From Leptothoe kymatousa TAU-MAC 1615 (GTDB taxonomy: Bacteria > Cyanobacteriota > Cyanobacteriia > Phormidesmidales > Phormidesmidaceae), in the NCBI RefSeq assembly GCF_018739865.1, contig NZ_JADOER010000009.1, forward strand, positions 62,001-126,000: 64,000 nt of DNA, written 5' to 3'. This document shows positions 1 through 64,000 of the stretch, in pieces. The position numbers and the translations under genes are program-made. The notes below the pieces were generated by a model. It was given only the letters and a program-made list of their open reading frames with translations, was not told the origin of the DNA and made no database searches. Every line of letters begins with the position of its first letter. Position 1 is the stretch's first letter.

Positions 1-2815
1 TAAAACTCGCACCGTTTCCTTGCCCCAGGGTTCGATTGTGTTTGTACCCAACGGGGCCGCATTAGCGAAGGGAGATCTGATCGCAGAATTACCAACCACA
101 GGTCGTGTCCGCAAAGTTACAGAAAAAGCGAGTAAAGACGTAACCTCTGACTTATCTGGAGAGGTCTTTTTTGAAGGCTTGGTCCAAGAAGAGAAAAAGG
201 ACCGCCAGGGAAATATTACTAAGCTGGCACAGCGTGGTGGTTTGTTATGGGTTCTTTCTGGAGAGGTTTATAACCTACCCCCAGGGGCTGAACCGACCGT
301 TAAAAACGGTGACATGATCGATAGCAATGGCATTTTGGCTGAGACCAAAATTGTCACTGAACGCGGCGGTGTTGTACGTTTACCAGATCGATCTGATAGC
401 AAGGGTAGTCGAGAAGTTGAGATTATTACAGCTTCTGTAATGTTAGACACTACCGAAGTGGCCGTCGAAAGCGGCCAAGGTCGTGAGCATTACTTCTTGC
501 AAACGGATAAGGGCATTCGTTACTCACTAATTGCGACACCGGGTGCCAAGGTCATTGGAGATCAGGTTGTTGCCGAACTTGTAGACAATACCTATCACAC
601 TCAAAGTGGTGGCATCATCAAGTTCTCTGGCCTTGAGATTGCCAAGAAGAGTAAGGGCAAGCAAGGTTACGAAGTCACCAAAGGCGGCACTGTTCTTTGG
701 ATTCCAGAAGAAGCCCACGAGGTAAATAAAGATATTTCACTGTTGATGGTGGAAGATGGCCAATACATTGAGGCCGGAACTGAAGTTGTTAAAGACATTT
801 TCTGCCAAATTAGTGGTGTCGTTGAGGTTACTCAGAAGAACGATATTCTCCGAGAAATCGTGATTAAGCCTGGCGCTATTCATATGGTGGATAGTCCAGA
901 TGCAGCCAGCGGCAAGGATGGTGTGCTGGTCAGCGCTGGGGAGGAAGTAATTCCTGGAGTAACAGCAGAGGAACTGCGTTTCGTTGAATATGTAGAAACT
1001 CCTGAGGGAGCTGCCTTATTGCTACGCCCTGTACAGGAATTTGAAGTTCCTGATAAGCCAACGATCCCTAGCCAACACGCCGTAAGTGACAGTGAAGATA
1101 ACTCGATTGCGATCAAAGCCATTCAGCGTATTTTCTACAAAGATGGTGAACGGGTTAAATCCGTTGATGGGGTCGAAATTCTCCGTACTCAGTTAGTGCT
1201 CGATACGGATAGTGAAGCGGCTCAAATAACGGCTGACATTGAGTTGGTTGATGATCGAGAAAATTCTGAAATTCAGCGTTTACAGCTGGTGATTTTAGAA
1301 ACCCTGGTGATTCGACGGGATATCGCTGCGGACCAAACCCAAGGCAGTACACAGACTCGTCTCTTGGTAGAAGAAGGCCAGGAAATTCAACCAGGGGCTG
1401 TTGTCGCCCGTACAGAGATCCAGGCGAAAGAAGCTGGAGAAATCCGAGGTATTCGTCAGGACGTAGAATCGGTGCGGCGTATTCTAGTTGTTCGTGATAG
1501 CGACCTTACAACCCTTGATCTAGGTGGTAAACCACCCAGTGTCAAAGTAGGGGATCTGTTGGTCGATGGGAGTCTCTTGGCTGAAGGTTTACTCTCTGAG
1601 GAATCGGGCCAGATTGTCGCTGTGAATGATGGCAATATCGTGCTGAGAACAGCAAGACCCTATCGAGTATCGACGGGGGCGGTTTTACACATTGAAGATG
1701 GTGACCTGGTGCAAAGGGGTGACAATCTAGTACTGCTGATTTTTGAGCGTGCGAAAACAGGTGACATTATCCAAGGTCTGCCGCGAATTGAAGAACTCTT
1801 GGAAGCGCGTAAACCGAAGGAAGCTTGTGTATTAACGGAGCGACCGGGTACAGCTCAGGTGGTGTATGGCGAAGATGAAACGGTTGAGGTGAAAGTTGTT
1901 GAAGATGATGGTGTAGTTTCTGAATACACTATCAACCCTGGACAGCCGATGATTGTTTCCGATAGTCAGCAGGTAAGCCTAGCGGAACCCCTGACCGATG
2001 GACCGTTGAATCCCCATCAAATTCTGGAGTTCTTCTTTAAGTATCATCGCGAAACTAAGGGCGTACACGAGTCGGCGATGATCAGCCTCCAGAAGGTACA
2101 AACGTTCTTGGTGAACGAGGTTCAATCGGTATATCAATCACAGGGTATTGATATTGCTGATAAACATATTGAGGTGATCGTGCGCCAGATGACCTCTAAG
2201 GCCCGGGTGGAAGATGGTGGCGACACCACGATGCTGCCTGGTGAACTTGTAGAGATTCGTCAACTTGAGCAGGTGAACGAAGCCATGTCGATCACGGGTG
2301 GTGCTCCGGCGGAATATACTCCGGTCTTGCTAGGTATTACCAAGGCATCTTTGAATACGGATAGCTTTATCTCGGCGGCTAGTTTCCAGGAAACGACTCG
2401 CGTGCTGACCGAAGCGGCTATTGAAGGTAAATCTGACTGGTTACGGGGTCTGAAAGAAAACGTGATTATCGGTCGCCTGATTCCGGCAGGTACAGGTTTT
2501 AATGCCTATGAGGAGCGTTCTACACCTGAACTTGACCCATCGTTTGATAAGGCATTTTTGTCCGATGATGTGGCGTTGCAGGATATGGTCTTGGATGATA
2601 GAACTGCCCGTGCCTATGACCGTGAAGGTGGTTTGAATATGTTCACCGATGAAATGCTGGGTGGAACGAACCCCAGTGGCGATGCGGCGGCAGCGACAAA
2701 TACACCCAATACCCCAGAAGCTGGGGGCGGCAGTGCCCCGGAAGCCAAGACGCAACCACCGGCTTCGTTCTTGGATGATAATACTCTGATTGATGATCAA
2801 ACAGCAGCACCTTAG
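1..2815 (+). CDS. rpoC2: RNA polymerase beta' subunit C-terminal part RpoC2 (5' truncated by window edge)
   Basis: Subunit of the cyanobacterial RNA polymerase, in which beta' is split into gamma (rpoC1) and beta' (rpoC2). The reading frame is open from base 2, so the 5' end lies outside the window and the TTG at 20 is not the start. The first ~650 residues show repeated beta-rich modules rich in Gly and acidic residues, as expected for the large SI3 insertion that interrupts the trigger loop in cyanobacteria. The last third holds the universally conserved C-terminal block ([16 protein letters not shown], then [21 protein letters not shown]). The tail is acidic and Ala/Gly/Pro-rich, ending at TAG 2813-2815. 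An intrinsic terminator follows. Very sure. Confidence 0.98.
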
Positions 2816-2898
2816 TCGAGAGCGCTTAATTGTCGTTCGGATTTAGGTATCTGGGGCGATTAGCGCGTTATGCGTAGATTCATTGATTGACTATCTTT

Positions 2899-2934
2899 AA
2901 AGGGGTTGAGGCGAAAACTCACCCCCTTTTTTTT
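2899..2934 (+). terminator. Intrinsic terminator of rpoC2
   Basis: A 12-bp stem with one mismatch (2899-2910 against 2918-2929), a 7-nt loop and a T run to 2934. It lies 84 bases after the rpoC2 stop and before the next gene on the same strand, so it probably ends the rpo operon. Confidence 0.85.
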
Positions 2935-3044
2935 GCCAGAAAACCTGCCTTGTGAACAAGATCTTTACTGCTGAATACTTTTTTGGATGAAATAGGGTAT
3001 AACCGTATGACAGTGTGCGAGTGTTCTGATTTTCTAAGGCAGTT

Positions 3045-3536
3045 ATGACATCCCAAAGGTTTAATCCACAGAATTTTGTAGTCGGTGTGATTAAGTTCAT
3101 ATGTGGTGTTGCGATCGCGATCTTCGTCATTTGCCTAGCTGGCGCTGCCACGGCCCGCTACTTCTTAACGCAGCTATCCACATTGCCAGAGCGACCAGTC
3201 TACGAAAACGACGCTCCTGCAGCAAAAACGACCAATCCCCCCGACGCATCGAGCCCAAATCAGCCAGCTGCTGGCAATGAGCAAGCCCAGACCCCAGCCG
3301 CTGAAGCCCCCAAGCCCGAAGCATCGGACGCAAACGTCCTATTCAAAGCAACCGTCACTTACAGCGCAGGATTACTCGTGCGGACCGGGGCTGGAGCAGA
3401 TTCTGAAACCATCGATGGCATAGACTATAACGAAACTATCGACGTTCTAGAAGAATCAGGAAAATGGTACAGAATACGCACTAGCAGCGGTGTTGAAGGC
3501 TGGATCAAAGGCAAAGATAACACTAAGCGCCTTTAA
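3045..3536 (+). CDS. Membrane-anchored SH3-domain protein
   Basis: 163 residues. A hydrophobic segment at about residues 11-40 is an N-terminal membrane anchor or uncleaved signal. A Pro/Ala/Gln-rich linker (about 48-95) follows, then a bacterial SH3 (SH3b) fold at about 98-160 with the typical LLVRTGAG, IDVLEESGKWYRI and GVEGWIKG motifs. SH3b domains usually bind peptidoglycan or act in the periplasm; the actual partner is not shown. The stop codon overlaps the stop of the convergent NAD kinase gene by two bases, so there is no intergenic space. Expressed from its own promoter after the rpoC2 terminator, by inference. Confidence 0.8.
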   Translation: MTSQRFNPQNFVVGVIKFICGVAIAIFVICLAGAATARYFLTQLSTLPERPVYENDAPAAKTTNPPDASSPNQPAAGNEQAQTPAAEAPKPEASDANVLFKATVTYSAGLLVRTGAGADSETIDGIDYNETIDVLEESGKWYRIRTSSGVEGWIKGKDNTKRL

Positions 3537-4453
3537 TTACGATGATTATTGGTGTAGTTAATGCGAGCACCTGCCCAAAGTAATTTATTCCGCAACGTCT
3601 GATAGTAAGACTGATTTTGACGAAGAATTACAAACTTCGCCATATGTTCAGCCATGGAAATATCGGCTCGCTGACCAGGCCAAATAGATGTCGCCAAAAC
3701 CCCATCCATCCACAGCTTAGTTGTCACAGCCGGATCGGCCAGGGGCCAAACACTCACGACACTACCGGCCGGAATGACCACTGGCCGACTAGATAAACTC
3801 AGCGGGCAAATAGGCGTAACCACCATCGCATCCATACCCGGATGCACAATCGGTCCATTAGCCGCCAACGTATAGCCCGTAGTGCCTGTGGGCGTACTAA
3901 TTAACAAACCGTCTCCCTGATATTGGTCCACCACCTCACCATCAATTTCCATTTCCAAAATGGACGTAATCATCCGATCCGGTGATGCTGGTTTCACACA
4001 CATCTCATTGAGGGCCCAATAGACCTCACTTAAAGGTTCACGATTGGTACGATTACCCTCGTGGATACAGGCCCTCAACATCATGCGCTGCTGCACGGCA
4101 TATCGGTCTTCCAACAACCGATCCAAAACCGTCTCAAAATCCTCAATTTCATCGGAGGATTCCGTCAAAAAACCTAAATGACCACCAATATTAACAGCCA
4201 GGATAGGAATGTTTTCCGGGGCCAAATGTCGAGCTGCCGCTAATGCTGTCCCATCTCCACCCAGCACCACAGCTAAATCAATAGGCTGGTGCGCTGATGC
4301 TAGAAAAACCGGATAGGGATTATCTTTAGGCCCACTAGGACCAAGCAACACATTGGCTCCACGGCGTTCTAATTTTTCAGCACATTTTTCAGCCCAGCTC
4401 TTGCTGTAAGGGTTACCAGCTTTATGAACAATAATGACTTGGTTAAGCTGCAC
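3533..4453 (-). CDS. nadK: NAD kinase
   Basis: ATP/polyphosphate-NAD kinase, which makes NADP from NAD in the cytosol. The family signature GGDGT (VVLGGDGTALAAARHL) is present, followed by NIGGHLGFLTE, the TPTGTTGY substrate motif and the HPGMDA/PICPLSLSSRP block. I start it at the GTG at 4451-4453 because family members begin at the equivalent of VQLNQVIIVHKAG (306 residues, the usual length). The frame extends to a GTG at 4507, which would add 18 hydrophobic residues that look unlike the family. No clear Shine-Dalgarno site precedes either start. Cyanobacteria often have two NAD kinases; which one this is cannot be told here. Confidence 0.93.
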   Translation of the reverse strand: MQLNQVIIVHKAGNPYSKSWAEKCAEKLERRGANVLLGPSGPKDNPYPVFLASAHQPIDLAVVLGGDGTALAAARHLAPENIPILAVNIGGHLGFLTESSDEIEDFETVLDRLLEDRYAVQQRMMLRACIHEGNRTNREPLSEVYWALNEMCVKPASPDRMITSILEMEIDGEVVDQYQGDGLLISTPTGTTGYTLAANGPIVHPGMDAMVVTPICPLSLSSRPVVIPAGSVVSVWPLADPAVTTKLWMDGVLATSIWPGQRADISMAEHMAKFVILRQNQSYYQTLRNKLLWAGARINYTNNHRN

Positions 4454-4677
4454 GGCAAGAAGAAAAAAGAATAGCGTCGCTAATCCGTTGTAGAGTTTTC
4501 TGCGCACGATACTGGAACATATCGAGTATGTATACAGTTCGCTTTATCCTCTACATAAGAAATGACAAAAGAATAGCATTACTGACTACTGGAACCGTTG
4601 TAAATGAACAGTAGTTGATAACTAGGTCCCTAGACTCAACCACTTACCCCAAGCAAAAACCATCAGGCCATCCACGA

Positions 4678-5055
4678 CTACTGGTCACCACGCCAATCAA
4701 TTTCAGCTTGTTCGACCACATAATTAGCCAAGGAACGAATTTCCTGTTCTGTCAGCTGATCGCCATAGGCACTCATCAACCCTTTCCCATTGGTAATCAA
4801 TGTGGCAATTGCCTCTGCAGACCCATAGCCATGACGTTTTAAGGCTCGCTGTTTCAGACTTTTACCCCGGCGAATAATGTTGGCCCCATTTGGATGACAG
4901 CCTGCACAATGCACATCAAACAACGCAGCCGAAGAGGAACCCTGATCGGCCCAAGCCGACGGAACAAACAGCCAGAAACTGACCAGGAAGAAGCTAACGA
5001 TTAGCCCCTTCACCATTGGTAACAATAATCGCATCCTACGTACTTTTGGCAACAT
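4678..5055 (-). CDS. Cytochrome c6-like c-type cytochrome
   Basis: 125-residue secreted haem protein. A signal peptide with a long hydrophobic core ends at SAWA, giving a mature protein of about 90 residues. The single haem-binding site is CAGCH, and the Met of GLMSAYG stands where c6 cytochromes have their sixth ligand (AMPAFG in canonical c6). The C-terminal YVVEQAE helix also fits cytochrome c6 (PetJ), the lumenal electron carrier to photosystem I. The divergence from canonical PetJ (IRRGKSLK, SAYG) fits a c6B/c6C-type paralogue as well. The first ATG is used; ATGs at 5034 and 5016 would give a more usual signal length. Divergent from the next gene. Confidence 0.82.
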   Translation of the reverse strand: MLPKVRRMRLLLPMVKGLIVSFFLVSFWLFVPSAWADQGSSSAALFDVHCAGCHPNGANIIRRGKSLKQRALKRHGYGSAEAIATLITNGKGLMSAYGDQLTEQEIRSLANYVVEQAEIDWRGDQ

Positions 5056-5238
5056 TCAACCACCCACTGTGAGTCAAGAAACCTTCTCCCACCCCGGCCA
5101 GATCATTTGCCAGGTAGATAGCAGATTGTCCCATGGTAGTGCCTTTAAAAAATTGTCTGAATAGAAATTAAGAGAAGACTTATCCACGGATAGAGAAGCT
5201 AAACTTTGAAAGATCTTAGGGCAGGCAACCATAGCACC

Positions 5239-5988
5239 ATGCAAAAAGGACCGTTACTCGTAAGCTTAGTTGTCCTCTCAGCAGTCGCTGGAGGCAGCTT
5301 TGCCTACGGCTGGAACAGCATAGAACAACTCAGCTTCACTGCCCCAGATGAGATTTCTGAGACACCGGCAGCAGCAGCGCCACACCCTAGACCTCAGTCT
5401 CCAGACCCCCTCCAGCAAGCGCCCGAAACAGCAGCACCCTCAAAAAAAGCTCTGGAGGGCAACTCCATAGAGGCAACTCTGTCGAATGTCACCACCGCAC
5501 ACGGCGTGCAAACCCTTGTTTTGGATGAATCGGAACTTAACCAGCTCGTTAGTGAAGCCCTTTTAAGTCAAGAGCACACAGCTAAAGTATTAGCCCATGC
5601 TCGTTCTTTTAGCACCAAACTTGAAAGCGATCGCATCGAAACAGGAGCCGTCGTCAACCTATCAGAGATCCCTCTAGACGGACTCCCAACCGACATCAAA
5701 ACGGGCTTAACCCAGCTCCTAACTACAGTCCCAATGCTGGGCAATCGCGACATCTACCTGGGAATTATCGCTTCCCCCGAAATTCAAGATGACCAAATCA
5801 GCCTGCAGGATCTAAACATCAAGTTGGGCCAGTTGACCCTGCCCATGACAGATGTATCAGAGCACCTAGGGATCTCACAGTCAGACATCGAACAGCGACT
5901 CAATGCCGCTATTCTCAAACGAGGTATCAACCTCGAAAACATACAAATTATGGACCAAACACTCGTACTAACCGGCAATACTCCCTAA
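5239..5988 (+). CDS. Unknown membrane-anchored or exported protein
   Basis: 249 residues from the ATG at 5239. The frame extends upstream to a TTG at 5206, which is less likely. It has an N-terminal hydrophobic segment (about residues 5-25), a Pro/Ala/Gln-rich low-complexity region (about 40-75) and a compact C-terminal region of about 165 residues with alternating strand-like and helical segments (LVLDESELNQLV to VLTGN). I recognise no catalytic motif. The shape, a lipid-side anchor plus a globular domain ending in a strand, resembles DUF2993-like or LmeA-like lipid-binding proteins, but this is only an impression. It ends 15 bases before the convergent kaiC stop. Confidence 0.65.
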   Translation: MQKGPLLVSLVVLSAVAGGSFAYGWNSIEQLSFTAPDEISETPAAAAPHPRPQSPDPLQQAPETAAPSKKALEGNSIEATLSNVTTAHGVQTLVLDESELNQLVSEALLSQEHTAKVLAHARSFSTKLESDRIETGAVVNLSEIPLDGLPTDIKTGLTQLLTTVPMLGNRDIYLGIIASPEIQDDQISLQDLNIKLGQLTLPMTDVSEHLGISQSDIEQRLNAAILKRGINLENIQIMDQTLVLTGNTP

Positions 5989-6003
5989 AACGGAGAAGCC
6001 AGC

Positions 6004-7560
6004 CTACTCCAAATCATTAGGCTGAACGCCCTTCATAATGCGTGACAACTCACTCTTTTCATCCACAGAAACCCGAGTGGGCGAGCCACTAATAATACGC
6101 TCTAAGTTACGGAAAGAGTCTTTAATTTCTGGACCATTGGCACTAATGGTATATTCGCGAATAGCCTTGTCATGCCAAGATCCCCGCATTTTAAAGACAT
6201 TTAATGCCCGCGACATCTGACCTCGAATTTCCACGTACTGCAACATTAAAATCGTGTCCGTAATCGTGGAAATATGGGAGTCCGTAATGGAGTGGGACCC
6301 CATAAATTGCTCAGTCGTGTTCGTAAAAAAGCCGGTAATTTCTTCCTGCTTGGCATAGCCAGTTACGCCAATCACAAACTGCCGGAAGGAATTATTACTC
6401 ACCCCCCGATCTAACGCAGACAATGAATCAATGGCAATGCGAGAAGGCTTAAAGGTAGCAATTTCAGATTTAATAATCTGTAAATGGTCTTCTAAACCAG
6501 CGGATTCAGGATAAGCACAAATAATTTTTAGCAGCCCTGCACGCTCTAGTTCTTCGAAATCAATTCCCCAGGAATAGGCATTTCGAGACAACTGTGCCCG
6601 AGACTCCTCGTAGGCAAACAAAATAGCTCGTTCGTTAGCCTTACAACCGTTCTCAATAAACTTACTCACTAACAGAGTTTTGCCGGTGCCGGTTGCCCCC
6701 GTAGCCAGAATAATCGAATCCTTAAAGAAGCCGCCCCCACACATTTCATCTAAAGCCTCTACACCAGACGAAACACGCACATTCGAAGACCGCTGGGTCA
6801 AGCGCATTGCCCCTAGGGGGAAGATATTAATGCCATTATTCGTAATCGTGAAGGGATATTCTCCCTTCATGTGGGTCGTACCCCGTAGCTTGAGGATTTC
6901 AATGGTACGACGACGGCGTTCTCCTTCTAAGACGTTACGCACAATCACCACATTGTCAGACACAAATTCCTCAACACCAAAGCGGGCAACTGGACCGTAT
7001 TCATCCACCCGCTCAGTGGACATGAGCGTCGTTACCCCCATTTGTTTCAGGCGAGCGACTAAGCGGAATATTTCTCGTCGGACCACTTGAGCCGCATCGT
7101 ACTGCTGAAACACAGCAGTCACCGAATCAATGGATACGCGCTTGGCCTTATATTTTCTAACGGCGTATTGAATACGCTCAATTAAGGCAGAAAGGTCAAA
7201 GTTTCCAACGATTTCCTGTCCTTCAGGATCAGGAGATGCGTCAAGAATAAATAGCTTGCCATCATTGATCAGCTGCTGTAAGTCCCACCCGAAGCTGCAG
7301 GCGTTTTGGATAATATCAGCTGGCGATTCCTCAAAGGTGACAAATACCCCTGGCTCGTCAAAATCAGTAATGCCGTTATATAGAAACTGAACGGCCATCA
7401 ACGTCTTACCAGTTCCTGAGGTGCCACTAACCAAAGTCGCGCGACCAGAAGGCAAACCACCATGACTGATATCGTCAAAGCCTTCGATCATGGTGCGAAT
7501 TTTTTTGACACCCGCCAAGGTACTATTCGAGGGGACCTCACCTTGAGAAGACTGAGTCAT
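6004..7560 (-). CDS. kaiC: Circadian clock ATPase/kinase KaiC
   Basis: 518-residue double RecA-like ATPase, the core of the cyanobacterial clock; it forms hexamers and phosphorylates itself with a daily rhythm. CI has Walker A GTSGTGKT (about 46-53) and the catalytic pair E77-E78. CII has GATGTGKT (about 288-295) and E318-E319. The phospho-sites fall exactly at S431 and T432 (TDSHISTITDT), with T426 also present. The C-terminal tail that KaiA binds is intact. Downstream of kaiA and kaiB on the same strand, but separated from kaiB by an unusually long 331-base gap, so it may have its own promoter. Confidence 0.99.
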   Translation of the reverse strand: MTQSSQGEVPSNSTLAGVKKIRTMIEGFDDISHGGLPSGRATLVSGTSGTGKTLMAVQFLYNGITDFDEPGVFVTFEESPADIIQNACSFGWDLQQLINDGKLFILDASPDPEGQEIVGNFDLSALIERIQYAVRKYKAKRVSIDSVTAVFQQYDAAQVVRREIFRLVARLKQMGVTTLMSTERVDEYGPVARFGVEEFVSDNVVIVRNVLEGERRRRTIEILKLRGTTHMKGEYPFTITNNGINIFPLGAMRLTQRSSNVRVSSGVEALDEMCGGGFFKDSIILATGATGTGKTLLVSKFIENGCKANERAILFAYEESRAQLSRNAYSWGIDFEELERAGLLKIICAYPESAGLEDHLQIIKSEIATFKPSRIAIDSLSALDRGVSNNSFRQFVIGVTGYAKQEEITGFFTNTTEQFMGSHSITDSHISTITDTILMLQYVEIRGQMSRALNVFKMRGSWHDKAIREYTISANGPEIKDSFRNLERIISGSPTRVSVDEKSELSRIMKGVQPNDLE

Positions 7561-7891
7561 GATTTAGTAAATTGACCTGTTAAAAAATATTGTCAGAGAA
7601 AAGTGCATTAGTAATATTTCAACAGGTTAAGCTTTCAAGGGCAAGCATTACTGCTAATTCTGTGGAAAACAGAACTTTAACCCAGCCTAAAATCACAAAT
7701 GCTCAAACAGTCGAATATCAGAGACAGCTATCAGAAATAAGAATTAAGTCGTGGAAAATACCTAATTCAAGCCTTGCATAATCAATTCTCCATTGCAAAG
7801 GATTTAAAGGTATTGACTCTCAATATTAATTAAAGTCAATTCAACTTAAATATGGCGCTGAGGCGATTGCAGCTCTCCAAACAGCGATCGC
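7561..7891 (-). other. Long kaiB-kaiC intergenic region
   Basis: 331 AT-rich bases without a convincing gene. A HIP1 octamer GCGATCGC lies at 7884-7891, directly against the kaiB stop. The region could hold a separate kaiC promoter, but I see no unambiguous promoter boxes. A 63-codon frame on the plus strand here lacks coding character. Confidence 0.5.
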
Positions 7892-8194
7892 CTACTCATC
7901 CTCCCTGAGCTCGTCATACAGCAAGTCCAAACCAATCAGAACTCGCTCACGATCGGACAAATCGCCAATAATTTTACGCACAGGAGGGGGCAAAATTTTA
8001 GCTAATGTCGGGGTCGCCAGTATTTTATCTTCTTCAGCTAGCTGTGGATTTTGCAAAACGTCAATAACCTTAAGTGCATAAACACCTTGAAACTCTTCTT
8101 CCAATATCGTATTGAGCATTTTTAATGCCCGTGTAGAGTTAGGGGTGTTACCAGCAACGTACAGTTTTAAAATGTAGGTTTTTTTATAGGCCAT
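7892..8194 (-). CDS. kaiB: Circadian clock protein KaiB
   Basis: 100-residue thioredoxin-like clock protein that switches fold, binds the KaiC CI ring and sequesters KaiA. It starts at the ATG at 8192-8194 ([20 protein letters not shown]), as in the family. The longer frame upstream to 8233 adds 13 residues not found in KaiB. The conserved [36 protein letters not shown] and acidic tail are all present. 77 bases separate it from the kaiA stop, so kaiA and kaiB are probably in one transcript. Confidence 0.98.
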
Positions 8195-8271
8195 TAGAAG
8201 ACTCCCGAAGACATAGTGGATGTGGAGCATCATTGCCCACAGACATACACGGGAAGGGTGTAAAGTTGAGG

Positions 8272-9126
8272 CTAGATTTCACGAGGAATAGAACGTCGGT
8301 ACATTTCACATAAATGAGCCAATACGTCAATTAACGTTAAACGGTAATCCAGTAGAATTTCTTCACTTCTACCTTCCATATGCAGCTGTTTGGAAAAATG
8401 ATCCATAAGTTCCATATGAATCTCAACAACCTTAGAGATTGATACATCTGCAAAAAACGCCAAATTGACATAATCATCAATTCGTTGATTCAGACTTTTA
8501 TCGTCCGATGAGAAATAGCTCAAAATGATTTGACGATAGTCTTGGCGAAGCTGATCTAAAAATTCATGGCGCTCTTCCAAAGTCATATTGCGAACAAAGT
8601 TTTGGGAATTGCGTTTGTAGTAAACGCCCAAATATCCCAAACGCTCTTGCAATTTCTCAGTTAAACGTTGTTGCTGAAGGCTGAGCAAGAACAGGCGATT
8701 ATCGCGCGTTTCTTCTGCCGCTGCATTTTCATTTTCATTCAAAGCATTTTGATTGGCGGGGAGCTGTAGAAAGCGATCAATAGCTTCTCTAACTTGACTC
8801 TCGATAGAATCCAACTGATCGGGCGCGGCCATAATCACAGCGTCATGATAATCAGCTTGCGAAACAACAGCCTCTTGCTCAGTAATAACCAAAATTGGCA
8901 GCAAAATATCTCGCTCCCACAACTCATGCAAAAAACCCCATCCATCAGGAGCAGGTTGAACAACTAAACAATCGATTCGATGACGATTGCTAATGGTCCA
9001 TTGCACAAACTCTGTTTGTGTTTTACTCCAACTAATGGCAAAGGGACTGTGGGCAAGCGTTTTTTTCAGTAGCTCAGCCATAGAGGCTTGAGCAGTATAA
9101 ATTCCAACTAGGAAGCGTGCAGCCAA
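8272..9126 (-). CDS. kaiA: Circadian clock protein KaiA
   Basis: 284 residues, full length. The N-terminal half (about 1-135) is the variable pseudo-receiver domain. The C-terminal half (about 165-284) is the conserved four-helix KaiA domain that dimerises and pulls on the KaiC tail to stimulate its phosphorylation ([49 protein letters not shown]). The start is a TTG at 9124-9126, the only one that gives the full family length; no ATG is available in the first 15 codons. First gene of a kaiA-kaiB-kaiC series on the minus strand. Confidence 0.97.
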
Positions 9127-9438
9127 GGGTTAAGCAGATGTGACGCAATGTTAACTATTTATTACATTTATTTAACAATATTTCCCGTAGTAGATGTAAG
9201 CAACTCCCCTAATTTCAGTACTTGTACAGTCGATATTCGTAGTTGACCAAAACTTTGAATGGCTTGAACAATAATGCCCAATGACAACACCAATAGTCGA
9301 GTTCCCTAAGGATATAGGGTTAGGGTCAATGCTATAGCAAACTTAAGTATTTTTTATTTGTGTACGACCTAAACAAACACAACGTACCTAAGGTGTCAGG
9401 TTGTACACACTCTTTAAAAAGTAGTGATATTAATTAAA
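9127..9438. other. kaiA upstream region
   Basis: 312 bases between the kaiA start and the tRNA gene, AT-rich near kaiA. No gene is visible. It should contain the kaiA promoter (minus strand), but I cannot assign boxes with confidence. Confidence 0.4.
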
Positions 9439-9512
9439 CGAGCATGGAGGGATTCGAACCCCCGACCGCCAGAACCGGAATCTGGTGCTCTATCCAACTG
9501 AGCTACATGCCC
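9439..9512 (-). tRNA. tRNA-Arg (anticodon CCG)
   Basis: 74-nt cloverleaf on the minus strand. The acceptor stem is GGGCATG with CATGCTC (7 pairs, one G-T), the D stem GCTC/GAGC, and the anticodon stem CCAGA/TCTGG with loop TTCCGGT, so the anticodon is CCG, reading CGG arginine codons. The T stem GGGGG/CCCTC carries the TTCGAAT loop. Discriminator base G. The CCA end is not encoded. Confidence 0.97.
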
Positions 9513-9615
9513 TGGAATCCGACCTAAGTTAAGCCAGGGACCGTGCTTAATAGTAGCACTTGTGTTGGTATCTGTCTTAGGACCTTTACTTAAAAGTGAC
9601 CGATACCCTACTCTC

Positions 9616-10545
9616 ATGAGGCTGCACAATACGAGCTACGTGCTTGATATCCAAAACTTATCGAAAACCTTTGGTCAGCGACAGGCATTAACGGATTTAA
9701 ATCTCACGGTATCACCAGGGGAGATTTATGGCCTTTTGGGCCCCAATGGGGCAGGGAAAACGACCACCATTAATTTATTGAGTGGACTATTATTCCCCGA
9801 CGAGGGCGAGGTAAGCCTAGCTGGGACCCCTGTTTCAGACGCCACAAAACCTTATTTGGGGGTGATGCCGCAGCAAAATTTGCTTTACCAAAGTCTGACC
9901 TGTCGAGAGAATTTAGTTTTTTTTGCGAAAATTTATGGCCTATCAGGGTCTGAGCGCAACCGACGTATACAGAGGTGTCTGCAGTCAGTGCAATTAGAAA
10001 ACCGTGCCGATAGTGTTGTCGGGGCATTAAGCGGTGGTATGCAACGCAGACTAAGCCTAGCGGTGGCTATTGTCCATGAGCCTAAGCTAGTGGTTTTAGA
10101 CGAACCAACCACGGGGCTAGATATTGAGGCTCGTTATGGCGTGTGGGACCTCATCCGTCAGCTGAAACAGGATAGGGTGGCTGTTTTACTCACGACCCAT
10201 TTGTTGGATGAAGCAGAGCGATTATGCGATCGCATCGGTTTTCTCAAGCAAGGACATCTGCTGATGCAAGGCAGCCTAGAAACCCTTCGTCATCGCATGC
10301 CGGCCCAAGAAGTCGTCACCATAGAAACACCGGATGAAGCCGCGGCCATTGCCCGAGCACGGGCCCATGGCTTTACTATGCGGCGCTACGATACCCGCCT
10401 CACCTTTTGGATACCCGAAAAATTAGAACTGCCAGACCTGCTAGCTAAATTTGATGGCATTACCTTAGATTCCATTGCCCGCAGCCCACTGACCCTAGAA
10501 CACATCTACCTAGAGGTCACCCGAGCAGCATCCACACCAAAATAA
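9616..10545 (+). CDS. ABC transporter ATP-binding protein (DrrA/CcmA type)
   Basis: 309 residues from the ATG at 9616; a GTG at 9562 would add 18 residues. A complete nucleotide-binding domain: Walker A GPNGAGKT, Q-loop (VMPQQNLLY), signature LSGGMQRRLS, Walker B LVVLDEPTTGLD and H-loop TTHLLDEAERL. A C-terminal ~80-residue extension is typical of ABC-2 type exporter ATPases (drug, polysaccharide or lipid export). No permease gene lies beside it in the window, so its membrane partner and substrate are unknown. It stands divergent from the tRNA and is followed by a long gene-free stretch. Confidence 0.92.
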   Translation: MRLHNTSYVLDIQNLSKTFGQRQALTDLNLTVSPGEIYGLLGPNGAGKTTTINLLSGLLFPDEGEVSLAGTPVSDATKPYLGVMPQQNLLYQSLTCRENLVFFAKIYGLSGSERNRRIQRCLQSVQLENRADSVVGALSGGMQRRLSLAVAIVHEPKLVVLDEPTTGLDIEARYGVWDLIRQLKQDRVAVLLTTHLLDEAERLCDRIGFLKQGHLLMQGSLETLRHRMPAQEVVTIETPDEAAAIARARAHGFTMRRYDTRLTFWIPEKLELPDLLAKFDGITLDSIARSPLTLEHIYLEVTRAASTPK

Positions 10546-10654
10546 GGAAGTTTTTGTAACCCTAGGGTTGTAGCAAGCACGGGCAAAACTCACGCAATTA
10601 CACGGTCACCTTTAGCCCAGATTCACTGAAATTTACTCGGAGTTTATGGGCACA

Positions 10655-10667
10655 CTCACATTGTGAG
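10655..10667. promoter_or_regulatory. Perfect 13-bp palindrome, possible operator
   Basis: CTCACA-T-TGTGAG, two perfect 6-bp arms around one base, 110 bases after the ABC ATPase gene. It may be a protein-binding site or a small hairpin; no regulator can be assigned. Confidence 0.3.
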
Positions 10668-10772
10668 CGGTAGGGTGGACTAGTTCGACAGAACTTATAT
10701 ACCCGCTGCAATAGCAGCATTAACTTTCTATCTGACTGACTTTTTAGCAGTTCCCCCTATACAGAACTATCT

Positions 10773-10890
10773 ATTTTACAAAGGGCTTTTGCTTACGGGC
10801 AAAGGTCCTTTGTGCAAAGGGCCCTTTTCACCAAGGGCCTTTTCACCAAGGACCTGTTTACAAAGAGCCTTTTGTGCAAAGGGTCTTTGT
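10773..10890. repeat. Degenerate 15-16 bp tandem repeat
   Basis: About seven imperfect copies of a unit like TTTTCACCAAGGGCC. The two central copies (about 10824-10853) differ at one base, and the outer ones are more diverged (TTTGTGCAAAGGGCCC, TGTTTACAAAGAGCC). A palindrome AAAGGGCCCTTT occurs within it. Non-coding. It looks like slippage-driven expansion. Confidence 0.7.
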
Positions 10891-11063
10891 TTTGGTGGGA
10901 TGCCGCCCATCGGCCTACCAAAGCTATAAATGTGAGCGACAACACATCCCTTTAAAGGTTCTTTAAATACACTTATCTAGGCTTTACAGACATTACTAAA
11001 GATCACAGGTTAAGTTAGTTGTAGTGATACGAACTACGTATACAGAAACCTAACTATTGGTTG

Positions 11064-11085
11064 AAACTTCCTGACAGAAGTTTTT
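11064..11085 (+). terminator. Weak terminator-like hairpin
   Basis: A perfect 7-bp stem AAACTTC/GAAGTTT with a 6-nt loop, running into five T. Small stem, so only tentative. Confidence 0.35.
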
Positions 11086-11124
11086 GACCGTTATCCTAAA
11101 CGGATCCTTATATACTGAAAACCT

Positions 11125-11167
11125 AAAACGCTGAAGCCTCTACCAATGGTGGGGGCTTCAGTGTTTT
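11125..11167. terminator. Strong bidirectional intrinsic terminator
   Basis: A 14-bp stem (11125-11138 with 11154-11167, one G-T pair), a 15-nt loop, with AAAA at the 5' foot and TTTT at the 3' foot. It would stop plus-strand transcripts coming from the gene-free stretch, and minus-strand read-through from recG. Confidence 0.75.
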
Positions 11168-11294
11168 AAAGGACACACGGCGGCTACGATGGAATCTTAA
11201 ACCTGACCATCAGCAACGATAAGATGGCATCACCACAACACTGCCAACGCTTGGCCCCAGGTGGAGACACCATAAGATGAATGGACCTAGAGCT

Positions 11295-11504
11295 ATGAAT
11301 AAATTTTTGCTAGTACTGCTGCCTGCATGTTTAGTCACTGCGATCGCAATCCTATCAGTGCAAAATGCAGACCCCGTCTCGCTCAACTTTCTAATGTTCC
11401 GCTCAGTTGCCCTACCCTTTGGCCTATGGCTGGGCTTTGGATTAGCCATAGGCATGGTAGGCATGGCAAGCTTATTGAGCCTGTCGGGCATCAAGTCGCG
11501 TTAA
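11295..11504 (+). CDS. LapA-domain (DUF1049) small membrane protein
   Basis: 69 residues from the ATG at 11295; an ATG at 11277 would add MNGPRA. Two hydrophobic segments (about 2-20 and 33-60) flank a short loop with the family motif SVQNADPVSLNF. LapA/DUF1049 proteins sit in the inner membrane and in some bacteria help lipopolysaccharide assembly; the role in cyanobacteria is not established. Convergent with recG, 21 bases apart. Confidence 0.8.
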   Translation: MNKFLLVLLPACLVTAIAILSVQNADPVSLNFLMFRSVALPFGLWLGFGLAIGMVGMASLLSLSGIKSR

Positions 11505-11525
11505 TGGCCCATATCTAAACAACCA

Positions 11526-14000
11526 TCAGGTAAAAATAGCGCCCCCCATCAGTTTTTCGTAACGGCGGTTCAGTTCCTGTTTGATCAAGGGCCACAGCTC
11601 TAACGTAGAATCTTGCAAAATCAGTTCCTCTGCCGCACCACGGGCTAGCTCCAGCACATCTTGATCATTCACCAGACTGGCCAACGCAAAATCCGGTAAT
11701 CCCGATTGACGAGTCCCCAGCACCTGGCCCGGTCCTCGAAACCGCAGGTCCATTTCAGCAATAAAAAAGCCATCTTGAGACTGTTCCAATACCCGCAGAC
11801 GCTGCAACGCAGTGTCACTCTTACTGCTACTCATCAATAAACAATAGGACTGGTCGGCCCCTCGCCCCACTCGACCACGCAACTGATGGAGCTGAGATAG
11901 GCCAAATCGTTCAGCATGTTCAATGAGCATGACACTGGCATTGGGCACGTCTACCCCCACTTCCACCACAGTCGTAGAAACTAAAATTTGCGTATGACGA
12001 TCGCGGAATGCTGTGATGGCCGCATCCTTGTCGGCAGAACTCAAACGACCATGGAGTAGTCCCACCTTAAACTCAGGAAAAACCACCTCACTCAGGCGCT
12101 GATGTTCCTCAATGGCAGACCGCAGATCTAGCTTTTCCGATTCATCCACCAGGGGCAACACAATATATATCTGGCGACCCTGGGCAATTTCGCGACGGAT
12201 CAAATCGTAGGCATGGTTGCGATCGCGACCACTCAATAACGTCGTCTGAATCGGTTTTCGCCCCGGCGGCAACTCATCGATCTGACTCACATCCAAATCA
12301 CCATGGAGGGTGAGGGCCAGTGTCCGGGGTATGGGGGTAGCCGTTAGGGTCAGCACATGGGGATTGTCGCCTTTGCGCTGGAGTTTGGCACGCTGCGCCA
12401 CCCCAAACCGATGTTGCTCGTCAATGGTGACCAACCCTAACCGATTAAATTGGACCGGGTCTTCAATTAAAGCGTGGGTGCCCACCAAAACTGGTAATTC
12501 TCCCGTCTCTAACTGGGAATGAATTTCCCGCCGTTTGGCCGTCTTAGTAGATCCCGTTAGCAGTTCTACTGGCAAATGCAAAAGATTAAACCAACCCACC
12601 AATTTTCGATAGTGTTGCTCCGCTAGCACTTCAGTGGGGGCCATCAAAGCAGCCTGATACCCAGCCTGAATAGCCGCCAAAATTGCCACCACAGCCACCA
12701 CCGTTTTTCCAGACCCCACATCCCCCTGCACCAACCGATTCATAGGGATGGTTTCCTGCAGATCAACCAAAATCTCCTGCACCACTCGCCCTTGAGCTCC
12801 AGTCAGCTGAAACGGCAACACCTCATAAAACTGATCAATCAGCTCCCCGGTGGGCGCCATGCGAATTTGAGTTTGAGCCTGCTGCTGTTTGCGCCTAGAC
12901 AACAGCCCCAATTGCAAATAGAAAAACTCATCAAACACCAAACGCCGACGGGCTAAGGAGAGGGCGTCATTGTCTGGGGGAAAGTGAATGTGGGCAATGG
13001 CCACCGGCAACTGTACCAACCCATGGTGCTCCCGTAGTGCAGTGGGGAACGGATCGCGAATTTCCACCGCAGCAGGTAAAGCCGCCACCACGGCTTTGCG
13101 CACAAGGGACGCTGGCACACCATCAGTCAGCGGGTAAACCGGCACCACACGCCCCACGGTGTCAGAATCGATTTCCTCTTGAGCATCCCCCAAAACTTCT
13201 AAGTCTGGGTCATCTAAGGTAATGCCATATTTTCCTTTTTTGACCAGGCCGGAGGCCGCGACCGTAGACCCCATGGGGTACATACGCTTTTGCCGCTCTT
13301 GCCAACCACGGTTGCGAAACCTAGCGCCTGCAAAAAAACGCCCAATTTTTAAGGTGCCGGTACCGTCATAGAGGCTGAGCTCAAAGATACTCAGCTTGGC
13401 ATTACGCGGACTATTGAAACAATTGCAACGCCGTACCGTTCCCACAATGGTGACGGTTTCACCGGGTTTAAGATCGCGAATTTTAACCTGGCGAGCATAG
13501 TCTAGATAATCGCGCGGGTAGTAGAAGAGCACATCCCGCACCGTCAATAAACCTAGTTTGGCAAGGCGTTCACCATTTTTAGGCCCAATGCCCTTGAGGT
13601 AGGTGATGGATTGCTCCAAAGGATGCTTTGAGCGTAGCCCCCCGGTAGCCTGCAAAGACTTGGTTTTAGGCCGTTTCGATTTGGCAACGACAGGCGATTT
13701 GGTGGCCTCCGCCACCTGAGGCCGCTCACTAATTTGACGACTCTCTTGCAAGAATCGACGGGTATTGGCCACCAGGTGCTGTCGCTGGGCAAAGGTCAGC
13801 GCACTATATTTATCAAAATCTTCCGACAATGTACGCCATCGATCTTGCTCCATGGGCGTGGAGTAGGGCGGCGCGTGACGCAAACTATCACGGAGAAATT
13901 CACTAAACCGCTTGTGGTGTCCCTGCAGGTCATTAAATCCGGTTTCCGCCTCAACACTCAGGGCCTTTTGTAGGCGAATCCAGTCGGGCAGTTCGGCCAT
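11526..14000 (-). CDS. recG: ATP-dependent DNA helicase RecG
   Basis: 824-residue superfamily 2 helicase that remodels stalled forks and branched DNA. An N-terminal extension of ~110 residues, usual in cyanobacteria, precedes a helix-hairpin-type segment (YLKGIGPKNGERLAKLGL), the OB-fold wedge domain and the two motor domains. Motif I is GDVGSGKT, motif II DEQH, motif III TATPIPRTL, then VVEVGVDVPNA and QLRGRVGRG. The ATG overlaps the stop of the upstream gene (TAATG), indicating translational coupling. Confidence 0.98.
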   Translation of the reverse strand: MAELPDWIRLQKALSVEAETGFNDLQGHHKRFSEFLRDSLRHAPPYSTPMEQDRWRTLSEDFDKYSALTFAQRQHLVANTRRFLQESRQISERPQVAEATKSPVVAKSKRPKTKSLQATGGLRSKHPLEQSITYLKGIGPKNGERLAKLGLLTVRDVLFYYPRDYLDYARQVKIRDLKPGETVTIVGTVRRCNCFNSPRNAKLSIFELSLYDGTGTLKIGRFFAGARFRNRGWQERQKRMYPMGSTVAASGLVKKGKYGITLDDPDLEVLGDAQEEIDSDTVGRVVPVYPLTDGVPASLVRKAVVAALPAAVEIRDPFPTALREHHGLVQLPVAIAHIHFPPDNDALSLARRRLVFDEFFYLQLGLLSRRKQQQAQTQIRMAPTGELIDQFYEVLPFQLTGAQGRVVQEILVDLQETIPMNRLVQGDVGSGKTVVAVVAILAAIQAGYQAALMAPTEVLAEQHYRKLVGWFNLLHLPVELLTGSTKTAKRREIHSQLETGELPVLVGTHALIEDPVQFNRLGLVTIDEQHRFGVAQRAKLQRKGDNPHVLTLTATPIPRTLALTLHGDLDVSQIDELPPGRKPIQTTLLSGRDRNHAYDLIRREIAQGRQIYIVLPLVDESEKLDLRSAIEEHQRLSEVVFPEFKVGLLHGRLSSADKDAAITAFRDRHTQILVSTTVVEVGVDVPNASVMLIEHAERFGLSQLHQLRGRVGRGADQSYCLLMSSSKSDTALQRLRVLEQSQDGFFIAEMDLRFRGPGQVLGTRQSGLPDFALASLVNDQDVLELARGAAEELILQDSTLELWPLIKQELNRRYEKLMGGAIFT

Positions 14001-15220
14001 TAGTCGTTGGTCCAGCTCGATCTCCAGGCATCTTCAGCTTGAGCGATCGCAAGCTGTTTTTCCGCCGATTTATACGCGTGGCCCACACGCTTCAAATGGG
14101 CCATTTTTTTACGAATACGATTTCGCCAAACCGCCACATTGGCCTCAGCAAACTCAATTTCCGAGAGTCGCAAATGAATCATGACAAAATTAGGCAACGA
14201 CTCCAACTGCAAAAGACGCGGCATCGGTCCTGCCCCGTCATCGCTAACCCTGTCCGCCTCGTCATCCCCCGCACTATCATCCCCCGTAATAATCGCAGCT
14301 GTAATCTCAGCCTCCTCCGACCACTGTTCAGATTCCTCACCATTCTCTTCGTCATCGGTCATCTGCTCGTCATCATCGTCCAACCGCCCCTTGCCAGGCT
14401 CATGCACAATTTTGATGGCCAACTTGACTAAATTAGGAGTCTTCATCGGAATATGGCCTAGCCGCTCCGATTCTGACGCAGCATTCAAAAGAGCCTGCGG
14501 CATTTCTGGCATCACATGGGCAGCCTGCAAAACCTCATTAGCCTGTTCCGATATCGCTTTTAGAACATCACGAATAGCCTTTTCAATTAAAATTTGCCGC
14601 CGCATTAACTGAGCAGGTTGCATCGATCCACTATCCAGGGGCTCCTCTTCAGCATCTTCAGCCATGGATACCGCATCCAACTCCTCGCCACCAATCACCA
14701 AGGTGCGAATTTCAGCCAGCAGTTGTTCCTCTTGGGATGTATCCGCAGCAGCCCCCTCATCCGCTGAGGTCTGCTCCTCCAATGGAGCCTCATCCGATAA
14801 TTCATCGCTGCTATTATCCGACTTACGCTCAGCATCATCAGCCCCCCCTGAGCGATCCCGCAGGGATGCAGCCTCTAAAAACAACTGTCGAATAACGGCC
14901 AAACCATCCTCTTCCGCCGGACGCAAACTTAATTTCTTAGCCGTTTGCCATTTTTCCTCAAACTGAGACTGAATACTATTACCCAATTCACGTAAGCGCT
15001 GCTGCAATCGGTCCCGCTGCGACAAACTCAAATCCAAAAAACGCTCTGGATAAATTTGGGTACACACATGATAGGCCGCCAAAACCAGCTGTCGTTTACT
15101 AGCTTGACTCAGAATCTGTAAATAGCTATCCACCAAGGATTCCAATTCAGTGGCAATATCAGCAGTTTGCGTTTGAAGTTTAGAAAGCTGCTGTTCAATA
15201 TGACCACTTGCATTACCCAT
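14000..15220 (-). CDS. Conserved protein coupled to recG, unknown function
   Basis: 406 residues, not recognised as a known family. The N-terminal third is helical and polar (HIEQQLSKL, LVLAAYHVCTQIYPERFLDLSL). The middle is highly acidic and low-complexity (many Asp/Glu/Ser, about 125-330). The C-terminal ~70 residues are basic and probably helical (MIHLRLSEIEFAEANVAVWR, KKMAHLKRVGHAYKSAEKQL). Cytosolic; no membrane segment. The stop codon overlaps the recG start by one base, so the two are probably made together and may act together in DNA repair; that is inference from position only. Confidence 0.8.
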   Translation of the reverse strand: MGNASGHIEQQLSKLQTQTADIATELESLVDSYLQILSQASKRQLVLAAYHVCTQIYPERFLDLSLSQRDRLQQRLRELGNSIQSQFEEKWQTAKKLSLRPAEEDGLAVIRQLFLEAASLRDRSGGADDAERKSDNSSDELSDEAPLEEQTSADEGAAADTSQEEQLLAEIRTLVIGGEELDAVSMAEDAEEEPLDSGSMQPAQLMRRQILIEKAIRDVLKAISEQANEVLQAAHVMPEMPQALLNAASESERLGHIPMKTPNLVKLAIKIVHEPGKGRLDDDDEQMTDDEENGEESEQWSEEAEITAAIITGDDSAGDDEADRVSDDGAGPMPRLLQLESLPNFVMIHLRLSEIEFAEANVAVWRNRIRKKMAHLKRVGHAYKSAEKQLAIAQAEDAWRSSWTND

Positions 15221-15395
15221 GGGCAGAGATGTTTAACAAAGCAATAATGTAACAACAGAACCAGAATACGGCACCGTAAATCCCAGTATAAAAACTATAG
15301 CGAAAGTCTAGACTCCAGAGGACAGGGTACAACCAATTAACAAAAACTCTTAAGGCAAACTGAACCCACGTGAACGCTCGGCAAAATCAGCCCAT

Positions 15396-15428
15396 AAAAA
15401 TAGGGCAGGAACTATAGCAGGCCTGCCC
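15396..15428 (-). terminator. Terminator of the rpsB-tsf operon
   Basis: On the minus strand a GGGCAGG/CCTGCCC stem (15422-15428 with 15403-15409) with a 12-nt loop is followed by TATTTTT. It lies 45 bases after the tsf stop. Confidence 0.75.
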
Positions 15429-15472
15429 CATGGAAATTAAAGACGTCAAATGCGATCAAAGACGAAGAAAAT

Positions 15473-16207
15473 CTACTTCTTTTTCTTTTTGCCTTTTTTC
15501 TTATCAGACGCAGGAGCGGACTTTTTCTCTTCAGCAGGCGCTTCTGCTTTCTTTTTACCAGTTTGAGCAGCTACCTCTTCTGCAAAGTTTTCCTCTTTCT
15601 TTTCAATGCCTTCACCCAAAGTAAAGCGAGAAAAACGGCGAACTTGAATATTTTCACCCAAAGTTGCAACAGTCTGCTTGATCAGCTCTTCAATGGTCAC
15701 ATTCTGATCTTTGATGAAGGGCTGATCCATCAAAGACTTTTCTTTGAGGCCCTTCTCAATGCGGCCATCAACAATCTTGGCGCGAATATTCTCAGGCTTT
15801 TTAGCCAAATCTTCACGCCCCATCTCAATTTCTCGCTCGCGGGCAATGTCTGCTTCCGGAATGTCGCTAGTTTTAACCACCGTCACATTAGGACAAGCGG
15901 CAATCTGCATGGCAATATCACGGGCCAACGTTTGAAACTCGTCGCGACGCGCTACAAAGTCAGTCTCGCAGTTAACTTCAACCAGCACACCCACACGACC
16001 ACCGGTGTGGATATAGCTGGCGACTAGACCCTCTGCAGCAACCCGACCTTCTTTCTTGGCAGCTGAGGTAATCCCTTTTTGCCGCAACCATTCAACAGCC
16101 TTTTGCAGATCGCCATCAGACTCCTGCAGGGCTTTCTTACAATCCATCATGCCTGCGCCAGTAGTATCACGCAGCTCTTTTACTTGCTTTGCAGAAATAC
16201 CTGCCAT
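15473..16207 (-). CDS. tsf: Elongation factor Ts
   Basis: 244-residue nucleotide exchange factor that recycles EF-Tu-GDP. The N-terminal UBA-like domain ([22 protein letters not shown]) and the core [10 protein letters not shown] motif are complete, as is the single core subdomain typical of cyanobacteria (IGENIQ-like [13 protein letters not shown]). The C-terminal ~45 residues are Lys/Glu/Ala-rich low complexity ending in KKKGKKKKK, longer than in most relatives. A strong Shine-Dalgarno (GGAGG) precedes the ATG. 152 bases downstream of rpsB. Confidence 0.98.
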
Positions 16208-16359
16208 TATTTCCTCCTACACTAACGTTATAAATTGCGTCAACAGACCTTACATAACTGGCTTCATCAGAAACTAGCTACGACTTAACACATCAGCAGC
16301 TGAGCCCGGTTGGACATCAGCTGCAAGGGTGCGAGAATCGAGGTTAACGTTGGACCTAA

Positions 16360-17268
16360 TTAACCTTCTGCCACAGAATCGGCACTTGCCACAGGTGTTT
16401 CATCCGCTGCAGGCACTGCATCCGCTGCAGGTGCTTCATCCGCTGCAGGTGCTTCATCCGCCGCAGGTACTTCATCCGCCGCAGGTGCTTCACCAGCAGA
16501 CGGTTGCTCATAATCATAGTCTTCTTCAGCACTTGGATAGTCGGCATAAATATCGCCGCCTTCACCACTTTCATCTTGGCGAGGCTGGCCGTGGGCTCCC
16601 TCGTAGATGGCGTTCGCAAGACTACCTAAAATCAGCTTGATTGAACGAATAGCATCGTCATTACCAGGAATAGGAATATCGACGACGTCAGGATCACAGT
16701 TAGTATCCAAGAGTGAAACGATGGGAATGCCAAGCTTTTGACATTCTTGAACAGCGTTATACTCACGCTTGATGTCAACCATGATGACCACATCTGGCAA
16801 TCGACGCATCAACTTGATGCCGCCCAAATACTTCTGCAGTTTCTCTAACTCACGACGTAGAACCGCAGCCTCTTTCTTAGGCCGCAAGGCTAGCGCACCA
16901 GTTTCCTGCATACGTTCTAGCTCTTTCAAGCGCTCAACTCGAGTCTTAATGGTCGACCAGTTGGTGAGCATACCACCCAACCATCGCTGGTTAATGTAGT
17001 AAGAACCACAACGCTGAGCTTCTTCAGCCACAATGCCAGCGGCCTGACGCTTGGTGCCAACAAACAGAAACTTTTGACCCCTTTCCGCTGAGCTCCGCAC
17101 AAATGAGTAGGCGTTATCGAGCAGCTGAGCGGTCTGAACTAAGTCAATAATATGAACACCGTTACGCGCGGTGAAAATATATTGATCCATTTTGGGGTTC
17201 CAACGGCGGGTCTGGTGACCAAAGTGAACCCCGGACTCAAGCAATTGAGCCAACGTTACAACAGGCAT
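16360..17268 (-). CDS. rpsB: 30S ribosomal protein S2
   Basis: 302 residues. The first ~230 are a normal S2 ([19 protein letters not shown] at the start, [37 protein letters not shown]). An acidic C-terminal extension of ~70 residues follows, ending in six hexapeptide repeats of the type EAPAAD, encoded by an 18-bp tandem repeat. Shine-Dalgarno AAAGGAG precedes the ATG. First gene of the rpsB-tsf operon; divergent from pilT. Confidence 0.98.
16392..16499 (-). repeat. 18-bp tandem repeat in the 3' end of rpsB
   Basis: Six copies with an exact 18-bp spacing (CAGG units begin at 16392, 16410, 16428, 16446, 16464 and 16482). They encode EAPAAD-like hexapeptides in the S2 tail. Copies differ at one to three bases, so expansion is fairly recent. 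Confidence 0.9.
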
Positions 17269-17592
17269 TTTTTTTCTCCTTTCGGGTTAAACCTCCACCT
17301 GGTGTGCATTCCAGCAATTTAACAAAGAACGAAAGCCCCCTTAAATTTGCTGCAACACCCGAAATAACCAAGTGTGTGAATTTTTCAAAGCTAAACTAGG
17401 GTAACACAGGACGTGCCTGAGCTTTTTGAGTAATACCAATGGTTCTGGTCAAGGGTACGAATTTGCTACCTACGGTTGCGATTTTGGGTAGGCTTTGAAT
17501 GACCGATGACGTGTGTTTGATCTTCAATCTTCAAAGGCATAGGCTTGTCTCCTTTGATGCTGTCCGTCGTGAAATGAAGGCTTTTGGTGCTT

Positions 17593-18822
17593 ATGACTGA
17601 TTCACAACGCCCCGCTCCCATGCCATCCGCTCCACCGCCACCCCCCAAGCGTTCAGCACCACCACCGCCACCCCCCGGAATGGCGGCGGCCCGTGCAGGT
17701 GGCTCCCGTGCGGCGGCACCGCCTCCCATGCCAAAGTCTGCAGGCGGTGTTCGCGTTGGTAGTGGCCTGACCCTTGAGCGGCTTGTTCGTGAAGCCTTCG
17801 ATAAAGGATTTTCTGATATTCACTTGGGTGTGGGCGAAGTACCTCGTTTTCGTAACCGTGGTGAAATTGACTCTACGGACTACCCAGAAACAGATGAGGC
17901 TACGTTTTATAGCTGGCTGGCTGAAATCCTAAAGCCGGATCAAATCCAAGACTTTAAACAGACGATGGATTTTGATGGGGCGGCCCATTTTGACTTCACC
18001 CGCGTGCGGATCAATATCTTCAATACTCTGCGCGGCCCTGCAATGGTCATGCGTCTGATTCCAGTCAAGATTTTGACGATTGATCAGTTGAACTTGCCGG
18101 TGGTGCTGAAAGACATTTGTCACTATCACAAAGGTCTGGTGCTGGTAACAGGCCCCACGGGCTCTGGTAAGTCCACATCGCTGGCCGCGATGATTGACTA
18201 CATTAATACCGACATGCCCAAGCACATCATTACCATTGAAGACCCGGTGGAATTTGTGCACACCAGCCGCATGTCTTTGATCAAGCAGCGAGAAGTTGGC
18301 ATTCACACCATGGAGTTTAAGAATGCGCTTAAGGCATCTCTGCGGGAAGATCCTGATGTGATTTTAGTGGGTGAAATTCGCGATCGCGAAACCGTTGACA
18401 TCGCCCTGAAGGCAGCACAAACCGGACACCTCGTCTTTGGCACACTCCATACCAACAGCGCCGTTAAAACAGTGGAACGTGTCCTAGGTATGTATGAACC
18501 CGAGCAGCAAAGTGCCGTTCGAGTGTCCATTGCTGAATCCTTAGTAGCTGTCGTAGCCCAGGGGCTATGCCGCACCACTGATGGAAAACGGGCCGCATTC
18601 CACGAAATCTTGATCAATACCGATGCCATTAAGGACTACATCCAACGGGGTCAACTCGATGAAGTGGAAGCACTGCTGCCAAAATGCGGCTTTGACGGCA
18701 TGTGTAACATGAACCAATCCCTTTACTCACTCTATGAATCCGGTCGGATTACCGAGGAAACAGCCCTAGAGATGTCACCTCGTCAAAATGAAATGGCGCA
18801 AATGCTACGAGGGCGAATTTAA
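17593..18822 (+). CDS. PilT/PilU-type pilus retraction ATPase
   Basis: 409 residues from the ATG at 17593; TTG (17584) and GTG (17587) are just upstream. A Pro-rich N-terminal tail of ~55 residues (runs of P and Pro-Pro-Lys) precedes a complete secretion ATPase: an N-terminal PAS-like domain, Walker A GPTGSGKS, the Asp box ITIEDPVEF, Walker B DPDVILVGEIRDRET, and the His box GHLVFGTLHTNSA. PilT drives type IV pilus retraction, needed for twitching, phototaxis and DNA uptake. The Pro-rich tail suggests a second PilT (PilT2-like) rather than the core PilT; the window gives no pilB or pilC nearby to settle this. Confidence 0.9.
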   Translation: MTDSQRPAPMPSAPPPPPKRSAPPPPPPGMAAARAGGSRAAAPPPMPKSAGGVRVGSGLTLERLVREAFDKGFSDIHLGVGEVPRFRNRGEIDSTDYPETDEATFYSWLAEILKPDQIQDFKQTMDFDGAAHFDFTRVRINIFNTLRGPAMVMRLIPVKILTIDQLNLPVVLKDICHYHKGLVLVTGPTGSGKSTSLAAMIDYINTDMPKHIITIEDPVEFVHTSRMSLIKQREVGIHTMEFKNALKASLREDPDVILVGEIRDRETVDIALKAAQTGHLVFGTLHTNSAVKTVERVLGMYEPEQQSAVRVSIAESLVAVVAQGLCRTTDGKRAAFHEILINTDAIKDYIQRGQLDEVEALLPKCGFDGMCNMNQSLYSLYESGRITEETALEMSPRQNEMAQMLRGRI

Positions 18823-18845
18823 AGCATCGCCCAGTAGTAATTCAG

Positions 18846-19808
18846 CTAAAATTTGCCATCCAGCCTTGCTCGCCAGGGCTGGATTTTATTTTGCAATGCT
18901 AATGGCAGCCAATGATCGTATTGAGGATAAATGGGCAATCTGGGTTTCAAGCTGTAGCCATGGGCCAGCAGCAAATCAGACAATTCCCCCAATCTCTGAT
19001 GGGGATAAGTGGGGTTCACTTCATCTAAAGGACCAATACCCCCTAAATCAGAAACACCAGCCTCGATACAAGCCAAGATCGTGTCCGGAGAGCTGACCAA
19101 ATTGGGAGGAATTTGAATCGCAATATCTTCAGGCAAAAGAGCTCTGGCGCATTTTACTGCGGCAATCAACATAGCATCGTCACAGGGCTGACCGGCCAAC
19201 TGTTGAGACGCCCCAGGTTGATGCGGCTGCAAAATCACCTCTTGAATATGACCATAGCGTCGATGCAACGTTGCGATCGCCCGCAAAGACGCATCCCAGT
19301 CAGCCCTAGTCTCACCTATCCCCAAAAGCAAACCAGTTGTAAAAGGAATTCTGAGCTGACCGGCCCAAGTCAACTGCTGCAATCTCACCGCTGGTAACTT
19401 GCTTGGAGCATGGCGATGCACCGTTTTCAACAAACTTGGAGTTAGCTGCTCCAGCATTAACCCCATCGAAACATTAACCAATTTAAGACTTTGCATTTCC
19501 TGCAAACTTAATGGCCCCACATTAGTGTGGGGCAAAAACCCCGACTCTAAGGCCATCACACACAGCTGCTCAATCCTCTCCAGCCAGCTTGAACGCCTTG
19601 AACTCCGTGGATGCACCTCCCCACTCAGGATCAGAATTTCGATCGCCTCAACTTTATCAAGAATCGCTTTAGCCGACGCCAGACTAAGCCAACTATCCTG
19701 CCCAGGCGACACCCTGAAATTGCAGTAACTACAGTGATTGAAGCACTCGTAAGTAGGCACCAATGTATAGGCGGGACTATACGTTATGCGGGAAACCAAA
19801 TTACCCAA
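18846..19808 (-). CDS. cofG: FO synthase subunit 1 (CofG), radical SAM
   Basis: 320 residues. The radical-SAM cluster motif is CFNHCSYC (CxxxCxxC) in the family context YTLVPTYECFNHCSYCNFR. With CofH it joins a pyrimidine and a tyrosine-derived part to make the deazaflavin FO (8-HDF), which in cyanobacteria is mainly the antenna of DNA photolyase. Other family features are LILSGE, PHTNVGPLS, TTGLLLGIGET and the IPPNLV block. The start is a TTG at 19806-19808. cofH is not in the window. It ends 23 bases from the convergent pilT stop. Confidence 0.93.
   Translation of the reverse strand: MGNLVSRITYSPAYTLVPTYECFNHCSYCNFRVSPGQDSWLSLASAKAILDKVEAIEILILSGEVHPRSSRRSSWLERIEQLCVMALESGFLPHTNVGPLSLQEMQSLKLVNVSMGLMLEQLTPSLLKTVHRHAPSKLPAVRLQQLTWAGQLRIPFTTGLLLGIGETRADWDASLRAIATLHRRYGHIQEVILQPHQPGASQQLAGQPCDDAMLIAAVKCARALLPEDIAIQIPPNLVSSPDTILACIEAGVSDLGGIGPLDEVNPTYPHQRLGELSDLLLAHGYSLKPRLPIYPQYDHWLPLALQNKIQPWRARLDGKF
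18858..18890 (+). terminator. Terminator between pilT and cofG
   Basis: An 8-bp perfect stem ATCCAGCC/GGCTGGAT with an 11-nt loop, followed by TTTATTTT. It ends pilT transcription while lying inside the 3' end of the convergent cofG. Confidence 0.7.
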
Positions 19809-20044
19809 AGCAGCTAATTATTTTTACAAAAAAGTGAGCAACCACTCATACGAAAAATAGGAATTTCAATAGGCCTAAACAGTAATAACACGACAAAAAG
19901 ACAACCAAGACACGCTGACAACCGACACAGCGAAACCAAAAAAAGACTGTAAATAGGTAGTTTCAGCGACACAAGGGTAGCATCACGTACTACTCAAAGA
20001 ACATGGGCAATCATTTGGCCTAAAATTCTACGCGTATTAAAAAG

Positions 20045-20073
20045 TTTACAAAAGTAGTTATTTATTCTAAGAT
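20045..20073 (+). promoter_or_regulatory. psbA promoter
   Basis: -35 box TTTACA at 20045-20050, a 17-base spacer and -10 box TAAGAT at 20068-20073, a near-consensus sigma-70 promoter. It predicts a transcript start near 20080 and a ~55-base leader. AGGA at about 20120 can serve as the ribosome site. Confidence 0.75.
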
Positions 20074-20134
20074 AGATACAAGTAGGTAATCACCTACTGT
20101 CGTACCTCGACAATATTCATAGGATTCATAAATC

Positions 20135-21217
20135 ATGACGACTACTCTACAGCAGCGCCAAAGCGCTAACCTGTGGGAGCAGTTCTGCCAGTGGGTAACT
20201 AGCACTGAAAACCGCCTATACGTAGGTTGGTTCGGCGTGCTAATGATCCCCACTCTGCTAGCTGCTACTGCTTGCTTCGTAATCGCCTTCGTCGCTGCTC
20301 CTCCCGTTGACATCGACGGTATCCGTGAGCCCGTTGCCGGTTCTCTTATCCTAGGTAACAACATCATTTCTGGTGCTGTTATTCCTTCCTCCAACGCTAT
20401 CGGTCTGCACTTCTACCCCATCTGGGAAGCTGCTTCTCTAGATGAGTGGTTGTACAACGGTGGCCCTTACCAGTTGGTAATTTTCCACTTCCTCATTGGC
20501 GTTTTCTGCTACATGGGTCGTGAGTGGGAACTTTCCTACCGCTTGGGTATGCGTCCTTGGATCTGTGTTGCTTACTCTGCTCCTGTAGCAGCTGCAACTG
20601 CAGTATTCTTGATCTACCCCATCGGTCAGGGTTCTTTCTCTGATGGTATGCCTCTAGGTATCTCTGGTACCTTCAACTTCATGCTTGTTTTCCAAGCTGA
20701 GCACAACATCCTTATGCACCCCTTCCACATGATGGGAGTTGCTGGTGTATTTGGTGGTTCTTTGTTCTCCGCTATGCACGGTTCTCTGGTAACTTCCTCC
20801 TTGGTTCGCGAGACCACTGAGGTTGAGTCCCAGAACTATGGTTACAAGTTTGGTCAGGAAGAAGAGACTTACAACATTGTTGCCGCTCACGGTTACTTCG
20901 GCCGTTTGATCTTCCAGTACGCTTCCTTTAACAACAGCCGTTCCTTGCACTTCTTCTTGGGTGCTTGGCCCGTTGTTGGTATCTGGTTCACCGCACTGGG
21001 TATCTCCACAATGGCGTTCAACCTAAACGGTTTCAACTTCAACCAGTCCATCATCGACTCTCAGGGTCGTGTTGTTAGCACTTGGGCTGACGTTATCAAC
21101 CGCGCCAACCTTGGTATGGAAGTAATGCACGAGCGTAACGCTCACAACTTCCCCCTAGACTTGGCTGCTGGTGAAGCTGCTCCTGTTGCTATGGTTGCTC
21201 CTTCCATCAACGCGTAG
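20135..21217 (+). CDS. psbA: Photosystem II D1 protein
   Basis: 360-residue D1, a five-helix thylakoid protein that binds chlorophyll, pheophytin, QB and the oxygen-evolving Mn cluster. The ligands are present (D170, E189, H332, E333, D342) and cleavage after A344 leaves a 16-residue C-terminal extension, as usual in cyanobacteria. S264 at the QB/herbicide site is normal. Residue 130 is Glu (CYMGREWEL), the form associated with high-light D1; low-light forms have Gln. Codon use is strongly biased (few rare codons), as for a highly expressed gene. Monocistronic: own promoter and terminator. Confidence 0.99.
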
Positions 21218-21248
21218 TCATCTTGATTGCGTAGTCTAGTTTAAGTAA

Positions 21249-21279
21249 AAAGCCTCCCTCGTTTGAGGGAGGCTTTTTT
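21249..21279 (+). terminator. psbA terminator
   Basis: A perfect 12-bp stem AAAGCCTCCCTC/GAGGGAGGCTTT with a GTTT loop and a six-T tail. It lies about 30 bases after the psbA stop. Confidence 0.95.
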
Positions 21280-21476
21280 GCTTTTAAAGGTTTTTTTGCC
21301 TTACGACTCAATTCAGCGATGGTAGAAATTATTCATAAACGGGTTTCCCCGGCTGGGCACAATGCAATAATACGAACTTTGCAGCATATGGATAATTACG
21401 GCATCCGGAGAATAGGCTGACACTGCTGGAGATCCACCTGAAGCCATCAGCATAAACCTCAGGAGCAAGCCCCCGG

Positions 21477-22430
21477 ATGTATGTCGTCACCAACCGTAAT
21501 CTACAGCCCAATGCCCGTCCAGAAGAACGCTTTGGCGCCACATTCAACCGTAAGGGTCCCCATGAGCTGCGTCTAGCAGAAGCCCAAAAGGTGGGCGATC
21601 GCTGGCAGGTGGAAATTTTGGAAGACCGGGTAACCCACAACGGCGAAGAAATGTGGGCCAGTGAAGCCGCATTTTTAAAAGCGCAGCAACGCATGGGCCA
21701 AAATAAAACCAACGCCCTATTTTTTGTCCATGGATTTAATACAGCATTTAGCGATGCCCTAGAAATTGCCCATCGCATTGAGCGATTGTATAACCTAGAA
21801 ATGGTTTTATTTACCTGGCCTTCCAATGGGGGCGGCACGGTTGAAGGTTTGGTCAGCTATCAGGATGATAAGCGCGATGCCGCCATCTCCATCGGCGCAT
21901 TTGACCGATGCCTTGAAAAAATGGCTACCTACTTTCTCAAGCACAGGGATAACGCCTGTGGGTGCAAGTTTAATCTAGCCATGCACAGCATGGGCAATTA
22001 TCTCTTTAAGCGATTGTTGTCGTCCTCAATTTATCAAGGAGAGACCCAGCTATTTGACAACATTGTCATGCTGGCAGCCGATGTCAACAACGAAGACCAC
22101 GCAACATGGGTAGACCGGGTGCGTTTTCGCAATCGATTGTTTATTACCATCAATGAGGATGATACGGCCCTGTTAGCATCAAAGGCACTGGCAGGCGATG
22201 AACAAAAAGCAAGGTTGGGCCACTGGACCCGGAATTTAACCGCCCGCAATGCCACCTATTTAGACTTTACCGATTCGGCCCAAATTCAAGCGCACCACAA
22301 TTATTTTACGGATGAGAGCGCCTTGAGAAATAGCCGGATTAAGGACGTCTTTTCGCGGGCGTTTAACGGACAAAAAGCAGAACGGGGCCTAGAATTTGAT
22401 TCGGGCACAGGGGCATATCGGATTTTGTAA
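21477..22430 (+). CDS. Alpha/beta hydrolase of DUF900 type
   Basis: 317 residues. The alpha/beta hydrolase fold is clear: an oxyanion strand ALFFVHGFNT (about 80-90) and a nucleophile elbow HSMGNYL at about residue 165 (Ser of HSMGN), followed by MLAADVNNED where the acid residue is expected. A His near 270 (AHHNYF) may complete the triad. DUF900 enzymes are uncharacterised esterase-like proteins. No signal peptide. Starts at the ATG at 21477 with AGGAG 12 bases upstream. It stands alone between psbA and its own terminator. Confidence 0.85.
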   Translation: MYVVTNRNLQPNARPEERFGATFNRKGPHELRLAEAQKVGDRWQVEILEDRVTHNGEEMWASEAAFLKAQQRMGQNKTNALFFVHGFNTAFSDALEIAHRIERLYNLEMVLFTWPSNGGGTVEGLVSYQDDKRDAAISIGAFDRCLEKMATYFLKHRDNACGCKFNLAMHSMGNYLFKRLLSSSIYQGETQLFDNIVMLAADVNNEDHATWVDRVRFRNRLFITINEDDTALLASKALAGDEQKARLGHWTRNLTARNATYLDFTDSAQIQAHHNYFTDESALRNSRIKDVFSRAFNGQKAERGLEFDSGTGAYRIL

Positions 22431-22448
22431 CGGTTGCTTAAGTCCTTG

Positions 22449-22484
22449 ACGCCGTCGTTGCTTAAGTCCAACGACGGCGTTTTT
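22449..22484 (+). terminator. Terminator of the DUF900 gene
   Basis: A perfect 12-bp stem ACGCCGTCGTTG/CAACGACGGCGT, an 8-nt loop and a T run. The 12-mer TTGCTTAAGTCC occurs twice here (about 22434 and 22459), one copy within the hairpin. Confidence 0.9.
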
Positions 22485-22547
22485 GTTCATACAGACAAAT
22501 AGATAGAAAACACAACAAAATAGAATATTTAGAGACTTGGGATTAAC

Positions 22548-22585
22548 GCCCCCAGGGATAAACACAAGGTTTTATCCTTGGGGGT
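22548..22585. repeat. Strong hairpin without T tail
   Basis: Fifteen paired bases (CCCCCAGGGATAAA against TTTATCCTTGGGGG) with two G-T pairs and an 8-nt loop. It lies 8 bases before a 30-codon frame and is not followed by a T run, so it is not an ordinary terminator. It could be a leader structure, or the foot of a lost element. Confidence 0.5.
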
Positions 22586-22592
22586 TCATTCT

Positions 22593-22685
22593 ATGGAACT
22601 CAGTGATTTATTCAAAAAGCGTGTGGGTAATGGCGTATATATATTAAGCAAAGCCGGATTAGCTAATTATTTCAGAGTAGATTGA
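22593..22685 (+). CDS. Possible 30-residue small protein
   Basis: An ATG-to-TGA frame of 30 codons (starts MELSDLFKKRVGNG, ends NYFRVD) directly behind the hairpin at 22548. No clear Shine-Dalgarno is visible, and no family is recognised. It could be a leader peptide or a leftover of a larger gene. Weakly supported. Confidence 0.2.
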   Translation: MELSDLFKKRVGNGVYILSKAGLANYFRVD

Positions 22686-22790
22686 TATATCTGAACCTCT
22701 AGAAAGTTCTCATCTACTGTTTTACAGCGTTTGTGCATTGGGTGCTATGCCACGCGCGCATTTTCGATTTTCTAATCTATCAAGACTGTT

Positions 22791-24116
22791 GTGAAAAACA
22801 ATTGTTTCACCAAATTCTTCGGCTTTGGATTGAGCATTGTCAGTATTCTGATGTTGCAGACCTCAGCCAATGCACAAACTTTAACATGGGCTAGGATCGA
22901 ACTACTGCGTAATCGCGTACATCTTGTTTCTAAAGGTCGCACGGCAAGACGTGCTCGAATTTTTGACCAACTCAGTGTGGGAGATGCCCTCCGCACGTCT
23001 GCGTCGTCACGAGCTGAATTACGATTTAATGATGGTTCTTTGGCTCGCATTGGTTCTCACGCCACATTTAGATTCACTCCAAATACCCGCAATTTTCAGC
23101 TATCTAACGGTACAGTGTTGATGCTGGTGCCGCCTGGACATGGCCGTTCTACCATTCAAACCCCTAATGCAGTCACTGGTATTCAAGGGTCAGCATTATT
23201 TGTTCGATTTATTCCAGAAACCAACACCACCATTATTGGTGCTTTAACAGACAATCCTGGTGGACCGATGATGGCCTACAATCAGGACGGTTCGCAACAA
23301 CAACCATTATCTTCTGGGCAGTTGGTGGTGGTAAACAACAATTCCGTTAGGCCACCTGTAGAGTTTGATCTTAGAACTTTCTATGAAACCAGCGGATTAG
23401 CCGAGGGTCTCAACCTCAATAACCCCAATGGTTCAATTGAGTCTGACGACCTAGATGCAGTGAGACAAGAGATCAAGGATGCCATCGAAAAACAAGCCCC
23501 ATTATCAGACAGGGCAACTAGTAGTGCAACCTTTTCGGTACCTGCTTCAAGTTCTGGAAGTAATGATTTTTCCGAAGAACAAACAGACAGCTTTGCCAAC
23601 TCAGAGACTGCGTTCAAAAACTCTCCTGCTGCTACCTTTCTAGGGGAAGTTCCAGCGCCCACACAATTGTCCGAGACAACTTCACCCAATGATGGTGGCA
23701 CCAATGTACCCCTACCTTCCATAGATGAGATTCCACAAACAGCAGATATTGAAAGCAGCATTAGTTCTGATCTAGGGCTACCAAATAATGGTGCTGCTGC
23801 CAGTACATCCCCGCCCTTAAATGGCACGCCGCCTGGGTTAGGGGGCAATGTCCCCCCAGGGCAAGGTGGCACACCGCCTGGGTTAGGGGGCAATGTCCCC
23901 CCAGGACAAGGTGGCACACCGCCTGGGCAGGGTGGCACACCGCCTGGGTTAGGAGGCAATGTCCCCCCAGGACAAGGGGGCACACCGCCTGGGTTAGGGG
24001 GCAATGTCCCCCCAGGGCAAGGGGGCACACCGCCTGGGTTAGGGGGCAATGTCCCCCCAGGGCAAGGGGGCACGCCGCCTGGGCAGGGTGGCACACCGCC
24101 TGGACAGATTAATTAA
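22791..24116 (+). CDS. Exported FecR-domain protein with Gly-Pro repeats
   Basis: 441 residues, starting at a GTG at 22791. A signal peptide ends near SANAQ (about 28). Residues ~30-190 form a FecR-type domain: it begins with a strand, then VGDALRTSASSRAELRFNDGSLARIG, followed by IQTPNAVTGIQGSALFVR. FecR domains occur in anti-sigma regulators and in exported proteins that assemble surface structures. The middle (~200-340) is Ser/Thr/Asn-rich. The last ~95 residues are repeats of GTPPGLGGNVPPGQG, encoded by a tandem repeat. No sigma factor is adjacent, so a surface or cell-wall role is more likely than anti-sigma. Confidence 0.8.
   Translation: MKNNCFTKFFGFGLSIVSILMLQTSANAQTLTWARIELLRNRVHLVSKGRTARRARIFDQLSVGDALRTSASSRAELRFNDGSLARIGSHATFRFTPNTRNFQLSNGTVLMLVPPGHGRSTIQTPNAVTGIQGSALFVRFIPETNTTIIGALTDNPGGPMMAYNQDGSQQQPLSSGQLVVVNNNSVRPPVEFDLRTFYETSGLAEGLNLNNPNGSIESDDLDAVRQEIKDAIEKQAPLSDRATSSATFSVPASSSGSNDFSEEQTDSFANSETAFKNSPAATFLGEVPAPTQLSETTSPNDGGTNVPLPSIDEIPQTADIESSISSDLGLPNNGAAASTSPPLNGTPPGLGGNVPPGQGGTPPGLGGNVPPGQGGTPPGQGGTPPGLGGNVPPGQGGTPPGLGGNVPPGQGGTPPGLGGNVPPGQGGTPPGQGGTPPGQIN
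23823..24109 (+). repeat. Tandem repeat encoding Gly-Pro-rich tail
   Basis: Units of 15 bp (GGCACACCGCCTGGG) and 45 bp (15 + GTTAGGGGGCAATGT block + CCCCCAGGGCAAGG block) repeated about six times, with single-base variants such as GGACAAGG for GGGCAAGG. They encode GTPPGLGGNVPPGQG and shorter GTPPGQG units. Confidence 0.9.
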
Positions 24117-24297
24117 CTTCGTCATTGTGGATAATGTCTATCTGTATCGTTGTGATTACCTAGAGGTCTGCCACGAATAAGTTTGAGGGTGAGGCTAGCA
24201 AAAAGTTAACCGCGATGATTTTAATTTTGAACACGCCCTAGGCTCAATTTAGCTTTGACGGCTGTACTAAGTTTAGGTAACCACAACAGTTCTCTTA

Positions 24298-24705
24298 CTA
24301 AACCGGCCCAGCAACATGGGAATCGTTGAAGGTGATGGTGTGGCCAGATGGCTCGGTAACGTCAAAAGAGCTATGGACCCCACCTTTTTTGATGGATGTT
24401 GTTGTGTAGCCAGCGTTTTTCAATAGCCCATGATGCAAATCTAAATCATCGACCATCAGGTCAAAGCTCACCTGATTAGGACGAGGAAGCATTTTCTTGA
24501 TTAGGACTAGGTGGGTGCCGCCTCTTAACTCAAGGATGGCCATTCCTGGCATGTGGGCCACTTTGCGCATACCAATGAATTCAAAGAATTCAAGGGATTT
24601 GCCGAAGTTCGAAACATGTAAGCTGACGTGACCGATTGCTACGGCAGGACGTGGATCCGCCGGGGTTGAGGTTTGGGGTGAGGGGTTGGTTGTTGTATAT
24701 GTCAT
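24298..24705 (-). CDS. VOC-family (glyoxalase/dioxygenase fold) protein
   Basis: 135 residues. After a Pro/Thr-rich lead (~20 residues), a vicinal-oxygen-chelate domain: GHVSLHVSNFGKSLEFFEFIGM, then LELRGGTHLVLI, VSFDLMVDDLD, and the final FDVTEPSGHTITFND. Candidate metal ligands are the His of GHVSLHV, His/Glu in the second half (GGTHLVL, SGHTITF). The reaction is not evident. It is divergent from an HxlR-type regulator with 304 bases between, so that regulator probably controls it. Confidence 0.85.
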   Translation of the reverse strand: MTYTTTNPSPQTSTPADPRPAVAIGHVSLHVSNFGKSLEFFEFIGMRKVAHMPGMAILELRGGTHLVLIKKMLPRPNQVSFDLMVDDLDLHHGLLKNAGYTTTSIKKGGVHSSFDVTEPSGHTITFNDSHVAGPV

Positions 24706-25009
24706 GTTGTTGGTTGTAGAGAATAGTTAGATGTGATTATTGCGGTATTCCGTAGAACACGTGCATTGCAACGGTGATGCGTTCCCAGATACCGAGGATA
24801 TATTTTTACCTGTTGGGTGGTTCTAGCATTTTGCTGAGGACATTTGCTTGTGTTAAAAACCACGGTAAATTAGATGCACTATTTTCAACAAGTAGTCATT
24901 TTTTTGTGACTATGGTGGGGAATGTTGTCTAATGAAATTTGGGCTCTCAGGGTAGGGTGGAAAGCCGTACCTCTAGAACATGCGGTAGAAAGCAACAAGA
25001 AAATCAATT
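24706..25009. other. Divergent VOC/HxlR regulatory region
   Basis: 304 bases between the two divergent starts. It contains the inverted repeat at 24893-24912 and no gene. Both promoters should lie here. Confidence 0.5.
24893..24912. promoter_or_regulatory. Inverted repeat, candidate operator
   Basis: Perfect TAGTCA/TGACTA arms separated by eight bases (mostly T). It lies 98 bases upstream of the hxlR-type start and fits a binding site for a dimeric winged-helix regulator. Confidence 0.45.
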
Positions 25010-25342
25010 ATGAACGACTATGGCAAACAAATTTCTGAAAATTCATGTCCGGTTACCTATTGTTTGAGTGTAATCGGTGGCAAGTGGAAGCCGGTGATTT
25101 TGTTTTTGATTAGCCAGGATATTAATCGGTTTGGTCAGCTGCAGCGGCAGATCGATGGCATTAGTAAGCAAATGCTGACCAAGCATTTACGGGAGTTGGA
25201 AGAGGATGGGGTGCTCCATCGTAAGGTGTTTGATGAGGTGCCGCCCAGGGTGGAGTATACGCTGTCGGAACGTGGGAAGAGTTTGTGGCCGGTGATTAAG
25301 GCGATGCGGGATTGGGGAAATCAGCAGTTGGCGAAACAGTAG
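25010..25342 (+). CDS. HxlR-family transcriptional regulator
   Basis: 110 residues, the usual size. The HxlR winged helix-turn-helix is clear: CPVTYCLSVIGGKWKPVILFLIS near the N-terminus with the conserved Cys, then FGQLQRQIDGISKQMLTKHLRELEEDGVLHRK and the wing VPPRVEYTLSERGKSLWPVI. Members act as dimers and often respond to thiol-reactive or quinone stress through the conserved Cys. Divergent from the VOC gene. Confidence 0.92.
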   Translation: MNDYGKQISENSCPVTYCLSVIGGKWKPVILFLISQDINRFGQLQRQIDGISKQMLTKHLRELEEDGVLHRKVFDEVPPRVEYTLSERGKSLWPVIKAMRDWGNQQLAKQ

Positions 25343-25435
25343 GGTGAACACCCCAGGCACGGCCCACCATGCCAATATTCGTTGCGATATGAAATATCCC
25401 CACATTCCCAATCGCATTGGAACATTGCGGTTGTA

Positions 25436-25615
25436 TTAACCAGTTAACCGCCATTTGCCTGCCGTGGCAACGGCCCGCGGAATATCGCTGTTCTTAAACA
25501 GTTGCCAAAATGCCCCAACGCCCCCACCGGCCAAACCACCGGTCATAATTACTTTGAGTGCAATATCGGCAATTTTCTCGTTTAGGGATGGTTTAGGGTT
25601 AGGGCTGCCCATCAT
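25436..25615 (-). CDS. Possible small membrane protein
   Basis: 59 residues from ATG ATG at 25610-25615 (MMGSPNPKPSLNEKIADIAL). A Gly-rich hydrophobic segment (about 21-40, VIMTGGLAGGGVGAFW) may cross the membrane. It lies 32 bases after the GST-like gene on the same strand. No family is recognised and the Shine-Dalgarno is weak. The longer frame up to 25714 overlaps the GST gene and is unlikely. Confidence 0.4.
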   Translation of the reverse strand: MMGSPNPKPSLNEKIADIALKVIMTGGLAGGGVGAFWQLFKNSDIPRAVATAGKWRLTG

Positions 25616-25647
25616 GGCATTGTTTGTCTGGGGAACTTGCCGAAATA

Positions 25648-26379
25648 TTAACCCACTTCCACCGGTTCTGGTACCGGTGAATTGGTCCAGTAGCGGGCGT
25701 GCATGCGATCGCAATATGCCCCAAGATTCTCCAACTTCAGCCCATACTCTTGCATGGGCGACCCCACCGACGCCCGCAACAGATTTACCAGGGTGCCATA
25801 TCCGGTCGCATCCAGGCTGGTGGGCTGGTCTCCCATTAGGTAGGGCTGGTCGCCCAGAAAATCACTAATGGCCTGTATATCCTGAATGCCAATGTCGTAG
25901 ACCTCTTCACGACTGTGACGCCCCATGCCCTGGCCATAGATATCCCGTAGGGCATTCCGCCGCACCACATTGGGCACCAACCACTTGATCGGCACGGGCA
26001 AGTGGGCAAAAAACTGTTCTCGCACCACGGCCCAGGCTTCTTCTTCGGCCCAGCGGCTATAGAACATCGCCCAGTACAAATTCTCTTCCATCAGTCGCCG
26101 CATCCCGAGCATGATCGACTTTTGCCCAGCACTCAGATGCCGATCTAACGGGTCACCGTAGGTATCTTTGAGGTAGTTAATGATAAAACTAGAATCTGGA
26201 ATGACCCGTCCCTGATCTTCAATATAGGGAAACTTCTTTTTCGGCGCCTTGAGCACATCGGCATTGGCGGCCACCTGATATGGCAACTCCGTCATCCGCA
26301 GGTAGGTTTCTAACTTAAGGCATGGAGGACTGGGACAACGAATTCCCAAGGAAGATGGAAACTGGTAAAGCGTAATCAT
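25648..26379 (-). CDS. Glutathione S-transferase-like protein (Fax/metaxin type)
   Basis: 243 residues. An N-terminal thioredoxin-like domain (about 1-85): ITLYQFPSSLGIRCPSPPCLKLETYLRM, then KFPYIEDQGRVIPDSSFIINYL. The helical GST C-terminal domain follows (MEENLYWAMFYSRW, then a long helix and PYLMGDQPTSLDATGYGTL). The SPPCLKLETYL pattern fits the metaxin/Fax group rather than classical GSTs with an N-terminal Tyr or Ser. Its substrate cannot be inferred. Confidence 0.88.
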   Translation of the reverse strand: MITLYQFPSSLGIRCPSPPCLKLETYLRMTELPYQVAANADVLKAPKKKFPYIEDQGRVIPDSSFIINYLKDTYGDPLDRHLSAGQKSIMLGMRRLMEENLYWAMFYSRWAEEEAWAVVREQFFAHLPVPIKWLVPNVVRRNALRDIYGQGMGRHSREEVYDIGIQDIQAISDFLGDQPYLMGDQPTSLDATGYGTLVNLLRASVGSPMQEYGLKLENLGAYCDRMHARYWTNSPVPEPVEVG

Positions 26380-26682
26380 GACGTCCTACAATGCGGCATT
26401 AGCCTAAGGGTAGAGGCCCCAGGCAGCAACAGCACAGACAAGTTACGAGATGTTGTGAAATGAAAAAAAGGGACAAACACCGACAAAGGCCAGACCGAAA
26501 ATAGTCGCTGAGGAGCAAGCATCTGGGTAGTGGTAAAACGGCCTAGTGCAGCGTCAGAACTAAAAATTGAAGTAAGGACAGGGAGGGGGGAATCGCGAGT
26601 GGGGTATGAGGTTAGCAGCATTTTGCTAATCACTCATCGATGCTAAATTTTAGTCTTGACAGACCACTAGCTAAAGACAGGG
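26380..26682. other. 303-base gap, no gene seen
   Basis: No convincing gene. It lies downstream of the GAF kinase gene's stop and upstream of the GST-like gene on the minus strand, so it should contain the promoter for the latter. An 85-codon minus-strand frame here has no protein-like features. Confidence 0.45.
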
Positions 26683-29600
26683 TTAGTCAGCATGGGACAG
26701 CTGGGTAGGAATTTGGATGCGAAACATTGTTTTATTGTTGCTAGACTCACAGGTGAGACAACCCTGGTGATGCTCTACTACAATTTGGTATGAAATCGAT
26801 AAGCCTAGGCCGGTACCTTTGCCAGGGGGTTTTGTGGTGAAAAAAGGATCAAACATACGTTTGATTACCGACTCTGGCACCGTAGGCCCGTTGTTGGCAA
26901 TGCTCACGTCTACATTAGAACTGTTGGTTTGTAACGTAATCTCCACGGTCGGGGCTTCCACCTGATGTTCATGGAGGGCATCGATGGCATTGCTGATGAT
27001 ATTCATAAATACCTGGTTCAGCTGAGCGGGATAGCATTCCACGGTGGGAATATCGTTGTAACGTTTAATGATTTCAACGGCGGGAACGTCACCATCGGCC
27101 TTTAGCCGGTGCTGCAAGATCAGTAGGGTACTGTCGATACCCGCCGCTAGGTCTACGGCTTTGACTTCGGCTTCGTCCAATCGGGCAAAGTTCTTCAAAG
27201 AGGAGACGAGTTCTAAAATTCGCGTACTGCCGTTGGAAAGAGAATAGAAAATCTTAGGTAGATCTTGGATAACAAATTCTAGGTCGGAATCTTTGGTTAA
27301 AGATACCAATGAATCGGGTAAATCTGGATGCTGTTGATAGGCGTCCAATAGCCGCAGTAAATCGCCAACATATTCTTCAAGGTGGGCGATATTACCATGG
27401 ATAAAGGTGACAGGATTGTTGATTTCATGGGCCAGACCGGCCACTAACTGCCCCAGGCTAGACATTTTCTCTCCTTGCACTAGCTGTAGCTGGGTGGTGC
27501 GCAGGGTGTCTAATGTGGTCATTAACTCGTCCGCCTGCTGGCGAGTTGCTTTTAATAGGGTGGCCTGCTGAATGGCCAACCCCATTTGGGCGGCAATTTG
27601 AGCCATTAGGTCTACGTCGCCAGACTGCCAGCGGCGGGGACCATCGTTTTGATATCCGGTCAATAGGCCCCACAGATTTTCACCTTGAAAAATGGGTGCG
27701 ATCGCATAGGCCTTTGCCTGGAATTGTTCTAGTAGTTGAATGTGGCACTCGGTGTAGCCGGCGGTATAGATATCATCTACGGTAAATGTCTCTTGGTGGC
27801 GGTAGCGCCCCCCGAGGGTATCTTCCAAGAACGTATCCTTAATGGCTGTCAGCGTTCCCACCAGGGCATCCCATTCTTGACCGACGGATTCCGCAACAAA
27901 CTGCCCGCTCCAATCGGGGGCAAACTGGTAAATGGCCACCCGATCTAACTCTAGTAAATGCCGAACTTCCCGGGTCGTGGTTTGAAAAATTGTTTCAATA
28001 TCGAGAGATTGCCGAATTTTGTTGACCGTCCTGGCAATGAGGTTTTGTCGTTCTAGCAATTGTTCACGGGTTTTAGCCGCTGCCGCCCGCGCGCTTTGCT
28101 GCTGCATTTTCTTTAGATAGTCAGCCTGTTGAATGGCAACACCCAGGTGTTCTACAAGCAGCTGAACAAATTCAATGTCTTCTTGGGCCCAGTGGCGCGG
28201 TCCCTCGCACTGGTGAATACAGAATAGGCCCCAAAGCTTGTTTTCGATGTTGATGGGCACGACTAAATTGGCGCGGATTTCAAACTGTTCTAGAATTTGT
28301 CGGTGACAATCTTGCAGGTCGCTTTTGGTAATGTCTGAAATAGCATGGTATCGACCTTGGACATAAAGCGGAGCAAAGCGATCGCTAAAGCAATGATCGT
28401 GCACATGTTTATCGAGGGTGGATTGCCAACGGGCCCCCACTGACTCGGCAATAAAGGACCCTTCCCAGTCCTGGGTCGGATCAAATTTGAAAATACCGAC
28501 GCGATCGCTATCGAGGAGATGGCGCACTTCTTGGGCCGTAGTTTTAAAGATGCGATGGATATCCTGGGATTGGCGAATACGAGAAATGGCCTGTACCAGA
28601 ATCTTTTGGCGATCGGAGCGTTCTTTGACCACCTGTAAATATTTGGCTTGCTGAATCGCCACCCCCAGCTGCTCGGCAATGCAGTTAACAAATTCCACCT
28701 CATCTTCTTGCCAATACCTGGGGTTTTCGCACTGATGCACACAGAGCAATCCCCACAGCTCGGTTTGGCTGGTCAAAATTGGTACCACCAGGTTGGCGCG
28801 GACTTCAAACTTCTCTAAAATTTGAATGTGACAATCTTGCAGATCGTGGTTGTAAATATCTGGAATGCTACAGTATCTTCGCTGGGGGTATAGGGCCGCA
28901 AATTTTTCACCAAAACAATGGTCGTGCACTGGATTTGCCAGGGCCGACTTCCAGGGAGCCCCTACGGATTCGGCAATGAATTCACCTTCCCAGTCTTGTT
29001 CGGGGGCGAACTTAAAAATGCCGACACGGTCTGCATCTAGCAGGTGCCGCACTTCCTGGGCCGTAGTTTTAAATGTGCGAAACAGGTCTTGGGATTTACG
29101 GATTTGGCCCAGCACCCGCACCAGCACTTTTTGTCGATCGGAACGGGCTTTGACAGCTTGTAAATATTCGGCCTGTTGGATGGCTATGCCAAGCTGTTCA
29201 CCAATGGAGCTGACAAAGTCAATTTCGTCGGCTTTCCAATCCCTGGGACCTTCACATTGGTGGACACACAGGAGTCCCCACAGGGTTTTCCCTTTAACGA
29301 TGGGAACGACCATATTGGCCCGCACCTGAAACTGGGACAAAATTTGAATATGGCAGTCCTGCAAACCATGGTCGTAAATATCTGCGATCGCATGGGTTTT
29401 ACCTTGCACATATAGGGGGGCAAAATCGTCACTAAAGCAGTGGTCATACACTGGACTTGCTAGGGCCGATTTCCAACTAGCCCCCACCGATTCTGCTACA
29501 AATTCGCCTTCCCAATCTTGATGGGGATAGAAATAAAATATCGCGACGCGATCGGCTTCTAAAAGTTGTCGGATTTCACTAGTCGTAGTCTTAAAGATAC

Positions 29601-29694
29601 GGTGCAGATCCTGGGACTGCCTAATCCGAGTTACCACACGAAATAAAGCTGCTTGCTGAGACTCAGGACTATTGAAAGTTAAGGAAGCCGGCAT
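26683..29694 (-). CDS. Soluble histidine kinase with four cyanobacteriochrome-like GAF domains
   Basis: 1003 residues, no membrane segment. GAF1 (about 20-180), GAF2 (195-360), GAF3 (370-530) and GAF4 (550-720) precede a HisKA (EKMSSLGQLVAGLAHEINN, His756) and an HATPase domain (NQVFMNIISNAID, KGTGLGLSISYQ). GAF1-3 each carry a DHCF motif (C86, C260, C435) and a CH motif (C114, C288, C463), exactly 28 residues apart, the arrangement of DxCF-type cyanobacteriochromes that attach a bilin through two cysteines. GAF4 has the canonical C650-H651 and no DxCF, resembling red/green types. Bilin binding and light sensing are inference. No response regulator is adjacent. Confidence 0.9.
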   Translation of the reverse strand: MPASLTFNSPESQQAALFRVVTRIRQSQDLHRIFKTTTSEIRQLLEADRVAIFYFYPHQDWEGEFVAESVGASWKSALASPVYDHCFSDDFAPLYVQGKTHAIADIYDHGLQDCHIQILSQFQVRANMVVPIVKGKTLWGLLCVHQCEGPRDWKADEIDFVSSIGEQLGIAIQQAEYLQAVKARSDRQKVLVRVLGQIRKSQDLFRTFKTTAQEVRHLLDADRVGIFKFAPEQDWEGEFIAESVGAPWKSALANPVHDHCFGEKFAALYPQRRYCSIPDIYNHDLQDCHIQILEKFEVRANLVVPILTSQTELWGLLCVHQCENPRYWQEDEVEFVNCIAEQLGVAIQQAKYLQVVKERSDRQKILVQAISRIRQSQDIHRIFKTTAQEVRHLLDSDRVGIFKFDPTQDWEGSFIAESVGARWQSTLDKHVHDHCFSDRFAPLYVQGRYHAISDITKSDLQDCHRQILEQFEIRANLVVPINIENKLWGLFCIHQCEGPRHWAQEDIEFVQLLVEHLGVAIQQADYLKKMQQQSARAAAAKTREQLLERQNLIARTVNKIRQSLDIETIFQTTTREVRHLLELDRVAIYQFAPDWSGQFVAESVGQEWDALVGTLTAIKDTFLEDTLGGRYRHQETFTVDDIYTAGYTECHIQLLEQFQAKAYAIAPIFQGENLWGLLTGYQNDGPRRWQSGDVDLMAQIAAQMGLAIQQATLLKATRQQADELMTTLDTLRTTQLQLVQGEKMSSLGQLVAGLAHEINNPVTFIHGNIAHLEEYVGDLLRLLDAYQQHPDLPDSLVSLTKDSDLEFVIQDLPKIFYSLSNGSTRILELVSSLKNFARLDEAEVKAVDLAAGIDSTLLILQHRLKADGDVPAVEIIKRYNDIPTVECYPAQLNQVFMNIISNAIDALHEHQVEAPTVEITLQTNSSNVDVSIANNGPTVPESVIKRMFDPFFTTKPPGKGTGLGLSISYQIVVEHHQGCLTCESSNNKTMFRIQIPTQLSHAD

Positions 29695-29902
29695 AAACCA
29701 AGACCTAGTAAATACACATCTCTCGGACCAGAAGAATCCAGAATTTACCGTTTACTTTAATATTCCCGACCAGCTCTCACAGTTAGCAATACTACCTATG
29801 GCCCACGTTTAGCCGCCAATAGAGACCACCGATATAGCAAGTATAGGCACCGCTGACAAACAATACTATAGACTAACCATCAAATTCACATCACATTACA
29901 CA

Positions 29903-30364
29903 ATGACAACCTGGATCCATGTACCCGGCAAACTTATTTCAGGCCATGGCGTGGCCTCGGGCCAAGGGGGAGACCCACGTTTTCCCGGCGGTACGATTCG
30001 GATGCAACGGCCTGCATTTAAAGCCCTAGGGCTGGATCTTAGTCGCTATTTTCCCGGCACCCTCAACATTTCTATTCACCCCCAGCAGTACAGCATCCAG
30101 CAGGCAAAATATACGTTCAAACAGGTAAAGTGGGCGGACCATGCTCCCCCAGAAGATTTTTCATTTTTTGATTGTTGGCTCATGCTAGAAAGTGCCCAGC
30201 GCATTCCGGGATTAATCTACTACCCCCATCCAGAAACAAAGCCTGAGCATTTTCAAGACGGTGCCACCCTGGAAGTGATAACAGAATTTATCGACGGATT
30301 AAGCTATGGCATGGGCATGGGCATCGAACTAGATCAGAGTCAAATCCGGGTATGGCTGCTATAA
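29903..30364 (+). CDS. RibK-like (DUF120-type) protein, function unknown
   Basis: 153 residues. An N-terminal WIHVPGKLISGHGVASGQGG followed by KALGLDLSRYFPGTLNISI matches the pattern VVSGxGEG ... LG ... YxGTLN of archaeal CTP-dependent riboflavin kinases. The end (GATLEVITEFIDG ... IRVWLL) could fit the final strands of that cradle-loop barrel. The nucleotide-binding residues of RibK are not clearly kept, so the reaction may differ. Alternatively a family I do not recognise. Convergent with the AGE-type gene; 208 bases from the divergent GAF kinase start. Confidence 0.6.
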   Translation: MTTWIHVPGKLISGHGVASGQGGDPRFPGGTIRMQRPAFKALGLDLSRYFPGTLNISIHPQQYSIQQAKYTFKQVKWADHAPPEDFSFFDCWLMLESAQRIPGLIYYPHPETKPEHFQDGATLEVITEFIDGLSYGMGMGIELDQSQIRVWLL

Positions 30365-30370
30365 AATCCA

Positions 30371-31957
30371 TTACCGTATATCTGAAAAACGAACCTGGTA
30401 AACCGGCACAGAGTCTGGCTGGGGGAAAATCGAAATCTCATTCACCCTGCCCTGGTAGTAATACGGATGAATAGTATCTAGCTCAGGCGGTTGTTCAAAT
30501 GCATAGTAAAGGACAGCGGCTTCTTGATGTAGCTGGCTGGAGGTGATGTAGCCCACCAATGCATGTTCAAAGGTGTGATAGCCATTTTTCCAAGGCCATT
30601 GTTTCGGAAAATCTTCCATGGGCTCATCGGTGGAGGCATCAATGTTGTTCCAGACCTCACCGAATTGCGGATCAACAAAATAGTTAAACCAGTAGTTGTA
30701 GGTCCCTGGGAGATATTTTGCCACCGTTGGCTCTGACAACGCCAAGGACGCCGTAAACTGATCTAGCTCAGCGTGCACCCACCAGGAGCGGGTCTCATTG
30801 ATGGTACCATCGGGCAAAACACCGGAAGCCCAAGTCTCTGGAGCTGACAAATAGGCGCGCTCAAGGATTTTTGGACCGTTGTTCACAGCAAAATCCACCA
30901 AAGTTTGGTTACCGCTCAGGATACCAATCATGCGCATAAACCACATGGTTTTGATGGAGTGGCCAAAGTCAGTCTCTTCTAACAGGCTGGAAGTATCTGG
31001 GGAGAGTGCTGACAACAGAAATAGATTTTCTTCTTGTAGATAGAACTGGTCGAGCATAATTTCCGATAGCCAAACCATATCTTGGGTCCATTCTGTTCGC
31101 TCCGGCTCCGGCAAAATGGGTGCTAGCAACATCATGTAGGCATTGAGCTGATCCAGCTGGGCCACCAACATTTTATCGAGGGCGTTCCCCCATTCGCCGT
31201 CTTGTAGCTGCCATTGCAAAATACCCAGCTCAGCATTGTAATAGGTATCAAAGATAAACTCTTTGAGGGCCAGAATATCGGGTAGTACCTCTGGATCGCG
31301 GGTGAGGTAGTAGTAATAGCCAATGCCCATGAGCGCATAGGCCTGTCCTTGGGGGTTGCGATCTTCTAAGGCTGGCTCCCACTCGTTACTTTCAGCACTC
31401 CACAAGCCATAGGCACCCCCTGCTTCGCGATCAAACGCATGCTGTCTAAAATAGTCAACCCCCGCTTTGGCATAGTCTAAATATTGGCGTTCCCCGGTTA
31501 GGTGAAAGGCAACGCCATAGGTGTAGATCTGTCGCGATAGGGAAACAACATACTGCTCCTCTTTAATCAGCCAATCATTTTCAAATCCTTGAACTTCCGC
31601 GCAGGGGTTTTCTGGATTCACCAGGGTGCCATTGTCACATCGCACTGAGGGAAAGTTACCCATGGGGTCACCGAGGGCCGTGGGTAAGGTCCAAAAGGGA
31701 AGTAAGTCGTCTTGAACGTGGTTTAACCATTGCTGCCCCGTGGGGATGGCCTGCGACAACGCCTCCGTTGCCGTAGCGTCAGGCATAGTTTCCGGCAACG
31801 GCGCGGGGGAGGCTAGAGCCGCCCCTGAATTGGCCCCTTGGGACCAGGGTGGCAACGGTGGTGGTGGCATGGTTGCGGCTACCGCATCAACGCCCCACAT
31901 CCCCACGGCCAATGCCAATGCGCTGATATTTGAACGACACACAAATCGATGGTTCAT
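30371..31957 (-). CDS. Exported AGE-family (N-acylglucosamine 2-epimerase fold) protein
   Basis: 528 residues from the ATG at 31957; a further six codons upstream are also open. A signal peptide ends near VDAVAAT, then a Pro-rich linker. The rest is an alpha/alpha-toroid of AGE or glycoside hydrolase type, rich in Trp, Tyr and aromatic helices: LSRQIYTYGVAFHLTGERQY, NEWEPALEDRNPQGQAYALMG, LDQLNAYMML, FGHSIKTMWFMRM, WWVHAELDQFTASLAL, WPWKNGYHTFEHALVGYI. Conserved acidic and His residues in these helices mark the active site. It probably acts on periplasmic sugars or polysaccharide; epimerase or hydrolase cannot be separated. Confidence 0.75.
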   Translation of the reverse strand: MNHRFVCRSNISALALAVGMWGVDAVAATMPPPPLPPWSQGANSGAALASPAPLPETMPDATATEALSQAIPTGQQWLNHVQDDLLPFWTLPTALGDPMGNFPSVRCDNGTLVNPENPCAEVQGFENDWLIKEEQYVVSLSRQIYTYGVAFHLTGERQYLDYAKAGVDYFRQHAFDREAGGAYGLWSAESNEWEPALEDRNPQGQAYALMGIGYYYYLTRDPEVLPDILALKEFIFDTYYNAELGILQWQLQDGEWGNALDKMLVAQLDQLNAYMMLLAPILPEPERTEWTQDMVWLSEIMLDQFYLQEENLFLLSALSPDTSSLLEETDFGHSIKTMWFMRMIGILSGNQTLVDFAVNNGPKILERAYLSAPETWASGVLPDGTINETRSWWVHAELDQFTASLALSEPTVAKYLPGTYNYWFNYFVDPQFGEVWNNIDASTDEPMEDFPKQWPWKNGYHTFEHALVGYITSSQLHQEAAVLYYAFEQPPELDTIHPYYYQGRVNEISIFPQPDSVPVYQVRFSDIR

Positions 31958-32044
31958 CTTTGAGGATGCCCTCAATGCTTTAAGTTTATGGACCGGTATC
32001 CATCAACTTAGGTTGCTAAGTTTGCCATTGTTAACATTGCGGCA

Positions 32045-33022
32045 CTAGGCCATGGCCCAATGTGGCTGCACCGCTTTGCTAGAGCCGTTAGCGGCGGCCG
32101 GAACGCTGATGGTGGGTGCCACACCGGCCCGCTCTAGAATTTCTGGAATCAGGTCTTCGCGACGGATGGCCATGATATGGACACCCTGGCAAAGCGATTG
32201 GGCCAGTTTTACCTGTTCGGCAGCGATGGTAATGCCTTCTTGTAGGGGGTCATCCGCCGCCGCCAGGCGATTGATAATGGCTTCAGGGATATGCACTCCG
32301 GGCACGTTGCGGTTGAGAAATGCTGCATTTTTGGCAGACTTTAGCAAAAAGATGCCGGCTAAGACGGGCTTTTGGGCTGGAGCGGCGATTTGGGTCATAA
32401 ATTTGTCCAGACGGTCAAAGTCGGAGATGAGCTGACTCTGGAAAAATTGAGCCCCGGCCTCTACCTTGCGTTCAAATCGTTTTTGCAAACCGGACCAGCT
32501 GGGGCACTGGGGGTCCACGGCGGCACCGGCAAAAATATCGAGGGCACCATTGGGCATGGGTTTTTCGTTGAAGTCTACCCCTTGGTTCAAGAGGCCAATG
32601 GTGCGCAGCAGTCGCACGGATTCTAAGTCGAACACGCCACGGGCTTTGGGGTTATCCCCTGCTTTTACCGGGTCTCCCGTCAGGGCCAACACGTTATGAA
32701 TGCCGAGGGCGTGGGCCCCCATGAGATCGGCCTGGAGGGCAATGCGGTTGCGATCGCGGCAGGCCATTTGGCAAATGGGTTCAATGCCTTCCTGCTTGAG
32801 TAATACCGCCGCCGCTAGGGACGACATCCGCATCACCGCCCGGCTGCCATCGGTGATATTTACACCGTGCACCCGTCCCTTTAGCAATTTGGCCATTTCT
32901 ACCATATGGCTGGCGTCGCCACCCTTGGGGGGCATCACCTCAGCGGTGATGATGAATTGGTTAGCTGCGATCGCAGACTGTAGCAAAGAGGACGGTGTAT
33001 GGGAGCGATTAGTCATAACCAT
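32045..33022 (-). CDS. metF: Methylenetetrahydrofolate reductase family protein
   Basis: 325 residues. A TIM barrel of the MetF family: FIITAEVMPPKGGD at the N-terminus, then VHGVNITDGSRAVMRMSSLAAA, ICQMACRDRNRIALQADLMGA, NVLALTGDP, AGAQFFQSQLISD and PVLAGIFLLKSAKNAAF. It reduces 5,10-methylene-THF to 5-methyl-THF for methionine synthesis. The Glu of the TAEVMPPKG strand corresponds to the catalytic Glu of E. coli MetF (E28 region). It is close to the MetF-like proteins with unusual cofactor partners in some bacteria, so the electron donor is open. Confidence 0.9.
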   Translation of the reverse strand: MVMTNRSHTPSSLLQSAIAANQFIITAEVMPPKGGDASHMVEMAKLLKGRVHGVNITDGSRAVMRMSSLAAAVLLKQEGIEPICQMACRDRNRIALQADLMGAHALGIHNVLALTGDPVKAGDNPKARGVFDLESVRLLRTIGLLNQGVDFNEKPMPNGALDIFAGAAVDPQCPSWSGLQKRFERKVEAGAQFFQSQLISDFDRLDKFMTQIAAPAQKPVLAGIFLLKSAKNAAFLNRNVPGVHIPEAIINRLAAADDPLQEGITIAAEQVKLAQSLCQGVHIMAIRREDLIPEILERAGVAPTISVPAAANGSSKAVQPHWAMA

Positions 33023-33068
33023 AAAAGTGACGTATTAAATAAAGGTGACGTTGCTATCTGCAAAAAGG

Positions 33069-33320
33069 TCAATTGTTCACACCTAGGGTGGAAACTAGGT
33101 ATGCCAATGCCCTTGTCTCCAGCAACAGCAAAAAACATAAGGTGGCGATCAGCAGCCAGCGATAAAAAGCATCATTAATTGGGGACCCAGCCGATAGTTG
33201 GGCCCCGTCCCCCCTGGGTGAGACGCTACCCACAGCAGTAGAAACGGTTATTCCAAAGCTGCTGGAATTCAGACTAGAGGCGATAGAATTTAGGCCCCTG
33301 CTAAATTCAGCATTCTCCAT
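33069..33320 (-). CDS. Possible small membrane protein
   Basis: 83 codons: a Ser-rich N-terminal half and one hydrophobic segment near the end (about 54-75, WLLIATLCFLLLLETRALAYL). No family is recognised. It lies between trpS and metF on the same strand, in a 370-base gap. Coding support is weak: no Shine-Dalgarno is obvious. Confidence 0.28.
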   Translation of the reverse strand: MENAEFSRGLNSIASSLNSSSFGITVSTAVGSVSPRGDGAQLSAGSPINDAFYRWLLIATLCFLLLLETRALAYLVSTLGVNN

Positions 33321-33392
33321 TCGGGATTGGCCAGTTCACATGGCTATTCCATAATTATACCTATGGGACTAACCACCCCCTGCCAGATAATG

Positions 33393-34403
33393 CTACAGAG
33401 GTCTGGCATAGCCCAAGGCGTCCTTCACTTTGGTCAGGGTTTGGTCGGCGATGGTAGTCGCTTTTTCGTTGCCCTTTTTAAGCACCGACTCCAGGTAGCC
33501 CCGGTCATCCATCAGGGCCTGATACTTTTCTTGGATGGGCTGTAGCGCTGCGATCGCAGTTTCCGTCAGCAACGGCTTAAACTGGCCCCAGCCCATATCG
33601 GCACATTCCGCCGCCACCGCATCCTTTTCCTTACCCGACAGCAGCATATACAGCGTCAGCAGGTTATTACACTCAGGCCGTTCCGGGTTACCAAACTCCA
33701 GACCGCGCATGGGGTCCGTCTTACACTTCTTAATTTTCTTCTTAATCAGGTCGGGGGTATCACCAATTTCGATGCGGCTCAGTTCCGACGGGTCCGACTT
33801 AGACATTTTTTTCGTCCCATCCGTCAGGCTCATCACCCGCGCCCCATCGGCCCGAATCAGCGCATCGGGCACCTTCAACACCGGCTGCTTTTTCTTCCCA
33901 AACTGGTGGTTTAGCCGCACCGCAATATCCCGCGTCAGCTCAATGTGCTGCTTTTGGTCTTCGCCCACCGGCACCAAGTCCGGCTCATAGAGCAAAATAT
34001 CCGCCGACTGTAGTACCGGGTAGTCCAACAGACCCACGCTGACATTTTCCCCCTGCTTTACCGCCTTTTCCTTAAACTGAATCATCCGCTCCAGCCAGTT
34101 CAAAGGCGTAATGCAGTTAAAGATCCAGGCCAGCTCGCTATGGGCACTTACATGGGACTGCACAAACACCGTGGAACGCTCCGGGTCAATGCCACAGGCC
34201 AGGTAGGCCGCCGCCACCTTATAGGTATTCTCCGCCAGCAGCTTCGGATCGTGGGGCACCGTAATGGCATGGAGGTCCGCTAAAAATAGGAAGCAATCGT
34301 ATTCATCCTGCATCCCCTCCCAGTTGCGAATCGCCCCCAGGTAGTTTCCCAAATGTAAATTGCCAGTGGTTTGAATGCCTGAAAGAATACGCTTTTTAGT
34401 CAT
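33393..34403 (-). CDS. trpS: Tryptophanyl-tRNA synthetase
   Basis: 336-residue class I synthetase. The HIGH-like motif is GNLHLGN in SGIQTTGNLHLGNYLGA, and the KMSKS motif is KKMSKSDPS. The AFLADLHAIT-like FLADLHAITV and GEDQKQHIELTRDIA substrate segments are present. It charges tRNA-Trp in the cytosol. Length is normal. Confidence 0.98.
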   Translation of the reverse strand: MTKKRILSGIQTTGNLHLGNYLGAIRNWEGMQDEYDCFLFLADLHAITVPHDPKLLAENTYKVAAAYLACGIDPERSTVFVQSHVSAHSELAWIFNCITPLNWLERMIQFKEKAVKQGENVSVGLLDYPVLQSADILLYEPDLVPVGEDQKQHIELTRDIAVRLNHQFGKKKQPVLKVPDALIRADGARVMSLTDGTKKMSKSDPSELSRIEIGDTPDLIKKKIKKCKTDPMRGLEFGNPERPECNNLLTLYMLLSGKEKDAVAAECADMGWGQFKPLLTETAIAALQPIQEKYQALMDDRGYLESVLKKGNEKATTIADQTLTKVKDALGYARPL

Positions 34404-34814
34404 GAAGGAGAGTGGGCACAGCCCACGGATAAAAGGTTAAAGGGAAATGGGCGATTGAAAACCGCAGATTCCCATGTAGGGATATTGATTGATGGGGCCC
34501 CCGCCGCAAACCCGATGGCAGAACGTATCCCATCGGGAGGACGTCTTCTGAAAGATTTTATAAGACCACAGAGGATTTCTAGAAACAAGTTTGATATTCC
34601 CTGGCGGCAGCCCCCTAATCCGGGAAATACAGTTCATTGAAGTCGGACTATGTACCCTTTCCGACTTCCGCATTCCGCATTCCGACTTTCGAACACCAAC
34701 AGACACAGGGCCTATCTCCACAAAATTATCCATACCTTAAAAACTCAGCCCTACCGATCCTCGGATCGACCCTTGGCCTATGATGGAAAACTGCCAAGTC
34801 GTTTTCCTGCACCC
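34404..34814. other. trpS/queD intergenic region with heptamer repeats
   Basis: 411 bases. A heptameric tandem repeat lies at 34658-34692. No gene is convincing; a long frame leading into queD (from 34650) starts inside the repeats. No preQ1 riboswitch pattern (short hairpin with A-rich tail) was seen. Confidence 0.45.
34658..34692 (+). repeat. Heptameric tandem repeat (STRR-like)
   Basis: Five heptamers in a row: TTTCCGA CTTCCGC ATTCCGC ATTCCGA CTTTCGA. Same family as the runs near 49894, 57155 and 58429. Confidence 0.8.
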
Positions 34815-35204
34815 ATGGCCAAGTGGACTCTCAAAACAGAATTTACCTTTGACGCGGCCCATTACATCAAAGACTATACTGGCCCCTGCGGTCGCATGCA
34901 TGGCCACACCTACCGGGTCCGCATGGAGGCCGCCGCCCCCAAACTCCACAGTTCCGAATATTGCCCCCACGAAGTCATGGTCACCGATTTTCGCACCCTG
35001 CGCTGGGCCAAGCTGGATGTGGAAAAGGGCGGTTTGGACCACTGCGTACTCAACGAAGTCATGCCCGAAGGGTACGAAACCACCGCAGAAATGATTGCCA
35101 AATATATCTATGACAAAACATCCCAGGAGCTACCCGATGGCGTCACGCTGAAAGTGTGCGTGTCGGAAACGCCGGACTCCTGGGTGGAATACGAGGAGGA
35201 TTGA
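34815..35204 (+). CDS. queD: 6-carboxy-5,6,7,8-tetrahydropterin synthase QueD
   Basis: 129 residues from the ATG at 34815. It converts dihydroneopterin triphosphate to 6-carboxytetrahydropterin, the first committed step to preQ0/queuosine. Zinc ligands are the His of FDAAHYI and the HGH of RMHGHTYRV; the catalytic Cys is in GPCGRMHG. A second motif, GGLDHCVLNE, holds the Asp-His pair. The stop overlaps the queE start (TGATG). The frame extends 55 codons upstream into repeats, which is not the start. Confidence 0.95.
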   Translation: MAKWTLKTEFTFDAAHYIKDYTGPCGRMHGHTYRVRMEAAAPKLHSSEYCPHEVMVTDFRTLRWAKLDVEKGGLDHCVLNEVMPEGYETTAEMIAKYIYDKTSQELPDGVTLKVCVSETPDSWVEYEED

Positions 35205-35881
35205 TGACTTCGATGGAAACGGTGGGCCGTGCCCACCCTGCAAATGTTGGAACTGCAAATGTTGGAACGGCGGGCCATGGCCACCCTACGGCCTATCCCA
35301 TTGTGGAAACATTCCATTCGGTGCAGGGGGAAGGTGTTTGGACAGGCACCAATGCATTCTTTATCCGCCTGGCCGGGTGCGATGTGGGCTGTCCCTGGTG
35401 CGACACCAAAATCTCCTGGAGCACTAAACCCCATGCCCCCATCAACCTTGGGGAGTTGGTACACCAGGCCCAAGCGGCCCAGCCCTTTATGGTGGTGATT
35501 ACCGGTGGTGAACCGCTGATGCACAATCTGTTGCCATTGACCCAGTCCCTGCAACAGGCCGGACTCCGGCTGCACCTAGAAACCTCAGGGGCCCATCCCT
35601 TAAGCGGTGACTTCGACTGGATTTCCCTCTCCCCCAAACGGTTTAAGCCACCCCAGCCCGAAATCTATGCCCATGCCCATGAGCTTAAGGTGGTGATTGC
35701 TAACTCAGACGATTTAGGGTGGGCAGAGGCCCAAGCGGCCCAGGTGCCGGAGACGACGGTAAAGCTGTTGCAGCCGGAGTGGACCAGCGATCACAGCCAG
35801 CAGCTGGTGTTGGACTATGTGAAACAACATCCAGCCTGGCGCATTAGTTTACAAACCCACAAATTTCTGGGGGTGAGGTGA
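35204..35881 (+). CDS. queE: 7-carboxy-7-deazaguanine synthase QueE, radical SAM
   Basis: 225 residues from the ATG overlapping the queD stop. It rearranges 6-carboxytetrahydropterin to 7-carboxy-7-deazaguanine. The cluster motif is CDVGCPWC (CxxxCxxC), and the family block IVETFHSVQGEGVWTG and the GGEPLMH motif are present. The first ~28 residues (GRAHPANVGTANVGTAGHGHP) are foreign to the family and are encoded by an inserted palindromic repeat; the usual start is near YPIVE. Confidence 0.95.
   Translation: MTSMETVGRAHPANVGTANVGTAGHGHPTAYPIVETFHSVQGEGVWTGTNAFFIRLAGCDVGCPWCDTKISWSTKPHAPINLGELVHQAQAAQPFMVVITGGEPLMHNLLPLTQSLQQAGLRLHLETSGAHPLSGDFDWISLSPKRFKPPQPEIYAHAHELKVVIANSDDLGWAEAQAAQVPETTVKLLQPEWTSDHSQQLVLDYVKQHPAWRISLQTHKFLGVR
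35221..35285. repeat. GGTGGGC palindromic repeat inside queE
   Basis: GGTGGGCCGTGCCCACCCT (35221-35239, self-complementary), a twice-repeated CTGCAAATGTTGGAA spacer, then a degraded mirror GGCGGGCCATGGCCACC (35267-35283). It is the same family as the arms at 61475-61542, and it lengthens the QueE N-terminus. Confidence 0.75.
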
Positions 35882-35882
35882 C

Positions 35883-35910
35883 CGTTCCTTTCGACTCCGC
35901 TCAAGGAACG
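35883..35910 (+). terminator. Possible terminator after queE
   Basis: An 8-bp stem CGTTCCTT/AAGGAACG with a 12-nt loop, then ACTTTT. The T run is short. It may instead be another dispersed repeat. Confidence 0.4.
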
Positions 35911-36099
35911 ACTTTTCCCAAGGCATGGGCTTAGGGCCTGTTAAAAATTAAAATCATGGTCTTTTTCCTTAAACGCATGGCTTAACAAGCCTTTTCGGAT
36001 TAAGCCGTGAATTAGTTGCTTAACAGCGCCTTAGAACACCACCATTGCTGGCAGAGCAGAACCAACGCCAACCCATAGAACAGTTATACAAATTAAACG

Positions 36100-36768
36100 A
36101 TGAAAAAAGCTGTTGTTTTACTCTCCGGTGGTCTAGATTCTGCCACGGCGGCAGCCCAATCCATTGCCGATGGTTATCGGCCCATTGCCCTATCGTTCCG
36201 CTACGGTCAGCGCCACGACCGTGAGCTGGTGGCCGCTAAGGTAATCGCTAGTCATTTGGCCATTGACCCACATTTTATTGTGGATGTGAACCTGGCCCAG
36301 TGGGGGGGATCGTCCCTGACGGATACGCAACAAACGCTGCCCCAAGATGGGGTGGTCACCGATGTGATTCCGTCCACCTATGTGCCGGGTCGCAATACGG
36401 TATTTATTTCCTTGGCCCTATCCCTGGCGGAGGCCCAAGGGGCCGAGGCGATTTATCTGGGCATCAATGCGGTGGATTATTCCGGCTATCCTGACTGTCG
36501 CCCCGAGTATTTAGAGGCGTTTCAAAAACTGGCCAGTCTCTCTTCCAAGGTGGGGGTGGAGGGTACGCCCATTGAGCTAAAAGCTCCCCTGGTGATGGAT
36601 TCGAAGGTGGATATTGTCAAGCGGGCGGTGGCGCTGGGGGTGCCGATTCCTGAAACCTGGTCCTGTTATGCCGGTGGAGATAGGCCCTGTGGTAAGTGCG
36701 ATTCCTGTCGAATTCGTGATCAGGCATTAGTCGAAGCGGGCTATCCGCAATGGGTCAGTTCTCACTAG
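36100..36768 (+). CDS. queC: 7-cyano-7-deazaguanine synthase QueC
   Basis: 222 residues. It converts 7-carboxy-7-deazaguanine to preQ0 with ATP and ammonia. The PP-loop SGGLDSAT is at the N-terminus, and the zinc cluster is [15 protein letters not shown] near the end. Other family blocks: [13 protein letters not shown] and [14 protein letters not shown]. 218 bases after queE on the same strand; together queD, queE and queC form a complete GTP-derived preQ0 branch apart from FolE. Confidence 0.97.
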
Positions 36769-36781
36769 TTGAATAGCAATG

Positions 36782-37129
36782 TTAATAACTTCTAAGAGAC
36801 TGAGGGGGGGGGTTTTGACTATATTGCTCCAGGTCAATACCACCAAAGTCTTCCATAATCAGCCCATAGCCATTACCCCAGATCTCCAGACTGAGAGGAC
36901 GAACAATTCCCTCAATCGGCAGATTTTTTGCGACCGTATATTGATTTCGAAACCTTACAAGTTCACTAAAGTTCGGATACTTCTGGGTCAGAGTCTTAAT
37001 CACCACAGACTGCTGAGTTGCTATCTTTAAAGCTCGATATACTGTTGTTCGAGGGCCTTGATTAAGCGTCTCAACACAGGCATAGCCAGGTAGATGAGGG
37101 GGAGTAATCGGTACGGCAGTAATGCTCAT
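36782..37129 (-). pseudogene. Truncated N-lobe of a Ser/Thr kinase (paralogue fragment)
   Basis: 115 codons that match the first ~100 residues of the giant kinase at 37205-42703 (for example RTTVYRA, ATQQ, VVIK.LTQ.YP, FSELV.FRNQYTVAKNLP, GIVRP, GNGY). It contains the Lys of the N-lobe but stops before the catalytic loop. The frame degenerates at a run of nine G (36804-36812) and ends at 36782. It lies 75 bases downstream of the intact gene on the same strand, so it is probably a remnant of a collapsed tandem duplication. It could still make a kinase-like fragment. Confidence 0.75.
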
Positions 37130-37204
37130 TACTGGGTTTAAAGATGTGTCTGATCATATCTAGAATTCCCTTGAATTCGGTGTCTTGTACTTGTGCAGGA
37201 TTCC

Positions 37205-40200
37205 CTAAAGAGGACTAGGGGGATCCTCTAGGGGGATTCGAATTTGAAACTCGGTGCCCTGTCCTAGCTCAGACTGTACGTCTAAACTGCCGCCGTGGGT
37301 CTCGACGATGATTTGATGTGCGATCGCAAGTCCCAATCCAGTCCCCTTGCCGATTTCCTTGGTCGTAAACAAATGGTCGAAAATCCTGGATTGCACCTCA
37401 TCCGTCATCCCAGTACCATTGTCTGAAATTCGAATTTCCACATACTCAGCTAACTCAACAGTATTAATAGTGATTGTCTGAGGAGTCTTCTCCAAATCTT
37501 CAAAGGTCATGTGATTTGCCATTTCATCAAACATATCAATGGCATTGGCCAGAATATTCATAAATACCTGGTTCAGCTGTGCCGGGAAACAGTTGATTTC
37601 AGATAAATCATCACCATAGTGTTTAAGCACTTCAATGGCTGGACGGTGTTCATTCGCTTTAAGTCGATATTTGAGAATTAACAGGGTGCTATCGAGTCCT
37701 TCGTGAATATTGACGCTGACTTTTTGGGTTGTATCGGCCCGAGAAAATGTACGGAGACTGGTGCTGATATCTGTAATCCGATCAGCGGCAGTTTGCATTG
37801 AGTTTAATAGCTTAGGAAAGTCTTCCAGGAGAAAGTCTAAATCAACCTCTTCTGCACTAGCTTGTACTGCTTCATTGGGGGGCTGTTGCGATTGATAGGT
37901 ATCTAGATGATCAAACAGATCTTGAATATAGTCTTTTGCATTTTCAACGCTACCGTTAAGAAAGCCAATGGGATTGTTGACTTCATGGGCCACCCCTGCG
38001 ACTAAGTTGCCCAGCGTAGCCATTTTCTCCTGTTGGACAAGCTGTAGCTGGGACTGTTCTAATCGCTTAGCATAGTGTTGAGATTGTTGATAGAGGCGGG
38101 CATTCTCTAAAGAAATTGCGGCCTGGCTACAGAGAAAATTGAGTACTAAAATACGGTCTTTAGTAAATGCACCACTGGTGAGATGATTGTTGAGATATAA
38201 AATGCCAATTAGATGTCCTTGGTTGAGTAAGGGTAAACATAATATGCTTTTGGGTCGATGCTTTCTGAGGTAGTCATCAATGACCGGTAAGTCAGTCTTT
38301 AAGTCATTAATGACCAATGTTTTCTGGGTGTTTTTGACATATTGAATCAGGTTGACTGGTAAATTTGGATTATTGGCCAAGGGAACAGTCTGAAGTCTTG
38401 TTTGTTCAGAGCTAGCCGTTGCCTGTACCTGCCACTCTCCTTGTTCCGTCGGTAAAACCAGCGCACAGCTATTGCCCCCAGAGTTTTGGAGAATAATTTG
38501 GGTCAGTTGAGACAGCAGCTCGTCTAGTTGAATAGTGCCAGACAGTGCTTGGGAGGCTTTGAGGATGCTGGCAAAATCTAGAGCCTCATTCAGACTTGTG
38601 TTCTTGGAACTGTGGCGTGTGCCAGGATGAACGGAATCCTCTGGTGCAGCGATAGTCATCAGGGTGGTCAACATATCCCCTGCCGCCGCTGGTGGTTGCA
38701 GAATCGGTTCTAATAGTTCAGGATATCGGATTTCTAGGTCAGCGACTTTTACCTTGGCTCCCCAGCGTGCATAGCAATAGTAGGCTTCTTGCATATAGAC
38801 TGCAGCAACTTTTTCTTTTTTCCACCCTAGGTAGAGCTTAGCTGCAAGCTCATTAGCAACGGCTTCTTCTTGAATATAGTCTTCTGCTTTGGCTCCGGCA
38901 ATGGCCCTATCGTACCAATCTATGGCATCAGCATACTGATGCAGATAAGCGTACGTTCGGGCTTTAACTAACTCGTACTTATGCTGATAGTTAGCCGGAC
39001 TATGTTGTCCCCACAGTTTCAACTTTTCTTGATTTTCAGCAATTCGTTGCAACAGTAAATCTGTGTGTTCTCTGCTAGAGTCTCTATTAGAGTCTAGGCT
39101 AGTTAAATCAACACATTGTTCTAGTTGTACAAGGGAATCGTAAAAAAAGAATAATGGTTGCATTACCATAGCTGTAGCGCTAGGCGCATGCTGTCGGGCT
39201 ATATCAGCATATTCGCTTGCCAAGCTTAATTCTTCGAATAAATAAGCTAGAACCATTTTGTTGCTATACAAAACAAATAGGCCGATACCTTCACTTGCGG
39301 CTTGATATCGAGAGCTGACCTCAGATTCATCAAACGATGAATCTGTCAGTATCCAGGGCTGTGGATCCCCAATCGTTAATTTCGCCACCACCTGACTGTA
39401 AATGCGACTCCAGCCCAATTGCGACTCTTGATGAATGTTGGCAATTGCCTGACAGTAAGGCGGAATGAGCGATCGCAGGTCGTCTAAGTTCAGCCCCGCC
39501 AAAAATGATGTGGCACAAAGAAAAAACGCGCCGTAGGCAGCAAATTCTAAATCACCTGAGTCAAGCGTTTCCTGATAGGCCTGTTCAAGCGGATTTAGGA
39601 AATCTCTTAGGGCTTCTTTCCAGTGGGCGACTGTCATGTAGTGAACCACTTTAGCCCTGGCCTGTAAGCCCGATTTGGGAAACTGTTCGGTAATGGCCAG
39701 GGCTAACTCACCAAATTGGTACCCGGTTTCAATGTCATTTAAGACGGCGCATAACAGCAAGCCATAGTCTGCGTAAGTGTGGGCTGATTCCGGGGCGCTA
39801 CCATACGCCAAACAAATGTTCATGCGGGTACAAATTTCAATGGGAATCAGTTGGGGGGCAGCAAAAAATGCGGCTGAATGCACCGCTCCCAAAATTTCAA
39901 TCATGGCCAATTGGTCAGAGGTTTGATTGTGGGGGAGTTTGAGTAAATCCTTGATAGTCCTACCGGCAAGGGCCGTTTGAGTTTTAGCTAAGAGAGCTTC
40001 AACATCCGAGGGGGAGGGCTGCAGGGTAATGTTTGCTCCCAAGGCCTGTAGGATCTGAATTGCCGTTTCTACCGCTAGTAGGGGCTGACGGCTGGCCGTT
40101 TGGGCCTGAATTTTTGTTTTGTAAATGCCTACGGTCTCCAGGGGTGTGCGCACATGGTCTAACACTGTTTGGATACAGCTTTCCATGAGTTCAAATTCAG

Positions 40201-42703
40201 CACTCAGGTAGGCTGATTCTGCTGCTTTTTCATAGAGCGTCAATGCCAGGTTATAGTCCACACTCCAAATGTCATTGCCCAGTTTTTGGAGTAACTCCAG
40301 AGCAGCTCGGATACAGTCCAGTGCAGTGGAGTAGCCGGTCACTTCAAGCATTTTGTCCGCAGCTTGAAGGTTCAGCTGAATCAAGGCCCTAATGTCACGT
40401 TCAGTACTCAGTTGTTTGATTCCTACATTGAGATGAGATACGACTTCACAAATGACGGCATCTAAGTCTTCTGTGGGGGTATTGGCTAGCAACAATTGAC
40501 CAATGGTGACATGGGTCGTAATCCTCGCCTCATCAGACAACAGTAAATACGCCGCTTGCTGGATTCGATCATGGGCAAAGCGGTAGATTATAGTTGGTTG
40601 AGCTTTGTTATGTTGAATAGTTTTTGAGGTAATATCAGGTGCTATTTTGTTAAGGGTTCTATTTTCATAAAAGAACTTATAGTGCCCTGATTCTGGAATC
40701 AGAAACCCTTCCCGCAGAGCGATCCATAGTTGTTCGGCAACATCATGGGGCGATTTTTCACACACCATTGCCAGAGTCTCCAAATTGATCTGGTTACCCA
40801 TGCAAGCAGCCAACGTTAGTACCCCTTGCGTTTCGGATGGTAATGTCCTCAATCGCCCCATCATAAAAACAACCACATCATCTGTTGCAACTCGTTGTTC
40901 AACTTGAGCTAAGTTGTAGTTCCAAGACCCTGCATCGCTGTCAAAGTTAATACAGTTTTCCGCGTGTAATTCCTGCAAACACTGGGTTGTAAAAAACGGG
41001 TTGCCCTGGGTCTTTTTATAGATCAACTGGGCCAAGGGGTCAGTAAGGTTGATGGGACACCGCAGTGTATCGGCCACTAACTGAACAATATCCGGCTGGG
41101 CCAAGGGGGCAAGATCCAAGGTGCTGACGGGGATATGCTGACTAATATTCTCAACGGTCAGCATTAGTGGGTGAGCCGCGAATACCTCATTGTTCCGGTA
41201 GGCTCCCAACACAAGCAAATAGCCTGTTTGCGGATCGAACTCAGCCTCGACCATTAATTGGTTCAACAAGTTCAATGAGGCTAAATCAGCCCACTGAAGA
41301 TCATCTAAAAAGATGACCAGAGGGTGCTCTTTTGTGGTGAACACCTGCACGAATTTACCAAATACCAGTTTGAATCGATTGAGTGCAGCACTGGCAGACA
41401 GTTCTGATAGTGCAGATTGTTCCCCGATGATATTTTTTAGTTCGGGAATCACCTCCAGGATGACTTGCCCATTGTCTCCAACTGCATTCAGAATATCTGT
41501 CTTCCATTGGGTAAGGGCCGCATCAGATTCACCTAAAAGTTGACCCACCAAGGTGCGAAACGCTTGGACAAAGGCACTAAATGGAATGTTGCGATTGAAC
41601 TGGTCAAATTTACCTTTGATGAAGTAGCCCTTTTGTCGCGTAATCGGCTTGTGGACTTCATTAACGACGACTGTTTTACCGATGCCGGAAAAACCTGCCA
41701 CAAGCATGAGTTCTGAATTACCTTGGGCAACCCGCTCAAAGGCATCTAGCAAAGTTTGGACTTCCTGTTCACGGCCATAGAGTTTCTCCGGGATCATGAA
41801 GCGATCGCACTCATCCCGCTGGCCCAATTTAAATGCGGTAATTTTCCCGTGTGACCGCCATTGCCCCAGGCATTGCTGGAGATCGGATTTAAGTCCAAGG
41901 GAACTCTGATAGCGGTTTTCAGCATTTTTAGCCATCAGTTTGGCCACGATTGTCCCCACCATGGGGGGCACTTCCGGGGCGACTTGATCCACAGGTGCAG
42001 GCAACTTAACCATGTGGCAATGGATTAATTCCAACGGATCGGCGGTGGGAAAGGGGAGTTGACCGGTGAGCAGTTGGTACAGCGTCACCCCCAGGGAGTA
42101 AAAGTCCGTGCGGTAGTCAATAACACGATTCATGCGGCCAGTTTGCTCAGGGGCCATATAGGCCAAGGTCCCTTCCAAGCTCTTGGGATTTTGGATAGCC
42201 TGGGTTTCCTTGGGCAACAGCGAGGAAATACTAAAGTCAATTAGTTTGACTTGTTTAGATTCTGGATAAATTAGAATATTGGCGGGCTTAATATCCTTAT
42301 GAATTACTCGATGCTGATGAAGCTCGTGGAGAATATTCGCCAATTGGGTTGCGATACTGAGGATCTCAGAGAGTTTAAGGGTTTTTTGTTTAACAAACTG
42401 TCCTAGGTCAACGCCTCCCCTGTCTTCCATTACCAGGGCATAGCCATTACCGATGGATTCCAGACCGATGGGGCGGACAATGCCTGATAAGGGTAAATTT
42501 TTGGCAACCGTATATTGATTGCGGAACTGTACGAGTTCTGAAAATTTTGGATATTGCTGAGTCAGGACTTTAATCACCACGGGCTGTTGGGTGGCTGTTT
42601 CTACAGCTCGGTAGACTGTGGTTCGAGTCCCCTGGTAGATCATTTCTGTAACGGTGTAGTCAGTCAGTTGATGGGAAAGAAATGATTTAACAGCAGTGTT
42701 CAT
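37205..42703 (-). CDS. Ser/Thr kinase - AAA ATPase - GAF - histidine kinase fusion
   Basis: 1832 residues from the ATG at 42703. The open frame continues to 43288 but overlaps trmFO, so that extension is rejected. A protein kinase at about 15-275 has Lys45, the catalytic loop HKDIKPAN (D137) and DFS for DFG. An ATPase (about 300-600) has Walker A GFSGIGKT and VIFLDDLQWAD. An ~750-residue helical, TPR-like region follows, then a GAF domain (about 1380-1520), HisKA (AHEVNNP) and HATPase (NQVFMNILANAID, GKGTGLGLAIAHQ). Such trifunctional proteins are common in filamentous cyanobacteria; ligand and target are unknown. 139 bases from divergent trmFO. Confidence 0.92.
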   Translation of the reverse strand: MNTAVKSFLSHQLTDYTVTEMIYQGTRTTVYRAVETATQQPVVIKVLTQQYPKFSELVQFRNQYTVAKNLPLSGIVRPIGLESIGNGYALVMEDRGGVDLGQFVKQKTLKLSEILSIATQLANILHELHQHRVIHKDIKPANILIYPESKQVKLIDFSISSLLPKETQAIQNPKSLEGTLAYMAPEQTGRMNRVIDYRTDFYSLGVTLYQLLTGQLPFPTADPLELIHCHMVKLPAPVDQVAPEVPPMVGTIVAKLMAKNAENRYQSSLGLKSDLQQCLGQWRSHGKITAFKLGQRDECDRFMIPEKLYGREQEVQTLLDAFERVAQGNSELMLVAGFSGIGKTVVVNEVHKPITRQKGYFIKGKFDQFNRNIPFSAFVQAFRTLVGQLLGESDAALTQWKTDILNAVGDNGQVILEVIPELKNIIGEQSALSELSASAALNRFKLVFGKFVQVFTTKEHPLVIFLDDLQWADLASLNLLNQLMVEAEFDPQTGYLLVLGAYRNNEVFAAHPLMLTVENISQHIPVSTLDLAPLAQPDIVQLVADTLRCPINLTDPLAQLIYKKTQGNPFFTTQCLQELHAENCINFDSDAGSWNYNLAQVEQRVATDDVVVFMMGRLRTLPSETQGVLTLAACMGNQINLETLAMVCEKSPHDVAEQLWIALREGFLIPESGHYKFFYENRTLNKIAPDITSKTIQHNKAQPTIIYRFAHDRIQQAAYLLLSDEARITTHVTIGQLLLANTPTEDLDAVICEVVSHLNVGIKQLSTERDIRALIQLNLQAADKMLEVTGYSTALDCIRAALELLQKLGNDIWSVDYNLALTLYEKAAESAYLSAEFELMESCIQTVLDHVRTPLETVGIYKTKIQAQTASRQPLLAVETAIQILQALGANITLQPSPSDVEALLAKTQTALAGRTIKDLLKLPHNQTSDQLAMIEILGAVHSAAFFAAPQLIPIEICTRMNICLAYGSAPESAHTYADYGLLLCAVLNDIETGYQFGELALAITEQFPKSGLQARAKVVHYMTVAHWKEALRDFLNPLEQAYQETLDSGDLEFAAYGAFFLCATSFLAGLNLDDLRSLIPPYCQAIANIHQESQLGWSRIYSQVVAKLTIGDPQPWILTDSSFDESEVSSRYQAASEGIGLFVLYSNKMVLAYLFEELSLASEYADIARQHAPSATAMVMQPLFFFYDSLVQLEQCVDLTSLDSNRDSSREHTDLLLQRIAENQEKLKLWGQHSPANYQHKYELVKARTYAYLHQYADAIDWYDRAIAGAKAEDYIQEEAVANELAAKLYLGWKKEKVAAVYMQEAYYCYARWGAKVKVADLEIRYPELLEPILQPPAAAGDMLTTLMTIAAPEDSVHPGTRHSSKNTSLNEALDFASILKASQALSGTIQLDELLSQLTQIILQNSGGNSCALVLPTEQGEWQVQATASSEQTRLQTVPLANNPNLPVNLIQYVKNTQKTLVINDLKTDLPVIDDYLRKHRPKSILCLPLLNQGHLIGILYLNNHLTSGAFTKDRILVLNFLCSQAAISLENARLYQQSQHYAKRLEQSQLQLVQQEKMATLGNLVAGVAHEVNNPIGFLNGSVENAKDYIQDLFDHLDTYQSQQPPNEAVQASAEEVDLDFLLEDFPKLLNSMQTAADRITDISTSLRTFSRADTTQKVSVNIHEGLDSTLLILKYRLKANEHRPAIEVLKHYGDDLSEINCFPAQLNQVFMNILANAIDMFDEMANHMTFEDLEKTPQTITINTVELAEYVEIRISDNGTGMTDEVQSRIFDHLFTTKEIGKGTGLGLAIAHQIIVETHGGSLDVQSELGQGTEFQIRIPLEDPPSPL

Positions 42704-42842
42704 ATCCTGAAAAATTAAAACAATCGTGGTAGCTCTAGATTTCCCAACATCCGAGTTATCGTTCTTGCCCTTGAAGCTAACTAACTTTTTGGTCAACTCA
42801 AGCCGTGCAACTCTATAATTAATCGATCTCAACACTTTTACG

Positions 42843-44234
42843 ATGACAGTTCCTGCACGTAATCCCATCCACGTTATCGGCGGCGGCCTGGCTGGTACCG
42901 AAGCCACCTGGCAAATTGCCCAGGCGGGCATCCCGGTCATCCTCCACGAAATGCGACCGGTGAAGCGCAGCCCGGCCCACCATTCGGAGCATGTGGCGGA
43001 GCTAGTGTGCAGCAACTCCTTTGGGGCCAAGGCCACGGATCGGGCCTCCGGGCTGCTCCATGGGGAACTGCGGCAGCTGGGGTCATTGGTGATTGCTAAA
43101 GCCGACGAGAATGCGGTGCCAGCGGGGGGAGCCCTGGCGGTGGATCGGGCGGTGTTTAGCCGGGAGCTAACGGAAACCCTGGAGCAGCATCCGCTGATCG
43201 AGCTGCGTCGCGACGAAGTGCAGTCCATTCCCGACGACAGTACGGTGGTGCTGACCACGGGGCCCCTCACCAGCGATGCCCTAGCCACGGACCTGCGCCG
43301 GTTTACGGGCCAGGACTACATGAGCTTTTTTGATGCCGCTAGCCCCATTGTTGTCGGCGAATCGATCAATCGGGATGTGGCCTTTATGGCCTCCCGCTAT
43401 GACCGGGGGGAGGCGGCCTATTTGAACTGCCCCATGGACAAAGAGCAGTACCTGGCCTTTTGGACGGCGCTGTGTGAGGCGGAACAGGCGGAGCTGAAGG
43501 ACTTTGAACGGGAAACGGCGAAGTTTTTTGAGGGCTGTTTGCCCATTGAGGTGATGGCCCGCCGGGGGGAGGACACCATGCGCTATGGACCTCTGAAACC
43601 GGTGGGGTTGTTTGATACGGATCGCTATGGTGCGTTTGATGCGCCGGAAAATAAGGGTAAAAAACCCTATGCGGTGGTGCAGCTGCGCCAGGAGGATAAG
43701 GGTGGCCAGCTGTGGAATATGGTGGGCTTCCAGACGAACCTGCGCTGGGGCGAGCAAAAGCGGGTGTTCCAGATGATTCCGGGGCTGGAAAATGCGGAGT
43801 TTGTGCGCATGGGGGTGATGCACCGCAATACGTTTATTAATTCGCCGGAATTGTTGAGCAGCGCCCTGCAGTTCCACAGGCGGGAGAATTTGTTTGCGGC
43901 GGGGCAGCTGGTGGGCACCGAAGGGTATACTGCCGCCTGTGCCGGGGGCTGGTTGGCGGGCACCAATGCGGCCCGGTCGGTGTTGGGTCTGCCGCTGGTG
44001 TCGTTGCCGGTAACTACCATGGTGGGGGCGCTGTTTGGCTTTATTAGCTCGGCGGAACCGAAGCATTTTCAGCCGATGCCGCCTAATTTTGGTATTTTTC
44101 CGGCCCTGCCTGAACGGATTCGCAATAAGCGGGAGCGCTATGGTAAGTATCGCGATCGCAGTTTCTCAGACCTCCAAACCTGGGCCGAGGCCAACCAAAT
44201 CCAGTTAAAACAACTCGCCTTAGCCACCGCGTAG
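42843..44234 (+). CDS. trmFO: Folate-dependent tRNA m5U54 methyltransferase TrmFO
   Basis: 463 residues. An FAD-binding GxGxxG fold at the start ([19 protein letters not shown]), then [11 protein letters not shown], the DAASPIV block, [21 protein letters not shown] and [12 protein letters not shown]. It methylates U54 of tRNAs with methylene-THF and FADH2, in place of SAM-dependent TrmA. Normal length. It lies directly before the phosphatase-superfamily gene (22 bases). Confidence 0.97.
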
Positions 44235-44256
44235 CACCGCCCAATTCACCGAAATC

Positions 44257-45150
44257 ATGGATAACCACTTTATCCTGTTGTTTTTAGACGGCCTCGGTTT
44301 AGGTACCGCTGGGGCCCATAACCCGGTGGCCGATCCAGAGGCCATGCCACGGGTGCGATCGCTATGCGGCCAGCCCTGGCTAGAACAGATCCAGATCCAA
44401 CGGCCCAATTTTCTACTCAAACCCATTGACGCCACCCTGGGCGTTCCCGGTTTACCCCAAAGTGCCACTGGCCAAACCACCATCTACACCGGCCACAACG
44501 CCGCCAAATTTCGCGGCAAACACCAAACCGGGTTTGCCAATGGCTCCCTGCGGCGGCTAATCGAACCCCATGGGTTGTTCAAACAAGTCATGAAAAAAGG
44601 CGGCACCGCCACCCTGGCCAATCTTTATTCCCCCGCCTACTTCGAAGCCATTGCCCAGCGTCGGTGGCGCTACTCTGTGTGCACCCTGCTCAACATGACC
44701 GCCGGTCTACCCTTCCGGATGCAATATGAATACGAACAGGGCGAAGCCATCTTTTGGGATATTACGGGAGATATTGCGTGCGATCGCGGCATCGCCACCG
44801 CCCCCATCTCACCCGAAACAGCCGGCCAATGGTTAGCAAACCTGGGCGCCCACCACACCATTACCCTGTTTGAATGCTACCTCAGCGACTACGCAGGCCA
44901 CGCCCAAAACTACCAGCGCGCCATGGACGTACTACAACGCATTGACCGGTTTGTTACCGCTGTACTAGACGCCCTATCCCCCAGCACCACCCTAATCGTC
45001 GTCAGCGACCACGGCAACGTGGAAGACCTATCTCGCAAATGCCACACCCATAATGCGGTGCCCCTATGGGTAGTGGGTCCAGCAGCCCAAGCCTTTGACC
45101 ATGTGCAAGACCTCACACACATTACCCCGGCGATTCTGGCCCAGGTCTAA
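44257..45150 (+). CDS. Alkaline phosphatase/phosphoglycerate mutase-superfamily metalloenzyme
   Basis: 297 residues. The first metal site is FLDGLGLG, the nucleophile region SATGQTT lies at about 68-74, and a later metal site is VVSDHGN with nearby His residues (DYAGHAQN, HTHNAVPL). This is the pattern of the alkaline phosphatase superfamily, such as iPGM-like phosphoglycerate mutases or phosphopentomutases. I cannot say which substrate; cyanobacterial relatives are annotated only as metalloenzymes or phosphatases. It follows trmFO by 22 bases, so the two are likely cotranscribed. Confidence 0.82.
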   Translation: MDNHFILLFLDGLGLGTAGAHNPVADPEAMPRVRSLCGQPWLEQIQIQRPNFLLKPIDATLGVPGLPQSATGQTTIYTGHNAAKFRGKHQTGFANGSLRRLIEPHGLFKQVMKKGGTATLANLYSPAYFEAIAQRRWRYSVCTLLNMTAGLPFRMQYEYEQGEAIFWDITGDIACDRGIATAPISPETAGQWLANLGAHHTITLFECYLSDYAGHAQNYQRAMDVLQRIDRFVTAVLDALSPSTTLIVVSDHGNVEDLSRKCHTHNAVPLWVVGPAAQAFDHVQDLTHITPAILAQV

Positions 45151-45170
45151 AGGGCTGGCACGCCCTCCCC

Positions 45171-47645
45171 TTAACAAGCATACAAATGCTGGGGACGGTA
45201 TTTCTCAACAACCGTCAGCAAGTCCTCCGACTGCACCGGTTTAGACACATAATCTGTTGCCCCAAGAGAATTTCCCAATGGTTCATCCGCCTGCATCGTA
45301 TGCAAAATCAAAGGCGTTTTAGCAAGCACCGGGTTATCCCTAAGTGTTTTAATCATTTCCCAGCCATCTACCTTCGACGTCACCACATCCAAAAGAATAA
45401 TGTCAGGCATCAACTGTTCTGCCATTTGTAACCCCGCCTGGTGATTGTGGCTCAACACAACAAAGTATCCCTCACTGGCAAGGATTTTGCGCACCACATC
45501 ACAGGATTCCAAATCATCATCAATCACTAACACACAGCCTAAACAGTCATCCCCCGGCAACTCTGGCACCTTCACCGCCGCATCAAGGGACAGCGGCCGG
45601 TCCAACCCATGGGCGCTACTGCCAACCGGTTCCTCCACAGGGCTTTCCACAGGGTTCTCTACACCACCCCCCCCAGGCTCAACCATTTGAACAGTTTTAG
45701 GAATACGCAAAGTGAAGGTGGTACCCACCCCCATTTCACTTTGCACATCCACCGTTCCCCCCATCATCTCCACAAACTGTTTCGTGATGGTTAGCCCCAA
45801 CCCCGTACCGCCATACTTGCGCGTAGTAGACGAATCCGCCTGGGCAAACGCATTAAACACACGCTTTAGCTGGTCGGGCAGCATGCCAATGCCCGTATCC
45901 TGAATTTGAAACGTAATCCAAGGAATCTTACCGATGATACTGATATCAACACTTAAGGTAATGGTGCCATTATGGGTAAACTTGTTGGCATTGCTCAAGA
46001 GATTATACAAACTCTGCCGCACCTTCACCGCATCTGCCCGCATCTTACCAATGGTCTGGGAACATTGGATTTGCAAATTGTTGTTACTTTTAACAACAAC
46101 CGGTTGAATGGTAGACACCACATCCTTCACTAAGGGCATCACCTCAAAGGTCTCTAGATGCAGATCCATCTGTCCCGCTTCTACCTTAGAGAGATCTAAC
46201 ACACCATCAATCAAACCCAGCAAATGTTTGCCCGCATCCTGAATCTTTTTCAATTCAGGAATAAACTCCGTTTGCTCCATATCCTGAGCATCTTCCTCTA
46301 ATAGCTCACTGTAGCCAATAATGGCATTTAGGGGCGTGCGCAGCTCATGGCTCATATTAGCCAGAAAATCACTTTTCGCTTTGTTGGCCTGTTCTGCCTT
46401 GAGCCGTTCTGCTTCCGCTTTTTGACGCGCCTCATCCGCCTTTTTCAAGGCTTCGTCATTGGCCTCTAGGCTTAATGCCAGCTGAAACTCTGCCCGTTTC
46501 TGATCACTAATGTCCTGCCAGACAATGGACAGCCCCGTCGCCGTCGGAGTTAGACTCAGCTCCAACCAGCGCTCTTGGGCATACAATCGCGTCTCAAACG
46601 TCAGGGTCTCCTGTTGACTAACCGCCCGCTGATAATAATGTTTTTTCTCCTGCCCCAACTCCTTAGGAAACACAGACCACAACTGTTTTCCCATCAAATC
46701 TTCTGGCCGCTGATTCAAATCCTCCAGCGCAGACGCGTTAATACTCGTAATCATCCACTGATGATCCACGTCCACAGAGGCATCATCCATACTCTCAAAC
46801 AGAGTATCAGCGATTTTCTCAACGCGATAAAATTGTTTTTTCAGCTGCCAACCATAGGCCGCAGCTCCCAGCATGCCTAACCCCCAGGCGATCGCTGCCA
46901 GTTGAAACCATCGAGTACGAACCGTAGTTTGCTGATAGGTCAACTCATAGGTTGCCATCAACGACTGCAACTGCTCAGTCGTGGGCACAGCCAAAAGGGA
47001 TTGGGTCAACTGATCGACCTGGGGCTTCCTATCCAACACCACATTGGCCTGCTGCAGAATAGCACCAATGTCACCTTGCCCTGCCTGCTTCCCCGCCAGT
47101 GCCTGCACTTGACTAATGGTGGCACTCAGGTCAGCCGCCGCCGCATCGGCCGACAGGCCATAGACTAAGGCCTGATCAACCAAATGCGTAAGGGATTGCC
47201 CCAATGCACCGTCTGCATTGACCTGCCCTAGCAAAGCAGACATCTTCGCGAGAGACTCTTTTATCTGCCCATGCTCAACCTGAAATTGCTCGGATAGCAA
47301 TGCCTTTTCTTCCAGCAGTTGATTGCTAGTTTCTACAACCTGCCACAGCTGTTGAGTGGCCTGATCATTTTGAGTATTCAACAACGCAGGTAGCGCCTGC
47401 AGACTCTGGCGAGAGGCCTCCGTCTGCGTTAGAGCTTCGGCTAAGGATGCATGATCAGGGTCCAATGTCTGACGCACTTCTAATACAGCCTGGTTGACAC
47501 CAAGGTCATACTGCAGTTGCTTAGCTAGTGCATCTTTATATGTGACATGGTCTCCAGTGGGAATGGAGCGGCCTTTAAAAAGTAGTCCCCCCCAGATCAT
47601 TAGTGCACCGGCAGTCGCCGAAAGTATGATCAATTTTTGCTTCAT
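45171..47645 (-). CDS. Membrane hybrid histidine kinase with PAS and receiver
   Basis: 824 residues. Two membrane helices (about 6-24 and 247-268) flank a ~220-residue all-helical periplasmic sensor, possibly of the DAHL kind. A PAS domain (about 275-385) and a Glu/Ala-rich coiled coil (about 390-430) follow. HisKA has FLANMSHELRTPLNAIIGYSELL and HATPase has GTGLGLTITKQF. A C-terminal receiver (about 700-820) has IDDD, LLDVV and YVSKPV. It begins a phosphorelay to an unlinked partner. Convergent with the metalloenzyme gene, 20 bases apart. Confidence 0.93.
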   Translation of the reverse strand: MKQKLIILSATAGALMIWGGLLFKGRSIPTGDHVTYKDALAKQLQYDLGVNQAVLEVRQTLDPDHASLAEALTQTEASRQSLQALPALLNTQNDQATQQLWQVVETSNQLLEEKALLSEQFQVEHGQIKESLAKMSALLGQVNADGALGQSLTHLVDQALVYGLSADAAAADLSATISQVQALAGKQAGQGDIGAILQQANVVLDRKPQVDQLTQSLLAVPTTEQLQSLMATYELTYQQTTVRTRWFQLAAIAWGLGMLGAAAYGWQLKKQFYRVEKIADTLFESMDDASVDVDHQWMITSINASALEDLNQRPEDLMGKQLWSVFPKELGQEKKHYYQRAVSQQETLTFETRLYAQERWLELSLTPTATGLSIVWQDISDQKRAEFQLALSLEANDEALKKADEARQKAEAERLKAEQANKAKSDFLANMSHELRTPLNAIIGYSELLEEDAQDMEQTEFIPELKKIQDAGKHLLGLIDGVLDLSKVEAGQMDLHLETFEVMPLVKDVVSTIQPVVVKSNNNLQIQCSQTIGKMRADAVKVRQSLYNLLSNANKFTHNGTITLSVDISIIGKIPWITFQIQDTGIGMLPDQLKRVFNAFAQADSSTTRKYGGTGLGLTITKQFVEMMGGTVDVQSEMGVGTTFTLRIPKTVQMVEPGGGGVENPVESPVEEPVGSSAHGLDRPLSLDAAVKVPELPGDDCLGCVLVIDDDLESCDVVRKILASEGYFVVLSHNHQAGLQMAEQLMPDIILLDVVTSKVDGWEMIKTLRDNPVLAKTPLILHTMQADEPLGNSLGATDYVSKPVQSEDLLTVVEKYRPQHLYAC

Positions 47646-47937
47646 ACTTTATATCCTGCAAAATGGTCCGTTGTTGTACATAGGATTAATGGACCTGATA
47701 TCTACAGAATTGTTTCAAAATCAGATCAAATATTTATTTACCAAAAGGTCGATCGCCCTAGCGCCTAGAATATAAGATCCACAGGAGATCAGGAAACTTC
47801 TCAACAATTAAAACAAGCGCTTAAAAACATGAAGTCCCCATGGAATTTTCAACTTTCAAAAAAGATCTTTCCGGCTCACAAAGATGAGCTCCCATTACCC
47901 CAAAGAACAGCAACTGATAGAAATGAAATCCTCTTCC

Positions 47938-48285
47938 ATGGCGAAAATTAACATTGCCCACGAAACCAGCTCCGCTGCCGCGGCAGAAAAACACGCCCAG
48001 AAACTGCGCAGAAATGGAGAAACCGTCACGTTAATCTGTCGAGAGACTTTCCCAATAGCAGATGCCATGTTTCCGTTTCTCGCCCATCTATCAGCAACGG
48101 CTGACTACACCCTCATTTTACTGCCACCTAGCTCCACTTCTAGCTCATCTGTTTGGATATCAAAAGAACTACATTTACAACATTCACTAGGCAACTTCAC
48201 CAATATTTACCCAGCATTTTCAAACCACACAGACGTACCCAGATGGTGGGCAACAGAAGATAGTACAGTGAGAATACTCAGTTAA
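47938..48285 (+). CDS. Small unknown protein, possibly TIR-like
   Basis: 115 residues from the ATG at 47938; the ATG at 47884 would add 18 residues. The pattern INIAHETS, a helix with KHAQKLRRNGE, a strand VTLICRE, a helix, then YTLILLPPSS, SSSVWISKEL, and FTNIYPAF resembles the strand order of TIR domains (first strand, alphaA, then the D-strand with S..S.W..E). The Glu in ISKEL would sit near the catalytic Glu of NADase TIRs. This is a shape comparison, not a demonstrated homology. No partner effector or sensor gene is next to it. Confidence 0.45.
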   Translation: MAKINIAHETSSAAAAEKHAQKLRRNGETVTLICRETFPIADAMFPFLAHLSATADYTLILLPPSSTSSSSVWISKELHLQHSLGNFTNIYPAFSNHTDVPRWWATEDSTVRILS

Positions 48286-48315
48286 CAACGTGGATCCACA
48301 CATTAACAGAAAATA

Positions 48316-48555
48316 CTAGCCTAACAGCGAGGCCATCGACCGATGGGCCGTTTGCCCCAACATCGTCTGGCCATCAATGTCAGCATACTGACGGCTTGAG
48401 CCAAACACCCCATCACCAGTGACAATCATATTTTTCTGTCGATCAAACCCTAGCATTAACCACAACAACGCCAGACCCACAGCGGCGATCAAAGTCGCTG
48501 CGAATCCTAAAGCATTTATCATTCTTGTTAGCATTAGCCTTAACCTGTTGCGCAT
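48316..48555 (-). CDS. Possible small membrane protein
   Basis: 79 codons with a strong hydrophobic segment (about 14-37, INALGFAATLIAAVGLALLWLML is the core) and a short polar C-terminal tail. Not recognised. Convergent with the preceding gene. Coding support is modest. Confidence 0.35.
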   Translation of the reverse strand: MRNRLRLMLTRMINALGFAATLIAAVGLALLWLMLGFDRQKNMIVTGDGVFGSSRQYADIDGQTMLGQTAHRSMASLLG

Positions 48556-48932
48556 TCGCCATGGGCATTATTTTTGCAACCCCACAGGCGTAAAACATAG
48601 ACCTACCTCTGCACCCATGGGGTCTATAACCTTGTCTAGAGCATGCCCAAGAACAGCGTAGTTAACACACGTCAGTAGTAGCTCAAGGCCTCGGAAAACA
48701 GATATTCCTTGGCATACTTTTACCGTCTAAACCTAGACGACTAAAAAATCTCGACCATCGGTTCACAAACGAATTTACACAGCCAGCCCGTATTAAATCA
48801 AGATCATCTTAGCCATAGCTTAAAATCTGACCATTCTTTATAAAGAGGACTTTACAATCTGACCATACAGTCTAGAAAATTTGGCCATGCCCCATGGTGG
48901 CTGGCATAGGCTGCTTAAAATATTGTCAGCTT
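48556..48932. other. 377-base gap, no gene seen
   Basis: No credible gene. Between a small minus-strand frame and the stop of the alpha/beta hydrolase gene. No strong hairpin was found. Confidence 0.4.
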
Positions 48933-49778
48933 TTACAAAGACTGAGGATGCACCGCAAGAAATTTACTCAGGGACTGATAAAAGGCATCTGGCTCCACCA
49001 GGAATGCCCAATGATTCCCTGGTATTGTTTCTGTGGCTAGGTTTTTCAAATATTTCCGATAGGGTTTTAGCTGCCAGTCAAACCGGTTCACCCCTGCTTC
49101 TGGCTGCATAAACAAGCTAGGCACCTGAATATCCCCAATCAATCCTGGCACTCTCAGCACCGCATCAAAAATGCCATCCCGCGCTTCTAGGGTAAATTTA
49201 CTACCTATCTTGCCATCACGTTTCTCTTCCAAACTCTCTCGGAAGACAGCCGCTTGCAAATCATTCCAGGCACGATATTGTTTCATCCGCTTACCCTGGT
49301 CAATGGCATCATCCCAGGTTTCAAACGGCCCCATCCCTTTTAGGAACGGTAGCGTGCCATAAAACAAAGGAAACGTCAGCCGAAAAATGCCCGGCATACC
49401 ATAGACAAAAATGGGATCCACCAGCACCATAGACAAAAATCGCTCGGGTTGCCGCGTGGCCCAGTAGGTTGCCACCTTCCCCGACCAGGAATGTCCCACA
49501 ATATGCGCTTTTGCCCAGCCCAGGTGATCCATCAGCTGAACCAGATCATTAACCACCGTATCAAAGTCATACCCGCCATCGGGTTTATCGCTTTGCCCAT
49601 GGCCTCGCATATCCACGGCAATGGGTTGATAGGTCTGGGCCAACTGATCCGCCACCGCTGACCAGCCCAAAGCATGATCGGCTAAGCCATGGAGCAGCAA
49701 AATGGGCTCACCATCGGTTTCCCAGTCGAGATAAGACAGGTTAATGCGATTTAGGAAAACAGTTTTACGAATAGCCAT
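48933..49778 (-). CDS. Alpha/beta hydrolase
   Basis: 281 residues. The oxyanion loop is LLHGLADHA, the nucleophile elbow VGHSWSGKVA (Ser), and the His is in PGNHWAFL near the end. A Asp after LVDP or further along (MQPEAG) would complete the triad. Similar to haloperoxidase- or esterase-type single-domain hydrolases; the substrate is not evident. No signal peptide. Starts at the ATG at 49778. Confidence 0.88.
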   Translation of the reverse strand: MAIRKTVFLNRINLSYLDWETDGEPILLLHGLADHALGWSAVADQLAQTYQPIAVDMRGHGQSDKPDGGYDFDTVVNDLVQLMDHLGWAKAHIVGHSWSGKVATYWATRQPERFLSMVLVDPIFVYGMPGIFRLTFPLFYGTLPFLKGMGPFETWDDAIDQGKRMKQYRAWNDLQAAVFRESLEEKRDGKIGSKFTLEARDGIFDAVLRVPGLIGDIQVPSLFMQPEAGVNRFDWQLKPYRKYLKNLATETIPGNHWAFLVEPDAFYQSLSKFLAVHPQSL

Positions 49779-50180
49779 AACATCATGGGGGTAGATGCCT
49801 ATTCATCATGCCATTTGAGGCTCAGTTAATCACTGGCAAGCTCGGACTCAATCGGTAATTAACTGGGGTCAACTAGGGGCGCAATCCAATGGGGTTCGGA
49901 ATTTTGAATTCGGAATTTTGAAGTCTACCCTAGCCAAGATGATCGGTTAAATTCGTGCCCCGCCAGTGATGGCACTCTGCCAGACAGCTTGTTGGAATAT
50001 TTTGGTCTGGGCAAAAAAAATAAATCCAAAGTCTGGACGGTCCCGTACAGATATTTAGTTAGCAATCACACCAATAGATCAGGCCACGGCTGATGACGAA
50101 CAGCTGCTCCCAGCAGTTTGTTCATCAGTGGTGCAGATTTTGCTGCTTAATCGTCAACAACATTAGGAGAAGACTCAGGC
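49779..50180. other. 402-base upstream region of the fasciclin gene
   Basis: No gene. It contains the heptameric repeat at 49894-49921. A ribosome site AGGAGA lies 11 bases before the fasciclin ATG. Confidence 0.45.
49894..49921. repeat. Heptameric repeat
   Basis: TTCGGAATTTTGAA twice (a 14-bp period made of two heptamers). Same family as 34658-34692 read from the other strand. Confidence 0.75.
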
Positions 50181-51623
50181 ATGACTACTAACTCTCTAAC
50201 CACCATTGCCGACATTGTGGTTCAAAGCGGTGGCGAGTTTGACCATAATAACCAGGACTTTGATATCCTGCTCCAGGCACTACAAACGGCTAACCTCACC
50301 AATGTTGTTGCAGATCCAAACGCAGATCTGACAGTTTTTGCCCCTACGGATGCCGCCTTTATTCAGCTAGCCCAAGACCTTGGCTTTGAGGGTAGTGATG
50401 AAGCCGGAGCCTTTAATGCCATCGTCGGAACCTTAACTGATTTGGGCAACGGCGATCCAATTCCGGTATTGCAAGCTGTGTTGCAATACCATGTTTCGGC
50501 AGATGCAAAGACTCTGGAAGATATTCAAGCTGCCGACTCAATTAGCACTTTGTTAGACGGGGCTACACTAACGCCCAATGGCAACTCTCTTATCGATAAT
50601 GAGCCAGATATTGTTGACCCTAGTTTTATCGAAGCACTGACTGATATTCAAACCGATAACGGCATCATCCAGGGTATCGACCGGGTGCTAATCCCCCTAG
50701 ATATTCCTGGTAATGGGCCAGCGCCTAGTCCTGCGCTGCCAGCTACCATTGCCGATGTTGTAGCGCAGAGCGGTGGCACTTTTGACGACAATAATCAGGA
50801 TTTTGACATCCTATTAACGGCCCTAGAAACCGCCGGACTGACTGCGGCTGTAGCCGATCCAAATGCAGACCTGACAGTTTTTGCTCCGACAGATGCGGCC
50901 TTTATCCAGCTAGCCCAAGACTTGGGCTTTGAGGGTAGTGATGAACCCGGTGCCTTTAATGCCATCGTTGGTGCCCTGACTGAGTTAGGTGAGGGGGACC
51001 CAATTCCTGTATTGCAAGCTGTGTTGCAATACCATGTTTCGGCAGGTGCAAAGACTCTGGAAGATATTCAGATTGCCGACTCTATTAGCACTTTGTTAGA
51101 CGGGGCCACCCTCACCCCCAATGGCAATTTTCTGATCGACAATGAGCCAGACATTATTGACCCCAAGTTTGTTGATGCACTCACCGATGTGCAAACCGGT
51201 AACGGCATCATTCAAGGGATTGATCGGGTACTGATTCCCCTGGATATTCCTGGCAATGAGCTGAATGTTGTACCGGGGACAAACGGTAACGATCATCTGT
51301 TGGGGACAGATAGCTCTGACCGGTTAGTGGGTTTTGCTGGCATTGACCGTCTCGTTGGGGGGGGTGGGGATGATATTTTTGTGCTTGGGGATGCCCACGG
51401 TAGTTTTTACGCGGAACATGAGTATCTAGACTTTGCTGACATTGTTGACTTCCAGGCAGGTGCGGATATTATCCAGCTAAGCGGCTCCATGGGGGATTAC
51501 ACGTTTAAGGCCGTAAACGGCGGCACGTGGATTTTTGCAGGTAATGAAAGTAAGGGAGAATTGGTGGCGGATGTGTTTAATGCATCGGTCGATGATGTGA
51601 CTGCGAGCATTCAGTTTGTTTAG
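50181..51623 (+). CDS. Twin-fasciclin domain protein with RTX-like tail
   Basis: 480 residues. Two FAS1 domains (about 5-170 and 186-350), each with TVFAPTDAAF and VLQYHV motifs, repeat with an exact 181-residue (543-bp) period. They are nearly identical, even in parts of the DNA (for example 50471-50513 against 51014-51056). A C-terminal ~120-residue domain has GTNGNDHLLGTDSSDRLVG and GGGGDDIFVLG calcium-binding nonapeptides like secreted RTX proteins. No N-terminal signal peptide, so export is probably through a type I system. FAS1 proteins mediate adhesion in cyanobacteria and elsewhere. AGGAGA precedes the ATG. Confidence 0.88.
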   Translation: MTTNSLTTIADIVVQSGGEFDHNNQDFDILLQALQTANLTNVVADPNADLTVFAPTDAAFIQLAQDLGFEGSDEAGAFNAIVGTLTDLGNGDPIPVLQAVLQYHVSADAKTLEDIQAADSISTLLDGATLTPNGNSLIDNEPDIVDPSFIEALTDIQTDNGIIQGIDRVLIPLDIPGNGPAPSPALPATIADVVAQSGGTFDDNNQDFDILLTALETAGLTAAVADPNADLTVFAPTDAAFIQLAQDLGFEGSDEPGAFNAIVGALTELGEGDPIPVLQAVLQYHVSAGAKTLEDIQIADSISTLLDGATLTPNGNFLIDNEPDIIDPKFVDALTDVQTGNGIIQGIDRVLIPLDIPGNELNVVPGTNGNDHLLGTDSSDRLVGFAGIDRLVGGGGDDIFVLGDAHGSFYAEHEYLDFADIVDFQAGADIIQLSGSMGDYTFKAVNGGTWIFAGNESKGELVADVFNASVDDVTASIQFV

Positions 51624-51639
51624 TAGGGTTAGCCGTTAG

Positions 51640-51686
51640 ACTTGCAGGGCAAGCATCCTTTGAAAACGGTTGCCTGCCCTGCAAGT
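51640..51686. repeat. Inverted repeat after the fasciclin gene
   Basis: Perfect 12-bp arms ACTTGCAGGGCA (51640-51651) and TGCCCTGCAAGT (51675-51686) around 23 bases. No T run follows, so it is not a classic terminator. Confidence 0.7.
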
Positions 51687-51752
51687 TCTCTGAATTTCAG
51701 GAAGATTGAACGCCTCTCAAGGTTCAGCGATAACACAAATCTAATGTAGGGG

Positions 51753-54395
51753 TTAGGGAGAAATCCAAAACTTTTTCAATTCTACCGCCCAAAAACTTAC
51801 TGTCCCCAACAACAATGCCAGCCCCAAATCAGTGGGGGCCAATGCCACCGTCGAAAATATGTGCTGACACATTGGCACATACACCACCCCCAACTGCAAA
51901 CAGAAAGTCAACGCCACTGCCCCCAGCAGTTTTTTATTTGACAACAGCCCAATCTTGAACAACGACTCTGAAGACGATCGCACCGCCTCCGATAGGGCAA
52001 TGCGCGAAAACGCTAGCGTTGTAAACACCATGGTCTGCCAGGCCGGATTGCCCCCAGACCAATAGCCATGGGCCACCAGGATTAACACGACGCCCAACAA
52101 CAACCCAATCCACAGAATGTCTTTACCCATGCCGCGGCTAAAGATACTCTCATTGGGTCGATAGGGATCCCGCTGCATTACCCCTTGTTCAGCCGGTTCA
52201 AAGCTTAAGGCCACCGCCAGCAAGCCATCGGCGATTAGGTTAATCCACAAAATCTGGATGGGCACCAGCGGAATGGGCATGCCCAAAAACGGAGCCAACA
52301 ACAACAGCCACAGCTGGCCCACATTCCCCGCCAGGGTATATTTAATAAACTTCCGAATGTTGTCGTAGATCACCCGCCCTTCTCGCACTGCTGCCACAAT
52401 CGAGGCAAAGTTGTCGTCTTGGAGCACAATATCCGCCGCTTCTTTGGCCACATCGGTACCCGTAATGCCCATGGCCACGCCAATGTCCGCCTGTTTCAGG
52501 GCGGGGGCATCGTTCACCCCATCCCCCGTCATGGCGACAATGTGCCCCCGCAGCTGCAATGTCTGAACGATGCGTAGTTTATCTGCCGGTGTCACCCGTG
52601 CATAGACGCTGGTACGCTCGGCCACAATATCCAACCGCTCGGCGGGCATTTTGCTGAGGGCTTGGCCGGTCAGCAGACCATGGCTAGAAATGTCTAAATC
52701 TTGGGCAATGTGCTGGGCGGTGAGGGGATGATCGCCGGTAATCATGACTACCTGGATGCCGGCGGTACGGCAAAGGCCAATGGCGGCTTTGACTTCGGCC
52801 CGGGCGGGGTCCATGAGCCCCACCATGCCGAGAAACACTAGGTTTTCTTCTAGGCGATGGGGCACCGTGGATAGGGGACGAAAGGCCAGGGCTAATACCC
52901 GCAGTCCCTGGTTGGCCAGCTGATCGTGGGCGGTGTAAATCCGCTGGCGGAGGTCATCGGTGAGCACTTGTACCTGGTTGTCTAGCCACACCCGATCCAC
53001 TGTGGGTATTAGGCTTTGCAGGGCGCCCTTGCTAAAGATAACGGCGGTGGTGTTGGGGGGGACCACTCGCTGCCAGAGGGATTGCCAGGGTGGGGGCAAG
53101 GGGCGATCGCAACGGTGGCAGGTGGTCATGCGCTTGCGATCGGAGTCGAAGGGCACTTCGTCAATTCTGGGCCACAGATGGTCTAGCTTGTGTTTGGGCA
53201 ACCCGGCCTCGGCGGCGGCGGTAACCAGGGCCGTTTCGGTGGGGTCGCCCATGGCAACCTGGTGGTTATCTAGGGCAGCATCGTTACACAGGGCGCCGCT
53301 GAGCAATAGCAAACTAAGGGATGGGGAATCGGCTCCATTATTTAGCGGTACCTGCTGCCCGGCCACATCCAACACGGTGACGGTCATGCGGTTTTCGGTG
53401 AGGGTGCCGGTTTTGTCGGAGCAGATGGTCGTCACAGAACCGAGGGTTTCCACCGCAGGCAAATGACGAATCAGGGCCTGACGTTTGAGCATGCGTTCCG
53501 CCCCCAGGGCCAGGGCGATGGTGACCACGGCGGGTAAGCCTTCGGGCACGGCGGCCACCGCCACACTCACCGCCGTGAGCAGCATCTGTCGCCAGGTTTC
53601 TCCCTGGACCAGCCCCAGGATGGCTATGACCAGGGAGATGGCGATCGCACCCGCCCCCAGGTACTTACCCAACTGGGCCAGCCGCTTTTGTAGGGGGGTG
53701 GCTTCGGCCTCCACCGACTGCAGCATGCGGGCAATGTGGCCAATTTCGGTGGCCATGCCGGTTTCGGTCACCACCAGGGTGCCCCGACCACGGGTGACGG
53801 TGGTGCTGTGGAACACCATGTTGCTGCGGTCCCCGAGGGCTTGCTCATCGGCAAACACGGCACTGGCCCGTTTATCCACGGGGGCAGATTCGCCGGTGAG
53901 GGCGGATTCTTGCACCTGCAGGTTAGCGGTTTCGAGCAGCCGTCCGTCTGCGGGGACAACGTTACCGGCCTCCAGCAACACCAGGTCCCCCCGCACCAAG
54001 TCCGCCATGGAGCATGCCTGCACCTGGCCATCCCGCTTGACCCGCACCGTGGGCACCGCCAGCTTTTTCAGGGCGGCCATGGCCCGTTCGGCCTTATATT
54101 CCTGGCGCAGCCCCAGCACCGCATTAAAAATAACAATGGCCAGGATTGCGATCGCATCCCGCATATCCCCCACAGCCACAGAAATCACCGCCGCCGCCAA
54201 TAGCATCAACACCAGCGGTTCTCGCAACTGTTCCCATAGGGCCTGCCAAAGAGACTTTGCCGCTGTTGTCGCTAGCTCATTTGGCCCATGTTTGAGCAAC
54301 CGTTCACGGGCAGCTGCCGCCGTCAAACCATTTTGACCATGGCTATTCACCTGTTGGACAACCACACTAGGATCCAGTTGATACCAATGACTCAC
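51753..54395 (-). CDS. P2-type cation-transporting ATPase (PacL-like)
   Basis: 880 residues. The phosphorylation motif is CSDKTGTLT with D327, the TGES loop is at 167-170, M4 has PEGLP (284-288), and MTGDGVNDAP is the hinge. Ten membrane segments. In M5 the sequence NVGQ (691-694) has Gln where SERCA has E771, and in M6 NLIAD (719-723) has Ala where SERCA has T799. N719, D723 and the M4 Glu285 are kept, so the ion site looks like a single-site pump rather than a two-calcium SERCA type. Ca2+ or Mn2+ efflux is likely. Starts at the ATG at 54395. Confidence 0.95.
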   Translation of the reverse strand: MSHWYQLDPSVVVQQVNSHGQNGLTAAAARERLLKHGPNELATTAAKSLWQALWEQLREPLVLMLLAAAVISVAVGDMRDAIAILAIVIFNAVLGLRQEYKAERAMAALKKLAVPTVRVKRDGQVQACSMADLVRGDLVLLEAGNVVPADGRLLETANLQVQESALTGESAPVDKRASAVFADEQALGDRSNMVFHSTTVTRGRGTLVVTETGMATEIGHIARMLQSVEAEATPLQKRLAQLGKYLGAGAIAISLVIAILGLVQGETWRQMLLTAVSVAVAAVPEGLPAVVTIALALGAERMLKRQALIRHLPAVETLGSVTTICSDKTGTLTENRMTVTVLDVAGQQVPLNNGADSPSLSLLLLSGALCNDAALDNHQVAMGDPTETALVTAAAEAGLPKHKLDHLWPRIDEVPFDSDRKRMTTCHRCDRPLPPPWQSLWQRVVPPNTTAVIFSKGALQSLIPTVDRVWLDNQVQVLTDDLRQRIYTAHDQLANQGLRVLALAFRPLSTVPHRLEENLVFLGMVGLMDPARAEVKAAIGLCRTAGIQVVMITGDHPLTAQHIAQDLDISSHGLLTGQALSKMPAERLDIVAERTSVYARVTPADKLRIVQTLQLRGHIVAMTGDGVNDAPALKQADIGVAMGITGTDVAKEAADIVLQDDNFASIVAAVREGRVIYDNIRKFIKYTLAGNVGQLWLLLLAPFLGMPIPLVPIQILWINLIADGLLAVALSFEPAEQGVMQRDPYRPNESIFSRGMGKDILWIGLLLGVVLILVAHGYWSGGNPAWQTMVFTTLAFSRIALSEAVRSSSESLFKIGLLSNKKLLGAVALTFCLQLGVVYVPMCQHIFSTVALAPTDLGLALLLGTVSFWAVELKKFWISP

Positions 54396-54483
54396 GGCCG
54401 CTCACCATATAGGGAGTGAAATTGTTTCACTGTCGTAGATTTCCAGTGTAACGCCCTGATCCATAAAGGGTTATAGCCTTTTC

Positions 54484-54522
54484 CAAAAGAAAATACTTCA
54501 GCCGCCGAAGCACCTGAAGTAT
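54484..54522 (-). terminator. Terminator of the glycine-zipper protein gene
   Basis: On the minus strand, ATACTTCAG/CTGAAGTAT (54514-54522 with 54493-54501) with a 12-nt loop, followed by TTTTCTTTT. It lies 36 bases after the stop at 54558. Confidence 0.75.
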
Positions 54523-54557
54523 GGGGTTTAGTGTTTATGGAAAATCGTAACGCCAGG

Positions 54558-55127
54558 CTAGTTTTGATAGAGCAAAATAGACTGATCTGGCTCAATAACA
54601 ACTACGGTTGGCGCGGTCACATTACCAACAACGACCCCCGCCGCTGCACCGCCCAACACCTCTAACAGGTCAGCATCCCCCAGAACTTCACCGATAATCA
54701 GACCACCGGCAGCACCAATGGCCGCATCTTCAATAATATCGTCGGTATCGGTCTGGCGTGGGTCTTTGCGGTCTGTGAGGGTTTCGGAAACGGCACTTAG
54801 GGTAAAGATGCGATCGCCCACCTCTGCGGAATCGGCCACATAGCGCAAGCCACCGTCCACCGGCTCAAACTGACCACGGATAATGCTGCCCGCTGGCAAA
54901 AACCGACCATCTACAGCGGTACGGTCCTGCAGGCGTAAATTGTACTCATGCACCTCATTTTTGTTGAGGTAGAGCGTATCATCGTTGCGAATAACTGTAT
55001 CCAGGGACTGCGCTGCCTGGGCAACAACAACTGGATTAGCAGACCCAGGGGTGGTTTCTTGGGCCAGGCCAGGACTGACCACAGCACCGAGAGAAATAAG
55101 CACACTAGCAATTGCAACAGCTTTCAT
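54558..55127 (-). CDS. Exported protein with glycine zipper, unknown function
   Basis: 189 residues. A signal peptide ends near PGLAQ (about 23). A charged region with repeated polar strands follows. The last third holds a Gly-rich hydrophobic stretch, AAIGAAGGLIIGE then GGAAAGVVVGN (about 135-175), of the glycine-zipper kind that inserts in or packs against membranes. Similar to cyanobacterial periplasmic or outer-membrane proteins annotated only as hypothetical. The terminator follows the stop closely. Confidence 0.7.
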   Translation of the reverse strand: MKAVAIASVLISLGAVVSPGLAQETTPGSANPVVVAQAAQSLDTVIRNDDTLYLNKNEVHEYNLRLQDRTAVDGRFLPAGSIIRGQFEPVDGGLRYVADSAEVGDRIFTLSAVSETLTDRKDPRQTDTDDIIEDAAIGAAGGLIIGEVLGDADLLEVLGGAAAGVVVGNVTAPTVVVIEPDQSILLYQN

Positions 55128-55552
55128 GGTGGATACCCCACTGAAACGTAATGAACCTGCTCTAACGTTAGGCTACAAAAATGAATATGGGATGAGTTTG
55201 CACTTATATGCATAGGCAGCGTTAAAAAACTATCAGCCCAGGCACGTATACACAAACTTTACACAATCCAATTCTTCTTGTTATTGACCAAGCTAGATGA
55301 CTCGACAGATTGATTAAACCAATCCTGCCGAAAAACAAAAGAGCCCGCTATGCCAGCATTCTAACTGGCATAGCGGGCCACGCTCTCCGCCCCTACCTAC
55401 CCACGAACCAACCGGGGCGATCTCAAACGGAGCGTCAACATATAAAGAGGATTAAAGTTTTACAAACAATCAGCGGCAGGGGCAACAGTAACTACTGCGC
55501 AAAATACTACAGCCTGCTTACATCAGCACCGACAGCGCCTAAAACAACGAGC
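55128..55552. other. 425-base region between two minus-strand genes
   Basis: It contains the upstream region of the glycine-zipper gene and the rhomboid terminator hairpin at 55343-55378. No gene is seen. Confidence 0.45.
55330..55378 (-). terminator. Terminator of the rhomboid gene
   Basis: A perfect 14-bp stem (55343-55356 with 55365-55378), an 8-nt loop, then TCTTTTGTTTTT on the minus strand. 175 bases after the rhomboid stop. Confidence 0.85.
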
Positions 55553-56209
55553 CTACAGCTGGGCCAAAAACACGCCGACCTGTTCTACCACCGCCGGATC
55601 AGAAGCGGCCAACACCCCACCCAAAAAGCCAAACATGTGGCCTTCCCAAGACAGGGTTGTCATATCGGCATCAGGAAACATATTCCAGACCTGATCGCCA
55701 TAGAGCAGCATGACAATAAACGCTAGGCCAATGGTTAGCAACGTCACCTCTAAATACCCACGGGCAATTAGATAACCCAAATAGCCAAAAATCAGACCGC
55801 TGGCCCCCAAATGGATGGCCGGACGCCCCAAAAACCAGGTACCCAGACCACTCACCAGGAGAATAACAACACTCAACGCATAGAAATTATCCACCCCCTG
55901 CAGCAAAACTAGCCACCCCAAAATCGCAAAGGGCAAGGTATTAGCAATTAAATGCCCCGCATTGCGATGAAGAATTGGTGAAAAAATAATACCCAGCAGA
56001 CCCAAAGGTTCCCGAGGACGAATGCCCAGCAACCGATTAAGGCCGCCACCCAGGTAGGCAAAATTCACAATGCCAATTACCCAAGCCATAACAATACAAT
56101 CCCTCAGAACCTTTGCCTGGGACTGCCAATCAATGGGAACAAACATTGAGACAATGACCGTTCCCAATATCATATAGATAAGGACCAGTTGTTGTTTAAC
56201 CCCTGTCAT
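55553..56209 (-). CDS. Rhomboid-family intramembrane serine protease
   Basis: 218 residues, six to seven hydrophobic segments. The catalytic Ser is in HLGASGLIFGYLG (GASG), and the His partner is in WEGHMFGFLGG. The RNAGHLIANT block in the middle is also typical (the HN-like position). It cleaves membrane-anchored substrates within the bilayer; none is known here. Starts at the ATG at 56209. Confidence 0.9.
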   Translation of the reverse strand: MTGVKQQLVLIYMILGTVIVSMFVPIDWQSQAKVLRDCIVMAWVIGIVNFAYLGGGLNRLLGIRPREPLGLLGIIFSPILHRNAGHLIANTLPFAILGWLVLLQGVDNFYALSVVILLVSGLGTWFLGRPAIHLGASGLIFGYLGYLIARGYLEVTLLTIGLAFIVMLLYGDQVWNMFPDADMTTLSWEGHMFGFLGGVLAASDPAVVEQVGVFLAQL

Positions 56210-56576
56210 TTACGTAAAACCTACTGCTACAAATTTTTTGAATTTGACAGTAGAAACACCCAAGATGATATCCCGAGAAATTTGAGATACTTCCAAGTAG
56301 ATAGATAGCTGTACTTAACTTTACTTAAATTCGCGTAAAAAGCACACAAAAAAGTTGACATCCACATAAAAAGCAAAACATGGCGTTACATCTGCAGGGC
56401 TGGGTGATCTTCTATACCGATACCAGGCACAGATGTGAAGGAGCTGTAATACTAAATGACAGCGGCCAGAGTTTAATCTGACCGTCAATGGATGGGAGAA
56501 TACTTTAGCGTTGCTGATGCAAGGGCTTGCCAGGGCATCAGCGTCAGCAGTCTGAATAATCACAGTTGGAAAAAGG
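56210..56576. other. Divergent region, rhomboid/pentapeptide
   Basis: 367 bases with no gene. Contains the hairpin at 56513-56542 (GCTGATGC/GCATCAGC with a 14-nt loop). The promoters of both divergent genes should lie here. Confidence 0.4.
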
Positions 56577-57146
56577 ATGAACGTAAAATCGTTGGTGGCC
56601 AAACTTAGCGCAGCACTGATAGTGGTGCTAGGGGTACTGGGATTTGCAGCTCCCAGCTGGGCCTATTTGCAAGACGATGTGGATATGCTGCTGGAGCTTA
56701 AGGATTGTCCGGTGTGTATCTTGAGTGAAGCCGATCTGTCTGGCCAAGACTTTGCCAGTGTCAATCTCAAGGTGGCTGAATTAAGCGATGCCAACCTGAG
56801 TAAAAGTAATTTGCAGGCAGCCAACCTGATGTTGGCAGAACTTAGAGGGGCTGACCTGACTGAAGCCAACCTGGAGGGGGCAACCATGAACGGCTCTCGC
56901 CTACAGGGTGCCGATTTGAGCGGAGCGGACCTGGTCGATGTGGTGCTAACCCAGGCCAACATTGATGGCGCCAACCTCCAGGGCGCTAACTTAGAAAATG
57001 CAGATCTCACAGCCGCCATAATTGGTAATGCCGATTGGCGGGGTGCCAACCTCAAAGGTGCCAACCTACGGGGCGCCACCTGGTCAGAGGCCATTATTTG
57101 CGACACCGTGCTACCCGATGGCTCCGTGGGAGATCGCAACTGCTAG
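56577..57146 (+). CDS. Exported pentapeptide-repeat protein
   Basis: 189 residues. A signal peptide ends near PSWAY (about 29). A short spacer with CPVC (44-47) comes first. Then ~100 residues of pentapeptide repeats A(D/N)LxG/x (for example EADLSGQDF, GADLTEANLEGA, GADLSGADLVD, GANLQGANLENADL), which form a right-handed quadrilateral beta helix. The final ~20 residues contain two Cys. Pentapeptide proteins in the thylakoid lumen or periplasm of cyanobacteria have mostly unknown roles. AAAGGA lies right before the ATG. Confidence 0.88.
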   Translation: MNVKSLVAKLSAALIVVLGVLGFAAPSWAYLQDDVDMLLELKDCPVCILSEADLSGQDFASVNLKVAELSDANLSKSNLQAANLMLAELRGADLTEANLEGATMNGSRLQGADLSGADLVDVVLTQANIDGANLQGANLENADLTAAIIGNADWRGANLKGANLRGATWSEAIICDTVLPDGSVGDRNC

Positions 57147-57154
57147 ATACGTTC

Positions 57155-57216
57155 AGAAGTCGGAGTTAGGAATTCGGAACGTATCCTGATTCCGACTTCC
57201 GACTTCAAAATTCCGA
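57155..57216. repeat. Heptameric repeats in inverted orientation
   Basis: GAAGTCGGA (57155-57163) faces TCCGACTTC (57190-57198), and the run continues as ATTCCGA CTTCCGA CTTCAAA ATTCCGA. The same heptamers as at 34658, 49894 and 58429 are present on both strands, so the RNA can fold back on itself. It lies between two plus-strand genes. Confidence 0.75.
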
Positions 57217-57291
57217 ACTCATAACTCCCCCATGCCGATACTGTTCGGCTGTCGCCGCTACCCTAATTTTTCCTACCCTCCGCTGGAATCA

Positions 57292-57984
57292 ATGAGTGAA
57301 ATCACCCTTAATCTCATCGCCATTTCCGTATTTTCGGTGACGATGCTGATCTTGCTAGGTCCGTTGCTATCCATCTCACCAGAAGGATTAGCCACGGTAA
57401 CAGCAACCTTGTTGGGGTTGGTGACCATTGACCAACTGGGTTGGCAGGGTCGCGGTGGCCGGTTACTCATCGACTGGCTATCGCAGCGCTCGCCAGAATA
57501 TTGCGATCGCATCGTCCGCCACGAAGCCGGACATTTCCTCACCGCCTACCTCCTGGGCATCCCCATCGACGCCTACACCCTCACCGCCTGGGAAGCCCTA
57601 AAAGCAGGCATTGACGGCACCGGCGGCGTGATCTTCAAAACCGACGAAATCGACCAGGCCGTCAAAATCGGCAAAATCAGCCAGCAAGAAATCGACCGCT
57701 ACTGCACCGTCTGGATGGCCGGCATCGCCGCCGAAGAAATCACCTATGGCAAAGCAGAAGGTGGCCATGACGACTGCATCAAGCTCAACCTACTGTGGCA
57801 GCAAATCAATCGGCCCCTCGCCGAAGTTCCCCTCAAACAACGCTGGTCCACCCTACAAGCCAAAACCCTAATCGAAAAACAACCCGACGCTTACAGCGCC
57901 CTGATCGACGCCATGGCCGAACGGAAACCCGTTTGCGAATGCTGCGACCTGATTGAACAGCACCTGCAAACCGCGGAAGCCTAG
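57292..57984 (+). CDS. FtsH-type (M41) peptidase without AAA domain
   Basis: 230 residues from the ATG at 57292; the frame is open from 57232. The N-terminal ~70 residues contain two hydrophobic segments. The peptidase motif HEAGHFL (zinc ligands His-His, catalytic Glu) is in VRHEAGHFLTAYLLGIP, and AGIAAEEITYG (about 165) resembles the M41 helix after the active site; the Asp after GGHDD may be the third ligand. There is no AAA ATPase domain. Such proteins occur widely in cyanobacteria and plastids (FtsHi-like). The last 16 codons are part of a 56-bp tandem repeat. Confidence 0.85.
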   Translation: MSEITLNLIAISVFSVTMLILLGPLLSISPEGLATVTATLLGLVTIDQLGWQGRGGRLLIDWLSQRSPEYCDRIVRHEAGHFLTAYLLGIPIDAYTLTAWEALKAGIDGTGGVIFKTDEIDQAVKIGKISQQEIDRYCTVWMAGIAAEEITYGKAEGGHDDCIKLNLLWQQINRPLAEVPLKQRWSTLQAKTLIEKQPDAYSALIDAMAERKPVCECCDLIEQHLQTAEA

Positions 57985-58159
57985 GGCAGCACGAATGCTG
58001 CGACCTAATTGAACAGCACCTACAAACCGCGGAAGCCTAAGGCAGCACGAATGCTGCGACCTGATCGAACAGCACTTACAAACCGCGGAAGCCTAGGGCA
58101 GCACGAATGCTGCGACCTGATCGAACAGCACCTGCAAACCGCGAAAGCCTAGGGCAGCG
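57936..58159 (+). repeat. 56-bp tandem repeat, four copies
   Basis: CGAATGCTGCGACCT begins at 57936, 57992, 58048 and 58104, exactly 56 bp apart. The first copy is inside the M41-peptidase gene and holds its last 16 codons and stop. The other three lie downstream and each repeats the same C-terminal coding piece ECCDLIEQHLQTAEA, in shifted frames because 56 is not a multiple of three. The copies differ at only one to four bases. Confidence 0.95.
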
Positions 58160-58329
58160 CCACGCTAAAAAATTAAAACAGCCGCAAGTCATACAAAATC
58201 CTGACCGATAGCGCCCAATATCGAAGGGCATCTACAGGGACGTGCACCCATAACATTGGTTTGCACCGGGCTCCCTAAAATTCGGCTTTGGTATACCCCT
58301 GTTTTCCCAACGGAAGTACCAACATATAG

Positions 58330-58398
58330 GTGGAACGATTTCCCCACGAATAAGTGGAACGATTTCCCCAGAAAGAAATAAGTGGAACGATTTCCCCA
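58330..58398 (+). repeat. 17-bp direct repeat, three copies
   Basis: GTGGAACGATTTCCCCA occurs at 58330-58346, 58354-58370 and 58382-58398, with 24 and 28 bp between starts. Non-coding; the frames through it are not real genes. Confidence 0.9.
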
Positions 58399-58428
58399 GA
58401 AATCCAAAGTTCAGAGCACCGCCCTGCC

Positions 58429-58456
58429 TTTCCGCATTCCGACTTCCGCATTCCGC
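58429..58456 (+). repeat. Heptameric tandem repeat
   Basis: TTTCCGC ATTCCGA CTTCCGC ATTCCGC, four heptamers, the same family as at 34658-34692. Confidence 0.8.
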
Positions 58457-58750
58457 CTGAGCTAATTGCTATCATGGTGCGTTACCCCTCACCAACGGCA
58501 CCCAACAAATAACAACAAAACCATTGCCGTTTCACCAAACTTGATACAACATCAGTCAGAATGGATAGTTAAAACCGGCGTTGCTGCGCCTCCATAGGGT
58601 CCCATCCCCTAGATTCGGACCATCGGCCAATTTCCCGACTGTCCCATCCCCAAAAGCAGTAACCCACTACCAACAACGCTAATTTTTCCCCTACTGTGGA
58701 TAAATAGCCATTTAGCAAACCCTTAAGTCCGCCGAGCGCGCCCACAACCA

Positions 58751-61390
58751 ATGTCTACGTCAAAGCCTGGGTTAAAAAAATCCGTCACCACCGGCGCAGG
58801 AATCCGCCAAGCCTTCCTAAAGTTCTACGAAAGTAAGCAGCACAAGATCCTGCCCAGCGCCTCCCTGGTACCCGAAGACCCCACGGTTTTGCTAACGATT
58901 GCGGGTATGCTGCCCTTCAAACCCATCTTTCTAGGGCAGCGTAAATCCCCCGTAGACCGGGCCACCACATCACAAAAATGTATCCGCACCAACGACATTG
59001 AAAATGTCGGTCGCACCGCCCGCCACCATACATTTTTTGAAATGCTGGGCAACTTTAGCTTTGGCGACTACTTCAAAGAACAGGCCGTCGCCTGGGCCTG
59101 GGAACTCTCCACCGACGTGTTTAAGCTAGCGCCCAAAAACCTAGTGGTCAGCGTATTTAGGGAAGATGACGACGCCTATGCCATCTGGCGCGACCAGGTG
59201 GGCGTCCCCGAAAAGCGCATCATCCGCATGGATGAGGAAGACAACTTCTGGACCTCTGGCCCCACTGGCCCCTGTGGCCCATGCTCCGAAATTTACTACG
59301 ACTTCCACCCCGAGCTGGGGGATGACGACATTGATCTCGAAGACGATACCCGGTTTATCGAGTTCTACAACCTGGTATTTATGCAATACAACCGGGATGC
59401 CGACGGCAACCTGACGCCGCTAGATGCCCAGAACATCGACACCGGCATGGGCCTAGAACGCATGGCCCAAATTTTGCAGCAAAAGCCTAACAACTACGAA
59501 ACCGACCTAATTTTCCCCATCATCCAAACCGCGGCGGACATCGCCAAGGTGGACTACTTCAAACAGGATGACGCCGCCAAGGTATCCCTCAAAGTGATTG
59601 GCGACCACGTACGCTCCGTGGTGCATATGATTTCCGACGGCATCACCGCCTCGAACGTGGGTCGGGGCTATATCCTGCGTCGGTTAATCCGTCGGGTGGT
59701 GCGCCATGGGCGACTGCTGGGCATCGAAGGGGCCTTTATTAATGACGTGGCGGAAAGTGCGATCGCCCTGTGTGAATCCGCCTATCCTGACCTGAGAGAG
59801 CGGGAAACCGTCATCAAAACCGAACTAGAGCGCGAAGAAGCCCAGTTCCTCAAAACCCTAGAGCGGGGCGAAAAGCTGCTGGCGGAAATCCTACAGCGTA
59901 AGCCCAAGCAAATTTCCGGCGATGAAGCCTTTGAGCTATACGACACCTTTGGCTTCCCGTTGGAGCTCACCCAAGAAGTGGCCGAAGAAAACGGCATCAC
60001 CGTGGATGTAAACGGCTTCGAAGCCGCCATGGCCGCCCAGCGGGAACGGTCCAAGAGCGCCCACGAAACCATCGACCTCATGGCCCAGGGCAGTTTGGCC
60101 CAGCTAGGCATCGACTCCACCGACTTTTTGGGCTACACCGACGCCACCAGCCAGGCCACCGTCAAAGCCATCCTGGCCAACGGCGAAACCGTCGACACCG
60201 CCGAAGCCGGCACCGATGTGCAGCTGGTGCTAGATAAAACCCCCTTCTATGCCGAGTCCGGCGGCCAAATTGGCGATCGCGGCTATCTTTCCGGCGATGC
60301 CCTGGTGGTGCGCATCGAAGATGTGCAAAAAGACAACGGCCTATTTATCCACATTGGCCGAGTGGAGCGCGGCACCCTGACCGTGGGTGACAGCGTCAGC
60401 GCCCAAATCGACCGCGCCTGTCGCCGTCGGGCCCAGGCCAACCACAGCGCCACCCACCTGCTCCAGGCCGCCCTCAAAAAGCTCGTAGACGACGGCATTT
60501 CCCAGGCCGGTTCATTGGTCAGCTTTGACCGGCTGCGGTTCGACTTCAACTGCCCCAGGGCCCTCACCGCTGATGAGGTGCAGCAGGTGGAAGCCCAGGT
60601 AAACACCTGGATTGCCGAAGCCCACAGTGCCCACATCGAAGTGATGGCCATCGACGCCGCCAAGGCAAAGGGAGCCGTCGCCATGTTTGGCGAAAAATAT
60701 GGCGACGAAGTGCGCGTCATCGACTTCCCCGGCGTTTCCATGGAGCTATGCGGCGGCACCCACGTGGGTAATACCGCCGAAATCGGCGTGTTCAAAATTA
60801 TTGCCGAAGCGGGCATTGCCGCCGGGGTGCGCCGCATCGAAGCGGTGGCGGGTCCGGCGGTGTTGGAATACCTCAACGTGCGCGACCAGATTGTAAAAGA
60901 CCTGGGCGATCGGTTTAAGGCCAAGCCCGAGGAACTGGTGGACCGGATCACCAACCTACAGACCGAGTTAAAAACCACCCAAAAAACCGTCGATGGCCTC
61001 AAAGCCGAACTGGCCCTGCTCAAGTCCGACCAATTATTGGATCAAGCGGCCACCGTGGGCGACTTCCAGGTGCTAGTGGCCAACATGGGCGAGGTGGATG
61101 CCGACTCGCTCAAGACAGCGGCGGAGCGATTGCTGCAAAAGCTAGGGGACGGGGCCGTGGTGCTGGGTTCGATTCCAGCAGAAGGCAAGGTGAGCCTGGT
61201 GGCGGCATTTAGCAAGCCAGTGATGGAAAAGGGACTAAAGGCAGGCAAATTTATCGGCGGCATCGCCAAAATCACCGGCGGTGGCGGTGGCGGGCGGCCC
61301 AACTTTGCCCAGGCGGGCGGTCGCGATGCGACGAAGTTGCCTGAGGCGTTGGATGTAGCGAAGAGTCAGTTGGAGGAGGCGTTGGGTTAA
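58751..61390 (+). CDS. alaS: Alanyl-tRNA synthetase
   Basis: 879 residues. It charges tRNA-Ala in the cytosol. The class II core ([25 protein letters not shown], then [37 protein letters not shown]) is at the N-terminus. The editing domain has the zinc motif [12 protein letters not shown] ... CGGTHVGNT. The C-Ala domain with [15 protein letters not shown] is at the end. It begins at the ATG at 58751 with a short N-terminal extension. Full length. Confidence 0.98.
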
Positions 61391-61474
61391 AACACACCCC
61401 GCCCGAACGGCCCCCTCCCGAGAGGGGATGCAAGCAGTAGTTCGTCCATGGTGTTGATTGTTTTGTCGCGTTGT

Positions 61475-61542
61475 AGGGTGGGCACGGCCCACCTTCTAGC
61501 AACAGCACCTTTATTCATTGTCAGGTGGGCCGTGCCCACCCT
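61475..61542. repeat. Perfect 20-bp inverted repeat of GGTGGGC palindromes
   Basis: AGGGTGGGCACGGCCCACCT (61475-61494) and its perfect reverse complement (61523-61542) around 28 bases. Each arm is itself near-palindromic. It lies between alaS and exbD, eight bases before the exbD start. Same family as 35221-35285. Confidence 0.85.
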
Positions 61543-61549
61543 CCGTGTT

Positions 61550-61951
61550 ATGCAACTGCCTCCTGAAGAAGAGTCGCGTTTGACCATTAACATCGTGCCG
61601 ATGATCGATGTGGTGTTTGCCATCCTGGCATTTTTTATTCTGTCTACGCTGTATCTGACGCGGGCAGAGGGATTGCCGGTAACTTTGCCAACGGCGGAAA
61701 CCTCCACGGCCCAGGATGAGGCGGCGCTGACGCTGACGATTTCGGCGGCGGGGAAGTTGTTTTTGGGGGACCGGCCCGCATCGTTGGAGAATTTGCCGGC
61801 GGATGTGCAGGCGTTGGTGGCACCGGGGCAGCCTGCCATGGTGACGGTGCGGGCGGATGCGGCGACGCCCCATGGGGTGGTGGTGGCGGCGATGGATCGG
61901 ATTCGGAATATTGATGGGGTGCGGTTGGGCATTGCGACGCAGCAGCCGTAA
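61550..61951 (+). CDS. exbD: Biopolymer transport protein ExbD/TolR family
   Basis: 133 residues from the ATG at 61550; the longer frame from 61448 runs through the inverted repeat and is not used. The family TM segment with its proton-path Asp is NIVPMIDVVFAILAFFI (Asp of PMIDVVF). A periplasmic domain with LPTAET and VTVRADAATPHGVVVAAMDRIR follows. With ExbB and a TonB-like protein it powers outer-membrane import. No exbB gene is next to it in the window. Confidence 0.9.
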   Translation: MQLPPEEESRLTINIVPMIDVVFAILAFFILSTLYLTRAEGLPVTLPTAETSTAQDEAALTLTISAAGKLFLGDRPASLENLPADVQALVAPGQPAMVTVRADAATPHGVVVAAMDRIRNIDGVRLGIATQQP

Positions 61952-61978
61952 CACGGCCCGCCATCGGCACATGCCTGG

Positions 61979-62539
61979 TCAATTCATTTTTAACAGATTA
62001 AATAATTGCTCGGCGGTAATGGCCAACGCGATAGTTTCGGGCACGATCAACGGGCTTGGCCCCTCGTGGAATGTGGGTAGCTGATCGGGTTGATAGATGG
62101 CGACGGAACGATCGGCTGGGTCGATTAGCCAGCCGAGACGACAGCCATATTGCAAACAGTAAACGATATTGTTGACAACACGGTTCTGTGCTTGGTCCGG
62201 TGAGAGAATTTCGATGGTCCAATCGGGGGGACGAGTCACGTTATCCAGCGGTTCGCCGTCATCATCTAGGGCGATGTTTTGCCAGCGAAAAACGGCAATG
62301 TCGGGAACAATGGAGCGGGTGCCAAAGCTACAGCGCAGTTCTGGGAAGGCATAGGCGATTTGGGAGCCTTCGGTCACTGCGTTGATGGTGTTGCAGAGTT
62401 TTAGCTGCAGGCGGCTATGTTTGCCTTTGGGAATTGGCTTTTGGGTGATTTTGCCGTCTATAAATTCACTGGCCGGAGTGGTCTCTGGCAGCGTCAGGAA
62501 ATTATTGAGGGTAAGGGGTTTGGGGATGGCCTGGGTCAT
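61979..62539 (-). CDS. Uma2-family (DUF820) putative endonuclease
   Basis: 186 residues from the ATG at 62539; the frame extends 6 codons further. The PD-(D/E)XK-like core is visible: FIDGKITQKPIPKGKHSRLQ, then VPDIAVFRW, and DWTIEILSPDQ. This large cyanobacterial family is thought to be nuclease-like, but the role of most members is not known; many stand alone. Convergent with exbD, 28 bases apart. Confidence 0.85.
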   Translation of the reverse strand: MTQAIPKPLTLNNFLTLPETTPASEFIDGKITQKPIPKGKHSRLQLKLCNTINAVTEGSQIAYAFPELRCSFGTRSIVPDIAVFRWQNIALDDDGEPLDNVTRPPDWTIEILSPDQAQNRVVNNIVYCLQYGCRLGWLIDPADRSVAIYQPDQLPTFHEGPSPLIVPETIALAITAEQLFNLLKMN

Positions 62540-62600
62540 GGTTAAACCAGGAAGCATTGGATGTATTGTAGCGTAGGTCCTGGGTGGCCGTGCCCATTGC

Positions 62601-64000
62601 TTATTGTTCGGAATCGTTGGACAACAGATTTTTTAGGATGGATTGGGTGAGGGGATGATCTGAAAGTTGTTGGGTTTGGTTTGTTTCGATCACCTTTTGT
62701 AAGAGACCAACAAAGTTTTTAAAGAAGATTTTTGTGTGGGGATGGTCTTGGCCTAAAACAGTTTGGGCAATGGTGACAGCTCGAACAAACATTTTTTCTG
62801 CATCACCATAACGTTCCATCTGACCATAGAAATAAGCAAAATTATGTAAACTAATGGCGGTGGAGGGATGATCAGGCCCGAGTTGCGCTTCTCGGATTTC
62901 TAAGGATCGCGCATACAGCGGTTCCGCTTCGCTGTAGCGCCCCATTGATTCGTACAGCCCAGCCAGATTATTCAGACTCGTGGCGGTGGAGGGATGATCA
63001 GGCCCGAGTTGCGCTTCGCTGATTTCTAAGGATCGCGCATACAGCGGTTCCGCTTCGCTGTAGCGCCCCATTGATTCGTACAGCCCAGCCAGATTATTCA
63101 GACTCGTGGCGGTGTCGGGATGATCGAAGCCAAACCGTTCCTCCGTCATTTCCAAACGCCCTTTATACCAGCGTTCAGCTTCTGGCCAGAGGCTTTGACT
63201 CTGATAAAACCTGGCTAAACCAGTAAATACCCAACCTGGATTGTCATCATCCGCCAGAACATGATTAAGCCCTGTAGCTACCAATGCCATATGGGGCAAG
63301 CCTAAACCCACCTTGGGCAGGTCATATTTCCTAACCATGGGTTCAATAGCGCTAGCAAAGTTAGTCACTGCGACGGCCACGCCTTTTTGCAATGTAGACG
63401 TTTGATCACTGAGTTCAGTTTCTAATTTACTCACCGTAAATTCACGGATTAACTGATGCAGCTGATAGCTTCCATCATTATCACCCTGTAACAAATTACG
63501 CCGCACCAATTCCCCATCCAGCCCATCCTCCAAATCCTCCTCATCCCACTCCGGCAGCGCCCCCTCAATCAACCCCTGCGGTATCGGTGCCGCCGCAAAC
63601 ACCGCCAACAGCCCCATCAACGTTTTCGTCCCTGGGGTCAAATCCTGCCAGCTCAGCTCAAACGCCGCCTCTATGGAATACTCATAGGCAATCTCCTCCG
63701 GCAATGTCCGCATCGCCTTCGCATCCAGCCGCTTCCGCTCCAGCCGCTCCAGCAATTTCGCAAACGACACATTGGGATGCAGCGCCAAATATCGCGCAAT
63801 TAACTCCACCCCCAAGGGCAACCGCCCCACCCACTTACATAGCGCCTCCGCTTCCGTCTGTTGCCGCCGCACCCGGTCCCCGTCATCCATCAACCGAGTC
63901 AGCAAGTCCATGGCCTCATCCAGGGGCAACACCCCCAAATCCAACCGATCCACCGGCCTGCCAAACCGCTGCCGCGAGGTCATCAACACCCGAAAGCTGG
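62601..64000 (-). CDS. NB-ARC/TPR STAND protein, 5' end truncated by window
   Basis: The 3' ~465 codons of a larger gene; the frame is open at base 64000, so the start is outside. The visible part begins within the NB-ARC region (MTSRQRFG, then GRLPLGVELIARYL, the GLPL-like motif), continues through the winged-helix/ARC2 (SWQDLTPGTKTLMGLLA, YQLHQLIREF) and ends in TPR repeats of the type HPDTATSLNNLAGLYESMGRYSEAEPLY. The P-loop lies upstream of the window. STAND/NLR-like proteins bind ligands and oligomerise; some act in phage defence, some in regulation. Which applies cannot be told here. Confidence 0.88.
   Translation of the reverse strand, partial: SFRVLMTSRQRFGRPVDRLDLGVLPLDEAMDLLTRLMDDGDRVRRQQTEAEALCKWVGRLPLGVELIARYLALHPNVSFAKLLERLERKRLDAKAMRTLPEEIAYEYSIEAAFELSWQDLTPGTKTLMGLLAVFAAAPIPQGLIEGALPEWDEEDLEDGLDGELVRRNLLQGDNDGSYQLHQLIREFTVSKLETELSDQTSTLQKGVAVAVTNFASAIEPMVRKYDLPKVGLGLPHMALVATGLNHVLADDDNPGWVFTGLARFYQSQSLWPEAERWYKGRLEMTEERFGFDHPDTATSLNNLAGLYESMGRYSEAEPLYARSLEISEAQLGPDHPSTATSLNNLAGLYESMGRYSEAEPLYARSLEIREAQLGPDHPSTAISLHNFAYFYGQMERYGDAEKMFVRAVTIAQTVLGQDHPHTKIFFKNFVGLLQKVIETNQTQQLSDHPLTQSILKNLLSNDSEQ
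62856..63120 (-). repeat. 126-bp tandem duplication in the TPR region
   Basis: GGCGGTG units start at 62856, 62982 and 63108, exactly 126 bp (42 codons, one TPR) apart. Two complete copies are present and differ at about three bases over 126. They encode ARSLEI(R/S)EAQLGPDHPST. Confidence 0.9.

Follow-up and report, generated by a model that had tools for sequence, protein, structure and literature searches.

A probable soluble cyanobacteriochrome histidine kinase from Leptothoe kymatousa with three DXCF-type GAF domains, a red/green-like GAF domain and an altered G1 box

We analysed a stretch of 64,000 nucleotides from Leptothoe kymatousa TAU-MAC 1615 (hereafter "the window", contig NZ_JADOER010000009.1, positions 62,001 to 126,000), in which one gene encodes a candidate photoreceptor kinase with the following features (coordinates of the window):

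26683–29694, minus strand: whole gene, 1003 aa, GAF1-GAF2-GAF3-GAF4-DHp-CA, without transmembrane segment
29149–29652, minus strand: GAF1 (aa 15–182), DXCF type, D84-H-C86-F and C114-H; based on sequence and structure model
28621–29124, minus strand: GAF2 (aa 191–358), DXCF type, C260 and C288; based on sequence
28093–28596, minus strand: GAF3 (aa 367–534), DXCF type, C435 and C463; based on sequence
27538–28047, minus strand: GAF4 (aa 550–719), red/green-like, canonical C650-H, I-K-D-T-F-L at the place of the XRG W-x-D-x-x-L
26686–27519, minus strand: transmitter (aa 726–1003), DHp with H756 (LAHEINNP), CA with intact N, F and G2 boxes
26881–26895, minus strand: altered G1 box (residues 934–938), N-N-G-P-T versus D-x-G-x-G

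Pfam recognises four GAF stretches in the protein, an HATPase_c domain (73.3 bits versus a cut-off of 26.4) and a HisKA domain that falls slightly below its cut-off (24.6 versus 26.9 bits). No membrane segment is apparent over the whole protein, the highest 19-residue Kyte-Doolittle mean being 1.24, so the soluble four-GAF architecture of the original prediction is borne out. Judging from the sequence, the gene very probably encodes a soluble cyanobacteriochrome sensor histidine kinase with three DXCF-type GAF domains and one red/green-like GAF domain.

The DHCF motifs start at residues 84, 258 and 433, which puts their cysteines at C86, C260 and C435, and the cysteines of the C-H motifs are found at residues 114, 288, 463 and 650. 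As predicted, the pairs C86/C114, C260/C288 and C435/C463 are each exactly 28 residues apart. Their proposed equivalence to C494/C522 of TePixJ also holds: the DHCF...CH stretch of GAF1 aligns without gaps to the DPCF...ECH stretch of TePixJ, with GAF2 and GAF3 in the same register. According to PMC6955287, the bilin of TePixJ is attached in the usual way at C522, with a second attachment from C494 to C10. All three domains possess the second Cys of the D-x-C-F motif and a C-H at the position of TePixJ C522; the equivalents of TePixJ D492, C494, F495, C522, H523 and N535 are kept in 3/3, and the place of R507 is taken by K, R and R, respectively. At the places of the TePixJ contacts H498, W499 and Q526, however, the domains have D/K/R, F and I, which counts against our preferred interpretation. 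Compared with the TePixJ GAF domain (4fof, 3vv4; DXCF blue/green), the likeness thus lies in the cysteine spacing, the ungapped alignment and the retained D492, F495, H523 and N535 equivalents, while the differences comprise DPCF versus DHCF, the three replaced contacts, a separate branch in the trees and the output, which is a chemotaxis transducer in TePixJ and a kinase in the window protein.

In searches of solved structures with GAF1, GAF3 and GAF4 as single-domain queries, the best sequence match was 6bhn (NpR6012g4, red/green) for GAF1 (E 1.6e-46) and for GAF3 (E 9.1e-35), and AnPixJg2 (3w2z) for GAF4 (E 1.5e-58). The fact that GAF1 and GAF3 find a red/green domain rather than TePixJ as their best match is a second point against this interpretation. 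The cyanobacteriochrome GAF fold was found for GAF1, the one DXCF-type domain modelled (mean pLDDT 88.0, pTM 0.85). Its best fold match was called as 6oap, a structure entitled "dual sensor histidine kinase", with a TMq of 0.89; the model also matches AnPixJg2 3w2z (0.91) and TePixJ 4fof (TMq 0.85, rmsd 1.5). The kinase of 6oap/6oaq/6ob8 is likewise a tandem GAF sensor histidine kinase, but its aligned GAF domain reads V-E-D-Q-Y-F, without the second cysteine there. In the trees, DHCF domains stand apart from TePixJ-like DPCF domains and nearer to the XRG group, with weak deep nodes; that GAF1–3 do not join TePixJ there is a third point against the preferred interpretation. Haem oxygenase is encoded in 8/8 genus genomes, and the genome of the window (G000) contains four bilin reductases above the NCBIfam cut-offs, namely two PcyA, one PebA and one PebB. 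The original prediction would fall if the GAF domains belonged to an unrelated clan. We consider the probability of a non-photosensory clan with coincidental motifs practically negligible, in view of the matches of GAF1, GAF3 and GAF4 to bilin-binding cyanobacteriochrome structures (E 1e-34 to 1e-58), the fold match of the GAF1 model, the repetition of the motif in fixed register and the bilin enzymes in the genome.

The three DXCF-type domains had been described as near-identical and their occurrence in a row as unusual, and neither description can be upheld. Pairwise identities among GAF1–3 are 68.1, 62.4 and 64.5% for amino acids and 63–68% for nucleotides; a recent origin as near-identical repeats is ruled out by this identity of only 62–68% and by the codons, since no more than about half of the identical residues share the same codon. 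Among the proteins fetched, at least four others have rows of three or more consecutive dual-cysteine GAF domains, namely L003, L115 (five), L185 (three) and L200 (three), and the combination of one or two DHCF GAF domains with a kinase is common among the fetched relatives. L003 (G000:C3, 997–4542), encoded in the same genome as the window protein, is a chemotaxis-type receptor with four consecutive dual-cysteine DPCF GAF domains and an MCP signalling domain. When 388 genomes of the class were sampled, 316 had a GAF alignment match at E ≤ 1e-40, counting other cyanobacteriochrome types as well; this is a sample rather than a census, with at most 9 candidates scored per genome, and 20 stretches were fetched from the matches listed for it and from one other search. 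The window protein is a true, well-conserved example of a common, known kind of sensor.

The assignment of GAF4 to the red/green type stands with respect to the canonical C650-H651 and the best match to AnPixJg2, but not with respect to the Trp of WxDxxL, whose place reads IKDTFL in GAF4 and ITDTHL and VADTYL in its orthologues. PMC11284453 gives this Trp as the defining residue of XRG domains and describes XRG domains with Cys at its place, which makes other replacements of the Trp of interest. The tree places GAF4 in a group of 40 XRG-like domains (clade support 0.959). All 40 are without Trp at the WxDxxL position, and 33 of them keep the canonical Cys; the joint clade with Trp-bearing XRG domains comprises 48 domains (support 0.745). 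GAF4 resembles the XRG red/green domains AnPixJg2, NpR6012g4 and Slr1393g3, its best sequence matches, in the canonical C-H, the x-x-D-x-x-L and the GGRYR context; it differs from them in its Ile (Ile and Val in the orthologues) at the Trp place and in its position in the Trp-less sister clade. The 40 domains come from 37 proteins, and 33 of these also carry a DHCF-type GAF domain in the same ORF (28 identified by clade, 5 by motif), a proportion biased upward because DHCF-bearing queries were used to fetch the loci; the remaining proteins are L027, L029, L113 and L118. In the open-licence papers searched, the term "XRG" was found and "DHCF" was not. The kinase L185 (G386, same family) is arranged like the window protein, with three dual-cysteine DXCF-type GAF domains followed by a Trp-less XRG-like GAF domain and a histidine kinase, but has a normal G1 box, IEDNGCGI.

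Our genus search covered 8 genomes and revealed full-length orthologues in two besides that of the window, L101 (G001, 79% identical) and L102 (G003, 78%). Neither has lost any of the seven cysteines, which excludes chance as the source of the motifs; both cysteines are present in 9/9 DXCF-type domains of the three orthologues, and in GAF3 of L102 the canonical Cys is followed by Tyr. In two trees, GAF1–3 of all three orthologues fall into a single clade (support 0.999 and 1.00), and the tandem duplication that produced the row therefore predates the split of the species. No partner response regulator was recognised among the neighbouring genes examined, and no conserved operon was found: the surroundings of the orthologues (L140, L141) share 0/42 of the window ORFs tested, except for kinase-type matches.

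The designation of the protein as a kinase holds insofar as the transmitter possesses HATPase_c, H756 within LAHEINNP and intact N, F and G2 boxes, but its G1 box departs from DxGxG. The three orthologues read IANNGPTVP, IAKNGLTVP and ISNNGPAVP, so that the Asp and the second Gly are lost in 3/3, with differing replacements (N..T, K..T, N..A; the Lys is that of L101). For comparison we used 121 other kinases, picked by their similarity to the window protein, of which 119 have Asp934 and 119 have Gly938. Of the columns, 70 show conservation in at least 93% of these kinases, and the orthologues differ at 5, 4 and 5 of the 70, four of these positions being shared (837, 850, 934 and 938). In the enlarged set of 143 kinases the two residues go together: Asp934 is present in 137, all of which have Gly938, while none of the six kinases without Asp has it. 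The six are the three orthologues, L005 and L013 (both from G000) and L192; the last three represent a joint loss of the G1 Asp and the second Gly outside the orthologue group of the window protein.

These observations bear on the possibility that a functional photosensory part is coupled to a pseudokinase, or to a transmitter acting mainly as phosphatase or scaffold, so that light would alter the docking of a partner and not autophosphorylation. Besides the G1 losses and the linkage of Asp934 with Gly938, it draws on the absence from the orthologues of H850, which is kept in 119/121 other kinases, on a light-independent precedent of a repurposed kinase, DivL (PMC4211667), and on the conservation of the individual domains. 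Identity among the orthologues falls from 87–89% in GAF1, the most conserved domain, to 67–71% in CA, the least conserved one. Yet this slope alone proves nothing, because L103 and L110, a pair with intact G1 boxes, show a similar fall from 82% in the DXCF-type GAF domain to 71% in CA. Since dS is saturated, dN/dS is unusable; for this reason, and because of the gradient in the L103/L110 control pair with G1 Asp, we do not claim relaxed selection on the kinase half. Against a pseudokinase speaks the retention of 65 or 66 of the 70 conserved transmitter columns, including H756, and 18/121 other kinases also deviate at four or more of them. Moreover, PMC10017428 reports that VanS and ThkA have Asn at this position and bind nucleotide. 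On balance, a pseudokinase appears possible but doubtful.

VanS is described there with the same pair of G1 departures as the window protein, Asn for Asp and no second Gly, and with weak, millimolar ATP affinity, and ThkA with an Asn in the G1 box that is hydrogen-bonded to the adenine; another Asp-to-Asn kinase cited in the same text prefers GTP, which VanS does not. In the Hsp90 relative, ATP binding is blocked by D79N, according to PMC12280139. For the CA part of our model (mean pLDDT 78.5), ThkA 3a0t is a close fold match at rank 8, with a TMt of 0.91 and an rmsd of 1.9 over 158 columns. VanS and ThkA are not photoreceptors, and one orthologue of the window type has Lys instead of Asn. Given the reports on VanS and ThkA and the proximity of the CA model to ThkA, we favour an altered or weak use of nucleotide over a dead kinase.

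Six genomes of the genus encode a related kinase whose GAF types follow one another as in the window protein and which has a further, shortened GAF domain: L104 (G006), L105 (G004), L106 (G005), L107 (G007), L109 (G002) and L120 (G003). Its position in the genus corresponds to the following site in the window:

49779–51752, no strand: interval flanked by the alpha/beta-hydrolase and P-type ATPase genes, where relatives have the five-GAF kinase (genus loci L142–L147)

In G004 the related kinase sits between the orthologues of window genes 48933–49778 and 51753–54395; the first of these neighbours was also seen in G003, G005 and G007, the second in G006, and neither in G002. The window instead holds a fasciclin/RTX gene at this site (50181–51623, plus strand), and no remnant of the related kinase was detected at 48000–54500, where tblastn searches with five of the related proteins gave E 0.63 at best. 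The genome G000 is only 75% complete. Cysteine losses in this group are nested in the tree. In L104 a single canonical Cys is missing and nothing else; L109, with three GAF domains aligned, retains one Cys of each kind, second and canonical; in L107 the second cysteines persist in two GAF domains, but a canonical Cys in register is absent throughout; and in L105, L106 and L120 all four GAF domains are devoid of both. The G1 box is normal in 5/5 readable members, the kinase part of L120 falling past the contig end. Identity rises toward the kinase, from 54–62% in the first GAF domain to 81–89% in the fourth and 87–92% in DHp, with 76–83% in CA.

As these relatives retain GAF folds without the cysteines, chains of this kind tolerate bilin-free GAF domains. 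It might be argued that some or all of GAF1–3 of the window protein likewise lack bilin or a dual-cysteine photocycle and serve as structural or small-molecule GAF domains, leaving GAF4 as the sole light sensor, an argument to which the D, K or R in place of H498, a propionate contact of TePixJ, would contribute. We regard this as quite unlikely, considering the cysteine pairs kept throughout the orthologues and the position of GAF1 as the most conserved domain of the protein.

The two types have diverged in opposite directions: the window type has every bilin cysteine and an altered G1 box, whereas the other has a normal G1 box (5/5 readable) and lost cysteines (6/6, with 3/6 affected at both positions in all four domains). 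G003 carries both, the orthologue L102 with intact cysteines and the Cys-less L120. One could imagine that the two act together as a split photoreceptor, in which one subunit serves as the "eye" and signals through the other, the "hand", within a mixed dimer or via a shared regulator, but this is a highly improbable scenario.

Other genes of the window may be mentioned here. A DAHL-PAS-histidine kinase-receiver hybrid (45171–47645, minus strand) adjoins the site of the related kinase; its G003 counterpart is 51% identical, versus 76–94% for its neighbours. The gene at 37205–43288 (minus strand) encodes a 2027-aa protein with Ser/Thr kinase, AAA ATPase, GAF and histidine kinase domains, and that at 22791–24116 (plus strand) a FecR-domain protein with a Pro/Gly-rich repeat run at its C-terminus (TPPGLGGNVPPGQGG).

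Returning to the preferred reading of the window protein as a cyanobacteriochrome histidine kinase, we infer bilin binding, colours, integration of signals along the dimer and kinase activity from its sequence. The haem oxygenase and PcyA of the cell would supply phycocyanobilin, to be attached at C114, C288, C463 and C650. In the dark state of GAF1–3, the second cysteine (C86, C260 or C435) would add to C10 of the bilin and yield a violet/blue-absorbing form, which blue light would open to a longer-wavelength photoproduct. GAF4, adjoining the DHp helix, would have C650 as its only bilin attachment and would respond in a longer-wavelength range. The two colour ranges of the original prediction are thus plausible for three DXCF-type domains and one red/green-like domain, the colours themselves being deduced. 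Because the four GAF domains of one chain would steer a single dimer of H756-bearing DHp helices, one output would pool both ranges. Nucleotide binding is probably retained in the CA domain, whose VanS-like G1 box could confer weak ATP affinity or a changed nucleotide preference.

Two points merit the attention of specialists, the G1 change and the relatives without bilin cysteines. The former allows VanS-like handling of nucleotides to be put to the test in a photoreceptor kinase, and the latter, ranging from one lost cysteine to none left, provide a series for asking what role a photoreceptor has after the loss of its pigment site. With three homologous dual-cysteine domains beside a Trp-less red/green-like domain, colour tuning and signal pooling may be compared within one protein.
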